Positions 1-64,000 of a stretch of DNA of 64,000 nt are shown piece by piece. The notes below the pieces were generated by a model. That model made no database searches. It was given only the letters and a program-made list of their open reading frames with translations, and was not told the DNA's origin. Numbering within the stretch: position 1 is the first letter of the stretch; every line of letters begins with the position of its first letter. Position numbers and translations under genes: made by a program. Source of the DNA: Physcia stellaris (taxonomy: Eukaryota; Ascomycota; Lecanoromycetes; Caliciales; Physciaceae); NCBI GenBank assembly GCA_018902385.1, contig JABSSW010000074.1, forward strand, positions 1 through 64,000, in the 5' to 3' direction.

Positions 1-3000
1 CGTTTACGTATTTGTTGCGTTTTGAGCAAATGTTGCGTCGATCGAATGTGCATGCAAAAACAAAAAAAAAAAAACGACGAAACGTAAATGAAATATCGCG
101 TCAAACAATTCATTCATTTTCGACAACAAAAAAAACGCGCAATGAAACGAAAATCGATTTTTCATGCAATTTTGTGATAATCATTGACGACGATTATCAA
201 TTTATGCGACAAATACAAATTGCGTGCAATTTTTGATTAAATCAAATCGCGTCAATCAATTTTTTACGACGAAAAAACAAATTTGAAATTTGATACATCA
301 ATAGCATTGAACATACGCAAAAATCGTTGAATTGTTAACAAATACGAATTGATTTTGAATTGTCGAATTCGAAACTGAATTTCTGTTTTGAAAAATTTTT
401 TTCGCAAAATTGAAATGTTTTGAAAACGTTTGTACAATCAATCACGAATTACGTTGATTGATTGCGTGAATTATCGAAAAAATTTGTCGAATTTATTTGT
501 CGAAATAATTATCGACAAAATTGTTCATTAAATACAAAAACGTTTAAATACAAATTGATAACAAATCGTTTTCGAAAATGGCGTTAATCGAATGAATTAT
601 AACGTTGATATTTTGTCGTCATTGCATGAAATTCAAATTGGCGTTTGATAAGAAATTTGCATGCAATCGACGTTGATGATGATAATCGAATATCGTATCG
701 TGTCGTTGTTGATTTTTCAAATAAACAATCGTCGACAATTTAATTTCGATATAAAATTGAACGCGATATTGATCGAATATTTGATTCGTTGTCGACGAAC
801 GATTTTTTGCAAATTGATTTTGAATTCGTCGATTTAACGAATTTGACGAAAAAATAATTCAAAAATCACAATTTGCGTACAATGAATTAAATTCGTTCAA
901 TCAAAAAAAAAAAAAAATTTTGATCGCGATTCAAAATTCATTCGAATTAATCGCATGCAATGCAACAAAATTAATGATCGAACAAATGAAAATTGAATTT
1001 TTCAACGAAAACGAATCAAAATGTGCGACAAAATGTTGATTGTTTACATAAAAATTTCTGCACGCGATCGCAAAGTTGAAACGTTTTCGTTGAAAAAAGT
1101 CGTTCAATTTTCATTATTCAATTTTCATCGTCAGAATTTTCGTCGTTCGAAAACGATAAAATGTTCGTCGATCGAAAACATTTCAACAAAAACAAACGTT
1201 TAAAATTGATTGTTAGCAATAATTCAACAATGTTTTTGATTTCGTTAATTTGATTTGTCAAATCGAACAAATTCGTCAAATATCGAATTGTCAAAAAAAC
1301 AAATTTCGATATTTTTCGATAATTGAATCAAAAACAATATCAGATTGATTAGTGTGTCGTATCGTGTCATGTTGTTTTTGCACTTTTAGCGAAGTTTTTG
1401 TCGTTGTGCGATTTTTTCGAAAAAATTGAAATAACGTGCAATTTGTCGATTGATGAATAAAAAAATTTTGTTCGAAATGATTTTGTCACGAAATTTTATG
1501 AAATTTTGTTATATCGTTTGATCGATCAAATCTTTTTCTCGAATTAAAATGATGAAATCTGTGACATGCAATCAATTTTCATGTTATGTAAAATCGAATT
1601 CGACGAGTTCAAAATCGTCGTTATCGACATTAAAACGTATCGAATCGTCAACAAAAATATTTTTAAAGTTTTGAAATTCGACAACAAAATCGTCAAAAAA
1701 AAAAAACAAAAAATGAAATACGATAATGTAATGCAAAAAAAAAAAAAAACGAATTCGAAAAAATTGAAAATGCTTATCATTAAAAACTGTTGACAATAGA
1801 TTTTTAACGTTTTTTTTTTTTCAATTTCGTCATTCAATTGAATATGTTCGTAATATTCAATCAAAAAAATGTTTGATTCGCATAAACGTCGATTGAAAAC
1901 ATGTTGTCAAGCGTTTGATTTCATGTTGCGCAATTGATTTCGTATTTTTCGATTCATTTTCGTTTGCACGCGATTTGACATCGAAATGTTTGCATGTTGC
2001 GAATCGAAAAAATGAAAAAAATTTGATTATCGTTGAACGAAAAAAAGAAAAATTGAAACGCAACGCAAACGAGCGATATTCGCGAACAAAACAAAAAATT
2101 GTACGCAAATCGATTGCACGTCGTTTCATTGAGCGAAATTTTGTTTTGCGTTTTCGATGTCATGAGTCGAGAACAAATGTTTTCAATCGTACGTCGACTT
2201 TTATTGATTAATCGATTGTTTTCAAATAAATCATCGTATCGAAATTCGAATTCGATAAACAATTCGAATACACGTTCGATGTCATTGAATGAATGAATTT
2301 AACGAAAATCGCGAAAATCATGAATACGAATTTCGATCGAAATTGCTTGCAATCGTTTTTTCACTTTGTGTTGATTTTTAGATGATTTTCAATGATCGAA
2401 ACGAATACGCAATAATTATATTTTGTACAAACAAATAAACGAAATGAAAAATGATAATTGAAATTGCAAAATTTCATGTAAACGATCGAACGAAACAGCG
2501 CGAATTTCGTGATGAAAATTTAATGATTGAATCAGACGATTGAATCATTGTTGACAATCAACTCGATGTTTTGATTTTGACGTTAAAATTGTCGTTTCGA
2601 AAATGACGAATTGATTTCTAAATATTGCAAAAAGTAATGACGTATTTGATTAAATGCAAAGAAAATTTGCAAACAATCTAAAAAATGATGAATTCTCTGA
2701 GAAACGCTAAGTGATTTCTCATTAACATGCGAAATGACTAAAGTGATTTCATTAATCAAATTTCTGTCATCAATTGATTTTCTAGAGAAATCATTTCGTT
2801 TTATTGTTAGAATTTTGAATGTCGCAATATTACGCAATGAAATATTTTTCAACATTAAATGTACAATATATTATAATCAAATTTAAATTGTGAATCAAAT
2901 GTAAAAAAACATTTTCATAAACGAAATTATGATTTTATTTTGAAAATTGCGCTTGATATAACGAAATAATCGAAATAATTGAAAAATTTTTGAAATGTCG

Positions 3001-4499
3001 AAAATTTTGAAATTCGACAAAAATCATTTTAATCTGAATTCATTCAACAATATAATATTTGATGAAATTGTTATTATGTCGTTATAAAATTTATGTTAAT
3101 AAATTCGTATTCGTTAACAATTTGAACAAATACGTACATAATTTGTTATTTTTTAATCATATTAAATCAAAAATATTTACGTCGTACAATATTTACGATT
3201 TTTGTTCGTACAAAATGTTCAACATTTAAATTGTCGTGATTAAATACGAAAAATTTTTTGTTTTGTAACGAAATTTTTAAACACATAAATTGCGAAATCA
3301 CGACGAAACAATTCATTTTTTTCAACATTTCATTTCGAAAATTCGTTTTGTTTGTTTGTGTATTTTTGACGTCATTGTTTTTTAACAACAAAAACGTTTT
3401 TTGTTGTAATTTGAATAATCACGCAATTATTGATTTTCGCAATTTTAAATAAAATTTTTTCGATTTCATAATTTGATGAACTAAAAATCGAAATGCGACA
3501 ATGTTTAAAATTTTGCAAACACATTTATCGAAAACTTTTTCATTCGAAACAATATTTCGAATATTTGTTGTAACAATGTTACGCAATCGCGTTATCGATA
3601 TTGCAAATTTAATTAAAACAAACACACGTTAATCGTTTTGCAAATCAAATTGATAATTTTGATTGCGAAATTTGTTTCGCAAAATAAACAAAAATTTATC
3701 GTTGTTTTTGTCGTTATCGTTCGATTTTATAAAATCAAATTTTTTCGACGACGCGTTCGCAAAATTCAATTTGTTTTGCAATATTTTATATTGAAATCAA
3801 ACGCAATTAATTTTTCAATTCAACGAGTTTGTTTCGCATCAAATTTTTTGATTGTTATAAAATATCGAAAATTGTTGTAATCAAAAATAACGCGAATAAA
3901 ATGTTTGTTATTTTGCAAATAATGTTTTCAATTTTTGAAATCAAATATTATCGTATACAATTTTTGTCATGCGTATTTCAATTAATTTTTGCTTTTTGAA
4001 TTTGTAATTGAAAAACGCAATGAAATATCGTTAATCGTTTTTGTTTTTTTGATTGAACACATTATTTGTTTCGCGATCAAAAACATTAATTTTATGCGTA
4101 ATTTCGCTTTTCAATCATAATGCGTAAAAATAAAAACAATCGTGAATTTGATTTTGAATTCGTTAAACGCAATTTTAATTTTTTGATTATAACAAATGAA
4201 AAACGATTTTTTTTTTTTCGCATCACGCGTCAAATTTGTAAATGATGTTACGATTTACGAAAATTTTTTAACAAAACGTTTATAAAATTCAACAAAATCT
4301 AAAAAAATTATAATATTTTTCGCATTTTCGAATTTAAATCAATCGACGATTGCGTTTATACGCGAACGTTTCATTTGAATATCATTGCGTTCAACAACGA
4401 AATTTAAAAAATTGATTTTTTTTTTGTTGAATTCGCATTTTTTCAATTTGACATACAAACGATAACGTAATAACGTTTTAAACATTAAACGAACATGTT

Positions 4500-4884
4500 T
4501 TCAATGTTGTTATTTATTTTCAAAATAAATCAACATATCATTCAAATACATCACGCAAAAAACGTCAATGTATAATTTCAATGTTTCATTAACATAAAAT
4601 TGAAAAATAACAAAAACGTTAACAAAATCGAAAAACATAATTTGATATTCGTATTGTTCATAACGAATACGAAAAGCAATTTTTCATTCATTTTTTTGAC
4701 GAATACGAATTTTATGATACGCATTTCGAATGTTTATTTTGATAAAATATTTAACATTCGCGAAACGTTTTAACGTTTCAAACAATAACGACAATGAATA
4801 ATTATTTTTAATCGTGATTTCATTGAATTTTCGATAATTCACACATAAACGTAAATTGTCATTTGATTTTTTGACAAACAACAC
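4500..4884 (-). mobile_element. Fossil reverse transcriptase domain (Ty3/Gypsy)
   Basis: The best-preserved part of the fossil element. The minus-strand translation matches the fingers and palm of Ty3/Gypsy reverse transcriptase, including the region for template contact and the YxDD metal-binding box further on. This part fixes the family and the orientation of the element. It is degenerate and not functional. Confidence 0.8.
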
Positions 4885-5535
4885 AAATGTTTTCGCAAAT
4901 GCGTTGAAAAAACGAATTCATTTTTTCGTCAACGCGTTTTCGAAATAATTGCATATAACAATAAATTCGTTATGTGATATATTGTATATAAATTCAGAAC
5001 GCGATTTTTTGTTTGATTGCAAATCAATAACATGTTCGATTTGATCATACGTATTCAAATTGTTTAACAACGTTTTGAAAAATATTTCGATTATTTTTTT
5101 GATAATATCAAAAATGTGATCGTTGCGATTCATTTGTAACGTATCACAACGAACAGCATTTCGTTTTCGATATTGATAATTTTGTGTTAAAAAAAACATT
5201 TGATATAACATTGCGACATAAACACGATCGCGATTCGCAATAACAATCATAATTAAATTAACGAATTTTTTCGCAAAACAAAAATTGATTGAAATTTGTT
5301 TGAATTTTTCATAATTATTATCACGATATAATTAACGACGATCATGTTAACGAATGTCAAAATCGACAATATTCAATCATGAATATTCAAAAATCATGTC
5401 GTATTTACGCATGTCAATCGTTCAAAAATCAATATTTTGTTTTTTTACATGTTTTTCATTATTTCGTGTTATGATATGCACGTTTTTATAATGTTTATAT
5501 ATTTGAATTACACGATCGTCAACAATTTTTACACG

Positions 5536-5745
5536 TTATTTAACAATTTTTTTGAATTCAAACAATTGCATTTGTTTGACAAAAATTTGTGATATAAAAT
5601 TCGTTTCGACATCAAAATCAATCAAACAAATAATTGTTGTATTGTTTGTTTGCGTAACAAATGTTTTAATTGATAACGTGATTATCAAAACACGAAATTT
5701 ATTTCGTTTTAAATTTATTTTCAATGTTTCAACGACAAATATCAA
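5536..5745 (-). mobile_element. Fossil retroelement protease-like segment
   Basis: A short minus-strand stretch upstream (in element orientation) of the reverse transcriptase. It has the hydrophobic-Leu-Ile-Asp pattern followed by Asn-Phe-Ile-Ser that is typical around the active site of retroelement aspartic proteases. Its place between the Gag-like and RT parts fits Ty3/Gypsy order. Degenerate. Confidence 0.55.
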
Positions 5746-8341
5746 ATTCGTTTTTTTTTCGACGATTGATTTTGATTTTGATTGCGTTTTTTTTTGAATT
5801 TACGCATAATTTTCACACACAAAATCATTTGTTATGTGATTCGATTTGTGACATGAAAAACATGTGCGTTTTTCGAATTCTGAAAATACGAAATTGTAAT
5901 TTTGATTTCGATTTTTGTTTTTATTTTCATTTTGTTGATTTTGTTGCGATTTCGAAAATTGATTTTGATTGTTTTTTTGAACGTTGTCAAATTCAACAAA
6001 TCTGTTACGCGAAACTTTTTTGTTTTTATTTTATCGTCGTCATTGTCATTTTCGTGATTTTTTTGATCATTTTCATTATTTTGTTTTGTTTTCGTAACAT
6101 TGTTCGACGATTTATTTAACGTATTATCGTCGACAAACAATTGTTTCGCAATCAACAAATTGACGATTAATTTGAAATAAAAATCGATTTCATAATTTCG
6201 CATTTTTACACATTTGATACGAATAAAAACATGAATTTTGATCAACAATTTTTTTTGTCGTTTTTCGTTCGAAACGTGACGTTTCAATTTGTTTCACAAT
6301 TTGATTAAATATTGATTAAACGCAACAATGTTTTGTCGAAACAATTGTTTGACATTTTCAATAACAATAATCGTATTCATGACACGAATTATCGAATTGT
6401 TAAACAACGTCAACAAATAATTTTTATATTGTTTTTATGTTTGTTTTTCAAATTGAACATCAACATAATTACGTTATTGATTTTTTTTGTCGTCATCAAA
6501 AACGACGTCGATCAATTTGTTTTCATTTTTTTTGTTTGAAAATTAACAAAATCGAAAACGATATATTTTTCGCAATCACGCAATCAATTTTTCAAATTGT
6601 TTCAATTTTCATATTTTTGCGTGTTTGAAATTTTTGATCGTGCGATTCGTTTTTTGATATACGAAAACGAATTTTTATATTGATTATCGTTGTTGCGACG
6701 ACGACGACGATTTCGATCACGTTTCGTTTTTGTTTTGATAAAATACTTTTTATAAAAATATTCATTAAAATCGCTTAACGCGAATGATCGATCGAAAAAT
6801 CATGATCAATTCTGCGTTCGTGTTTTTTAAAATCGATTTCAATCAATATTTAATTCAAATTCTCAATGCGATAAATTATCGAATTTTTTTCGTTCAATTC
6901 AAAATTCAATTTGAATGCGAGAATTCGTACAGTTGTTTCGCAACTTGCACATCAATCAACAACTACATATCATTTTCATCTATTTAATCTCAATTGTAAA
7001 GCAGAATGAGCGCATTTCAACGCTGTAAAAATTGCAAAAATCGACTCATTATCGCGATAGTTATGAGATGTGTAAGATATTTCGATTGCTGAAATGTTCT
7101 GTTCGACTTGCGAAGACGATTCAGTTCTAACTCTGAAGATCTTTGACAGAATTTTTTTTAAAAAAATTTCGAATCTGCTTGTCAGAAATATTTTAAAATT
7201 ATTAAATTTTGATTCAATTTTTAACATTTTGATATGCATTTTCATTTGTCTGAAAATTATATTTGAATCGACAACAACAAACACAACGACATCGTTATTT
7301 GACGACAACGAAACAAAATTGTTTTTCGTTGTGTTTCATTTTGATTAAAATGCGTAACAAATATTGAATTAAAAAATTGATCAACATTTAAAATCAAAAA
7401 TTCGAAAATTGAAATATGTTTAATTGAAACGTCGACATTTTCAAAATCGACAAAATCATCGTTTTTATCGAAATTTTCGAATTGAATATTATCGAACAAT
7501 TCAATAATTCGATTGATAAAAAAAAACATAAAAAAATTGTTTGATGAAATGATGTTTGATTGTGATACAATCGATACGATCGCACGATCACGAATTTGCG
7601 AACGAATTTCGCGACGACGAAACGTATTTGTTGAATTGAACATTTTTAATCGAACAATTTTTGATGTAAAACAATTAAAATTGTAAAAATGTAAACATTG
7701 CGTGATTAAAATGTGCGAATAATAATATTAATTGTTATAATAAATGTTAAACACATAATAAAATTAATTGCTAAAAAAACAAAAAAATTCGTGAAATTTC
7801 GAATATATAAACACGAAATGCGACAATTAAATTCGCAATGTTTTAACGTTTGTTTGATCGATTTCGTTTCGTTACGAAAATTGACATCATTAATTCTGTT
7901 CGCGTTTTAACTTTACGAAAACATCAAAAAAAAAACAAATATCGCAGTTTTCGCAATACGAATGCATCGCATTTTTGCACATCACGAATCAAATCAAATT
8001 GTTGAATTTCGATGTAATATATGTAACATAAAATGATTTTTATTATTTGATTGAATTTAATGCAACTTGATGTTATAATTTTCATCGTGTTTGTTGATTT
8101 TTACAATGTTCGATTTTTGTTTATTATTCGATTTTGTCGTTCAACGTGAATTGAAAATGAAATCATTTTCATTCAAATTGAGAATATTTTACATACAAAA
8201 GAGAATAAATCATTCGAAATTTTTCAGAACGTGCACGTTTCGTTCGAAAAATCACACAATATCTTATATTATCAGATGAGTGAAATTCTGATCATCTGAC
8301 ATCAAGTTCTTAACTGTGAGAAATGTATGCGAAACTCTATC

Positions 8342-8353
8342 TTAGGGTTAGGG
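8342..8353 (+). repeat. Two tandem TTAGGG telomere-type units
   Basis: TTAGGGTTAGGG lies exactly where the AT-rich block gives way to normal-composition DNA. TTAGGG is the usual telomere unit of filamentous ascomycetes. Two units can arise by chance, so a former chromosome end or a repair scar is only a suggestion. Confidence 0.4.
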
Positions 8354-10310
8354 CGCGGGCAGGACTAATGGTGTCAGTCTCCGTACACAATGATACTATG
8401 TAGATTACAAGTACTTCGACATTCAAGAGGCGCCATTCCAAACTTCTAAACTTCTAATGAAGTGGTCAAAGGCCAGAACCAAGACGAAGTGGATGAAGAA
8501 TACGAATACCAACTGAGTCTTGCCCGCGTCCTCCGCTCCGAACCCGCTCTCGTGGTCTCGATCCTTCGCGTGAACCACCAGCTGTGCAATAATGGATGCT
8601 CCTCCCGCCTCTTCAGCAACAGATTATACTTCCACATTAGCCCTCCGCTAGTCTTTTTCACATCCCCCTCCCACCTCGCGATCGCGCGCACACCCGCCAT
8701 CTCGGCCTCGGTCAGATGGCTGCCACCGCAGATGACAGGGAGGTGCGGATTGTTTGAAAGGAAATGCACAACTAAATGCAACGAAGTCAAGAATTGAGAC
8801 GGTCGCGATCTGGGTGCCACAACACAAGAGCTGACGGCGCGGAATGGTTCCTCTGGCTACTTCTCGACGGGAGTATAGAAAGCGTGTGCCTCCTCTTCGC
8901 AACGAGTTATTCGGATTCCAATGGGAAGGATTCCATGGAGAAAATATTTGAGCCCATTACTTTGCCTAATGATAAAGTGTTGGAGGAGTTGTTTGCCGTG
9001 GATCGGGTGCTTTGTAGCAAACCGGGGACTAAAGAGAATGACGCGATGTGGAGGTAAGCATACAAGAACGCGGCTCCGGAAAGTGTTTGGGATGCTTACA
9101 CTGAAGTATTTGATAGAATTGAATGGAGAGGACGAGATTGCCGTTGAAGGTTGAGAGGGAGGATGGGGTTTGGGGGATGAGGGGAGTGTAGTTCTCTCGA
9201 GGATTGAGCGCTGAATCACTGGGCGCATTGTCATCCCTAGCTTCGGTGTACAATGCATTCACCGCATGTGGGAAAGCAGGGTTCGTACCCGTAGAGCTGC
9301 CAACATTCTGGGAGATTTCAAAGAGCATGTGGATATTCATCTCTCAATGACCTTGGCGCTTCGGCAGCCAGGCTACGCTCTCCCTGACTGGGCGAAACAT
9401 GCCAGAAAGGTGGCTTTTGCCGGTTCTGGATCTATCAGTCACGACATTGCCCTACAGCTGGGGTAGCCACATCGGAATGTGAGGCATCGAAAGGCGGACT
9501 AAGCTATGATTTCGCCAACTACATCACAGCCTCCACTTACTCACTTCGAGTAACAGCAGATTCCCCTAACGTTACCTGCATGTATTACCAATCAGACTGC
9601 CGACGGGAATCCGGACAATCCTCGACGTATTTTTGTGGTATACGGCCTTCTGGACCGGCTTTTGAATATTTTACGGAGCCAAATTGGTCGCGCAACCCCA
9701 GACTCCCCACAGCCTACGGTCCTCAAACTTGTGAGGGGAAGAAGTTACGGCGGAAGCTGCGGAAGGGGCTCTTGGACGTGAGAGGCATGCTTCAGATGAT
9801 ATGATTACTTGGCATCCAATCAGCACCCAAATTCGCAGGTAGGCTAGGCGTTTCGAGCAATCATTTTTCACTATTCGAAGGTATCGCAGCCAATCTACAT
9901 TCCATTAGCGACTTTGCCAGATATGGCGTTCCTCTTCTTCTGGCCAGTCGTATTCGACTTCATCACAACCAAAGTCCTTAAAGCAAAATCCTCAGAGCTT
10001 CCCCGAGATTAAACTTGTAGATGTGGATCAAGCTGCCGAAGGCCGGCCGCTCTTCTTTTCATCATCTTTCAAATACCACATATTGTTGGAAGCCAAAGCA
10101 GCGATCCGCTCCGAGGAGACTGCAAGGCTGGAGCGATGTCACATAGCCTGTTACGGGACCCATAAGATGTCCTGAATGCTGACCGCTCCAAGGCGTTAAT
10201 CCATGAAAGTCTGTGTGTACTGACACGCAAACGCCGGGATTAGCCATTGACTGTGAATCATCGTGGAAAAGCTATAGATCTGGCGAAAAGACTGGGGAAA
10301 ACTGATGATC
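8354..10310. other. Gene-relic region, no confident gene
   Basis: Normal GC content, but only short open frames of about 60-130 codons on both strands, with no clear family. Possible coding scraps are 8921-9058 (+), 9266-9466 (+) and 9470-9800 (+). The last is an open frame rich in Ser/Cys/Tyr. This stretch should hold the copper-binding half of the tyrosinase whose C-terminus lies just downstream, but I could not find the paired histidine motifs. It may therefore be the decayed front of that gene or unrelated debris. Confidence 0.4.
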
Positions 10311-10317
10311 ACAGCAT

Positions 10318-11344
10318 GAAAATCCTATATCCTTTGCACTGGCGCGGCACTTGTTTTAATTGAGAATCAATGTGTTTTCGCTGTCCCGGGAACAAAAGGC
10401 GTAGACCCCCGGGAGGTGACAGCATACATCAATAGTAATTATCATTGGATGTCAACCAGAACGGCTCCTCCCGCGGACCTCGGATTTCCTAAATCAATGG
10501 ACACCGTTGAACCCTTGATTGGAAAGAGCAGCGCAGCGTGGAACCACAAGATGAAGATCAAAGCCATTGACGCAGAAAACTCAAGCCTTATGTCACGTAC
10601 CCTTGCAGCCCCTACCGAGAATCAGATCATTAGCGACCGCCCCGCTGTTTCGGATCAAGGGATAACATTTAGAGATAAAACAGCCTTTCCAAAAGGGGCC
10701 TTGGAAGGAGCCACGCAGCGAACATGGAACATTCACCTCAGCGTCCGGAAATGAGTGCCCTCTTATTTCCTCCTTACCGAAGATATTTGTAGTTCTCACC
10801 TAAAAACCAGATATGCCTTTGACGGATCGTTTGAGATCAATGCCTTTCTCGGTGATGTCGATGATGACGCAGCAGACTGGTATATGCTACTTGAGAACCA
10901 AATTGGCTTTAGCGGCATCTTCGCTAGTCACCAAGAAGCGCCCTGCACAAATTGCAAGGAGAAACGCACCGAAGATATTGTCTATGGCGACGTTAACCCA
11001 CTCACTACGTTCCTGGTTGGCTGTCTGAAGAGCAATACATGGGCTAAAGGGCCCCCAGAGAGCTTGAAGGTTCTTGAAAGTTTGGAGCCGGATCAAGTCC
11101 GTCCCTTGCTGGAAAATCGACTAAAATGGCGCATTACCGCCGTGAGTCCATCATCTTGCCTTTCCAGAGATACCCTTTCCAAAGACTACTGACCGTATGT
11201 TTTACCTGTAGGCCGGTGGCATTCCCAAGTCTATACAAGAAGTCAGAGACTCCGGATTAGAAATCAAGGTGATGGACCGTTGGTATCACTATCCTACCGT
11301 CGAAGAACCCCTTGGATGGTACGAAGAACCACAATTGCATGTGA
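10318..11344 (+). pseudogene. Tyrosinase C-terminal part (probable relic)
   Basis: Three exon-like pieces (about 10318-10750, 10811-11141 and 11213-11344) encode the C-terminal domain of fungal tyrosinases, the copper monooxygenases that oxidise phenols to quinones (melanin, browning). Recognisable features are the FDGSFEI strand, a C-x-x-C pair in the TNCKE region, and the ESLEPDQVRPLLENRLKWR stretch that caps the family. Upstream lie the VTAYIN helix and a linker. The intron between pieces two and three is a normal GT-AG. The one before it (10751-10810) restores the reading frame and ends in CAG but starts with ATGAGT, as if its donor GT had become AT. The copper-binding N-terminal half is not recognisable. 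I therefore favour a decaying paralogue; a divergent functional gene is possible. Confidence 0.55.
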
Positions 11345-11599
11345 GTATAACACGTGGAAAAGTTGGAGGCTTTTCCGGATAGTGAAGTGCTGAAACGGGA
11401 TTGAATCCTCAATATTCCACATCCTCTCGATGCAGTAAGTAGCAAAGTGGAGAAGACCCTGCTGCTAGATTGATTATAATTTGTTTTTGGTGTGGATAGG
11501 TTAGAAATCAGATGAGGATTCGCCGAAGCACCGCGGTTCGCCTGCGTAACGAAGATTGCGATCAAAAAATGGGTGCTCAAGTTAATTCATCCGTTTTTC

Positions 11600-12490
11600 A
11601 TCATGCAATGTCAGGCCAACACAACAATCAAAACTACAAACCACGAAGATCGTTCTATCCGAAAGTTTTCACATTTTCGGTTTTTATGCGCACTCCCCTC
11701 AGCGGCGCGCAATGCTTGCAAAGCTCAACGCTCTAGCGTTCAGCTTATGATTATATACCTAGCTGTATCAACCTAGTCTGGCGATTCCATTAGATGGATC
11801 TTGACCAAGCCTAAGCTAATCCATCACGTCAGAGACAGATAGATCAGATTCTCTGATACTTTCGATATGGACTTTAACAAGCGGACGTGGCTATCCGAGA
11901 CGCGTACCCAAACCAGCCTTCTATCTGGAACGAAAAGCTGATTCTCTCTCGTATTGTAAAGCCTTGCAAATGCTTAGCATTGAATCCCTTACCTATCACA
12001 CCTGATGATACTATTCGTTGGCTTTTGTGGTCCAGGCCTCCCCATGTTCGAGCTCTATCAACTGGTCTGGTTCGTGGGATATCTGGATTGAAAATCAGGG
12101 TCTGGGAACGCTCCCAAACGACGAATCTGGAGATCAATCCATGGAAGCACGGGAAAAAGATCTAGGTGAGGTCGTCTTCACGAAATTTTACAAGTAGAAG
12201 CATGACAGACGTGCAGAAGTGTTAGCGACATAATCGTCTATTGTTCTGTGTTGAGCCAAAACTCGATTTCACCCGATCTGAACTATTCTAATCCTGGAGT
12301 TGAGTTACTGCTGGGTCATTTGTTATCTTCCAGCCTGCCATGATCGGCAGAGATGAGCTCGTTGGTCTGATAAAGCTATTAAACCTTTCGCATTGCCAGG
12401 TCAGGCGAGATTGGATTGCATCTTGAGGCATTGGGGTACTAAAGGGAAATTTGAGAGAGGGTTCAAATTGTCGAAACGAACTTTTGTCTG
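11600..12490. other. Intergenic, nothing supported
   Basis: Only short open frames on both strands (for example 11887-12165 plus), none with a recognisable family or a convincing intron structure. Confidence 0.5.
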
Positions 12491-12494
12491 GGCT

Positions 12495-13970
12495 CTATCT
12501 TATTTGAACCATGCCATCCCTAGACTGACAGCATTCAGGTGCGATATAAGTCGCGTTGCAAAGACATTCAACCTGAGCGTTGTGATGATCAAGCGAGCGA
12601 CCGAATACTGACGCGAGGCTTAAACATAAGGCAGCTGACGCAACAGGGTCGACACCCAGCGAGTGAGCTTCCTGCGTTGAGGGATTCCTACAAAGACAAT
12701 CGCTACCGCATTCCGAGTTGCTTTCACATTTATTGCCGCACTGCTTGTTCTGATCCCAATTTGGCGCAGGTGGTTGTGGAAGAGCAAGCTCTGCGACTCG
12801 ATCTGGTATAGGGCCCATAATATCAGTCAGCCAAGGTATCGTGCAGGTTCCAGGATTTGTGGCATTTGCAATACATTGTGCCGCTGGCTGGTTTGTTCCT
12901 GAAGCAGAGGTCTTAATATTGCCCTTCGCATCTGTGGAAGATCCTAGAGGATTGCGGTTTCCTTTGGCTATTGAAAGACTATCTGCCGGCATCCTCGCGA
13001 GTATCTCATCCCACATCGGGATCAGAGGGTCATTGTAATTAGCCTTCTTGGATCGCTGGACACAGAGACAATTTTTCCAACAGTGGAAACGGAGAGACGC
13101 GGTAGTGAGGAAAGTGCCGTACGAATGCCATGTCCAGTCCCATCGCGGCGTCATATCTTCGGCGAAGGCGACCAGCTTTCCCAGGTTTCCATCACGGTGA
13201 CAATATCCTCCAGCATTAGCCGCCGGGTTACCGCCCGATAACTGCACAGCGCAGAGCTCTTGGTTATTGGCAAACTCCGCAACATTCCATGGACCGGCAA
13301 GGTCGAAATTAGGCAAAGGTCCACCACATTCGATCATGTTCGCGGGCAGAATGCCTACGTCGCTTCCTCCAGACTGACTGGGAGCATACCCCGGAGCGTT
13401 CATCAAGACACGCGTTAACAGGTCTGGCTTTGCCCAGCCCGCAGGGCCTTTATGTTCCATTGAGATTGAGATTGCCCGTCCTTCGCTCGGAAGTGGTCCA
13501 GAAAATGTCTTCCGAGTAATCGGGACCCCCTTAGGCTGCTCGGTGATCTCCCGGCTTAGATTAAGTCGATCGCGACTACAGAAGCATCGACTCCTACATT
13601 CCAACAATGATCGAATATATCTCAGGCCGTGGGGTCGCCTCCTTTGCGAGGAACCCCATAGTTCAAAGGCTACATCTCCTCCCTCACAATAGCCGCCAAG
13701 ACTGGGGACAGCCGGCCCTCTGTTGTGCGATCCGAATCGGGGTTGAGCGCAGTGATATTGCATAGAGCCGGGTTGATAGTAGTCAGCCTCGACAATCCAA
13801 GATATATCGGAGCGTGCACCAAGGCATGTGATGTTGTATCTAGGGTCAGGCCTGCTATGCAAGGGGGCAACGTTGCGGGCATCTTGGCCGCTGGTAAATT
13901 GAATGTCTGGTGGAGGGGCTACACGAACTGCTTCTGATGCGCATGCAAATATGAACAAGAGACTCAGCAT
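12495..13970 (-). CDS. Secreted orphan protein with two cysteine modules
   Basis: One long intronless frame. It opens at 14042 (515 codons), but I prefer the ATG at 13970 (or 14009) because a hydrophobic signal peptide, MLSLLFIFACASEA, follows directly. I do not recognise the family. The protein holds two modules with the same cysteine layout. Numbered from the 14042 start they are C73, C98, C119, C149, C153, C155 and C239, C264, C281, C321, C325, C327: the first gap (25) and the final C-x3-C-x-C are identical, and GGYC is shared at the third cysteine. Near residue 435 a compact C-x3-C-x5-C-x3-C-x-C run resembles a knottin-like domain. It is likely extracellular and disulphide-rich. It could be an effector or cell-wall protein; no enzymatic motif is seen. 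Confidence 0.75.
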   Translation of the reverse strand: MLSLLFIFACASEAVRVAPPPDIQFTSGQDARNVAPLHSRPDPRYNITCLGARSDISWIVEADYYQPGSMQYHCAQPRFGSHNRGPAVPSLGGYCEGGDVAFELWGSSQRRRPHGLRYIRSLLECRSRCFCSRDRLNLSREITEQPKGVPITRKTFSGPLPSEGRAISISMEHKGPAGWAKPDLLTRVLMNAPGYAPSQSGGSDVGILPANMIECGGPLPNFDLAGPWNVAEFANNQELCAVQLSGGNPAANAGGYCHRDGNLGKLVAFAEDMTPRWDWTWHSYGTFLTTASLRFHCWKNCLCVQRSKKANYNDPLIPMWDEILARMPADSLSIAKGNRNPLGSSTDAKGNIKTSASGTNQPAAQCIANATNPGTCTIPWLTDIMGPIPDRVAELALPQPPAPNWDQNKQCGNKCESNSECGSDCLCRNPSTQEAHSLGVDPVASAALCLSLASVFGRSLDHHNAQVECLCNATYIAPECCQSRDGMVQIR

Positions 13971-14049
13971 CCTGAATGAAGGCGAGACCTCAAAGCTGGA
14001 TCTACACATCTTTAAATGACGACCATCGCTCCACATATGCAAATTCTCA

Positions 14050-14865
14050 ATTCACCTTATAGCTGCCAATACTTTGCCCGAAATAGCACGGAAGGGGAAA
14101 CGAAACATACAAGCGGATCTTAGCTTCGGCATATCGATAATTTATGTGGGTGATTTCCGTCGCTTATCGCATGACTGCGTGAAACTTGCGACCCGAGACA
14201 CTTTTCAGTCACCAACCGTGAACCTTCATCGTGAGGTGCGTACTGTACATATTTGGTGATGGGTGACTTAATTGCCAGGCAGCTCCATGACAGAGCGATC
14301 TATCAATTGATCAATATGTGGTGCGATGAGCGACGAGAGAACTAGTGGTTGAAACAGAGGGAAGAGGAAGTACAACCAGCTGATGTAGAGGCAAATCATT
14401 GTGTACTGATGCATGGTTGGAGCCGATGGATGAATGAGCTCTACAGTCATCGTTGAGTTCGCGGTCGCACATGATGAGAACGGGATAATTATCACTTCCT
14501 CAATGCTACTCAATGTTTGCCGAGGAGCTTCTCCATCACGCGCAAGCGATATGAGAGTATCAAGCGACTCATGCGCGCACTTATGGAACCATACCGCGCT
14601 TCTTGGGTCCCTTCTCAAGTCGCTGCTGATCCACTCAATATTGATTAGAGTTATTGATGTTCATGCAAAAGGATTCCAAGGATCATTCGCCCCTGATGTT
14701 TAAGTTGATGACAATGCTACTTGGGGGAGATGCTACGTAAAGCCTCTATCAGAGGACCATCAAAATCGCATGTACCCGCTTACCTCTCAGCTCCTATTCC
14801 TCTAACATCTTTCATCTACCTCTTTCCTGACGCTCTCCCCAGTCCACCGACCCCCGCCTATCCTT
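14050..14865. other. Intergenic, promoters and short ORFs
   Basis: Lies between the start of the orphan secreted gene and the 3' end of the next minus-strand gene. A 116-codon minus-strand frame (14268-14618) has one hydrophobic segment but no family resemblance; I do not call it a gene. Confidence 0.4.
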
Positions 14866-14869
14866 CTAT

Positions 14870-15876
14870 CTACGCAGCCACAATAGCCCCGTTCTCACAC
14901 TTCGTTCCAGGAGCCACACTCCCGAAATTGATCAATCCTCCCTGGTCGCAGACCATAAAGGTACTTCCATCGCTCCCGCACTGTAAAGACCCATCCGGGC
15001 TGCAATTTCCCTCGTTATCAGCGCGGATCCGGTTCTCCGCGGCATCGCAGTAGGTGCCTGGAGCAACATCGCCGAAATATACGTTTTGCGTGCTGCCGTC
15101 CGCTTCCGATACGCAGTAGCTGAAGTGTGCGGAGTCGTTGCAGCAGATTGCGTTGGGTGTGCATGGCGTACTGCAAGGAGTGGGTGTTGCGGTTGGAGTA
15201 GACGTCGTGCTTGAGGCTGTGGATGAAGAGCTGATTGTCGTCGTTGAAATTGACACGGACGAGCTTGATGATGTCGTGCTTGAGGCTGTGGATGAAGAGC
15301 TGATTGTCGTCGTTGAAATTGACACGGACGAGCTTGATGATGGCGCCAATTGGCGCAGAAATGCTGCGTCCAAATATGTGGACGGTTCAATGTCGGACAC
15401 CATGTAATGGATGTAGCAAGAGCATGAGCCATCAGCACCGGTACATTTACCCTGGTTGGGGCCATCGGCCCAATATCTAAGTCTGTTGTCAGTACTACAT
15501 GATGGCACTTGCAAGTGGAGAGAATTCGCAATTGGAGGAGAGAGATTCTAGGAAAATAGACTTTTTTGCTTTTATCCGTGATCGCAGCAAAGCAAGAAGC
15601 AATTTGTTCAGGTTGGACTTACTCAACTCCAACGCATTCCAGGTTCCCGGGGGAAGCCGTGTAAGCCGAACAGAAATCGATACATGCGCTGAAGGTATTG
15701 GGCTCGATGTTCAGCGCGTCAATGCGACCACTGAAGCTAGTATTGCACGCGATTTCGTAGGTATCGCCCCGTCCGTCGATGTACGTCGCTCCATTATCTT
15801 GAGGGCAGCTCTGACCAGCTGCTGTAGAGACAAGAGCTGCGAGTACTGCGCCGGCGATGCTGATTTTGAGCTGCAT
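14870..15876 (-). CDS. Secreted WSC/PAN-like cysteine-rich protein
   Basis: Two exons, 15876-15623 and 15482-14870, with a clean GTAAGT...CAG intron of 140 bp whose removal joins the frame (E-L-R-Y-W). The protein is about 288 residues. It has a signal peptide ending near AAGQS, then an N-terminal domain whose six or more cysteines (ACIDFC, LECVGVE, GKCTG, SCSC) recall WSC/PAN modules of fungal extracellular proteins. A Ser/Thr-rich linker follows, and then a C-terminal cysteine-rich part with two FG.VAPGT-type repeats (YFGDVAPGTYC and NFGSVAPGTKC), each closing with cysteine. The linker contains a 69-bp tandem duplication. The architecture suggests a glycosylated cell-wall or carbohydrate-associated protein. 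No catalytic residues are evident. Confidence 0.75.
15207..15344 (-). repeat. 69-bp tandem duplication in the Ser/Thr linker
   Basis: Two consecutive, nearly identical 69-bp units (starting at 15207 and 15276) encode two copies of a 23-residue Ser/Thr-rich peptide in the linker of the secreted protein. The unit is a multiple of three, so the frame is kept. Near identity suggests a recent duplication or length polymorphism. Confidence 0.85.
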
Positions 15877-15879
15877 GAT

Positions 15880-16840
15880 GAGTCTGTGGACTGAGCTTGT
15901 GGGCTTTCAAATACTAGGATGTTACAGGCTTTCAAATGTCGAGGTATGCCGGAAACTCAAGAGCTGAGAGTTTGCCTGATGTTTGTGGACGTTTGTTTCG
16001 ATCGTCGAAGGGTAAGATCAGCAAGTGAGTGTGGAGAAGTGGCTTGGATGACTAGGCAACAGAATATAGGTCTCAGTATGTGTAGTCAACGAGTATTTGT
16101 TGAGCCAGCTGTTGAGGATTTTGCACGCCACAAACTTAGCAGGCCAGAATCATACATAGAGGAAGACTATGTAGAGCGCCTAGCAGAGTACTTATAAACA
16201 TATTCATGCTCTTCGTGACTAAGCAGAACTGTGCCGAGTTTCTTTCAGCCCCGGATGCTTTTAATCGGCTTTTTTTGGATCATTTCACTCATTCTCGAAG
16301 CTGCCGTTCCTGGATGTTTGGAGACTCGCTTCGGTAACCGAGGACTTGGCGGGTCTGATATTCTGACTTTCCAATTTTTCCATTCAGCGTGTCCGCCAAA
16401 AGCTAAACCGAAACTACAGTCTCCCAGTCATGTCATTTCATGACTACCTCGTTGAATGATACAGGAGATTCATTCGCGGTTCTTCTTTATGAATCGCTTT
16501 ACTACGTTTTACTAGTTATCTTTCTCTTTTCTCATCATCATACTCCGTCGTCATTAATGGTGGCTGAAGTAGTAACGATTGTGATGCAGTTATTTAGCAA
16601 TGCTGCAACGCATGTAGCCCAAGAGGGCAAAGTTGATGTTTGCAAAGAAGCGGAGTTAATAGAGCATGGCTACAAACCCAAGTAACACCTCAAATGTACT
16701 CAAATACAGAACTTTCAACGGACCGCCGACCGTTATGGGTAAACCCTAAATCTAATCCCCCTCATGAGTAAGGTTAAGGCCAAGGAAACGGTAGGAGTGG
16801 GTGCATTCTGCTAGCTTCCACTACCAGACAACAGGCTTGA
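15880..16840. other. Intergenic, nothing supported
   Basis: Upstream region of the minus-strand secreted gene. Short open frames only. Around 16740 a GGGTAAACCCTAA stretch has a single telomere-like CCCTAA unit, probably by chance. Confidence 0.4.
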
Positions 16841-16844
16841 GATC

Positions 16845-17324
16845 GTGGTTAAATTTTTACAACTGATAGTTAATCAGGTCCAGGCCAATGTCAAGAACCA
16901 TGGGCATTCAACGCCACTAGCTAGCCTGCTAAGAATGAAATTCGAGGCATGGCTAAGTTTCTTAATCGAGTTAAAGCAAGCCGGCGCCACTGCAAATCCC
17001 TTTGGAAAGAACGTGCCGTTTGGCCTTACCAGAACTGGGGTTGCGAGTGTTATTAAGCTGCTAAGAGAAAAAAACCCATGCCAAAACCAACGCATAATAC
17101 GCTCTTGGTGGAATGACGTTATTGAAAGCTGTCAAAAAAGAGGCACGCCATGTAGTCAATTTACTTCGGGAGAGAAAAGGGGCGATGCCGGACCCCCAAG
17201 TTGCGGTCAGCTAGACACATCTGTCAAATGGTGTACAGAATGGGTAAGAAAGTGCTCAAAATTCGCAATGAGTGTGCTAGCCAAAGCTCGGGTAATTCCA
17301 GACCTGAGCACGACCATTGATTGA
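16845..17324 (+). CDS. Hypothetical protein, 159 codons (doubtful)
   Basis: An uninterrupted plus-strand frame with an ATG and normal amino-acid make-up, mildly basic, with several cysteines in the second half (SCQKRGTPC, PSCGQL, WCTEW, RKCSK). No signal peptide, transmembrane segment or known family is visible, and no neighbouring exon was found. It could be a real small orphan gene or a chance frame; its length alone is weak support. Confidence 0.3.
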   Translation: MVKFLQLIVNQVQANVKNHGHSTPLASLLRMKFEAWLSFLIELKQAGATANPFGKNVPFGLTRTGVASVIKLLREKNPCQNQRIIRSWWNDVIESCQKRGTPCSQFTSGEKRGDAGPPSCGQLDTSVKWCTEWVRKCSKFAMSVLAKARVIPDLSTTID

Positions 17325-17329
17325 AACGG

Positions 17330-18205
17330 ACACGATGGTAGCATCGGCGCAGTGATTCATGACAATGACTCGATCGCTGAGATCTAAGATTTCATTGAGA
17401 TAGTAAGCCAGCACAGACACTGAGAGAGGGACGAGATGCTTTGGTTGAATACTACTGAAACTAAATTTAGAAAAAGAGGGTCGAGGATCGGTTGGCTTGC
17501 ATTGAAGCTGAAGACCAGCCAAAGAGGGTGAGACAGTTATTGAGAACTGGCATTGCAAAGCTTCGCTAAAGAACTCAAGATTACAATAGACCTTGGGTAC
17601 ATCGGATGATCTCATCCGTACACACTCATTATTGACACCATTTACATCGTCGAGAAGACAGAAACCATTCAAGGACCTGTAGCACGAGATTCAAGAAATG
17701 CGGTCAACGACATCCCAAGACCCCCTGTCTATCCTTACCCATTCCTCATTCTCCGCCTTTGTTCGCTCAAATTCGCTCACATTCCACTCCACCATTCGCA
17801 CAGACTAGAGCAGCCCTCAATCAGATGTCTCGCGATGCACTTAGCCTTTGCTCCGACCACACATAGGCCATGGATCACGAACAAAGATTATAATTAGGCT
17901 AGGACGCTATCCCATGTGTCCTGAAGGTTTGAGGCTGGCTTTTATTCTCTTCTCTGCTTCTGATGGACTGCTGGAGAAGAGAAAAATGACTCCTTTGGTG
18001 GAGTTAGGGATGTGGTGAGATTGTGGAAATGATCCTTGTGCTTGTATTTTTAGACATTTGAGGCCTACCTTACGGTTCGAAGCTGTCGTTGTTTCCCTTT
18101 CGGCTCTGCTACTGTTTTTCTTGCCTATGGTGTGGAGTTGAGGAGCAAAGACGCAGAATGACTATCATGAGTCGTCCTCTATACCACCCCTGAGAGCCTT
18201 CATCT
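17330..18205. other. Intergenic, nothing supported
   Basis: Open frames here are short and of odd composition (for example 17277-17672 minus). The part next to 18.2 kb is probably the 3' flank of the defensin gene. Confidence 0.4.
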
Positions 18206-18222
18206 ATCACCCGCATTCCTCC

Positions 18223-18486
18223 TCAAACAGGACAAGTACAAGCCCACGAAAAGCCCGAGCCCGGCGAGCTAGCCCTTCCACAAACGCCCCTCCCGCTGCA
18301 ATGGTTGTTGCACTTCTTCTTCGTGGCATAAATGCCATTGACGCATGCCCTCTCTTCCAAGGTTGCTGGTTCGGCAATCGGATTGGACTCGGCAAAGCGT
18401 TTGACCAAGTCTTCTGGGATTGAAGGGTTCGGAGCCGTGAGGGCGAGGCAAGCAGATGCCAGAAGGGTGGGGATGAGGAATTTCAT
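18223..18486 (-). CDS. Plectasin-like defensin precursor (CS-alpha-beta)
   Basis: An 87-residue intronless precursor. Residues 1-17 form a signal peptide (MKFLIPTLLASACLALT). A prosegment follows with Lys-Arg at 29-30 and ends at Glu-Arg 45-46, a dibasic-type maturation point. The mature peptide of about 41 residues has six cysteines at 48, 59, 63, 69, 83 and 85. The spacing C-x10-C-x3-C-x5-C-x13-C-x-C carries both hallmarks of the CS-alpha-beta fold, C-x3-C (CNNHC) and C-x-C (CTC). The fungal defensin plectasin has the same x10 and x3 spacings, a CHNHC core and a final C-x-C. Such peptides are secreted antibacterials that bind the cell-wall precursor lipid II. The fold is a strong inference; lipid II binding here is inferred only. 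Confidence 0.8.
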   Translation of the reverse strand: MKFLIPTLLASACLALTAPNPSIPEDLVKRFAESNPIAEPATLEERACVNGIYATKKKCNNHCSGRGVCGRASSPGSGFSWACTCPV

Positions 18487-18489
18487 GGC

Positions 18490-19840
18490 GAATGCGTACT
18501 TTGAATTAAGCCTTCAAGGCCTTGGCAGGGTAATTGTTCGAGAATAGATTGAGCTTTGATGCTTCTTGCTTTTGATGCAGTCTAGTGGAGCAGCAAAGTT
18601 TGGAAGAAGTCTTGTATGAAGTGGTGGTCTGTCTCTGGGGAGGAGTGGCTCTTTGTAAGCTGTTCTGAACGTTGAGCTGGTCCAACGATAAGGTCGCTGG
18701 GGGCGAATTCTGATCGCTTCGTGAGATGCTAATCATCGTGCCTCCTAACGTGCATTAGGTAGGATTCATCATCTCACACTACATCCTCCAGCTCCTTGGT
18801 GACGAATACTTGAATGTCCAATAAGGAGCAGAAACTCTGATAGGCGGTATGATTTTACCAATGCTTGTCTACTTCTGCACTGCTCTTACTTATGCATGCC
18901 AAGGTGTGGAGTAGCCCACCGTCCTAGCTCTATCCTCGCTGAAGAGCTTCTTAGCCCCCATAAGTGAGCGTGGACAAACGCCAAGCTCGGGCTGAGCCTC
19001 CCCCAATCCAAAGTTCCTACTGTGCACTGTACGTTCGACTGCTTTGGCTTTCTGTTTGGCACAATGCTTCTATCTCTATGGAGCGCTTGAGCCTTTGCGT
19101 AAGCGTCCTGTCCATGAATGGCCTGCAGAATCCGCAACCATGTCCGGATCCCGCCGTGGAATTTTCAGTAGGTAGGGTTTTTGCGGAATGAGTGCTGCTT
19201 GGCTGAATACGATAAAGGTAGGTATCCAGCGTTTCCGCATCTGATGTAGGCGATGGTAACGAGGGACATAGAGCTCTGAAATTAATGAAGGTTGAGGAAC
19301 AAAGGGTGGAAGGGTAAGAGAGTTTGACACTGATTGTTCGAGGCCTTGAAATAAACGAGAAGAGGGGAATAGGTGTCGTGCCTGGATCCTGTGATCTGTT
19401 TTTGTGGCACCAAGATCTGTTGCTGACGAAACAATTGGGTATTTATCGTGAAGAAAGTATGTTCAGGGAAGTATGAAGGCGAAACAGGCTCTGTGATCCT
19501 CCCCCTGAGACACGAGGAATGTGGAGATTAGCGAAACATCGCCATCCGAGCACGACTGTCTTGGCCATGTTGGAGCGGTCGTGAGCAATCCTCACAGTAT
19601 CTTGGTGGGAGGAATTGAAGACATCTGACTTGACATAGCAGAGCAAGTTGTATATTGCATTGTCATCAACTGCCAATATCATATCCATATATGTGTAAAC
19701 GCTTACTCGGTCATCATGCCTATTAGAGCCAGTAGTACAAGCCGTTAACTTCTCAACCGTACTCACTTACCCTCCAAACCATCCAGACAACCTCTGAGCA
19801 ATCCTGTTCCTACCTAGCAATCATGAATACCTCGGCGAGG
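18490..19840. other. Intergenic, nothing supported
   Basis: The upstream region of the defensin gene and the 3' flank of the laccase gene. Only short frames with no recognisable family on either strand. Confidence 0.5.
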
Positions 19841-19843
19841 CCC

Positions 19844-22332
19844 TCAGATGCCGGAATCATCCTGGAAAAAGGTGACATTCGCATCCCACAAATTCGCTGG
19901 GTTACTGAACCACTTGTCCCACGTCCGGCACCCATCCTCCACAGGCTTCAATCTCTGCGGCGTCATCTCCTTCCGCAAGTCCGCTTGCCGCTCTAAGATC
20001 TGCATCGCCAGCCCTGAAGATGCGTGCCATGCGATGTGGCAATGGATGAGCCAGGAGCCTGGGTTGTCGGCTTTGAAAGCAATGGCAACGAAGCCGTTGG
20101 CCGGGAGCAACACTACGTCCCGGCGGGGTGGATTATCGAACTTGAGTTTTAGATTCGTGGGGCCAGTGAGATTGAGGGTTTGGTTAGATTGTTGGAGGAT
20201 AGCAAAGTCGTGGCCGTGGAGGTGGATCTGGAAGTTTTTTTGTTAAGATTTACTCATCACCGAGGGCAAGAGGGACGACTAAGGGACGACTAAAGGGGCA
20301 GGAGAAGTGGGAAGCAAACTTACAGGGTGCGCAGCAGGGATGGTTCTGCGCGCGCTAGGAGGTACGCCGGCCGCGGCTCCCCAGATGAGGAGATAGATCC
20401 AAGAGTCCTCGGGGAATGGCTTTGGAATGACGACATAGTCGGGATTCCATTGCTTGTTGTCTAAGTTCAGAATTGTGGGGTCGCTGAAGTTGAGATACAG
20501 GTTCTTGGGCCCGATTGCCCAGCGTACAAAGGGGTCGTTTGGCAACGGCTTCCCTTCGCCCTTCCCCGGGGTATCAGTGCCGACTGCGAACCGCTCTTCA
20601 TTTGGCACTGTAAGATCTGTGTAACTGTCAGCATCAAGCAAATACAATACAAGCAGATTCTGCTGTCAGCTTACTAGAGATATCCACGGGTTTAACCGTC
20701 CAGCCTGATGAAACGATAGGCTGCAGCTTGTCGTACGGTTCATCGCTGCATGCAATGCTGTAACTGCCTCGAGCGGTGAAGGGATACACTGTGCTATCTT
20801 TCTTGTAATATACGATACCCTGTCTCTCATCAGGTATGCCTCCGAGCTGGAAGTTATGGCATCCTGTTGCTGCAATCGTGCGCATCCAGAATGCCTCTCC
20901 AAGATTGGCAGATCCAGTGGGAGATCCGTTGACGTAGTTCTTTGGATTGGCTTCTACAACGACGTGATACCGCTGACCTATTGATGGTGAGCGGTTTCGT
21001 ATTAGGATAGACATCATTAGGTTGCGTACCGATGCCAACGACGACATGATCGGTCACATAAGGGCGAATCGGGACAAAGTCGCTGCTCATGACTGTGATG
21101 TTGTGATTGTCGATAGCAAAGACAAAAGTAGTATCAACGGAGGTGTTTATCAATCGGAGCAGATATTTTTTCCCTGTAAAATGCTGTCAGCGTCTGATAG
21201 GCGGTCATGTCTTGTCAGGATTGCCGTACGCGTTCGAAGGTAGTATTATACTTGAAACCCTGTCTTGCACCTCCGGCATAACTGCCTGCAATTCTTAGCC
21301 ATCGTACATGTGATCACAAGAGGCAAAATACCTTGTCCATTGAGTAAAATGCTGTCCATGTTTGGTGGCCGCCCATTGAGCTCCACTTGGAAGTCCTGGA
21401 AGCCGCTTCGATGGTTCCAGTCAGTCATCAGTATAGGATCCTTCGGCTCGTCATAATTTGCTGAGGATGGTCCGTGGATGGTCAAAGGGCCCGCCATGCC
21501 ATCGCCATATTGGAGCGAGTAGTGACTATGATACCAAGAGGTGCCATATTGCAAGGCTCGGAAGCGGTAGGTATACGATTCACCAGGAGCAATAGGGCAC
21601 TGTGTGACGCCATTGACTCCATCCATTTCAAGACTGTGGAGTTGGCGGATCCCGTGCCAATGAATTGTGGTGCCGTTGAAGCTCAGATTATTCTTGACGG
21701 TGATTTCTGCAGGGACGGCGTTAGCAAGACTCAGACACGAAACACTCTAGAATCCCTTACCTAGAGTATCACCCCAGCAAGCCTCTGCAGGATGTTCAGT
21801 CAGACGACCAATTTAGGATAATTGACGGGTAACATACGAATCCAAGGACCTGGATATTGATTGTTGAACGTCTTTCCGAACGGCATGGGGACGCCATCAG
21901 CATTGATGTTCGACTCGTCGGCAGTGATGGTGTACTGTTCGATTTACCAGTAAGTCACTTTAAATACTTCCTGAAGTCAAGAGGAGTACTGACTTTTCGA
22001 GTGATGCCAGTAGGAGCGCTAGTTTCATAGTTCGTGTTGATGTCGAAGCGCTGTCCTCCAGGACCAGCAAGCCAGCATGTCCTATCTCCAGGCGTCGAAC
22101 ATGAAACCCATTGATTTCCCATAGGCGAGTAATCACATTGTAATACCTCGTCCGGATTTTGAGGGTGGGATGGCGGATCAAAGACTGGGCCACCCGCTGC
22201 AATGTAGGGTGCCTCAATTCCCAGATCTGCCTGCATTACATGCTGCGATTCAGGCTGATTCAGCGTCGGAGAGAACGTGATTACATTGAAGAGCTCAACG
22301 AGAGCTACCCAGCAGTCTTTGAGAAGCTTCAT
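19844..22332 (-). CDS. Laccase (multicopper oxidase), nine exons
   Basis: Laccases oxidise phenols using four coppers and reduce O2 to water. I model exons 22332-21994, 21934-21838, 21784-21761, 21706-21332, 21285-21230, 21173-21030, 20977-20675, 20617-20324 and 20227-19844. All junctions are GT-AG and the sum is 2016 nt (671 residues). The four copper-ligand motifs are present in order: HWHG and WYHSH (exon 4), HPIHLHGHDF (spanning the last intron), and HCHIAWH (exon 9). The C-terminus ends DSGI, close to the DSGL/DSGI tail of ascomycete laccases that plugs the trinuclear site. The N-terminus is longer than usual, and its signal peptide is weak from this start, so a different first exon is possible. 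Exon 3 is only 24 nt. Confidence 0.9.
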
Positions 22333-22339
22333 GGCAACG

Positions 22340-25300
22340 CCAATCCTTAGTAAAATTGAGTTAGGGCAGTAAAATTACCAAGTGTCTACTGGAAGGGGAA
22401 TGAGGGGAGATATATTCGCAAGTCGAAAGAAAATAAGCCCGCGAATACCGCGCATCGGGCCACGATAGAATCTCGTACGCCGATAGGTCTATTCCAAACG
22501 AAGACATGGCTACGCTATAGAGAAGCATGATCTATGCGTAAGCAAGGGGATACTCGCCGGTGAGCTTCTCAATACGAGCCGTGCACGCGGATCTACAGTA
22601 TTAGGCGAGGATCTTTGCTAGGATGCTGGGAAAAGCAAGCAATATGCCGGCAAACGAGGGAAGACCTGACAGGTTTGGTACAAAGACTTGACGCAGTAAT
22701 GAAAGGCTAGAAATAAATTCTGAGCTTGGGATAGCGGTTGTTCCCTCAAAGCAGTACAAGCTGACAGAAGGGTCAGACCCACGGACGTCTCATCGGCACC
22801 TCTGCCGCATTCTATGGGTAGGATATGGTACTAAATCGCAAAAAAAAGCGGTGAATGTCGTTACATAATGCCTTAGTGCTTAGCTATGCTCCGATGTGCT
22901 CCTGACCAAGACTTTGCGTCGACCTTAGGATGCTTGGCAACAGCCACTGGTACGGCTGATTGGGCTGAGCAGCACTTTCGGATGTACCTAGGTACCTAGT
23001 ACTTTGGTATGAGTGTCGATGTGATCGACTTCTCGATTCAGGGCAACCACTTGTCTTTATTTTCAATTGCCATCTGTAGACCTTCGCTGTTAGCGCAAGT
23101 CGCGATGTGTTGGATCCTGCACGTAGGCTGACGATAAGCATTCAATTCCCAGATACAGTCAGCACCATACATGCCAGCCCTAACAGGCTCGATTCGGCAA
23201 GAGCTTCCTTAAAGAACTAGAGGTTTCCAGCCGGCAACTCCTAGTTTCACTTGTTCGGTGGCTGCTTGTCGAGAACCACGGTGTTGGATCAGGGCGCTCA
23301 CGAAGACGTGGTACCTACGAGTAATGGAGCCAAAACAAGTCGTAGGTAGCGAACACTGGCGCTACGTGTCGAGGGGGCTTCCAGGAAGATGGGTGGTGGT
23401 CCTGTAAAGGCTTTGAATCCCGCAACGGAGCTTGCCTCTCTCAGCTGCGACTGTGTCAGCCACTATCTGCGACTACATGAGGGGGACATCATCCGATTCA
23501 ATGGATAACGGATTCGGATTTCGGCGGGTCTAGAATACGAAGTCTGACAGCTGCTTATGTTGCACAACATCCTTGGCATGCATTTACGAGGAGCAACCCC
23601 GCACAGCCTTGTCCATGGCTAAGATTGATTTGATTGGGCTACAAGCCAACGGATCCCCGCTACAATAATAATAATGTATCTTGAGGCTGCGGCCGCCGGT
23701 CTGGAATGTTCAGGTTCCAAAGAGGTAAGACTCATCGCCCATGGAAAAACCTGGGCTGGTCCACTAGCTGTTATTGGAATCGATGCCGCGGCCAATTATT
23801 CGACGGCGTTCGGAAAATGGGAACTTGGCCATCCTCGTCCGGAAAGACTACTGATAGGGTCGATCTTGTTCAAAGCCTGGAACAGGTGGGGATATCTGGA
23901 ATAATGAGAAAGTCGGTCCGGCCTATTGAGAGATGTCATCGACAATCATATCATCGGGACTATGTACTAGAGGAATCCAATGGGGGCACAATGTGACTCT
24001 ACCCAGAAGGTGATGAGCGATTGTGTTTTCTTCTTGCCAATATGAAGAGCTCTCAAGCTCAAGAATAGGGCTCGATGGTTGTTGCTGTAGATTGTGAACA
24101 CCCTAGTCCAGACCGACCTTTCTGAATCTGAATCTTCCATACAGCGACATATCAATGCTTCGACCAACCGGAGTGAGGAAGCCTCGATGAGTTGCCGAAG
24201 TATCCAGGCAAAGAAGAGATCACTGATCAGTGGGATCATCCTGTAGCCTAGGAGGCATCCATTCTACTAGGGTGATCGCCTGCGATGAGGAGAGAGTGCT
24301 CTTTGAAGTTGTAGAAGTCCGTAAAATGCGGAATAGAGGCAGTTTGTTTTCATACTCGAAGACATCCATGAACCCCTTCCGCAGGAACCTCTAACAGTTG
24401 GGCAACGCGCGTCGGGTACCCTCAAAGTCTTATCGAGTAGATAGCTTTATATCTCGTATATTCCGTCAGCAGTCCTGCCAGAGTCTGTGTGTCCCTCCTT
24501 GCAACAATGGATTTACCTCCACCTCGTTGAGGGCAAGGACGGAGTGTTGTTTTATGTTTCGCAAGCCATCATTGTATTCTCCAAGCTTTCAGCCAGAAGA
24601 TTCCTTATTATAGGCACTCAGCGTCGATGGGACGCTTATTATGCCTTTCCACTCCTCATCCTGTGCGACGCTGCTTCTATCTTTCGTGGCCAGTTGTTAT
24701 CGGAAGCCGCTCCATCCGATGTGGACGTGGAACACTGTACCCTGTGTTGATGTCAGCGTTGAAAGATTCAGGCACTACAGAAGGCCAGTCTACATATTTG
24801 TCTCAGCTTGAGGAAACGGAATACTCATCGTACTAGATACTGGAAGGTGAGAGTCCTTCCCACCATGGCGCAAACCATGCGGCGCTGGCTACTCGTCGAG
24901 TCTCCTGAAGGAGCCTTGGTTCTTATAGTCCCCCAGTAGAGATACAATTATCAGCAGCGGCAGGCTTTTTGGCCTTGATCTGAGGTCCGAGATTGCCTGG
25001 GTTTCGGCTCATGTGTTTAGTGTTGTTCATCGGGCTTGTCGGCGTCTTGTATCGCAGGAACCCATCATCATTCATCTGCAGCCATAAAGAAGCGCTTACA
25101 GTAATCGGCCTCGAGATCAGATGCGATACTTCGGATGTACTTGACTGAGGTGTACCAGGGTGTCAGTGCAAAGGTGTGAGGGACGATTCTTGATGATAAC
25201 TTCGGAGATCGGAGAAACTTTGGACCGTTTCAGTTCTTGCCCCGCGGCTGACTCTACCTACTGTAGCTACCTTATTGCCCCTACGGTAGAGTAGGGCAAT

Positions 25301-25460
25301 ATCGCACTCGGGGCTATATTACTTCATGGCTATCTTGTGTATACCCTCGCTTGAGTAGCCACCCTTCTCGATTTACCTCATCTGCGATGCGGTCCCGACA
25401 ACATCTTTACTCTACTGGTTGCACACCTTCGTCCACTACTTAATCCCGAAGCAGAACGGT
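22340..25460. other. Long gene-poor stretch
   Basis: About 3.1 kb with normal GC but no frame that I can support. The longest frames (about 85-96 codons, for example 23706-23996 plus) have no family resemblance. It probably contains the laccase promoter at its left edge. Old repeats or lost genes may account for the rest; I see no clear repeat ends. Confidence 0.45.
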
Positions 25461-25467
25461 GTCGTCG

Positions 25468-26830
25468 TTAGTATCTCTTGCCTCCTTTCCATGGCCATTC
25501 CAGTTTCCAAAGTCTAGGATCCGAGCCTGAGCCTCGGATATAGCACAGATAATAGTATGTACAAAATACTACGAAGCTTAGAGGTCCCGTCAAGGCCCAG
25601 AAGATCCAAAAATTATTTGCCATCAGGATTCTCTCTTCCTGATCTTCGAAGTTGAAGAACTCGGAGCCGAAGATAGCCTGTTGCTCTGTTTAGTGCGACT
25701 ATAGATCAATGGATCAGAGTATCTCTCTCACTGCAATGGTGGCTAATGGAAGGAATGCCATGGTTACGCTCGCGATTGCCTTCATAGATTTGCTGTCGTT
25801 CTTCATGACGTGACTGTCATGCTGAGTCACCAGATTGAAAGACTGATTGAGCTCAGTAAACAATTAAGACAGATCTGGCCTTGACGAATTCTCACCAAAT
25901 TGATAACGTTCTGCATTCGCTGCTGCAGACTCGTCATGCGCAAGTCCCATACCTCGAATTGTACCGCTTTCTGGGCGAGGTATTGGCCCGTCGATCGCAT
26001 AGTGTGTCTCGCAGCGTCGCCTTGGGGTGGCTGCTTTTGCAGCTCTTGATGGAATTTACCAAAATGGGCCATTATTAGTTGGCCCGCGGCAGAACCCTCT
26101 TTCAGATGAAGAATGTGCTTTGCCATATTGTGGAGCCCAACAAAGTCATGCTTGACGTGGTTGCGGTCGGTCCCCGCCTGGTGGATCATATCGTGGGCCA
26201 TATCGAGAGCCATCTAGGCACATATCCATCAATTGCTCCTTCATGCAGATTGTTCTGGATAACTCACACGTTCCATCCTATTAAACTCTGCTCCGACCAT
26301 GCTAACAATCCCTTGGGCTTGCAACCACAATTCGTCCAGGCAGATCACAAAGAGACTGAAGGGATCAACAAGGACCTCGGATAGATCGCCATCCCACAAC
26401 CGTTGAAGTCGATCCCTTAGCTCTATGGAAGCGCTGAATATTACCAGAGTTACAGAAGCACTGTTTATGTCCTGAGGGTCACTCCATCGCATGAAAACGC
26501 TCGTCCGTACCCACGTCCAATCTCCATGACTGAGGACAGTGTGACTTGGATCAGCAGTGTTTGGTGGTTGAACAGCTGCTTGTTGAAGTGTAAAGTGTTT
26601 ACACAGGAAATGGAAAAAAGAATCTAATCTTCACAGTTAGCCTGACTTGACAACATGGACGATGATCAAGCGTACAGTAACTCGACTTGTCGTAGTGGGC
26701 ACCGAAAGAATGCGTCACTGCCTCGAGTCGTTGGGATATGAAATCCGAAGGGATGGCGTAGTGGTCAAACACAGTTTGGATTCCAGCTCCAGTCCTGCTA
26801 CTGGCAACATCTAAAGGTGCAAAACTTGGT
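25468..26830 (-). CDS. CorA-like membrane protein, 5' end unresolved
   Basis: The C-terminal two thirds are clear. Exons about 26554-26268 (GDWTWVRTSVF...), 26213-25896, a following exon to about 25730 and a last exon to 25468 join by GT-AG introns. They give the DPF.LF, LAKH and long helical QRMQNVINL stretch, and then two membrane segments separated by GSEFFNFED, the layout of fungal CorA-like (Mg2+ transporter-fold) proteins. Fungal members of this subfamily usually have G-x-x-F-F in place of the bacterial GMN signature, so transport is unproven. Upstream, a coherent frame (about 26830-26640, ...AIPSDFISQRLEAVTHSFG) belongs to the same protein, but I could not find a start codon or clean junctions there. 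Either the first exon is missed or the front is decaying. Confidence 0.65.
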
Positions 26831-26839
26831 GGTGCAATC

Positions 26840-28265
26840 AGTCACCGCTGCCATCATGTAGGCAGGTCATAACTACACAACTTGCAGCCGTGGCCTGGCT
26901 CTTAGCTTTAGCGCTTGAGCATTGGTATGAATCAGGTTTTGTGTCGTAGACAGGTTACCTAAGTCTTAAATCAGCACAGCCGATGGAATGTGTTTTCTCA
27001 TTTCGGACCAGAGTACCTGGGGACCATTCAAGCAGATCAACTTGGCACAACTCAGGCCCACGAGCAGGACCGTCTCTCCTGCAACGGTCAGCAAATTCAA
27101 TCCTTCGATTGGCATCGTGGTATAAGGCTGTCATCAGGAGAAAAAGGTACGGTTGACAAATTACGTTGACGGCATCAGGGAGTCAAATGAGGACAGTGGG
27201 AGAACGGTACGGTCCAAATGCAGAACGAATCTTCATGTAACACGCGATGGATATGGTAATCATGACTTGTAATGTGTGTACGGGGTCCGAATTTGAGATT
27301 GCACCGATTAGGAACTTTTCCCGCCGCGCATGAACGCGCAATCGAAACACCCCTAGACGCAAGGAGATGCACAACGACTCTCGGGCGCAAGTATGGCCTG
27401 ATGGCAATAAAGCAGCCAATGGGAGCAAAGAGGCCGTGACCGAATTGGGTATGCTGCAGGTCCCGAGTATCTGGATCACTGACATGGGTGATCAGGCTGA
27501 ACGACGCTAACAGCGTCTCGAACAGCGTAGAGACTTCTCTTTACTGATCACTACACCACCATCGTACAGAAGTTCGCCCAATATGGATGATTGCAGAGCC
27601 GCTTCGAATCTCGATAGGCTGATGAGCAAAAAAGAAAGCAAGGGTTGTACCCCATATGGCACTGTGGTCGAGACCAGCCCCTAAGCTTCAGCTCTGTTCT
27701 TGTATGCACATTAGCACACGTACATTAGTGGCATTGGTAAGGCAGCTTCCGGTTCGTATCTGTAATCATCAGCATCTAGACTCTAGTCAAAGCTTGTTCT
27801 GCCAATCCTCTGTCCAAGACATGCTGTCAGCCTGGCAGCAAGCCACTCACGGACCCCTGTATATTACAGAGTTTTCTCACCGTCGTACCATATCGTGCTC
27901 ATCATCTCCGAGCCATATCGCACGTGGTAGGCACTCCAACCTTACGAGGACAAACCTCACTACATGACTCATCTGTGCTTGAAGGATATATAATTCGCGT
28001 GCGCCCTCTTCGCCGCCACTTCTCGGTTGTCCGTTCCTATTACACTTATCTTCAGACTATTAAGAGCTTTGACTATCAGTTCAATATAGGGAAGCTGACG
28101 ATAAATATCAATTTACCTAAGCAAAGTATTAACTTAGAACACTGTATAACATCTCTCATTCGTGTGGTCCACCGCTTTATTCCAACGGTTTAGTATTCTA
28201 AAGACTAGTCATGTCCTCGCAACCGCCAAACACCATTCCTGTTACTCAGCCGTTTTCTCATGGGG
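26840..28265. other. Intergenic, nothing supported
   Basis: Short frames only. The last few hundred bases, pyrimidine-rich and AT-rich before 28270, are a reasonable promoter and 5' leader for the plus-strand gene that follows. Confidence 0.4.
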
Positions 28266-28269
28266 TGAT

Positions 28270-31200
28270 ATGGATCCTAATGAGGTCCGACTCCGTCAAG
28301 CTCGTGCACAGGCCGCCACCATGTCTTCTGTCCCTGCTGCAAGCAATCCAGGAGCAGCTTATCCTGCAGCCGGCTCGCACGGTGGCGCCATGGATCACAA
28401 TGAAGTCCGACTGCGTCTCACTCAACAGCAAGCCTCAGCATGGACCTCTCCTATCCAGAACAGCTCAAGCCCAAACATTGCTGCTGCCTCGCTTGGTGGA
28501 CCTCATCTGCAGCAGACACTAGGACAGTCTTCACAGTACGGGTCTGGCTCGCGTCTGATCAGCCCACCCGTTTCACCCCTGCCAGGTGTTCAAACACCTC
28601 GTAGTACCTCCTCAGGACAATATTTCCCGTCGCAGTACAATGATCAGTCTCCTTACTCAGGTCAGGCTTCGCAACCAACTTCGCCCAATCAATATGGGAT
28701 CCCACATCAGGTAAGCTGTCACACACGTTATCTCGGAAGGTCATTGACACAAAAAGGCATATGCGAATAATTCCATTCCACATACACCAGCTCAGGGCCC
28801 TGTTGGGAATTCGTATGCTCCAGTTCCCGCATATGGGCCGTCTCAGTCACCGCCGGTAGGAGCACTCCAGCCTGAGTCTAGAAAGTCGGCGCTGCGCCGT
28901 TTCCACAATTTCCTGATGAAGCAAGGAAGTAACGAAAGACGCAGATGAACAACGGTACATATCGCGATGTAGAGATGGCAGAGGAAAAAAACAAAGCGCG
29001 TTATAGCCCTTATCCAGCCTGAACGAACTTGGTTAATGGTTTCTATAGGGACGTGCCGAGCGTGGAGCCACAAACATCTTCCATCCAAGAACGGAGTGGA
29101 GAATGAAGTGGCCGAACACTTACCAACTACCCGGAATATCCCGCGCAATGAATAACCGTCGTCACCGAGATGTAATGCAGCGTGCCAAAGATTTCCCATC
29201 CGAGGACTACTATCTAAGCCCATACGACGGCCACCTGGCCAAGTTGTTCGTGCAGACCACACAGGAGATCTACGATGCTAATCCGAATTCGACCTGGAGG
29301 CGTACTTACATTCGTAATCAAAGCCCTCTCATACTTCAAGTAGCAAATTGGGTGCTTTACTCATTGCCTGCGGATGGTAGAGAAGCTGAGGGTCAAGATA
29401 TCGCGATGATGGGCTTGAAATGGATCCCCGCCTGCGTTGCCATTCTGTTTCTGGTTAGTTGACCTTCCCATCGCTATGCCATCTACTAAAATGCTCCATG
29501 TTAGATGATCTATCCCGTACAGGCTTCTGGGGAGGTACGCAACGGTGGCAAATACGATCAATTGCCGTATAAGTTCTGGGGGTACCCTTATCATGCTCGG
29601 AACCCCCTAGAAGAAAAGACCCAGGCTTCAAACACATCACACGGTCTTGTTCGTTCCTCACCCTCAGGAGATCCTCAAAATGGCGATTTGTCTAGAAACA
29701 CTCTCAATCCTATCTCAGAAAGGCCAGTCGAGCCGAAGTACCTTTGCTTCCTCAGAGAGACTCAAGGTGCCGACACGCACGAAGTGTCACACTGGAAAAA
29801 ACAAAACAACGTTGATGCAACGTACATCCTTGTATCATATACATCTGAACAGTTTCGAACGGAAGAAGAACAGCTGTTTCTTCATGACGTTGGTGAATAC
29901 GCTGCCCGAGCTGCCGGTGTCCGTGCCTACTGGGTTGGATGTTCTTGTTTAGGAAAGACCAAGGAAGAGCAAGAAAACAACGTATGGCGTATCAGCGATG
30001 TAGTCCGTGGGGCGCGCAGCCTCATCATTGCACTCTCTAGTCCGGATGGCCCGGCAGAGTCTGCCTACGATACGACAGAGCTTCTTCGGCAATGGGGCAC
30101 AAGGGTCTGGACTTTGCCAGAAGTCCTACTCATCCCGAGCAATAGCGATATCAATGTCTACGCTCGAAACGCAAGCATGGATGAGCCGATGGTCGTTCAC
30201 AAGCGAAACTTCGCAACCGTGTGGGGTGACGCATCTATCTCGCGAGAATTAATCGATCATTACGAAGGTAACCTGATCCTCAGCTCCTTGGAACTCGTCA
30301 CTATTGCTCTTCGCTGCTTGCACAACCGGCAAAAGGGTTTCACCTTCCAGGTGACATGGCTTATGCTTTGATGGGTCTTCTAAGACGAAGACCTAACATT
30401 GTCAAGACCGACACGGCATTCCAGGCTTTCGCCCGCCTGTCTCTTGCCAACGACAATGACCTCTTACTCGAGCGCCTTATTTGTGTTCTCCCAAAGACAC
30501 TGCATCAACCCTGGTACGAAATGGAAGACCAATGGGGCGTCTCCTTGTGGGATATCGCTCCAACAACGCAGGTGTGCGGTATCGCGGACGAAGACACTGT
30601 AATCATAGACGGGGCCTACGCAGCCCCAATCCGCTGGAAAGCCTTCGCAACAGTAGCCAACCTCACCAAGGACAGCTGGCGCCGCTTCTTTTTTCGCTAC
30701 CTTTTCCGCTCTACATCATACTTCTTTATCGTCGGTATATCACTAGTTTCTAGCGGCGCAGCAACAGGCGATACCCCTCTGAAGGCGATTGGCGCTATTC
30801 TCCTCGTGATTGCGCTCTGCTTCATCCTCGCCTCGCCGTACATCATTCGCATTCTCTACACGGGTAAGATCTGGGGTACACAGGCCTGGTTCTTCGGCTT
30901 TGAGGGCTACCTCGACATCGGAGTTATCGAAGAACATATCTTCGGCTCGGACATGGGTCATCTCAAGTGGAGCACCAACGGCAGCCCTCTCTCCATGCAC
31001 AAGATGAATGAATACGGCGAGTGCATCGGGCAGGACCCTACCCTTAACCCGGAGACTGCAGCGAAAGTCAAGAATGCCGTCACGGCGCAGATGGGTGAGG
31101 AAAGGATCTGGACGCTGGTCGATACTTATACACTTACAGTGACGCTGTTTGAGGCCGTGAGGCCGCCCACTGCGGTGGTGCTTTGTGGGGAGGAGGGCGG

Positions 31201-31339
31201 CATGCAACGGGCGCTGCTGTGTTCTTATGATTGGGCTTCACAGACTTTGTTTCGGGAGTCGGTGTTAAGGATGGAGACTCTAATTCTGGAGCAGATACAG
31301 AGGGCTGGGAGGTTGAGAGTAGGACTGAGGCGGACTTAG
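28270..31339 (+). CDS. Large HET-associated-type membrane protein
   Basis: A big fungal protein, roughly 850-900 residues, of a family common in Pezizomycotina and often near heterokaryon-incompatibility genes; its biochemical role is unknown. The N-terminal part is Pro/Ser/Gln-rich with two MDxNEVRLR repeats (28270 and 28389). Then come a domain with PNTYQLPGI, a first hydrophobic segment (GLKWIPACVAILFL), a domain with YILVSYTSEQF, YWVGCSCLG and RVWTLPEVLL, then YALMGLLRRRP, and two membrane segments near 30.70-30.86 kb. Clear introns are 28711-28756 and 29455-29502; another ends at 29049. At about 30350 the reading frame must move by one base between ...KGFTFQ and GDMAYALMG with no room for an intron. 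That means a one-base indel, either real or an assembly error. Start 28270 is chosen for the repeat; 28211 is an alternative. Confidence 0.7.
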
Positions 31340-31800
31340 TCATTCTGATCTGCTGCTCCGTGGGCTTGTTGGTTTCCCTGGCGTTGGATACTCTGGGCTG
31401 GTTTGGCGATGTGACGGTTTTCTTTTTGGTTCTGAGGTCGCTCTCATTGTGGACTAAAACACCGCGCGTATAATAACGTATTGGGTACTCCTCTCTAACA
31501 AAGTCAAATGATATGATGATAGCCCGACTTGGGAAGGAGATCATTGCCAAAGATGCTTTCGTATCAGATACAGCGATTTCCTGTCTCACAACAGGCTAGT
31601 ATGACTTTGTCTATGAACACACCACTTCAGTGCCCAATTGCCTCGGTAGCCCAGTAACAAGTGATGCGGACTTTAGAGATTACAATGAAGGATCCACGTT
31701 TACTTGACTTTGGAACAACCAGTTTGATAGAACTCCTTTATATGATATCCCTCTGTTCCGCTTCCGAGATCGAATACCTGTCGCGCTATGGCTAACTGAA
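31340..31800. other. Convergent intergenic region
   Basis: Lies between two genes that point towards each other. No coding frame of its own; it should hold both 3' untranslated regions. Confidence 0.5.
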
Positions 31801-31805
31801 TATGC

Positions 31806-32954
31806 TCATTCTGCGAATACAATATAATCTTCCTCATCCCAAGCCTTATTCGCAGCCGATACTCGCTGCACCTCGTCCAAAAACACCCGCGGCAATCTCC
31901 TAGCCGTGCTATCCACTCCTTTCCTCTTCAATATCACGGCACTAGCTTTCAGATAGGTCGAGCTGAACTGGTCCCAGAGCTCCCGGTTGAGGTATGGGGT
32001 GGGATAGTAGGGGTCGTTGCCTATAAAGGCCGGAACAAGCTTCTTCTTGACATCTTCCTCCGTAAGAGATATGAGATTCGCCTTGTCAAAGTCGAGCATC
32101 CACAGGTGTATTGCTCTGCGCCTAAACTTGATAGTCTCGTGATCGTATGGCTCCACAGACACATCAGTGTGAGGCCTCGGTCGCTCTATGCTCCCCGTAG
32201 CCGAGCAGCCAAGCACGAACTCCATATCCATCCCATCAACCTGAGCCTGCCAGTGCACAATCGCTAGCCCGACCGCCATTTCCGCTGCAAGCTCGTTGAT
32301 CTCCAACCCCAGATCTTCCATCATGTTGAGTCGCATTGGGAAGTTCCTTAGGGAGTCGTATACGGCTGATTGCTGCTCGATCGATTCTTCTTCGCCGAGA
32401 TATACGCGAACTAAACAGTCTTTGTTTTCTGGATCCTGCTTGGCTTCTTTTTGGACGGTTTCGGATTCATCGAAGAACATGTCGATCAGGCAATGCTGCA
32501 CCTCTTCAGGTAATGGCAGTATCCGGTCTACGGAGAAGAGCGGCTGCTTGGTGCGGTGGCTTGCGGGGAACAGCGGTAGGGCGTTGGCCCAGAACTTTTC
32601 ATGCGTGGCCAGGTGAAAATCGTAACACATGGGTGCCCTGGGTATTGAGAGGTTTGGGAATGCTTCTTGGAGGGCTGTTAGCGTATCTGCTACTGCACAG
32701 TAAACTTTATTGGTGTAGCAGAAGTCCCGCCAGAGAGCTGCTTGGTCGGAACCTTTCTTGTATGCTCGTTCCGTGCCCGGGATCTCGAAAACGGTTCCAC
32801 AGGTGCCTAGTCCGATGATCCTCAGGGGCTCTTGCTTTCGGCCGACCTGTTCGTCGGCTTGCTGTGATTGGGGTGATAGCGCTCTTTTCAGCAATTCGAC
32901 CGCCGTTTCCCGATTCCGGACTTCTTCTAGACTTAGCTGGGTATGCTGCGACAT
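31806..32954 (-). CDS. DUF3669 domain protein
   Basis: An intronless gene. The frame opens at 32984, but the ATG at 32954 (MSQHTQLS) is the more natural start. It encodes about 382 residues. The glycine-rich IGLGTCGTVFEIPGT stretch followed by AYKKG recalls a kinase P-loop and lysine. Together with DFCYTNKVY, the PRAP..YDF segment, and AVGLAIVHW and LWMLDFDKAN near the C-terminus, it identifies the fungal DUF3669 family, a kinase-like fold of unknown function expanded in filamentous ascomycetes. LDFDKAN may correspond to the metal-binding Asp motif. No signal or membrane segment. Catalysis is not established for the family. Confidence 0.8.
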   Translation of the reverse strand: MSQHTQLSLEEVRNRETAVELLKRALSPQSQQADEQVGRKQEPLRIIGLGTCGTVFEIPGTERAYKKGSDQAALWRDFCYTNKVYCAVADTLTALQEAFPNLSIPRAPMCYDFHLATHEKFWANALPLFPASHRTKQPLFSVDRILPLPEEVQHCLIDMFFDESETVQKEAKQDPENKDCLVRVYLGEEESIEQQSAVYDSLRNFPMRLNMMEDLGLEINELAAEMAVGLAIVHWQAQVDGMDMEFVLGCSATGSIERPRPHTDVSVEPYDHETIKFRRRAIHLWMLDFDKANLISLTEEDVKKKLVPAFIGNDPYYPTPYLNRELWDQFSSTYLKASAVILKRKGVDSTARRLPRVFLDEVQRVSAANKAWDEEDYIVFAE

Positions 32955-32989
32955 ATTGAAAACAATGATTCCGAAGTCGTCCAACGGGT

Positions 32990-33885
32990 GTTTCTTTTTG
33001 GATGATAGTGGTAGACTTTAATATTATTTGTAATAATGTTGATGATAATATGTACTTTGTGGAACTAATTTAAGAAATGTATGACTCACTCTCAACGTTT
33101 CGGGATGGACACGTTGAAAGCCGAGTTGGGAAAAAGGTTTGTTCTATAAGCCCTTTTCTAAACAGATACAGTCATTGAATGTCCCTAGGCGGGTTATCGT
33201 GGTTTGATCCTCTTCTTGTTTTTGGGCAATTTCGGTAGTGGACCTACAGTGTAAGAACCACGGTTCACTTCAAATTCCTTGATATATCTCAAAGCTTTGA
33301 GTTGAGACGGATCATAAAGTAGAAATTGCTTCACTCGGGTTTTCCTGCGGGGAGGAGGCTTGTTTATCTCCCCCGCCAGAAGTTCTCTACGGGAACCACG
33401 ATGTATAGCATGATTTTGTAAGCTTTTTAAGTTTCTTCCACTTCAAAACAGTAAAGACTCGCCACTATCACTGCAATTTACTTAAATAGCATGCCTCGAG
33501 TTTTTTCTATTGCATCTTTACGAACCCCGGCAATAGATCTCCGTAACATCATAGGATGGAACCTAAGGCGAAGATGCTCGAAGCTAACATGGTCGCACGA
33601 GAAATCCATTGTGTGACTCTAGGAGAACGCCGTTTCAGAGCAGAGATAAAAAAATCTCGAGTCAGATGCTTTCCTTGATTTCCCGTGCATGGGGTGACAA
33701 ATTGTGGGATGATGCTATCTTCCTTCTGATACATCTCCACTAATATAACAAAACGCGTACCTGTTATTGACACAAGATATATGAATATGAAGTCAAAGAC
33801 CTATCATCTTCTGATTCAGTGCCAAATCGGGTAATCGTAGGTCCGTCACTGACCTTGTCGGGAGCTGTGGATTGCCGCATGACCT
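32990..33885. other. Intergenic, nothing supported
   Basis: The upstream region of the DUF3669 gene, and the 3' flank of the photolyase. A 74-codon minus-strand frame at 33549-33773 has no resemblance to a known protein. Confidence 0.5.
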
Positions 33886-33887
33886 CA

Positions 33888-35645
33888 TTATGGATCAGCG
33901 TCGGCCATGTCTTGCTTGAATCTTTCCATTGCACGCGTTTTGGTCTCCTTCCAATCTACGTGTGGTTTTGGATAGCCTAGCTTCTCGAACTCCTCCTTGG
34001 ATAGTCGATGGTAAGGATCAAACACAGCCTTGCCCTTGACATCCTTCAGCTCCGGTACCCACTTCCGGATATAATCGCCGTCAGGATCATTCTTCTCCGC
34101 TTGCGAGACAGGATTGAAGACGGTGTAGGATGGCTCCCACCCTTGCGTATTGTTGTTGAGGTCCCAATCAATCAAGGTTTCGGCAAAATACCTTTCGCCA
34201 CGGCGGTAATCTAGCAGCAGATTGCAATACAGGTAGGATGATACGTTCATCCGTAAGCGGTTGTGCATATATGCCTCGTGGTTGATCTGGCGCATGCCTG
34301 CATCCACGAAAGGTACGCCTGTCTTCCCTTCCTTCCATTTATACCACCCCTCCTCGTCGTTTTCCCATTGCACAAAGTCAAATTTCAGATTGGTTGGTAA
34401 GTTCATTACAGTATGCGGTGTTGTGAGCGTAGTTTGCCGGTACAGCTCCCGGAAGACAACCTCTCGCACCCAGGCTGCAACACCAGCTGTACTGCCAGAA
34501 CTACTAAAGTCACTGCTGCCGGAGTTGTAGTCCTTGACCTTAGATAGCGCCTGCCGCACGCTCACCACGCCCGCCGAAAAGTAGGCACTCATGCGCGAGG
34601 TAGAATTCTTGGCTGGATTGCTTCTTGTGGCAGCGTAATCCTCTATGTAGTTCGAGATGAATTCGTCCATACGTTTCAGACCAGCTGAGGTACCTGCTGG
34701 CCAGAGCTTACGGATTCGCTTCTGGTCATCAACGGATGGAAATTTCTTGTCATTGGGAGGACTCGGGATCTCGCTGTTGAAGAGTGAAGATACAATTTCT
34801 TTGTTGGAATCGCTCTGCTTTTGAGGGGGAGGTAACGTGTCCAGTAACTCCGAGGATTCTTTGACTTGAGCGAGCCAAGCCCGATGATAGGGCGAGAATA
34901 CTTTCATAGGCCCCCCACTACCTGTTCTCATGGTGCCCGGCTCAACGATGCACTGATCGTGGTGGAGTGATACATGAATTTCGTCATCAATATGCTCCAG
35001 AAATTTAGTATCTCTTCGTAATTCATCCACTTCATACTCATAGTTGGCAAACACGTGGGAAACGTCGTTATCTTTGACAAATTTCGCAATGACCGGAACA
35101 ATATCTTTTCGCTCCGGTGCATCTAAGATAACCATTGGAATGTTCAGCTCTTTCAGCTCGTGCTGCATCAACTCCAGGTTTTGCAGAATAAAATCAACTC
35201 TGGCTGGGCTTGTCCCATGCCAGGCGAACTCTGGGGCACAATTCACATACACACAGACAAGCGGCTTTCCTCTGTCCGTTGCCAATGCAGAGGCATTGTA
35301 CAATCCCACGTTATCGCTTGTTCGCAAATCTTTGCTGCGAAACCAGTGAAGCACCTTCGAACCCTGTTCTTTGGGAGACCGGCTTCCCAGTCGTTCCCGA
35401 AGCACGTCGTATGGGAGGTCCGCGTCTATTTCCTTGGCCCGCTTCGTGGAAGGATGTTTGAGCTCTGGATGGTCGGGTCGCTCGCGTTTGGACATGACTG
35501 TTGGTTTTCGGTGCGTTGAGTAACACGAGACCTGTATTTGAGACCTAAATGCTAGAAGAGAGTGATGTATGAATTGGGTCGATATTCGAGGGCGCGGTAA
35601 CGATGCATATGCAGGGGAGATATATTTCCTGCCGAGGTGCCACAT
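33888..35645 (-). CDS. phr1: CPD photolyase (class I)
   Basis: A single exon of 585 residues. DNA photolyase repairs UV-made cyclobutane pyrimidine dimers with blue light, using FAD and an antenna chromophore. The N-terminal antenna domain begins at VLHWFRSKDLRTSDN. The FAD-binding domain shows RMSAYFSAGVVS, WVREVVFRELYRQ, GVPFVDAGMRQ, AYMHNRLRMNVSSYL, and the highly conserved DWDLNNNTQGWEPSYTVFNP followed by DPDGDYIRKWVPEL. These match fungal and yeast PHR1. The first 50 residues are basic and hydroxylated, like a mitochondrial presequence, and a second ATG at 35495 (MSKRERPDH) begins a likely nuclear form, so dual targeting is plausible. The gene symbol follows the fungal orthologue name. 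Confidence 0.93.
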   Translation of the reverse strand: MWHLGRKYISPAYASLPRPRISTQFIHHSLLAFRSQIQVSCYSTHRKPTVMSKRERPDHPELKHPSTKRAKEIDADLPYDVLRERLGSRSPKEQGSKVLHWFRSKDLRTSDNVGLYNASALATDRGKPLVCVYVNCAPEFAWHGTSPARVDFILQNLELMQHELKELNIPMVILDAPERKDIVPVIAKFVKDNDVSHVFANYEYEVDELRRDTKFLEHIDDEIHVSLHHDQCIVEPGTMRTGSGGPMKVFSPYHRAWLAQVKESSELLDTLPPPQKQSDSNKEIVSSLFNSEIPSPPNDKKFPSVDDQKRIRKLWPAGTSAGLKRMDEFISNYIEDYAATRSNPAKNSTSRMSAYFSAGVVSVRQALSKVKDYNSGSSDFSSSGSTAGVAAWVREVVFRELYRQTTLTTPHTVMNLPTNLKFDFVQWENDEEGWYKWKEGKTGVPFVDAGMRQINHEAYMHNRLRMNVSSYLYCNLLLDYRRGERYFAETLIDWDLNNNTQGWEPSYTVFNPVSQAEKNDPDGDYIRKWVPELKDVKGKAVFDPYHRLSKEEFEKLGYPKPHVDWKETKTRAMERFKQDMADADP

Positions 35646-35649
35646 GGGA

Positions 35650-36715
35650 CGAAGAGGATAAAATAAGACGCTGGAACGCGAAGCAGATGTCGGGTGAAAT
35701 ACGCGCTTTCGCCAAGAACGTCATGATGTCATGATCTGCCCGTGAAAGCGCTAATATATCCTGGTCTGAAGTCTATCAGGCTAAAATCTAAGGATTTGTC
35801 ACAAGAGTAAGATACTTGCGAGACCACGTCGAATTATCTGCTTCATGTTAACCATAGATACAAACTTGTTGTACCCTAATCCACGAACACTATTGTGATA
35901 TCTCAATTACAACTTATAAGTCGAAGTTAAGACTAGACTTCTTACATTCCTCGCACATTCTGTAAGAATTATTGAGTTGTTTAGGTGGCACTTCCTCGAA
36001 AAGGTCACCACCTACCCAAACGATGGAGTGCCGCTCCGCCCAAATGATGGTGTGCTGCTCTGCGCAAGATGGGAACCGCGATCCCAGGCTTGTATATACC
36101 TTGTTCCACACAAGTTCTGATACGAGCATAGCATTTCGTGTGTTGTCAAAAGCGCATTTGTTGAGCGAGCTATTATTGACGAAACTGTCCACCACAAATC
36201 CAGTAGACGTTCTACATAACGTCAGGGCTAAAGTATACAACTTTAGCATGACTGAGTGCCAGGGGCCGTGGGATACAAAGTCGGTTTGTAAGACTCTCAT
36301 AGATTTCGACAGCCGGAAATACTGGAAGTGATAGAACCCGCAGGAACAGGTTGAGCCGGTACCAGAATGAGGCAGATATTAAGGCCGCCTGATGACTCGG
36401 AGCAATTCACTTCACAATGACCGCCTCATCCACAGCTTCAAATTAAAGGTTCACACCAGCAGTCAAAGTCGACCGTATGATCATCATCATTTTCCCAAAC
36501 TGCTTTCACTATCATTGGAAGGTGACGATAACATCATGAGTCCTTGACCGAGCTTGATGTGACGCTGTCGATCTCGATGTCTACTTATAAGCTTCTCGAT
36601 CGCCCAAAAGCTGCGAAAACAGACTCGAAATCTTTCCCAAAGCACCAGTCCTGGAGACAATCATACATACTCACCTAATCTCATTAGCTCTGTCTCAGTA
36701 ACCCTCTCCGGTCTT
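35650..36715. other. Intergenic with short ORFs
   Basis: Divergent promoter space between the photolyase (minus) and the next plus-strand gene. Overlapping frames of about 120 codons on both strands at 35914-36331 have no family. Around 36020-36065 two diverged copies of a roughly 25-bp unit (ATGGAGTGCCGCTC / ATGGTGTGCTGCTC) sit in tandem. The last 100 bp before 36720 are pyrimidine-rich, a usual fungal 5' leader. Confidence 0.4.
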
Positions 36716-36719
36716 CAAG

Positions 36720-37464
36720 ATGAAAAAAGAGCGCTTACTTTCGTTATTCGTCAAAAAGAGCCCGAAGGCAGAACCCCCACCAGCAAGCCCCTACTTTCCC
36801 TACTTGGTTTCAGTCACGCAGGAGCAACAAGCTCAATATCCCGAGTTGACAGCCCAAATCAAGAATTTCGAAAAGAGCGACAACGAGAATAAGAGACTTC
36901 GAAGCATGTTCTTGAGTAAGGCTGCCACAGAAGAGATGGGACATGTCTACGAGGATGCTCGATGGTCAATCAGGCAAGGGAGTAGGCAATGGGGTAAGCA
37001 TCTAGTCCGTGGATATCGCTGGGTTTATTCGAAAAACTGGAGAAGGAAGATGGCTAACTTCAATCTCTTACCGATGATAAGATTCGGAGTTCTTTAAGCG
37101 TCTGTACAGTGTGGATCCTGATACCGTAGTTGTCTACTGTGAGAACCCCCTGTCTTTCCCTCTTTACCGTCAACAGCGGCACGTCTAATCTTCTTCATTA
37201 GCCAAGCAAGCTCCGTCCGGGGGCCAATCCTATTGCTTTTACTTCATCCTCACTATACAAGCAACGATCATAGCGAGAAAGATACCCGTGCCCGAGGAGT
37301 TAAGATTATCTTTCACGAATTTCGTTAGCGCTATCGACAATCATCTATCAAATAATCCTAAAACTCCGCTATCAACAAACCAGGACAACCCAGTAGGGAA
37401 TGCATACTGGGCTTATCTGGACTTGGTACCAAAGGAACTATGGAATAAACTAAGCGACTTGTGA
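36720..37464 (+). CDS. Hypothetical protein, 197 residues, three exons
   Basis: Exons 36720-36993, 37082-37138 and 37202-37464. The introns (GTAAGC...AAG, 88 bp; GTGAGA...TAG, 63 bp) keep the frame, and the total of 594 nt is a multiple of three. I do not recognise the family. The N-terminus is basic (MKKERLLSLFVKKSP) and not a signal peptide. Then follow a Pro-rich SPYFPYLVS segment, a charged helical region, and ALSO after the splices FFKRLYSVDPDTVVVY, IARKIPVPEELRLSF and a C-terminal WAYLDLVPKELW. It is probably an intracellular lineage-restricted protein. The coherent splicing and a pyrimidine-rich leader support expression. Confidence 0.65.
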
Positions 37465-37469
37465 AGCAA

Positions 37470-38260
37470 GCGAGGTGCTCAATTTGCGGAGGTTCGATGG
37501 GTTGTATAGAGAAATCAAGTGTAAAAGCATATTCTAAGTGTATGCCAAGTCTTGGTCTTGTGCTGGGATCACTAGGCAAGCATGTTCGTGAGCATGACCG
37601 CCTTAGGCTCTATTCAATTTGGGGTAGGATTGTGATGCAAGACTGGAGATAATGTCGCGAGTATCAATGAAAACAGACTGAAATACATGGGAGTTAGCTT
37701 CCTGAAGTGCTTGTGTTTGTGTCTAGGTTCGCGTGCAATACTTCAACTGGCCAACGCTTTTCACAACTCTGTAATAGCTCGGCTATTGTGTTAACAATAA
37801 AAACACTCACCAATCTTGAAATGGCCTAAAGTAGAGCACGAATCATTACCATGAACTATCGAGGATCAATTGTAGTGGCTGGAGGGGGGCGCTCCGACGA
37901 TGTCGCCAGACTCGGAATCAATATATACCCAAAGCTGGGAGCATGGCTGCTTAGCACCTCGATTCATTGATCAAAGAGTCCCTTTGGTCATAGCTGCTTG
38001 GATGAATAATTCCGAAATTTGATGGAAAATACTCCGTAGAGTGAAGTTATCGCTCCGCGACGTGATTCTGTCGGTAGATGGCTGGAGGACCCTTGGCAAT
38101 GCCAAGAGATATGATGTCCATCGGCGATAAGTAAACACCGATCACGCCAGTTTACTTGGTGCTTGCTAATCCATAATGATCAAAGCCTTGCTTGATAATA
38201 AAGCAATGAGTCTTTCTCTTCCCCTCTTCCTGCTCTGTTAATCTCTAATCCGCTACCAAT
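37470..38260. other. Intergenic, nothing supported
   Basis: No supported coding frame. The last 60 bases before the GST start are pyrimidine-rich, typical of a fungal transcription start region. Confidence 0.5.
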
Positions 38261-38266
38261 ACCATC

Positions 38267-39142
38267 ATGTCTTCAACCGATGCAAATGGTCCCAATGGCG
38301 CGTCCGCCAGCAATGGCATCAGTCCAAAAAGTTATACCCCATCTCCAAGTGACCATATCCAAACGCTTACCAAACCCCAGTAACCCTCTACACCAACCAT
38401 GGCTGCCCCTGGGCTCACCGAGCACATATAACCCTCCGAGCCCTCAATATCCCTTACGAAGAAGTCATCATCCCCCTTGACCGCCCACGGGAGCCTTGGT
38501 ACCTCGAGATTAACCCGCGCGGTCTCGTTCCCAGCCTCAAAATCAGCAACGGCATCCTCAAAGACGAGATTATAATCGAGTCTGCTATCGTCAGTACCTT
38601 CATTGCGGATCTCTACCCATCCCCCACCTTTTGGCCGGCAAGCCATTCGACGCCGACGAGTGCGCTTGAGCGGGCGCGCATCAACTTCTTCGTGGATACA
38701 TTCATTGGAAAGGTCAATGCGAAGATGTATTCCTTCTACCAGATTGAAGGGGAGGAGAAAGAGAAGTTGGCAACAGAATTGGTAAAGACGGTGGAGAAAG
38801 AGATTGAGCCCTTGTTGGAAGGAGCAGCCCCATTCTTTGGGGGTAGTGAGACCCTGACCCTTGCTGAGGTAGGTCCCCGAGCTCATGGTTTATCTGTGTA
38901 CGGGATGAGGTTTGACAGTGGAACAGGCGTTGACGGCTTCATTCGTCGTCCGCTACCGGGCTTCCGCAGAACATGGTCTGATGCCCAAGAGTATACTCGA
39001 GGGACTGGACGCTTTGCCGAATTACAGTCGTTGGAGCAAGGCGATTCATGAGCGGGATGAGGTGATGTATATCTTTGATGGTCCGAGTTTTGCCAGTGCA
39101 ACGGCAAAGAGGATTGAAAAGATGAAGGCCGAGGCGAAATAG
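38267..39142 (+). CDS. Glutathione S-transferase, omega-like
   Basis: Exons 38267-38288, 38381-38868 and 38927-39142 give 726 nt (241 residues). The thioredoxin-fold N-terminus has VTLYTNHGCPWAHR, with a CPWA active-site cysteine typical of omega-like/Ure2p-related GSTs, then EINPRGLVPSL (the cis-Pro loop) and ESAIVSTFIADLYP (glutathione binding). The all-alpha C-terminal domain includes FFGGSETLTLAEALTASF. These enzymes conjugate or reduce substrates with glutathione in the cytosol. The first intron begins with a weak GTCCCA donor. Reading straight on from the ATG instead meets a stop just before VTLYT, so the intron is the simplest reading. The second intron is GTAGGT...CAG. Confidence 0.82.
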
Positions 39143-39144
39143 AA

Positions 39145-40040
39145 ACTGTCTCTTCACTTCTGACACAGGTGAAGATGAAAGTCATGATGAAATGATGAAA
39201 TGGCACACCCTCACGATACCGAGAAAATGCCTGTATCGCAGGGCATTCCTCCCATGGTCTGGTATGGTGTTGTCTTGCCTCTGATGCATCGTCACTGACA
39301 TACCCATTGTGACAAATCGCGTACCTGGCTTTGACACCAAGCATATGAAGCTGACATCATCTTCTGATTTTGTCCCAATATTGGAACCGCAGATCTGTCG
39401 CTATATCCTCTCGTAAATTAGCATCACCTACTACCAGTCCACCACTAAAAAGGCCTGATGAATTACCTACATGTACATGTAGATAGGTACTGATTGTACT
39501 GAAGCTAGGAGATTAGTTCTATAGAAAAGTGGCTCAGTAGCACATGGTAATAACGTACGAATGACTATGACGTAATGGCTTCAAAGATAACTCTATGAGG
39601 TGCTCATAGGGAGTGCAAATGTGTACAAACTGCAGGTCTCATGAAGGTGTTTTAAAACATCAATGCCTCTTTGTCATACGGGCCAATCCTATTGATCCTA
39701 GTGTTTCGTTACCCGGCCATTTGCGCACTCCTTCCTGCCAACATCTATGATTGTACCTACTTAGCAGAAGCTGGGAGGTTTGCAGTTGCACGGACCGCTC
39801 CCCCTCTTGTACATCTCAATCTACAACTGAATCCCTCAATCATAACGGTTCAGCCTCCCGTTGGACTTCCCAGGTCACTTGCAAGAGTTCCAAGTCTAGC
39901 AAGAAACCGCGAAACCGAGCGCAACAACCGCTTCCTGTCTCATTTATTCAGTCGACCAGACAATAAAGGTTCCTTTTCCTACGAAATTTGTGCAGCTTCA
40001 AAATCCATAGCGAGTTAATCGAGTCGAGGTCTATCACATT
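39145..40040. other. Intergenic with a 16-bp perfect palindrome
   Basis: The 3' flank of the GST and promoter of the next gene. CTACATGTACATGTAG near 39467 is a perfect palindrome, followed by GATAGGTAC. It may be a binding site or a remnant of a small inverted-repeat element. A 115-codon frame at 39671-40018 has no family. Confidence 0.4.
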
Positions 40041-40043
40041 ACC

Positions 40044-40901
40044 ATGAACACAATCATCAACCAAAAGCTCCCCTCCCCATTCTTCCGCCTGCCTCTAGAG
40101 ATACGTTTGAAGATCTACGGACAAGTCCTTAACTTCGAATCACCGATTCCCACGAGTCCGGCCGAGGCCCGTCGATCTCGACGCTGCCATAGAACCATCA
40201 AGGCTCCAAGTCCAAGTCTATGGTATCCCAGCTTCTATCGGGGTCCGGAGGCGTGCCTTCTTCAAGTATGTCGCCAGATCAAGGAGGAAGTTGCCGCAGT
40301 CCAGAGCTCTCGGCAGAGCCATCAGATATCAACCTGTGAGCTGGATATCATCATCACCGACGACCTTGCTTTTCCCACATGGCGATCTGCCCCAAGCCAC
40401 ACAGCAGCAGTCGAGTACGACCTCGAGGTATCTCTCCGACTCTTTGATGTCAAGAGCAGGATTCCACTTTTTGGTAGTGATGGGTGGATAGGCATCATCT
40501 CAGCCCCTCTTATGAAGATTCTAGACGATCTCATCCACAACGGTCCTCAATTTCTACCTTGTGAGGAACCATCATTCCTGGCCGCTTCGGAACCGCTGAG
40601 ATTCAATGCAATCACCATTAACCTCACGACTCCGTGTAGCCAAGGCGTGGGACCTTGCGATATGTACTATCGTGGCGGCCCACGGACCTGGAACATTGCG
40701 TTCACAGCATTCGACACTATATTTCGGTTTATGTGTATGATGGCGGACAGTGGATTACTTCGGGGTAAGGTCAAAGAGTTGAGGATCTACTCGATGCAGG
40801 TGGGTATGAGCAAGGCCGTGAAGGTGGCTCACAAGGAGATGAGTGGGCCAAATGTGGGATACTGGGCTCAGCATGGATACACGTGGGGCCCGCAAGCTTG
40901 A
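40044..40901 (+). CDS. F-box/2EXR-like N-terminus, hypothetical protein
   Basis: A single exon of 285 residues. The N-terminal FFRLPLEIRLKIYGQVL (about residues 13-29) is the LP.EIR..IY motif shared by many fungal F-box-like and 2EXR-type proteins. It is followed by an ACLLQVCRQIKEEV helix, the usual ALL.VCRQIR.EA continuation. The remainder (a central region with FDVKSR and a C-terminal FMCMMADSGLLRGKVKELRI) has no assigned function. Members are thought to act as substrate adaptors or are simply uncharacterised. There is no signal peptide or membrane helix. Whether it binds Skp1 is an inference not shown by the sequence. Confidence 0.7.
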   Translation: MNTIINQKLPSPFFRLPLEIRLKIYGQVLNFESPIPTSPAEARRSRRCHRTIKAPSPSLWYPSFYRGPEACLLQVCRQIKEEVAAVQSSRQSHQISTCELDIIITDDLAFPTWRSAPSHTAAVEYDLEVSLRLFDVKSRIPLFGSDGWIGIISAPLMKILDDLIHNGPQFLPCEEPSFLAASEPLRFNAITINLTTPCSQGVGPCDMYYRGGPRTWNIAFTAFDTIFRFMCMMADSGLLRGKVKELRIYSMQVGMSKAVKVAHKEMSGPNVGYWAQHGYTWGPQA

Positions 40902-40904
40902 CAA

Positions 40905-41495
40905 AGACTGAAGAAAACGACAAATGATCAGGCATGATGATGTTCTTGCATGATTAAGCTTTCCAGTTGATGAGACATCTATACCGTATCCCTTTCGTGG
41001 CCGCTCTGCTTAAAAGAGGCTTACTTTCTTGACATTTCTACACACTGGCCTTCGCTACGTCAACAACCTGATTTTGAAGCTAGTAAGAGAGCTTCCATAC
41101 CTACACGGAGAGGTCGAAATAATCATCAGAACTACATGTAAAAGAATCAGAAATAGAAAAGAAGTACCGAATTGATTTCCAGTCTCACTGGAATAACATC
41201 CATAACCTGTATCACAACAACGAGAAACGCTACCGCAACTCTCTGAAAGGGCTCACCTTCTCTGAGCACCCAACATTTCACATAGGCCACGACCGCGACT
41301 CCCCCATAACTAGAAAACTCAAATCATATAAACAGAGCCTTCGCTGCTCACCAAAACCACACTTCATCCCTATCCCAATCCTCGCACCCCTCAACCCCAT
41401 CCAATGAAAGCACAAAAAACCCTCCAAACATCCTGCCCACCTTAAAGCCACCCCAACCATCCCGCCCGCCCACTCAAACCCCTCAAAAAAGAACG
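40905..41495. other. Convergent intergenic region
   Basis: 3' ends of the F-box-like gene and the PCD gene face each other here. No coding content recognised. Confidence 0.5.
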
Positions 41496-41500
41496 GCACT

Positions 41501-41986
41501 TCAATCCCCCCTCCCCTCAACCGCACCCACAAGCCCCGCCTGCTCATCGCAGTACCGCGCCATAAACACATCCTTCTCCGACAACCCACGCGGCTCGTGA
41601 GTCGTCCAGTGGACGTGCACGGAACCTACTTTCTAGCCAACTCCCAAAAAAAAAAAAAAGTTAGCCCCGTCCCTTCATAATCCGTAATACACAATCAAAG
41701 GAAAATGGAAGCTTACGATGGTCATAACAGAGTGATGATTCTTAGATTTACTCCTTATCCCTATCACCTGCAGAAAATCCTGCAGAAGTGCTATCAGTCC
41801 CTCCATCACTCCCTACATAATCCTCTGAGATATAGGCTTTACGAGAGCTTTGGTGTATGTTTTGAAATAAAACGTCTTCTGCAGCCCCATCTCCGCCTCG
41901 TCTGCGTTCCAGCCGTTTTCGAGGAGGGTGTGAGCGTCTGCGGTGACTTTTTCTGAGTTTTGGTTTGCGCTGATTGTGAATGGCAT
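41501..41986 (-). CDS. Pterin-4a-carbinolamine dehydratase
   Basis: Three small exons, 41986-41843, 41779-41717 and 41632-41501, joined by GT-AG introns, total 339 nt (112 residues). The gene is easily missed because no single frame is long. The enzyme dehydrates 4a-hydroxytetrahydropterin, regenerating the cofactor of aromatic amino-acid hydroxylases. The protein shows the family order: LLENGWNADE, GLQKTFYFKTYTKAL, the catalytic His pair in KSKNHHS (exon 2), VHVHWTTHEPRGLSEKD with the third catalytic histidine, and ARYCDE. The usual HHPEW is changed after the two histidines (HHSVM), which is divergent but keeps the catalytic residues. It is cytosolic or nuclear, with no signal peptide. Intron 2 contains a T-rich tract in the sense direction. 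Confidence 0.87.
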
Positions 41987-41989
41987 TTT

Positions 41990-42755
41990 TATCGTGGTAG
42001 GTTGATTGGATTGATGCCGTTGATTTTCATGGAGTTGATTTTAAGTTATGCTTGCCATGGTTGTTGGAAATGGATATGGAGTGGAGGGCGGGGTATAAAG
42101 GTACGTATCGCTCGTGATATTTCTTTTGCGATCCTATCGGTGTTTGGGGACTGGGGCGTGCAGGATCCTCAACAGCTCGCTCAACGGATTACGCTTTTGA
42201 CTATACAGCGCGATTGCATCGAGTCTCTTCAAAGACTGATTTGCTAACAGTATATATTAGGCTTCTGCAGATCTCTTCATATGTTGATTTAATCATCGGA
42301 TCATGATTCAATACGGCCATCCGTAAAATGCCTATTCGGTCTCCTCGTCCGGCCCGCTCTTGATACCGTCAAGAAGCAGCATCTTTTGTCGTGAATCGAT
42401 ACCGCTGGGGCCTATCAGGCCACGGGTACCCGATCTGGAAATCCTACTTGTTACAGGAAGATTCTTCGGAGTATGGGATGAGCTTGTACCTTATCATCTA
42501 CAAAGTTCTATTATTTGCTAGCTTCCCTAACATGGGATCATAGGTAATCATGCAATATATGATAATCAAGCTTCTCCTCTAAAGACTAGTAGAACACATT
42601 GAATGACAATGAAACTCACCACAATCAGAAAGAGGACAAGATCAACACCAATAACATGTTCTGGATCAGTTGGGTTCCACTCATTTATTCGTGACCTCGT
42701 TGTGTTTCATATAGTCGCTGCGATCTGGAAACCCTTAGTTTTCACTGATCCATCC
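41990..42755. other. Intergenic, nothing supported
   Basis: The promoter side of the PCD gene and the 3' flank of the DUF6594 gene. No supported coding frame. Confidence 0.5.
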
Positions 42756-42758
42756 TCC

Positions 42759-43881
42759 TCAACTATTTGTTCCAACAAAAACAACCAACACAGCCGAATA
42801 AGCCGCAGTAGCCACCAGAGTATTCACATCGGTAGCTTTGAAGACCATCGATGTCGTCGTAGCGAAGAGAATGACTGATATAGACGTCGTGACCAAGCTC
42901 TTGATCAAGTTTCCATGGATACGCATAATCAGCATCGGCACGATCAACATCAGTCCCCCACAGATAGCGACAATGAAGCGAGCGAGCCTCTCTACTTGGG
43001 AAGAAATCTCTTTAGAGGGGAACTTGACCTTATTGTCCACCTCATTTCGTCTCTTGGCTTCTTCCGCCGACACGGTGAACCAGGTTGGCAGATTATCCCG
43101 CAGCCATCGACGGAGAACCTCATAAGTAACGGGACGTGGTTCTCTGATTGATTTGCTTGAGGAACAATTCGAGGCGTACGGAATCTCGGGGAAAGCAAGG
43201 CTATTTTTGCCCAGTTCCTCGACATTCATGGAAATGACACCCGAGGCATGATCTCGCATGAATTCAGCGTCCCGGATCGCGTCACCTATGAGCGCCATTA
43301 GAACCTCCGTCGAGTATTGGTACATGAGTAAACTAACTGTATTGATGCAAAGTAGCTCCAAGCTGGTGCATATCTACACGTGCCCCGACCCTATGCACTG
43401 AGTTCAGGGCGTCTTGAAAGTGCATAAGTTGTTGTTCCAAAAATAGAATATTCGTGCCTTCCAGGGCCTCAAAGTGAATAAGGGGCAGAGATTGGAGTGT
43501 TTTTCTATGGCCATTTTGATAGAGGCGCTGTTCGTAGCTCAAGGGGAGATTTGGCTGTGCTGCTAAACAAGAATCGATCCCCCATGATGGAGCGGCAGCC
43601 GAGGCAGATTGAGGCCTTATCGAATGCCAATCAGAAGTGTCTGGGTTATTGTTTGGTATTTCAACTGTAGCATTACTGTTGCCGTCCGCGGAATCCCTGT
43701 TCCTATCTGTAGAATCGCTGCTCGCTACTGGATCAATGTTTGCGGCCTCCCCTTTTTCCATCAGGCTATCTGCAGGTTCTGGCTCAAGTATGCCTGCAAT
43801 GAAATCCAGAATCGCCTTCAAGGGAGCAAAGTTTGTGGGGTTTGCTGTACCGTTGGGGCCGTCCATTTTCCAGAGGTACAA
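42759..43881 (-). CDS. DUF6594 membrane protein, junction unresolved
   Basis: Two adjoining minus-strand frames, 43881-43333 and 43361-42759, make one protein of about 370 residues. The first is hydrophilic (Asn/Asp/Ser-rich, then a helical FLEQQLMHFQDALN). The second has IGDAIRDAEFMRDHASG, PVTYEVLRRWLRDNLPTW, and three hydrophobic helices ending VLVVFVG, the C-terminal layout of the fungal DUF6594 family (function unknown). Frame one ends ...LHQYS and frame two resumes at QYSTEV. Between them, a 25-bp stretch is flanked by CAATAC direct repeats and is not a multiple of three. It looks like an insertion, or a very short intron that I cannot define. The gene may be functional or recently broken. 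Confidence 0.65.
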
Positions 43882-43889
43882 ATGTAAAA

Positions 43890-44465
43890 TGCGATAAAGT
43901 TAGGAATTTGAGCTCTTGGAATGCCAAAAACACCGATTTAGTACATGCCTATCTCTTGATGGGTGCACGCATCTCCAGCCTCTAATATCGGGATATAGAT
44001 TCGTTGGCTTCGAAGGTCGATGTAGCGACCTTTGAGCCCTCCAACGCGGACTCGAGCCAAGGTTTGGCTTGATCACTGCGGGTTGCCGAAGGTTTGCCGG
44101 ACACGTGCATCATCTGCATCATAGATCATCTAGTACTTCGAGGTAAAGCACATTTTCAATCTTCCAATGCTGCTGGGCTTTTAGGCTGCTGACGTTTTTA
44201 TCGTGGGCAGTGAAGAGCAACGATCAAGTTTGGGCCTTCATGCTTTCTGCATCTAGCCGCAGTCTCGCCTGGGCTGTTTGCTCGCTTATCACGCTACTTC
44301 TCACCGAGTACCAATTGATGACCGCCTTGTGACTTTTCCGAACATTTCAAAGGACAGCGGCATTACTTCCGTCGCATGCTTTCAAGTGCGAGGCCTTAAG
44401 TCTGATGGGCAGGCCGTTGCCAGATTAAGCCGTGCTCGTGGGATGTGAAGCTGTGGTCTCTTCTC
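43890..44465. other. Intergenic, nothing supported
   Basis: The promoter side of the DUF6594 gene and the 3' flank of the DUF2235 gene; no coding frame supported. Confidence 0.5.
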
Positions 44466-44470
44466 TCGTG

Positions 44471-46168
44471 TCATCGTCTTCCAAGAGTGAGCCTTGGGTC
44501 CTTTGCGAGATAATCGTACATCTCAGGGCTCTTCTCCAGCATCCTCCACTCTAGCTCCCTCAAGATACTCTCTGGAAGTACCTTATTAGATCGTTTTTGG
44601 CCCCTTGGCGCCTTCCAGATAACCGTAGAGTTTTTCTTGTTGACGTTCTCTTTATCCACGGTAACATTCCATCCTTGCAGAGCTTTTGACTCGTAATCGC
44701 CTCGATCTTCGATACCTGGTCCATCAAGACAAGTTCTCGTTCGTACTGAGGGGTGGATATACTCGTGGGTGTTCTTGAGCGGCTTGGTTGTTGTTCTCCC
44801 AGTCCTGCGGTCAACGCGGAAATAGTCCCCTGGGGTGCGAGTTGTCGTACCGCCGGCAACATAGACAGGGGTTAATGAGTTGTAGATCTTACCTGTCAAC
44901 TTTCTTGAGCTAACAGCGCACATACTTCAGTACACACAGTGACTTACCAAAAGACCATGGTCTGGGCTTTTCACCTTGCGAGCGATAATATTGCCTTGTG
45001 CTGGAGCTTGCCTTCATTATCACGTCGAAATCAATGTCGATGAAAGGTTCGAGTTGAGATACCATCCATGCTAGCGTAATGTTGGCAATCTCTTGATCAG
45101 GATATCCACCGCCAACATTGGAATGAACCCCTGGAAACCAGACTTGCTTGAGGTTCTATTGGCGATAATACCCGTCAGTAAGTTTTACTTGTAGAGACCG
45201 ATAAATATAGCTCATACTGTAGTACAATCTCTACGTTTTTCCCATAAGGCTGGAGAGAAAGCTGCACGCTTCTCGTCAAGACATAATGCTTGAAACGCGT
45301 TCTCTACATGGTCGCCGATTGTGGTATCGTAGAATTGAAACTCTTTCATTCTGTTCGACTGAAGTCCTACTCTCTCCAGCCATGGCACGCGAGGGACACC
45401 AAGAGAGCCTAGAATCAACTTAGTAAGCTAATATCTGTATGCAACGAGGATAATGCCCACCAACAGTATCAAAAACACCAATAGCTCGGATGGAGATTTT
45501 CCGTGTGGTCAAGCCTCGCTATCGTGTTTTAGCAAGGCTAATTGTATAACAATAGATCGAACTCATTCTTACCGCTTCTAGCTGCCTGACATAGTCGGGA
45601 TTTCGGAAGGACGGTTTGTCGGGGAACGGCACGTCCCGGTAATGTGGCCTATAATCCGGGTCCTTCCTATGGATATAGTCTTCGAAGATCTCTGCATAAG
45701 ACGGTAAACCAGCTTTTGTCAGTAAACCGAAATCGCCAATCATTCCTCCCACGCTTCGGGCAGTAAATGCTCCACGGGAGAAGCCTAGAAGGTAGATCTC
45801 ATCGCCGTCCATATAATTAGTAGCAAGGAAGCTATAGGCTTCCCTGATATTCTCTTTGACGCCATCGCCAGTGAGGCCGCCCGCGAAACGCATAAGGAAT
45901 CCACCTTGAGAGCCGACACCGGATTGATAGTAAACGATCTGAGGTCTGCCATTATAGTCTTCGTCTCTGATGGCCCAACCCAAGCGCGCAATATTGCTGG
46001 GATGCTCCAGTTGACCCATGCGGATGTTTGCTGAATCGAGCCATGTCCCTGAACTAGATCAGTAGAGGAAGCAGACAAGACTGTTTGCTTCAACAGACCA
46101 TCGCAGGTAATTATCAACTTTTTTGATGGTGCCACCGGCGCTTGAGCGCTTCGTCGTGCTACAGCCAT
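44471..46168 (-). CDS. DUF2235 (Tle1-like) alpha/beta hydrolase
   Basis: A multi-exon gene starting at 46168 (MAVARRSAQ). Exon 1 46168-46099, exon 2 46048 to about 45573, then RGLTTRKISIRAIGVFDTVG, SLGVPRVPWLERVG..., QVWFPGVHSNVGGGYPD and the last exon to 44471, all with GT-AG borders. The family signatures are KLIITCDGTWLD at the start, IVYYQSGVGSQG, the nucleophile elbow GFSRGAFTAR (GxSxG with Ser), GVFDTVG (probable Asp region) and GVHSNVGGGY (catalytic His). DUF2235 proteins share the fold of bacterial type VI phospholipase effectors (Tle1). Fungal members are intracellular and uncharacterised. Lipase activity is an inference from the fold. Confidence 0.85.
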
Positions 46169-46169
46169 T

Positions 46170-46760
46170 TCCGGTCCTTTGGCATGGTAGAGAAGAGAGG
46201 TTCGGATTTCTCTCGAGTGCTGTTCTATTCGTTGGCTGCAAATGAAGGTGATATCACGATATCCCTTTCGACATTATGAAACAGGGCGCACGTGTAATGA
46301 ATACAAATAGTCATGCCAATAACAAGTCCGACGTAGGGATCTAAGTTTTTGGACACTGTACTAATTCTGTGATATGATACAGCTCGAGGAATGCGAGGCA
46401 GCAAGGCTAAGGTAGTAAACACGGAGAACGTGACGCCAAAATCGCGTCCTTCGGCCCGTGCGGCTTCATTCAAGCCCGCTCGGCCCGGAAGCTTCCCGAT
46501 GGCTAAGTCTAGCGCCTCGGCACCTCGGCAACCCCTCATTCTGTTCCAAAAGAGCCTCTGGATCTCAAGATTTCAAGGCTATTGCCACATATAACGAACG
46601 AGTGGAGACCGGAAACCTGCTGAGCGGGACTCTGCTAAGAGAGCCTACAACAATAACTCTAGTTCCATTGGTTCTGTAATATCGACTTGGTGAATCACGT
46701 TTAGTCCCTCTTGCGCTCTATCACGACCACAGCAAGAGGAGGTAGAATCTAATCGCCATT
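46170..46760. other. Divergent promoter region
   Basis: Separates the minus-strand DUF2235 gene from the plus-strand dehydrogenase. It should carry both promoters. The open frames here are short and without family. Confidence 0.5.
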
Positions 46761-46766
46761 TCCAAC

Positions 46767-47861
46767 ATGTCTACAGACACCGGGCCACCACAAGGCCAGC
46801 TGAAGTACATGACACCCTTTCCAATTGCCCCAGATCCGCCAACACCGAAGCCAATCCCAGATATCGTCCACCCAGAGAGATCGCTTTCCCAGCGAGCAGC
46901 CGCGCGCTTCTCGCTCGAGGGGAAACACGCCATTGGTACCACCATCTCACACCCAAGCTTGATGGACGCCGACTGAAGACTATTCCAAGTGACTGGCGGC
47001 GCCCAAGGCTTGGGCTTAGTCTGCGCCCGAGCTCTCCTCGAACACGGCGTCTCCCACCTCGCCATCTTTGATGTTGACGAGAAGCAAGAGCAGCTGCGCT
47101 CGAGCATTATCGAGCAGCGAGTAATGGTGAAGTTTCGAAGCCAGTAGTTGCATTCAAAAAAGTCGACGTGACGGATGAGACCATTGTAAATGATGCTGTT
47201 AGAGAGCTTTCGGACGAATTTGGAGGCATCGATATCCTGCTCTGCTTTGCCGGTATCACAGGCTCGAAACTGGCAGTTGAGTACCCCATTGAGGAGTGGA
47301 GGCGTATATTTGATGTGAACGTGCATGGCTCCTTTCTCGTAGCAAGGGCAGTTGCCGGGTTCGTAACATCATTTTGTCGGATGTCTTGAGCGCCGATGAT
47401 GAAGGTTTTTTGACCATGTATTGCGTTGACAACTTGATAGGGATATTATCTCCCGCTCTGCTTCTGGAACCATAGTCTTCACAGCCTCCATGTCTGGCTA
47501 CATTGTCAATACTCCCCAACCTCACTCTGCCTATGCCATATCCAAAGCCGGTGTACATCATCTCGCTCGCTCCATGGCGGCCGAATGGGTCGGACATAAT
47601 ATTCGCGTAAACTCCATCTCGCCTGGAATAATGAACACACGGCTTTCCGGAGGACCATCGCAGGCTGAGCTTCGTCGACTGTGGTTGGAGAGATCGCCGA
47701 TGGGAATGGGTGATCCAGAGGATTTGACTGGTGCAGTAATCCTGCTGTGTAGTGATGCCGGTAAATTCATGACGGGGATGGATATCAAAATCGACGGTAC
47801 GTAGATATACATTCAGGGAGGTATCGCTGACGGGTACGTAGGAGGATATACGATGTTTTGA
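46767..47861 (+). CDS. Short-chain dehydrogenase/reductase (SDR)
   Basis: Exons 46767-46935, 46990-47358, 47441-47796 and 47842-47861, all GT-AG. It is a classical NAD(P)-binding Rossmann enzyme: VTGGAQGLGL (cofactor loop, split by intron 1), AIFDVDEK (cofactor choice), DVTDE, CFAGITG (the NAG equivalent), TASMSG (catalytic Ser), SAYAISKAG (Tyr-x-x-x-Lys), and NSISPGIMNT. The short last exon supplies the usual GGYTMF end. Closest in feel to fungal sugar-alcohol dehydrogenases/sorbose reductases, but the substrate is unknown. Inside exon 2, near 47120-47140, the frame must shift between ...SSIIEQ and KPVVAFKKVDV; the exon total is 2 nt away from a multiple of three. So there is a small indel or a missed feature there. 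Confidence 0.78.
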
Positions 47862-47895
47862 TAACAGTCATTGACCTTGATCTGGTCTCCCACAA

Positions 47896-48840
47896 TTAAA
47901 GCAGATTTGGCATGTTTGACAGCATACCGGTGGCAGCGTCACCAATACGGTCTGCGAAAGCTTGCTTTTCGTATGGTTCCTTCTTCCGATATATGTAATA
48001 ATGGCCAATAGCGAAGAGAATCTTAACCACAACTTCCGCGATTGAAACTCCCCAGGAGCTGCCCTGGGCTACCATTAGCATGTGGATGATCACTCAGACA
48101 AGTTGGCAAGAACACACCTGAGCCTTGCAGAGAGTCGAAAAATCGACGACGCCATTGAAGGCTTCCTGGATAGCTTTCGCCTTTGTGGAGCACGACCAAC
48201 CCCAGAGATCATTATCATTCCCATGCAACCCCTTCTCGTAGCGGTAAATGAATGACACCATAATCCAAGCCGCAATCTGCACGACGTATCGGAAAACCGT
48301 GAACTTCCAGCTCGTGGTCGTCTTCTTCCAGCAACAGCAATATCCAAATAGCAGAACCACGGACATGAGCAGCGTCAGTCCAGACGCAGCTAGTAGCATT
48401 ATCGACGGCCACTGTTTCGTCCCAGCTGTGGGCCATGCCGTCCGACCAATCCGCTCTACATCTTTTGTTGTGTAGAACTTCGCGTTGACGTAGATCATTA
48501 TGCCGAACATGATGGCCGTGAACAGGATCGTAAAGCCTTGCGCCACAATTTGCAGTATACGTAGCCACCTCTTCAGCTTCTCGAGAATGGCGCTTGTTTG
48601 GCGCGTCGGTGGATGGGAAGGTTTGGGTGTTGGAGGAACCGAATCACTGGGCGCGTAGCCAGCTGGGTTGAGATATTCCTGTTGCGAAGGAAATGGGCTG
48701 TCGTGAGAGGGATTGGGGAGCCGTCCGGACGATTGTAGCTGGGGTCGGGGGAGGGGAGGTTGTACATTTCCGTAGTGTAGGTCGGTTTTGGAGGAGTATC
48801 TCCCTGGTAGTATGATGTTCCGGCCATTGCGTACTTGCAA
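47896..48840 (-). CDS. Tetraspan membrane protein (MARVEL-like)
   Basis: Exons 48840-48118 and 48063-47896 joined by a GTGTGT...CAG intron. A Pro/Ser/Tyr-rich N-terminal tail precedes four hydrophobic helices: FTILFTAIMFGIMIYV, IMLLAASGLTLLMSVVLLFG followed by a CCCW motif, a third around RYVVQIAAWIMVSFIY, and the last in exon 2 (EVVVKILFAIGHYYIY). The layout is that of fungal four-helix plasma-membrane proteins (MARVEL-like); no precise role is known. The ATG at 48840 gives an open frame throughout. Another ATG at 48827 begins a more natural-looking MAGTSYYQGDTPPKPTY tail in a different frame that would rejoin near 48720 only through a one-base shift, so the true N-terminus is unsure. Confidence 0.65.
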
Positions 48841-48844
48841 GAAG

Positions 48845-51295
48845 GCTATGGACTATGGGATCTATATCTGCTCTTATCTTGATTAGCGACAAGACGTTGA
48901 GGTCAGAGAAACACTCACACCATACGACTGCTTATGTAGGGGAAGCATTGCGGATACGAGCGTCCCAAAAGACCACGAAAACTTCTCTCAACATATCGGC
49001 GCTACTCTTGCCTGCATTGGACGTCTGACATGCTTCTAGAATGGCAGTCAGCTTGCACTTTCGGTGACCAAGCCTGCATGAGGCTTAGTGCTGACAGCTG
49101 AACGCTGGTCATATTGGCAGCAAATTGTGTTGGCTATGTCGGTGGACTGATCCAGTCTGCATTCTCGGTGAGTCCGCTGAAAGGCTCAAACATGAAGTCG
49201 CAAAGTGCAGAGTCAGAGTCGAACAGGATGAAGATTTCCCTGCAGGGGTGGGCTCAGGGGGTATAGGAGGCCCTAGATTCTTAGTGGGGTACCACAGGGG
49301 TCTGCTCCTTGCCACGAACAAATACTCCTTATGTACTCCGTACAAACGTCATTCCCAGACTTCTGCTTATTTTCATACGGCCAGCTACTGTACAATTCCA
49401 TTAATGGTGGATCTTGATCTGACCAATTTGGTGGCATTAGTGAGTGCTCTTCCATGCTTCAGTCAATCACTTCAATAAGGTAGCTTCATGAGATACTCTC
49501 ATAGTCTTACATTCTCATATCTCACGTGGTTCCCTCAGCGCAGTGTTACTCCTAGATCTCCAATGCTATCTCTTTCACATCCGTTACCTCCTTCCATCGA
49601 AAGGAGGGCAGGCTTTCGAGGGAAGTCACTTGACCCCTAATGCTTTTTCTTGATTAATCTTTTGCTTATCGTCCGCATGGCTTTTTCTGTGCAAGTGGTA
49701 AGCTTATCTAGACGTAAACTTAGTAGTTAGTTGCTATCTTTCTATCAGCAGCGTCTAGTCATGATACTTCGCTAGCATTGTCAGCATACCAACTACCATT
49801 GGATTGTCTTGTAGTCTAGAGTCGAAGTCAATCCTACGACCAGAACACCAACAGCGAGCCAAAAGGCTGATTGAATGACAAGCACATCACCGTAAATCAA
49901 TCATACGGAGGAGTGTCTTCGTTGCTTCTTTGTCTATCGCGGTGCATATTCCCGCTATCCAGGCGACAACTTACAGAGAGTGAAGGATGGGTGAGAACAA
50001 TCCCTCCGAAGCCTGCGAAAGCGAATGAAGCTGAGGAGCAGGAGAAGCATGTCCGTTATCTCTGCGCTCGAGCGCATCTTAATTTCTTTGCGAGAGCCAA
50101 GAAGCCAGACTTCCGACAGGAGTCTCTTGAATTTTTCTAGCCGCATGTCACTGCTGTGACCACCTACTCCATCGAAGCTTCTGATCATCCCCGCCCTGTC
50201 TCGCCGGGCCGATGATGCTTGAACAAGCAGTAGCCCGGATGCATGGTCTTCGAGAGCTTCAGGGAGATTGGCACTTCTAGACCGCTTACTTCTCGAGCGG
50301 TCTGTATCAGTCAACGGCACTGCAAGGGCCCTTGCATTTGCGACTGTTTCCTTGGACCATTTCAGCACAGAACCCCGACCAAAAAAAAATCGATGGTGGA
50401 AGCCACGGTACAGATCGTTTGTAAGGATTCGGAGCACGAGAGCGAAAGGTGCAGTGGCTTAGCACGGCGGGTGGTAAGACTCTGTACATGTAGTTTGGTA
50501 GGGTACCAATCCTTGTAAGTCTGAATACGAGTTACTTATAATGGTTAGAACAAGCTAATCGACATTAAACACCCGCTGTACAAACTCACTGTAGTGTGCA
50601 AGGAACCCTAATCCGAGCTTCTTATCCTATCACTTTACAGCTGCGTGAGGGGTCCGTACCCTATTTTTGCCAGATCTGTACGGATACGAGTACGCAACTT
50701 GTCAAATGTTCGTGCATGGGAAGAGGCTGGCAAACTGGTCATGAGCAACAAGCCCACTGCAAGGCCAAGCCGCCAGCCGAGACGCAAAGATCACACAAGT
50801 TCTAACGACGACGTTGCCGGGACCATATCTCCATCCAGCGGATCAATGACATGCAACAATCACAGAACGCCTCTATAGTGGTCTGTATGCTCAATGCTTG
50901 AGCGTCGTCACCATGTGGGCACGATCGACAATGATCATCCTCAATGCACCTCTTCCCCGAGAAAGAGCGAAGCCAGGAATTGCGTCCACGCTTTTGGATC
51001 TTCCAGTCAGATGCACCGATGACAAAAGACAATGCAAAGCAAGATGCGTGAGTATGGAAGGAAGACGTAATATCGAAAAAGCAATGCTTGTAAAAGCGCT
51101 CCACGGAGATGATCACGATCTGGGACATCCTAAGACAAACCAGGTAGAAGACGTCTGATCTGATGACCTTCGATCATGATCGGTGAAGTATAAGAAGTGG
51201 GACAATTCCCTGGAATACCCAACAGTAAACAATAAGAAATCACTACCACCGAAGACAAACCAGACTACCTTGCCCCTCCCTCACAATACCAAGCA
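48845..51295. other. Long intergenic stretch, nothing supported
   Basis: About 2.4 kb. A minus-strand frame of 160 codons at 49955-50437 and its plus-strand partners have Arg/Ser-rich composition and no family resemblance; I regard them as chance frames. No repeat ends recognised. Confidence 0.45.
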
Positions 51296-51298
51296 AAC

Positions 51299-51843
51299 AT
51301 GCACTCTGGGACAGATACTCCTCTCGCTTCCGAAGTTGTCGATGGCGCAGGTGACAACCTCGGCTACCGCTGGCTTCTTACATCGAAGGAGAGAGCTCAC
51401 ATTGCGGGCCTCTTGAACTGTGCTGGCATGTATTCTTCTCTTTCCCCCTGTCCTGTTGATCTTCCCCCTTCCTACCCCTCTTCCCAACATTGTCACCCAC
51501 ATACCCCCAACCAACCAACCAGATTCTAATCTCTATCCTTCGCTTAGTGGACGACATTACCCTCCGCGGTAATATCATGAATCGGGAGCGCTCCGTATGC
51601 AAAGGGTGCGGCAAGCACAGCGGTCTTGACGATCTGGTGCACAATGCTCTCTACCTCAACATCCACACCCCTACCTTCATGCTCGATGTGCTGCAAAACG
51701 GCCCCAAGAACGACAGCCCGGCGCATTGGATCCTGTGTTCTGGATGCGGAGTGAGGCATGAGGAGCAAATGGGTTGGGCATTGGGTGGGGGAATATGGAA
51801 CAGGGATGGAGAGAAAAGGGCAGAGGTACAGAGGGGGGCGTAA
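51299..51843 (+). CDS. Zinc-ribbon-like hypothetical protein
   Basis: A first segment (51299 to about 51430, MHSGTDTPLASEVVDG...) and a second frame (about 51544-51843). They are probably separated by an intron over the pyrimidine-rich stretch 51432-51547, though I could not fix a junction that keeps the frame. The second segment has two C-x-x-C pairs, CKGCG and CSGCG, 40-odd residues apart, a pattern that could bind zinc. The family is not recognised. Its last 20-30 codons run into DNA that looks like a diverged copy of part of the copper amine oxidase gene, so the present C-terminus may be the product of that event. Confidence 0.4.
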
Positions 51844-51930
51844 GATGGAATGGTGGAGAAGGGACGAAAGAGAGAGGTGGACGTACAGTGAAGACCGTAT
51901 TGGGTAAATCGGACGTGTCGGGTGTTGCAG
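51750..51930 (-). pseudogene. Partial copy of the copper amine oxidase gene
   Basis: Positions 51852-51925 match 54198-54270, with a handful of differences over about 73 bp. In the intact gene this segment is an exon end (PDTSDLPNTVFT), the GTACGT donor, and the start of the intron. Weaker, purine-rich similarity extends left (to about 51750, against about 54040), as would a copied intron. It is an isolated fragment, about 2.3 kb from its source and in the same orientation. Confidence 0.7.
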
Positions 51931-53810
51931 GGGAGTAACAAGAAACTGATAATTGATTCATAAGCGAGTTGCAGGTGACTAGCCTTAATCTATATACTTG
52001 GCATTCGGCCTTCTACAAAACCGCCTGTAGCACTCTCCTAGATAGTCATAACTCACACATCTTACAACAGGAGCAACACGTTGGATAATTGACCTTATTG
52101 GATCTCATTTCGTGATCTTCTATTTCTGTGCTAATTATCCTCGTTTCTATGGGCCATAAACTCTAGCGTGGGGGGATGGAATATCCCTCCGTTTACAGGC
52201 CATATGGTCCATCTGGGACCACAAAAAGTCGTCGTGAATACTCCTAAAAGTACAAAAAGTCAAGACTGATCTTCCTCCCTACGCTTGTCCTTTTCTTCCC
52301 TTGCCGTATGTTCAGATGAGGCCAAGAACTGAATTGAGGAAGATTTGACGAATTAATGTTCACAAGAATCTAGCAACGAAGCTCCCATCATCTCATTTAT
52401 TTTCTTTTCTTTAAGCTCACATTGATTCCCACCTTCTCAGCCCCGTGTCTCGCAATCAAACACCTCAAGCAACCCATCCCTCAACTAAGATCTCCCTCCC
52501 TCCCACACTCTTTCTCCGAATCTCGTTGCTCTCTTGCAAGAAAAATAATGGAATATCTCCTCCGAATACATCTTCTCTAGGAGAGATATTATTGACATCT
52601 TCCATCGATTCGGAATTTTTTCATACTTTTCACTTACTTATCCCGATCCCACCCTCTATTCCCGATCCCCACTCTCAGGTTCCAGTAGCCGCCTACATAT
52701 ATCTCGTACATCCTCTATCTTAATCTCAGCACCCCACTGCAACCCTTTTCTTTTCCCACTCCCATAGCAGCCCCATTTCTCCTTTCCATTCCCTTCACTC
52801 TCTTCTCGCCCCCTCACAACCCCCAACCCCTCCCAGCCTCTACGAACGCCTTCCAACCTCTTCAACTCCCAACCTAACCTCCGACCTCATACCATAGTCA
52901 TCCCATCCTAGCCACCACATTCATCACCGCTCATCTCTCTTCCCTCACTTTCTGTCGGGTTTTGGGGAGCTGGTTGGGAAGTAATCGAAGAGGCACTGAG
53001 GTTGATTCATCCGTCGGAAATTAACGACATTATCTTTGATAGTTTCATTATCGATAGCGAATGTTTCGGGGGGGAAAGATGGAGTGTGAGACTTGGAAAT
53101 TTGAAGTGTTGAGAAGTAAAGATTTGAAGATTGTTGTACAGGATAAGGGTTATAGTCGAAATGTTCTTTTTTCTTTTCTTTTTTCTCTATTTGAGAGGAA
53201 GAAGAAGAAGAAAAAACTTCATCGAGAAAAAGGGCCGAGAATATCTTCTCAGAGGCGTATTTCAGTCTTTCAAATGCTTTTTCTCTGTTAATAGACAGAT
53301 TTCCCTTTATAAAATATGCGTGAAAAAAAGCAATTCAATTTATTACCTTCCCATCCCTTTTCCTACCCTCTCATCTCATCCCCTATCTCGTCCGATTCAG
53401 AAACATTCTGATTGAGTTCTCAAAATATCCCAAATATCTCAAGCCAAATCATCCGTCATTTCAACCTCATGCTATGATTGCAAATCCGCAATCTCTCGAC
53501 CTCCCCAATCACTGAGTTTCGAGTCGCAGTTGTTCAATCGAAAGAGAATTGAGGGAAGTTGAATACCTTCTGAGGGGGTGTGACTGAGTGAGTATAGAAT
53601 AAAACCGAGTAGCGAGTGAAGATGCATCAAACACTCAAAAAGAGGGGATTGTTCAGTGTCAGCAGAAAGATTTCGTATGTTTCCTCGTTGTTTTACACTT
53701 CTCTTCTAGGTTTTTCATTTTCCGTCTGTTGCTTTTTCCAATCTTTTCTCCCCTCATCCCCCTCCCCTCCTCCTCCCTCCCCTTTCCCCGCTCCCCCTTC
53801 CCCCAACCAC
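51931..53810. other. Low-complexity, strand-skewed intergenic DNA
   Basis: No gene recognised. The plus strand is strongly pyrimidine-rich from about 52440 to 52950 and again at 53720-53815, where runs of C and T with few purines occur. 53160-53260 is dominated by T runs and then GAAGAAG repeats. The right end is the 3' flank of the copper amine oxidase. Short frames here are low-complexity artefacts. Confidence 0.6.
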
Positions 53811-53815
53811 CAAAC

Positions 53816-56811
53816 CTACGGAATCCCCGCCTCAACCCCCGCCCCAATACTCCCCACCAGCTGCGCATCCGGCAAATAGGGGTATTTGGCGATATACACC
53901 TCTCCGACCCAGTTGCCGAGATCCGGGTTGCAGTACCCGTTCCCGTTCCCGTTCCCAGGGTTAAATTTGGTGACGGAGGTAACGGAGCCATTAACGGAAT
54001 TGATGCGCGTTTGGTGGACTGTGCCCCGAGAGGGGTCGCCTGGGAGGTAGTTCTGTGGGGCGAGGATCATGGAGGAGTGGGCGGACTGTGGGGTGGGGAG
54101 GGCAGTTAGTTTTGGTTTTGGGAGGGGATGGGGGATTAAGGACGGAGGGAGGGGATAGAGGGGAATGCGGGGTGAGAGGCGAGTATTTTTATGGGATGGT
54201 GGAGAAGGGACGAAAGGGGGAGGTGGACGTACCGTGAAGACCGTATTGGGTAGATCGGACGTGTCGGGGATGTGATGCATACCGAGGTTGAAATAGCTGT
54301 AGATTTCGAAATGAGAGAGGTTAATTAGAGCACCATCTTGATGGGAAGACTGCATTTGATGCAAGCAGAGGAGGAAGGGACACTCAGACTTACATGACGA
54401 TATCTTCCTGATCAAGCGAGTCCCCATCGAAGAATTTAGCAAAGTCGATCAGCGGCTCATTGGGATCCCACCCATTATATGGATGCGCGCTTTTGGGCTC
54501 ACTGTCCTTGTGCTGGACGGCGTAGAGGTGGTGCGTGGCCCAGTTGACGGACCGACCGAGTGTGCTCGAATTCTGGATCACGAGGTAATTCCTGTTTCCG
54601 GAATCTAAGAAGCGACAAACAGGGTCGTTAACTTGGATATTTCAGTGCACGGTAAAGGTAGTATGCTACTTACCGGGCATGATCTTCCAGCCTTTGTATT
54701 CACCATACTTGTTGGGTGCATCTTTGTTCACCACGGAATACATGACAGCATTGTTGCTATCCCAATTCAACTTTCCGTCATCTTCAGATGCAATGAACGT
54801 CCTTTCAAATTTCATCGTGTTTCTCGGCTTGCCGTTGGACCAGGGGTATCTGATGCGTTTTGTTTAATCGATACCCGCAAGGATAAAATTTGGAAAACTC
54901 ACACTTGGGTAGTAGGCACCAGAGCAGCTTTAACCAGGCTGTTGGCAGTCCCAGCTACATCAAAGTCCACTTTATAATTCAGCACGTGCTCATGCATAGC
55001 GCCCGCCAAGTTGTCGTGGATATGAAACCCGTCTTGGCTGCCCATATTCGAGGTCCAGAATGAGGCTTGTATATACCCCGACGCGCGCACGTCAACATGG
55101 ATAGAGCCATCCATATAGAACTCATAGCTAAACATGTAGTCGTAATTACCGACAGTCGCAACAGTTCGTACCACGAAAGCAATGTTCTTGGTAACGCTGA
55201 CATACGTGGGCGCTGTATGCCGCTGGATGGGATAACCGGTGTCGAATTCAAACATGCAGATACTGCTGGGGTGAGTATGGGTAGTTTCTCCAGTGTAAAA
55301 GGAGGTGTTGAGGTAGGTGGCATATGTAGGACAGTCAAAGCCACTGACAAGCTGAAATTGGAATTGACCGAACCCGTCCTCGCTGTCTAGATAAGCGTTC
55401 GAGGCCTGGAACGGGTCGGATGCAGATGCGTAATGTGCGACGGCTTCTTGCAGCCCAAGTTCATAGATAACCCTTTCTCCTTTGTACCTTATTTCGTGCA
55501 GATGCATACCCAAGTCTCTGCCATTGGAGAGGTAAAAGCTGAAATCCACTTCCATGGATGTTAGCTCTGCACCATGATTGGAACCTCTATTTTGTGGGGG
55601 AAATGATCTTCACATACTCCATTCGACATATTTCTCCTGCTCATCCACAGCAAAACGTGAGCCATCAGGTTGAATTGGAACAGGAGGATTAAGCTCGTCG
55701 TGGGGAAAAGGGTCATTATTGTAGTCTGTGCAAGCCCAGTCACCGTCAACGTTCGGACCTGGCCGTACAAAGCTAGAGGAATTGAAAGCTTGACGGAATG
55801 CCGTTTCCGATGCATAAAAGACTCCATTATACTGCCAACCTACGACGGACCATTTGGCGGGATCGCGACCAGTGATATCAGCTTTGAACATGAGACCGGT
55901 GGGCAGGATATCTTCGTCGAAGCATACACCGGTATGGAGAGAGTAGAATTGAGCCCATTCAAAGATTTTGCCGTCCTCATGGATCAATGGAGTAGAGCCA
56001 GCGACTGCCAGGGTATCATTGAGAGCTCCTACGGCTGTCTTATCAGAAGCTCAGTACTGTCGATGTCGTACGGGGTGTGAGAATTGACCTACTCCATTGA
56101 GCAGCGATTTGGTGATATCAGCAATGCTAGCACCTATCTCAGCCGCAAAGGCGGCCAATTCTGCTTGGTCCGCATCATAAAGTCGTTGGTAACCCCTTCC
56201 TTTGTTGTGAATGTAATTCAATTGAGCCAGAGTAGTCGACCCATTGGCTACGGGCAAAGGCCCCACCTGGTATTCCTGGATATAAGGTTCCAGTGTGGCA
56301 CCGAATCGAATGACGACCCTAGCGTAACGGTCTGGTGCGGCCGAGCTAGAGTCCAGGTAGGAGAGCGCACTGGATTTGTTTGGCTGTAGGAGTTCAACCT
56401 GCACAACCTTATTGTCCCAGCTTTACACGCATATGCCAGCGTCAGATTTGGTCACGTGTCTCCAGGAGAACTTTACCTCGTGGCCTCGGCAGCAGCCGTC
56501 AAGTTTAGACTTTCTTGATGGTGAAGAAAGGATGTCACTGCTGCCGCCTCATCGTTGGTCAAGCCTGCGAAGATGTTGTTCTTGGGTGCTTTTGTAGAGA
56601 TTTGACTGCCAGCGCCGCAGCCTGTACCGCTGGGATCTTGACGTCGATGGATAGAAGCTCGACGATCATGTCTACTGCTGCGTTTGCTGAAGCTGCCTGG
56701 AAACATTCCATGCTTAACAGTATGAGGGTGATTTCCGCGACTCGGAGGACCCAGCCTGGCCAACGAGACGCCTAAGGTAGCAGCTAGGAGAACGAAAAAA
56801 GCAGAACGCAT
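53816..56811 (-). CDS. Secreted copper amine oxidase
   Basis: A multi-exon gene; exons include 56811-56477, 56421 to about 56092, and others to the stop at 53816, with GT-AG joins that keep the frame (for example W-M-D-F across the 55.6 kb intron). The enzyme oxidises primary amines to aldehydes, releasing H2O2 and ammonia, using copper and a topaquinone made from its own Tyr. Seen here: an N-terminal signal peptide (MRSAFFVLLAATLGVSLA), AYLDSEDGFG with the probable catalytic Asp, SGFDCPTYATYL, the cofactor site VGNYDY (the Tyr of N-Y-D), HEH with the first two copper ligands, and GMHHIP with the third. N-glycosylation sites are frequent. It is an extracellular fungal subfamily member. The last intron is G-rich in the plus direction and was partly copied to 51.8 kb. 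Confidence 0.88.
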
Positions 56812-56814
56812 GAC

Positions 56815-58155
56815 TGCTGATTGTTTTTTGATTGTGGAACGAGAGCGGATAAAAGAGAAAGGAGCCCATGATTATATACTGCTTGGCGACAATGAATTTG
56901 TTCGTTCGCTTACTCAGATCGGCAGCAACTCGCCGTAGTTCATCAGTGTACGAAAAGGAGCTGCAGCAGTTGTGCATGGCTCAAGCTCCTGGGTTCTAAG
57001 TTCTAACAGGTTGTACGCATGAACAATGTCGGCGGTGCATTATTTTCCGTAAAAAGCTTGAGTCGAAGCTTGAGTCAATCCCAGTCTGGCCAGGCTTTTC
57101 CTGAAATCGCTACACATGCCCTCATAGGTATAAGGTCAACGTCAGAAAGCTTCGCAATCCGAGTCTGGCTTAAGCTGTGCAGGTACGGAGCTTGTCCGTT
57201 GACAGGCGGGCGAATAGAGGCGAGGCGTTCTGAGAAATTAAAGCAGGGTGTTTGTACAGATGCAGGGTTCTCTTTGGCGACGTTAGAGTACCTGTGCACA
57301 AATAATTAGCTCCCGTACTAGTATCAGTGGTCAGTGATGGAGACCCCAGATATGCAAGATGAGATCAGTTGTCGCAAGAGTTTCCACATCAAAAACTTGG
57401 CAGCAAATATTGTCTCTCAACTAAACAAGACAAGATGCGAGTACCTAGTCGACGCTGCTGTGCGCATAAATCCTGCTAGCACCAATGCACGACATCTAGT
57501 AAGGACGGCTTGCGAGCTTGACAACGAAATTCCAGTAGTGCGTGAATTGGAAAGAAAACGACGGAGAGCTAGAAGTGTGAGCACGAGGATAAATGAATTA
57601 CATCCGAAATGATTTGGAGATGTCATTGATGCAGGTACAGGTCGGAGTGATGGTAGGTAGCAGTATCTCTCAGGATGATTAAAGGAGGAGATTCGGGAGG
57701 TTTGAGAGACTGTTGGTTGGAGTGCGCGAGAGTGAAGAAGTTACTCGATTGCTGGAGTTGTCCGTGCCGTAGCCATCAACAAGTGGCTAAGTGTTCCACA
57801 GCTCCCATTCGTGGCTTTTCTCCTCCATGGATCTAGCTGCCTTCTCATTCTAAGCTTCTTTGTGTCTCCACTTCAACGCTTCCATTTGAGAGGCTGCAGA
57901 AATTCATCGAGATGGATGCCTCCCAACGGCTCCTTTTAATGGGCAGCCGTTTCTCCTTCGCCGTCCATCTCCTTCACTTGTAATCTCTTCTTCAACTACA
58001 GCGCTGCCATCCTTAGTTCGCTTTATTCTTGGCCTTCTAAATCTTCAAGCTGCACCTCAATAGCCGATCTTTGGTCTCTAGTGATACTTAATAAGCCACT
58101 CGATCAAGGCTGGTTGGCTTTGCATGTATTCTTCCCCAAAGCCGAAAACGTCGCA
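56815..58155. other. Intergenic, nothing supported
   Basis: The promoter side of the copper amine oxidase and the 3' flank of the next minus-strand gene. A 92-codon frame at 57334-57612 (+), Arg-rich at its end, has no recognisable family. Confidence 0.45.
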
Positions 58156-58160
58156 ATTTC

Positions 58161-59426
58161 TCATCGAGGACCGTCAAAATGCGGCAGTCGATCAAACCTC
58201 GGCCGCCCACTCACACTCGGCGCCGCATCTCCCAGTAGCTTCCCCAGCCGCTCAATGACAGCCCGATACGTCTCAGGCGCGCTATAATGCCAATTGATGT
58301 TGTGCCCGCTGACAGGCGCGTACCAATCGAAGCCCGAGTTACCTGCGAAATTCTTGTCTACTGCCGTAAGTACCGTCTTATTGAAAACGCATTCCTTCAC
58401 CGGTGTAAATCCACATATCGCTGGATCCTTCGATCCCGTCACCACGAATACCTTTCCCTTAAATGCCGGGATAGTCGTAGGCCCGAAGTCCGCGCCTTCG
58501 CCGATGGGTTGCGCGCCTTGAGTTTCATAGTCTAGATGCGGGATCGATGGGTCAAAGTGATTATGGTAATAGAGAGCGGAAGTGCGGTTGATCTCGCTGT
58601 TCATACGTAGGTAGCCGTAGTTTAGATCTTTGGGATACTGCTTTGGTCGGCTCAGCGCGGCGGGGAAGTAGTGGAATGCCGGGACACCGCCTCTATTGTT
58701 GCTCCCGCCGGCGGGATAGCCCGTCAACACAAGCGCGTCCACGGCGTCAGGGTGCGTTTGCGCGAGGGAGGCGCCGAGGAGGGAGCCGGAGGAATGGGAG
58801 ACGTAGATGAGACCACCCTTAGGCGGAACAGGTATTCCGGTTGCTTGGCCTTGTTTGATGATTGTGAGGAGGGAGTAGATGGTTTCCATTTGGAGAGGGA
58901 GTTGAACGTCGTAAAGAGGATCCGGGTGCGAGGACTCACCATTGCCGAGTTTGTCAACTGCTAGTGTGGAGTAGCCAGCAAGGTTCATGGCATGGGTCCA
59001 GCTATAATTCAGTGTAGCGTTTCCCCACGAGCCGCGGTTCCAGTACTCTTTGGTGTAGCCGGCGCTGCCGTGGAGGAGGACCTGAAGAGGTGCAGGCTGG
59101 TAGGAACGAGAGACAGCAGTGCAGTACTCCGCTGCCAATTCGTAAGTGCCGCTCCTTGTTTGATTGGTAGCACTGGCAAGGAGTGATGGGTAGCTGGCGA
59201 AGAAGGCATTGACGCCTTTCTGAGTGCTCAAGGTCGACGCTGCTGGTGATGGGATGGCTTTATTGACTGCTGTCGCAGTAACGGTAAACACCGTGTGCTT
59301 ACAGTTGGAGGCAGCAAGGTAATCATAGGTGGAGTCTGGCTCCGGAGTTGAAGGCGCTGCGATAGTGGAGGGCACCGCCGCAATTAAACACACAACAAGA
59401 AGACCAAGTGCGAGTCCCATTGTCAA
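58161..59426 (-). CDS. Secreted alpha/beta hydrolase
   Basis: A single exon of 421 residues. The hydrophobic N-terminus (MTMGLALGLLVVCLIAAVPSTIA) is a signal peptide. The alpha/beta-hydrolase core shows VLLHGSAGY (the HG oxyanion region), LAVDKLGNGES (the D..G.G.S strand-loop), YVSHSSGSLLGA (nucleophile Ser in S-H-S-S-G, a variant of GxSxG), FVVTGSKDP (probable acid) and SGHNINWH near the C-terminus (catalytic His). Several N-glycosylation sites. The family is common among fungal secreted AB-hydrolase-1 proteins, and the substrate is unknown (esterase-like is the safe reading). It stands alone with its own promoter at about 59.43-59.6 kb. Confidence 0.82.
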   Translation of the reverse strand: MTMGLALGLLVVCLIAAVPSTIAAPSTPEPDSTYDYLAASNCKHTVFTVTATAVNKAIPSPAASTLSTQKGVNAFFASYPSLLASATNQTRSGTYELAAEYCTAVSRSYQPAPLQVLLHGSAGYTKEYWNRGSWGNATLNYSWTHAMNLAGYSTLAVDKLGNGESSHPDPLYDVQLPLQMETIYSLLTIIKQGQATGIPVPPKGGLIYVSHSSGSLLGASLAQTHPDAVDALVLTGYPAGGSNNRGGVPAFHYFPAALSRPKQYPKDLNYGYLRMNSEINRTSALYYHNHFDPSIPHLDYETQGAQPIGEGADFGPTTIPAFKGKVFVVTGSKDPAICGFTPVKECVFNKTVLTAVDKNFAGNSGFDWYAPVSGHNINWHYSAPETYRAVIERLGKLLGDAAPSVSGRPRFDRLPHFDGPR

Positions 59427-59429
59427 GAT

Positions 59430-59875
59430 TGACGTTCAGCTCTGGGGAGATAGATAGCAGGGCTACATATATCTTGAGGGTGTGCTTGTTGAGGCGATCC
59501 ATAAGGATTGCCCCTCGTAGGCAGGCGCCCTTTTCCGATCCTGGAATGCGGACTAATCGGAGTGCAGTTGTGTCCTCTGCCCAGCGGGTTCACATCGTGT
59601 CCATTGAAAGGCGCTCCAGCGCCCAAATCGCGTAGCCAACGATCGCGGCAATGTCTACAAAACAGTAACAGCACATGAGGGGTGTTTGAGCTGGTGATAT
59701 TGTCATACTTGGAGGTTATGGTGAAACAAGTGCTTGCGCCCATCCACGCCGACTAACCGGGCTGTTGTTTGGAGTACTTCGAGAAGCCCGGTCAGGACCA
59801 GCCGCCCCAAGGGCTTGACCGTATCTGACAAAGGAGTCGGTGAAAGATTCAGAGATGTAAGCTCCTTCAATTGAT
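59430..59875. other. Intergenic region
   Basis: Promoter of the secreted hydrolase and 3' flank of the rhodopsin-domain gene; short frames only. Confidence 0.5.
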
Positions 59876-59878
59876 ACC

Positions 59879-61086
59879 TTAGGCAATGTCATCAATGCCG
59901 TACTTCTGCATGTCATCTGTCAAGCCCATGTCATCTTTCCGCTGAACATTTGTCCCAGATTTTGTATTTTCAACGTCGTTCGCTTCGGTCTTAATAATGC
60001 CCTGCGCAACCAAATCATCCCTCATAGTGTCCCTGCGTCTGTCTCTCGGCGGAGAAAGCCGACTTTCGTTAAGCATATCTTGTGCCTGCACTGGTTCTTT
60101 GCTCACTTCGCTCCCCGAAGGCCCAGCCTCTTCCGCATGTTCAGACCACTTCTTCGAATGCGAAGTAAGCGACCATTTGATGTTCTGATCGGTCTTTTCC
60201 CCTTTCAACTTTCTGCTGCTCCAATTATAGAGTGGTCTAAGAGTGGGAATGCAAGCAGCGATTATCCCAATGGTAACCTCAAATAGCCGCCAGATCCAGT
60301 TAATGATACCATCATAGGTCCGATCCAGCGGCAGCGCTTCATCGTTAAGTATTGTCCTTACGAGACAGAAAGCCCCAGTGATGAATCCCAAGCACATCAG
60401 TGTCCATAATCCAAGCTTCGTTTTGAGATCAATCTGCACCCGCCACAGGAAGACGATCGGAAGGATGGCGAAGGAGAAATCGCTGACCACACTTATGACG
60501 GCCTGGACGAGCACAACCTTCTGCAGCGCCTCCCTACTCATACATGTGCCCTGATCGTCCCATGCGGCGTGCAACGGCTGGCATTGCATAATCCATGCGG
60601 TTGTCAGGATGGTATTCGAGAAAAGCAGGAAAGCGACCGCCCATTGCAGAGTTCGGCGAAGAGCTTTGATACGAGGTATGCGCATAAGGAAGAGGCATAT
60701 AGAGACTTTAGTCCACATCAGCGTGGCAAATGTCTGGATCCATTCTCCATAGGTATATTTGCGGAACTCGAGAAGTTGGTGCGGGGAGAGGAATTGCTGG
60801 TGGCGCCCAAAGCCATTTGAGGTTTCCACGAAGTCGAGACCGGCGCCGATGGTGTTACCAACCTGATCGTGACTGTTAGCAAATCTGTGTTGGATCGAGT
60901 AAGGCGGCTTGATCGTGGTTGAGCACTTACCACGGCCAGGATGATCGTAAAGTCATCCCACCAAAAAGCGTGGACGATGAAGATGCGAGTGAAAAGGCGA
61001 AGAAGCAGGAAGAGGATCACGAGCACGAGAAAGAAAGTAGTGAGGCCGTTGATGGGCGACTCCCAGTTACCTTGTGCCGAGGCCAT
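59879..61086 (-). CDS. PTH11-like rhodopsin-domain membrane protein
   Basis: Two exons, 61086 to about 60931 and about 60862-59879, with a GTAAGT...CAG intron. Seven hydrophobic helices begin with a helix in LTTFFLVLVILFLLLRL, followed by the family hallmark FWWDDFTIILA, then WTKVSICLFLMRI, CQPLHAAWD (extracellular C), LVQAVISVVSDFSFAILPI, and IGIIAACIPTLRPL, where the cytoplasmic tail starts. This is the fungal rhodopsin/integral membrane family (PF20684-type) that includes PTH11, a G-protein-coupled receptor-like protein; this member lacks a CFEM domain. The tail (about 120 residues) is charged and Ser-rich. A ligand cannot be inferred. Confidence 0.85.
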
Positions 61087-61089
61087 GGC

Positions 61090-61660
61090 TCGTTGTGGTG
61101 TCGTGGAATTCTCAGAGGCGGCCTTTGGTTACTTTCGAACGCATCTTCGATGGAAGTTTCGCGCAACAGCAGATGTCCTTCAAGTAATGGCATTGCTGAC
61201 AAGAGCAGCCTCGGATGCTATGGTGGGGAGCTGAGGTGGCCTCGCCGTTACATAGGCCACGTCCATCTCGTGTCCGCCTCGCACTAGCTGCTTGCGCCGC
61301 ATCCTGGCGGTCTGAAGCCTTGGCCTCGTGTTGGTGAGGTTTCTCCACAGCGATGGAATGATGTGGTGCAATGCCCCAGATAAGACTGGAACAATAAGCT
61401 GTGGGGTCGTCGATGACTGGCGTAAGAATTGTCAGCGTTGGACAATAAGCAACAATAAGCTTCTGGAGAAGGTTCCATTGGGTCGGATCAACGGTTCACC
61501 GCTTCCACGATCTCACGACTCTGGACCGCTTGGCAACCATCATGTGGAGGGAAACCCATCAACAAGATTCTTTGCAGTGAACAGGATTATTTTCGAGAAT
61601 GCGAATTTATCTCATTACAAATCCAGCCACAGGCCTTTTGCTGCTACTTTTGTTATGTAC
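61090..61660. other. Intergenic region
   Basis: The promoter of the rhodopsin-domain gene and the 3' flank of the carboxypeptidase; no supported gene. Confidence 0.5.
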
Positions 61661-61667
61661 AGTTTTA

Positions 61668-63522
61668 CTACAATCTCTCGCCATAAAACCTCCCGTGCGC
61701 AGCGTTAGGCTCTTGCGCCCTCCTGTAGATCGTGCTCGTCCCCGTGAAATTCCCTGTCTGAGTGGTAAAATCACTCTCGAAACCCAGATCAGGGATACGT
61801 CCAAGCAGCAACTCGATCGTGCGATATGCAGCACCAGGGGTATAGCCAGGAAGCTCGTGGCCTGCAAGTTGCACTTGGTAATACGTCAACCCTCGCTCTA
61901 CACCATATGTACCTAGAGCACCGGCGCCGGCGAGAGCACCGCCATTGAATTCCGGGTGGTAAGGCGTGTAGAAGGTCTTGCCTGGGTATTCTTGGAAGCC
62001 TTGCTGCCCGTTCCAGGTGACGTTCTGGAGAGCCAGCAAGGTGCCGTTGGGCGCGAGGAGAAAGTCGAGATTGCCGACGCCGATGATGGTGTTGTTCAGG
62101 CTTTCAATGACATGCTGGAGGACACCATCTTGCGCGGGGCCCAGCGAGGTGTCGGACAGGTTTTGATTGTCGGTGGCACCACCGAACACGTTGGTGGGAG
62201 TGCACTGCGCCCAATTAGTCGGAGGCGCGTTGATGGCCGCTTGGACGTCGCTGCGGTTGAAGTAGACAACTTGTCCTGGTGGACGATAGTCGCCGGGATT
62301 GACTATACCAAGCTGGCTGTAGAGGTGAGGGCAAGTATCGGTGATGTGGTAGATGTTGAAGCAAGGGTTGACCTCTAGAGCAGCGCTGTAAATATCATCA
62401 AAGACATCGCAGGTATAGTTTGGTGAAGCAAAAGGATCGGGAAGAACAGGGAACGGTCCTGGAGGTGGTGGGAATTGCAGATACTTGTTGTAGTAATCCG
62501 TGTATCCGCATGAATCTGCCTTGTCGCGAACCGCCTCCAAGAAGGTAGCGTTGAGGTCGAACAAATTCGACCAGTAGTCCACGAATGGAACGACAACAAC
62601 TGTGTCGCGTTAACATGACATTCGAAACATAAAAGTAGGCTACGAACCTTCTTGCTGATTGGTTGAATCCCCAATGATCGGATCGTTGATGGCCACACCC
62701 TTGATGTTGTAATAATCGCAATCATCTGCGTTGATGAAGGCGTCTGCAATGTACGGCACATAGAAGCCAGCATAGCTTTCACCGGTAAGATAAACACTAT
62801 AGCCGTGCACGTCGAAAGCATCGACAAAACTTTTGAAGAATCCGATAAATTCAAGGCCGAGCTCAACCTCATTTGTGATGTTTGGAACTCCCTGTGAGAA
62901 GCCGACGCCGACAGGCTGTTCAACCCACATCATATTCGTGAGATTGACCCACGTATATGGGTTCTGAACAGGTGCATTGGTTCCGGCTTCCCATGTAAAA
63001 GGGCCATTCTCGGTCAAGAGTCCGCTAAGGGAGCTACAGCCAGGTCCGCCATTGAACCAGATTGTAATTTCCTCGGCGGCAAGAGGGTTTGACGAGGGAA
63101 AGAACCTATAATGCTTCGATAAGCCAAGCTTTTCGTGCGAGCCAAGTAAAGCGGGTGTACCAGAAGAAGAGCTCGCGAGTCTCGTCTGGAGAATCCGAGA
63201 TGGGCAGTAACCCAGCGTATGACTCGCCGATGTCGAAGTCCACATCTGGAATAGCCGAACCGTTGACGACGAATTCTGCAATGCGTTAGACAAATGCAAA
63301 TAGGCAAAGACCGGACAAGCAAAAGGTACTTTCAGTATTCGCGTTCAAATACTTGGAGGCGCGTTTTTGCAGTTGTGAGTTCTCGAAAGGCTGGGCAGCT
63401 GACTTCTTCTCGATGACAGGCTGCTTGTTGGCAGCACGTTCGAAGATCTTCTTCGCTGGGCTCACCGCCGTCACCGAAGCGGCACAAAGAAGCGCGCTGA
63501 TACATGGTAACGAGAACTTCAT
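61668..63522 (-). CDS. Secreted serine carboxypeptidase (S10)
   Basis: Exons 63522-63330, 63275-63161, 63105-62648 and 62599-61668, GT-AG throughout, total 1698 nt (565 residues). S10 carboxypeptidases remove C-terminal residues, usually at acid pH, in the vacuole or outside the cell. The signal peptide is [19 protein letters not shown], followed by a prosegment with KK and KR sites. Signatures are [10 protein letters not shown] (oxyanion region), [23 protein letters not shown] with the catalytic Ser, the VGNLDFLL region with the catalytic Asp, and [11 protein letters not shown] with the catalytic His. Cysteines and N-glycosylation sites fit secretion. It resembles the fungal scpA-type subfamily rather than yeast CPY. 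Confidence 0.92.
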
Positions 63523-63524
63523 CC

Positions 63525-64000
63525 TGGCGACAATTGGAAGAGGTATGAAGGGATCAGGGAGACGTACGGGAGACTGCAGAGTAACCTTCCTCCAGGTTTA
63601 TATAGGGAAGTAGGTGCCCTGGTGTCCCATGGGTATCTGCATGTGCCTAGTCAACACGCAGAGGGGCTCGTTACCACGGTTGCCCGCAGATCACGACCTG
63701 AATGCGGCAGGTGTTGAGCGTGGTACCTGATAGCTAGGAAATATTGACATTGAATGCATCATTCCCCCCGCTTGACCCCGGCGACCTGCCTGCTCGGGAT
63801 TAGAGCATTATGTTTGCTTGAAGCACCTCGGCAGGGCCTGACCAAGTCATAACACCCATGTTTGCATCCTGCCTCGGCTGATCGACTTCAGGATCAGAAG
63901 ATAGCATGTCTTGAAGCTCTTGAATCAAACCGGAGATGACATGAATAAATAGTAGAGATAGAGACAGCGTGATAAGGAGAGCCGCGGTGCAGCGTTAATT
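63525..64000. other. Upstream region of the carboxypeptidase
   Basis: The promoter and beyond, with no gene recognised before the window ends. Confidence 0.5.

Follow-up and report, generated by a model that had tools for sequence, protein, structure and literature searches.

Repeats in the genome of the lichen-forming fungus Physcia stellaris are mutated at cytosines that stand before C or T (CpY), a preference almost opposite to the one known from measurements in well-studied fungi. We regard RIP-type C-to-T hypermutation directed at repeats, with a changed target specificity (C before a pyrimidine, CpC and then CpT), as the probable explanation, at a probability of about 0.8. All the evidence comes from one genome.

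CpC and CpT Depletion at the Start of the Contig

The window is the stretch of 64,000 nucleotides that was analysed from contig JABSSW010000074.1. Its features are as follows, with the strand given where it was assigned.

1..8343: CpY-depleted block at the start of contig JABSSW010000074.1; on both strands, C has been converted where C or T follows
1..2809: repeat family R1, truncated by the contig end; eight more copies match most of R1 at 86-92%, and there are fragments in addition
2810..3056: dispersed 247-bp repeat with nine further matches
3057..6754, minus strand: first part of a reverse-transcriptase (RT) element, with its RT domain at 4399-4872 on the minus strand
6755..7181: nested insert from another small repeat family; CpC 0, CpT 30
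7182..7879, minus strand: RT element, second part
7884..8343: flank without repeat match; CpC 0 throughout, CpT climbing towards 8343
8344..64000: DNA of ordinary composition, used as control; includes a photolyase gene among others

The original prediction had C followed only by A or G in this block. For CpC this nearly holds: CpC and GpG together occur twice in 1-8200, compared to a mean of 280 and a minimum of 237 in 500 mononucleotide shuffles. CpT is only depleted, with 106 occurrences of CpT and ApG (mean 792 and minimum 731 in the same number of shuffles), and it is higher in the nested insert and at the block edge (16 CpT and no CpC in 8151-8343). The R1 part contains 2 CpC and 52 CpT. 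By two-strand count, 1-8200 retains 1047 CpA and TpG, and 990 C in CpG. The prediction's local counts were exact on recount: 19 CpA, 19 CpG, 0 CpC, 0 CpT, 1 ApG, and 0 GpG in 3601-3900, and 4 TpA versus 7 ApT in 3601-3660. In the whole 64 kb, the only runs of at least 150 bases free of CpC and GpG are 1-579 and 641-8344. The edge of the block is sharp; ordinary composition is back from about 8344, and the unmutated control has a GC content of 0.49 over 9001-64000.

The depletion spans two repeat families, the 247-bp repeat, the nested insert, and about 460 bases without repeat match. Codon bias is therefore excluded, as had been argued from the extent of the pattern, of about 8 kb across element and spacer. 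A DNA search, which diverged repeats can escape, gave no repeat match for the flank, and the mutator probably reaches beyond the repeat here, over a few hundred bases. The higher CpT content of the nested insert is consistent with a younger, less fully mutated insertion. The RT domain of the window element is interrupted by two TGA and one TAA; at least 29 other copies or part copies of this element were taken as loci, with 40 of the 485 candidates scored.

RIP is usually described as CpA-preferring, and common tools detect it via CpA-based indices. These indices score the block as untouched, in agreement with what had been predicted for TpA/ApT. This ratio is 0.45 in 1-8200 versus 0.69 elsewhere in the window, and (CpA+TpG)/(ApC+GpT) is 1.35; neither the raised first ratio nor the lowered second ratio that marks RIP was found. 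None of 16 one-kb windows of the block reached the thresholds of the standard indices.

Mutation Spectrum in Two Repeat Families

We polarised 29 mutated RT copies of family A against the intact copy L036, and 16 mutated RT copies of family B against the intact copy L035. The intact copies L035-L037 have ordinary composition, with 51-53 CpC and 60-65 CpT in about 480 bases; L036 and L037, whose RT copies are 97% alike, are still largely unmutated. In family A, 1392 of 1444 CpC sites (96.4%) and 1290 of 1731 CpT sites (74.5%) were changed, versus 107 of 1877 CpA sites (5.7%) and 17 of 1390 CpG sites (1.2%). The corresponding values for family B are 767/787 (97.5%) for CpC, 802/915 (87.7%) for CpT, 74/1068 (6.9%) for CpA, and 39/927 (4.2%) for CpG. 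Background change per copy amounted to 0 to 7 of about 250 T/A sites in family A and 0 to 9 of about 230 in family B. The spectrum bears out the postulated mutator, by which C becomes T when a pyrimidine follows, while CpG and CpA are spared. Neither of the two refuting results named with that proposal was obtained: the main target is not CpA, and in the unmutated copies CpC and CpT are not low.

CpC is attacked harder and earlier than CpT. In both families, CpC loss is 88% or more in every fetched mutated copy; CpT loss ranges from 44% to 100%. In the three least mutated copies of family A, 88-92% of CpC but just 44-49% of CpT was converted, with 0-2 of 252 T/A sites changed. C-to-T changes occur on both strands, and CpT was changed on both strands in all 45 copies fetched for families A and B. 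The choice of target is set by the 3' base; the effect of the 5' base is modest.

An alignment of the window element (30 rows) contains 354 columns in which C never changed; 244 of these C stand before G, 110 before A, and none before C or T. T predominates in a further 102 CpG and 55 CpA columns, whose C survives chiefly in L031 and L033, two divergent rows. This points either to a degree of change at CpG and CpA or to divergence of older date. Among 18 copies tested, strand use was uneven in some (L019, Fisher p = 2e-7), and mutations were for the most part placed close to randomly; they were clustered in L014 and L027.

Extent in the Genome and Effect on Coding

CpY hypermutation is widespread in the Physcia stellaris genome. 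Of 20 random genome samples, classed by composition alone, 7 lie entirely within CpY-mutated DNA and 12 are of ordinary composition. Sixty sub-windows of these samples were examined, and all 22 with a GC content below 0.36 have no CpC. CpC is also zero in 60 of the 72 fetched stretches (L035-L124) with a GC content below 0.40, which include one mixed sample (L104); loss is incomplete in L039, L048, L118, and L122, which keep 20, 9, 21, and 8 CpC, respectively. Standard RIP tests miss a defence of this kind, since CpA-based indices score as untouched DNA that fills more than a third of the random samples. DNA transposons are mutated as well as retroelements. Repeats are mutated and single-copy genes spared, as 55 kb of the window and the 12 ordinary samples illustrate; the flank described above is the exception.

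We counted 250 TGA, 33 TAA, and 3 TAG in 150 RT matches, and 44 TGA and 3 TAA in 10 DDE_1 matches. New stops arise mostly by TGG to TGA. In the frames examined, TGG is the only codon readily turned into a stop; therefore, the CpY specificity alters the effect of RIP on genes, with inactivation being mostly missense.

DNA Methyltransferases

The search for RID/DIM-2 type methyltransferases that had been proposed was carried out with PF00145 and recovered one DIM-2-like gene and two RID-type genes (RIDa and RIDb). These labels derive from domains, a match to 9bap, and known features of the families, and the comparison set was without a named RID reference. A tree was calculated for 82 sequences, picked from 314 retrieved plus the three found here, with long branches flagged. 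It contains two RID-type clades, and Heterodermia carries one of each. P0274 and P0275, two of the 34 rows from the RIDa search, were placed outside the RIDa clade. The tree gives no pointer to the acting enzyme.

Explanations for the Spectrum

Under RIP with a changed target, repeats would be detected through their homology during the sexual phase, and RIDa, RIDb, or DIM-2 would read the pyrimidine 3' of the target C, equivalent to the purine 5' of the opposite G. The target C would become T directly or via 5-methylcytosine; both strands would be mutated, and CpA and CpG largely spared. On this view, RIP would be set off by homology before meiosis, with RID or DIM-2 as its enzyme. Three candidate methyltransferases occur in this genome, and Physcia stellaris would offer a naturally altered specificity within an enzyme family of unsettled chemistry. 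A more tentative proposal, which we hold to be possible but rather less likely than its opposite, is that a RIP methyltransferase in a lichen-fungus lineage, most likely a RID paralog, switched its reading of the 3' base from adenine to pyrimidine, giving a near-reversed preference with CpC first. If so, elements would die mainly by missense and Trp-to-stop changes and leave CpG-dense relics, and lichen genomes rated low in RIP by CpA indices may be strongly mutated.

In the main competitor, which is a process other than RIP, CpC and CpT are methylated in silenced repeats, and the methylated cytosines are lost slowly through passive deamination across many generations (a MIP-like mark followed by decay). 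It would fit the DIM-2-like gene: according to an excerpt of a fungal review, DIM-2 methylates mainly non-CG sites and prefers CpT (PMC13297926). The copies L039, L048, L118, and L122 are partly mutated, and in the light change between L036 and L037, 8 of 10 C-to-T sites are at CpC or CpT. However, L050 differs from L036 at 81 of 109 CpY sites yet at only 1 of 247 T/A sites, whereas slow decay should bring more background change; moreover, even the least mutated fetched copies of both families already lack at least 88% of their CpC. We therefore disfavour slow methylcytosine decay and consider it unlikely. Classical CpA-directed RIP, misread through base composition, could point to the RID-type and DIM-2-like genes and to the slight excess of CpA over CpG change in family A. 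The dinucleotides of 1-8200 correlate at only 0.258 with ordinary DNA saturated at CpA, versus 0.996 when ordinary window DNA has all its CpY converted, and TpA/ApT, which CpA-directed RIP would raise, is lower in the block. The polarised spectrum of both families, with 6-7% of CpA versus 96-97% of CpC converted, refutes it, and we give it almost no weight.

APOBEC-type editing is known to affect just one of the two strands, in elements that pass through RNA, and APOBEC enzymes are known for their 5' context. The density of C-to-T changes and the involvement of retroelements would suit such a cytidine deaminase editing retroelement DNA in reverse transcription; but both strands are changed, DNA transposons and flank are mutated too, and choice follows the 3' base, which makes it very improbable. 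An APOBEC_N search gave no match, and neither did its controls, so this result carries no weight. That AT-rich samples share the pattern might suggest an inborn low CpC and CpT content of the elements or of AT-rich DNA, without mutation. This is refuted by intact relatives in the same genome, which have ordinary CpC and CpT and from which mutated copies are set apart by little else than C-to-T change at these sites; we assign it a negligible probability.

Comparison with Other Fungi

RIP in Neurospora crassa, which depends on RID and DIM-2, resembles the process in Physcia: dense C-to-T change on two strands in repeats, spared genes, short leakage, and the presence of RID-type and DIM-2-like genes. 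Its preference, as given in an excerpt of PMC5496416, is CpA>CpT>CpG>CpC. The order in Physcia is CpC>CpT>>CpA>CpG; the last site of Neurospora is first here, and its first is nearly untouched. For Trichoderma reesei, where RIP was measured in crosses and likewise changes C to T in duplicated DNA, the excerpt prints 'CpA~CpG CpT>CpC', with one sign seemingly lost; CpC is last there and first here.

CpA preference is usual but not universal in RIP, and CpT and CpG signatures have been published (PMC4352252). CpT-rich signatures are described in excerpts for Magnaporthe oryzae, Botrytis cinerea, Sclerotinia sclerotiorum, and Anisogramma anomala (PMC4352252; PMC10998396). These four share with Physcia a prominent CpT and RID-type genes, but each of them has CpA as its first or second target; neither of the two texts uses the term CpC. 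Hypermutation contexts in Basidiomycota, among them Rhizoctonia solani AG8, are CpG and TpCpG. AG8 is like Physcia in C-to-T change outside CpA, and a table of SNP spacing puts CpC changes as its commonest CpN class. However, the AG8 paper stresses CpG (PMC4014442), which Physcia spares, and the changes in AG8 are SNPs between nuclei in genes and repeats, not a saturation of repeats as in Physcia.

Cladonia rangiformis, a lichen fungus for which RIP is described, is another Lecanoromycete; it has RID and DIM-2 homologues, and its mutated regions are large and sharp-edged (PMC12542154). The terms CpA and CpT are absent from that text. Its mutated DNA has a GC content of 10-20%, lower than the 24% predicted for ordinary Physcia DNA after CpY saturation.

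Composition and structure of the mutated block

Over positions 1-8200, CpC and GpG together occur twice (about 280 times in shuffles) and CpT and ApG together 106 times (about 792 in shuffles), while CpA plus TpG (1047) and CpG cytosines (990) are retained. The longest run free of CpC and GpG anywhere in the 64 kb is 641-8344, and the ratio of C before pyrimidine (CpY) to C before purine (CpR) is 0.05 in the block vs. 1.03 in 9001-64000. Our recounts for 3601-3900 and 3601-3660 were identical to the dinucleotide values of the original prediction. The usual TpA/ApT-type index of repeat-induced point mutation (RIP) does, as had been claimed, call the block untouched: 0 of 16 block windows scored as RIP under the thresholds in the available text of PMC7882544. 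Ordinary window DNA saturated in silico for CpY change has a predicted GC of 0.242 (0.262 is observed in the block), and its dinucleotides correlate with those of the block at 0.996. A CpA-saturation model of the same DNA gave a correlation of just 0.258 and was rejected. The block comprises:

1-2809, repeat R1 (DNA search)
2810-3056, 247-bp repeat (DNA search)
3057-6754 and 7182-7879, element carrying a minus-strand reverse-transcriptase domain
6755-7181, nested insert, splitting the reverse-transcriptase element
7884-8343, stretch without a repeat match in the DNA search, which can miss diverged repeats

The last stretch may be an old, diverged repeat missed by this search. In the nested insert and at the outer block edge, CpT is commoner than elsewhere in the block and CpC is absent, as expected if CpC goes first. 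Two TTAGGG units at 8342-8353, bordering the mutated block, may be due to chance or be a telomere-like remnant. The unmutated part of the window contains a DNA photolyase gene (33888-35645, minus strand; FAD_binding_7 and DNA_photolyase domains), and ordinary DNA at 52001-54000 exhibits marked strand asymmetry (CpC 108 and 93, GpG 31 and 41 per kilobase).

Substitution spectrum in repeat copies

The window element was aligned with 29 loci, some partial, and columns with at least 20 of the 30 rows were used. None of the 354 never-changing C columns precedes C or T; 244 precede G and 110 precede A. For changing columns, the median share of T was 97% before C (n=21), 93% before T (n=429), and 10% before both A (n=376) and G (n=247). 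The latter medians conceal two column groups: 55 of the 376 CpA and 102 of the 247 CpG columns are mostly T, and the rows that still have C there are mainly the divergent L031 and L033. Older divergence, or a slow change at CpG and CpA, may account for these columns. Because columns already T in every copy are invisible in an alignment of mutated copies, intact copies were sought.

A reverse-transcriptase search of the genome gave 527 candidates, the best 150 of which were scored and listed as matches; ten of these 150 had no stops. Two families, A and B, contained both intact and mutated copies. Family A had 40 matches listed (40 scored of 208 candidates), two of them intact; 29 of the remaining 38 were retrieved, and all 29 were mutated. 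Family B had 18 matches, one intact; the analysis took in 16 of the remaining 17 and excluded one partial match. In both families the polarised changes concentrate at CpC and CpT across copies of differing load, in agreement with the predicted mutator that aims at C before pyrimidine and spares CpG and CpA. Relative to CpA, log-rates were 51-57 times higher for CpC and 23-29 times higher for CpT. The base 5' of the target and the second base 3' of it had a modest influence; GpCpT was changed less (A 0.62, B 0.82) than CpCpT (A 0.85, B 0.93). Partly mutated references (L048, L039) gave the same picture with more noise.

Changed sites/total sites by dinucleotide (CpC; CpT; CpA; CpG)
Family A, 29 copies: 1392/1444; 1290/1731; 107/1877; 17/1390
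Family B, 16 copies: 767/787; 802/915; 74/1068; 39/927
L048 vs. L051: 8/9; 36/53; 9/60; 5/40
L048 vs. L052: 9/9; 37/53; 4/60; 5/40
L039 vs. L046: 12/20; 25/45; 7/46; 12/62
L036 to L037: 2/51; 0/61; 2/65; 0/48
L037 to L036: 5/53; 3/65; 0/61; 2/52

Two reverse-transcriptase copies with open frames are nearly unmutated (G000, the genome assembly):

G000:C5:1166521-1166997, L036, the family A reference
G000:C12:60312-60788, L037

They are 97% alike, and dozens of relatives are mutated. The few C-to-T differences between them, counted in both directions, are biased towards CpC and CpT, so L036 may itself bear a light CpY load. Elsewhere, CpT is kept more on one strand than the other in copies L019 (p 2e-7) and L014 (p 0.001), and in L060 29/34 vs. 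11/26 CpT sites changed (raw counts), a hint that individual events may proceed strand by strand.

Effect on coding sequence

In five intact fragments, no single CpT change creates a stop, and the number of CpC-derived stops equals the number of Trp codons. Every mutated copy in the stop analysis of families A and B has at least one stop, and TGG to TGA accounts for 29/32 and 28/35 of the stops, respectively. Stops among the 150 reverse-transcriptase matches listed were TGA (250), TAA (33), and TAG (3); those in DDE_1 matches were TGA (44) and TAA (3).

Extent across the genome

The assembly analysed (43.97 Mb, 147 contigs; contig C74 begins with the 64-kb window) differs from the published P. 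stellaris genome, described in the available part of its paper as 46.57 Mb in 184 scaffolds, with an N50 of 594.86 kb, a GC of 43.32%, and a culture grown from ascospores; "RIP" and "repeat-induced" are absent from that text (PMC7513301). Twenty random samples of 1.2 kb, drawn by length over 40 of the 147 contigs, were entirely CpC-free and AT-rich in seven cases, mixed in one, and ordinary in 12. All 22 of their 60 sub-windows with GC <0.36 had no CpC. The same held for seven of ten DDE_1 transposon stretches (one was ordinary, two partial with CpC 21 and 8) and for 60 of the 72 fetched stretches (L035-L124) with GC <0.40.

Relation to published RIP preferences

A CpY-directed, repeat-associated C-to-T mutator has acted in P. 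stellaris. In the accessible portion of PMC5496416, the RIP preference is CpA>CpT>CpG>CpC for Neurospora and CpA~CpG, CpT>CpC for Trichoderma; CpC is thus last in both, whereas it is the most changed in Physcia families A and B. As far as the other sources were available, ten genomes have CpA, CpT or CpG signatures, the term CpC being absent (PMC4352252); a survey from 2025 that covered 1,239 species and names lecanoromycetes in a legend concluded that a CpA preference is shared (PMC12543289); CpT predominates in RIP-capable control species (PMC7882544); and CpC changes are the most frequent class in a SNP table for Rhizoctonia AG8, the text of which emphasises CpG (PMC4014442). The open-licence literature, surveyed mostly by listings, yielded no report of CpC-first or CpY-directed RIP. 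The mutator is likely RIP in the strict sense, which would make it homology-triggered, premeiotic, and methyltransferase-dependent.

Candidate methyltransferases

Candidates for the RID/DIM-2 type methyltransferases that the original prediction proposed to look for were found: a PF00145 search of the genome gave four matches, read as three genes, one DIM-2-like and two RID-type (RIDa and RIDb; one RID-type gene is in two matches). The best structural match of the DIM-2-like gene, by sequence, is the DNA cytosine-5 methyltransferase 9bap, which we take to be Neurospora DIM-2. The RID label is putative and follows general features of the family, with a comparison set free of any named RID. In a phylogenetic tree the two RID-type proteins fall into separate clades (support 96/89 for the RIDb side and 98/99 for the main RIDa clade), and Heterodermia is represented in both. 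The RID-type genes, candidates by sequence, lie at L001 (G000:C6) and L003 (G000:C5); their best-matching relatives are unequal in size, at ~400-520 vs. ~750-1040 residues.
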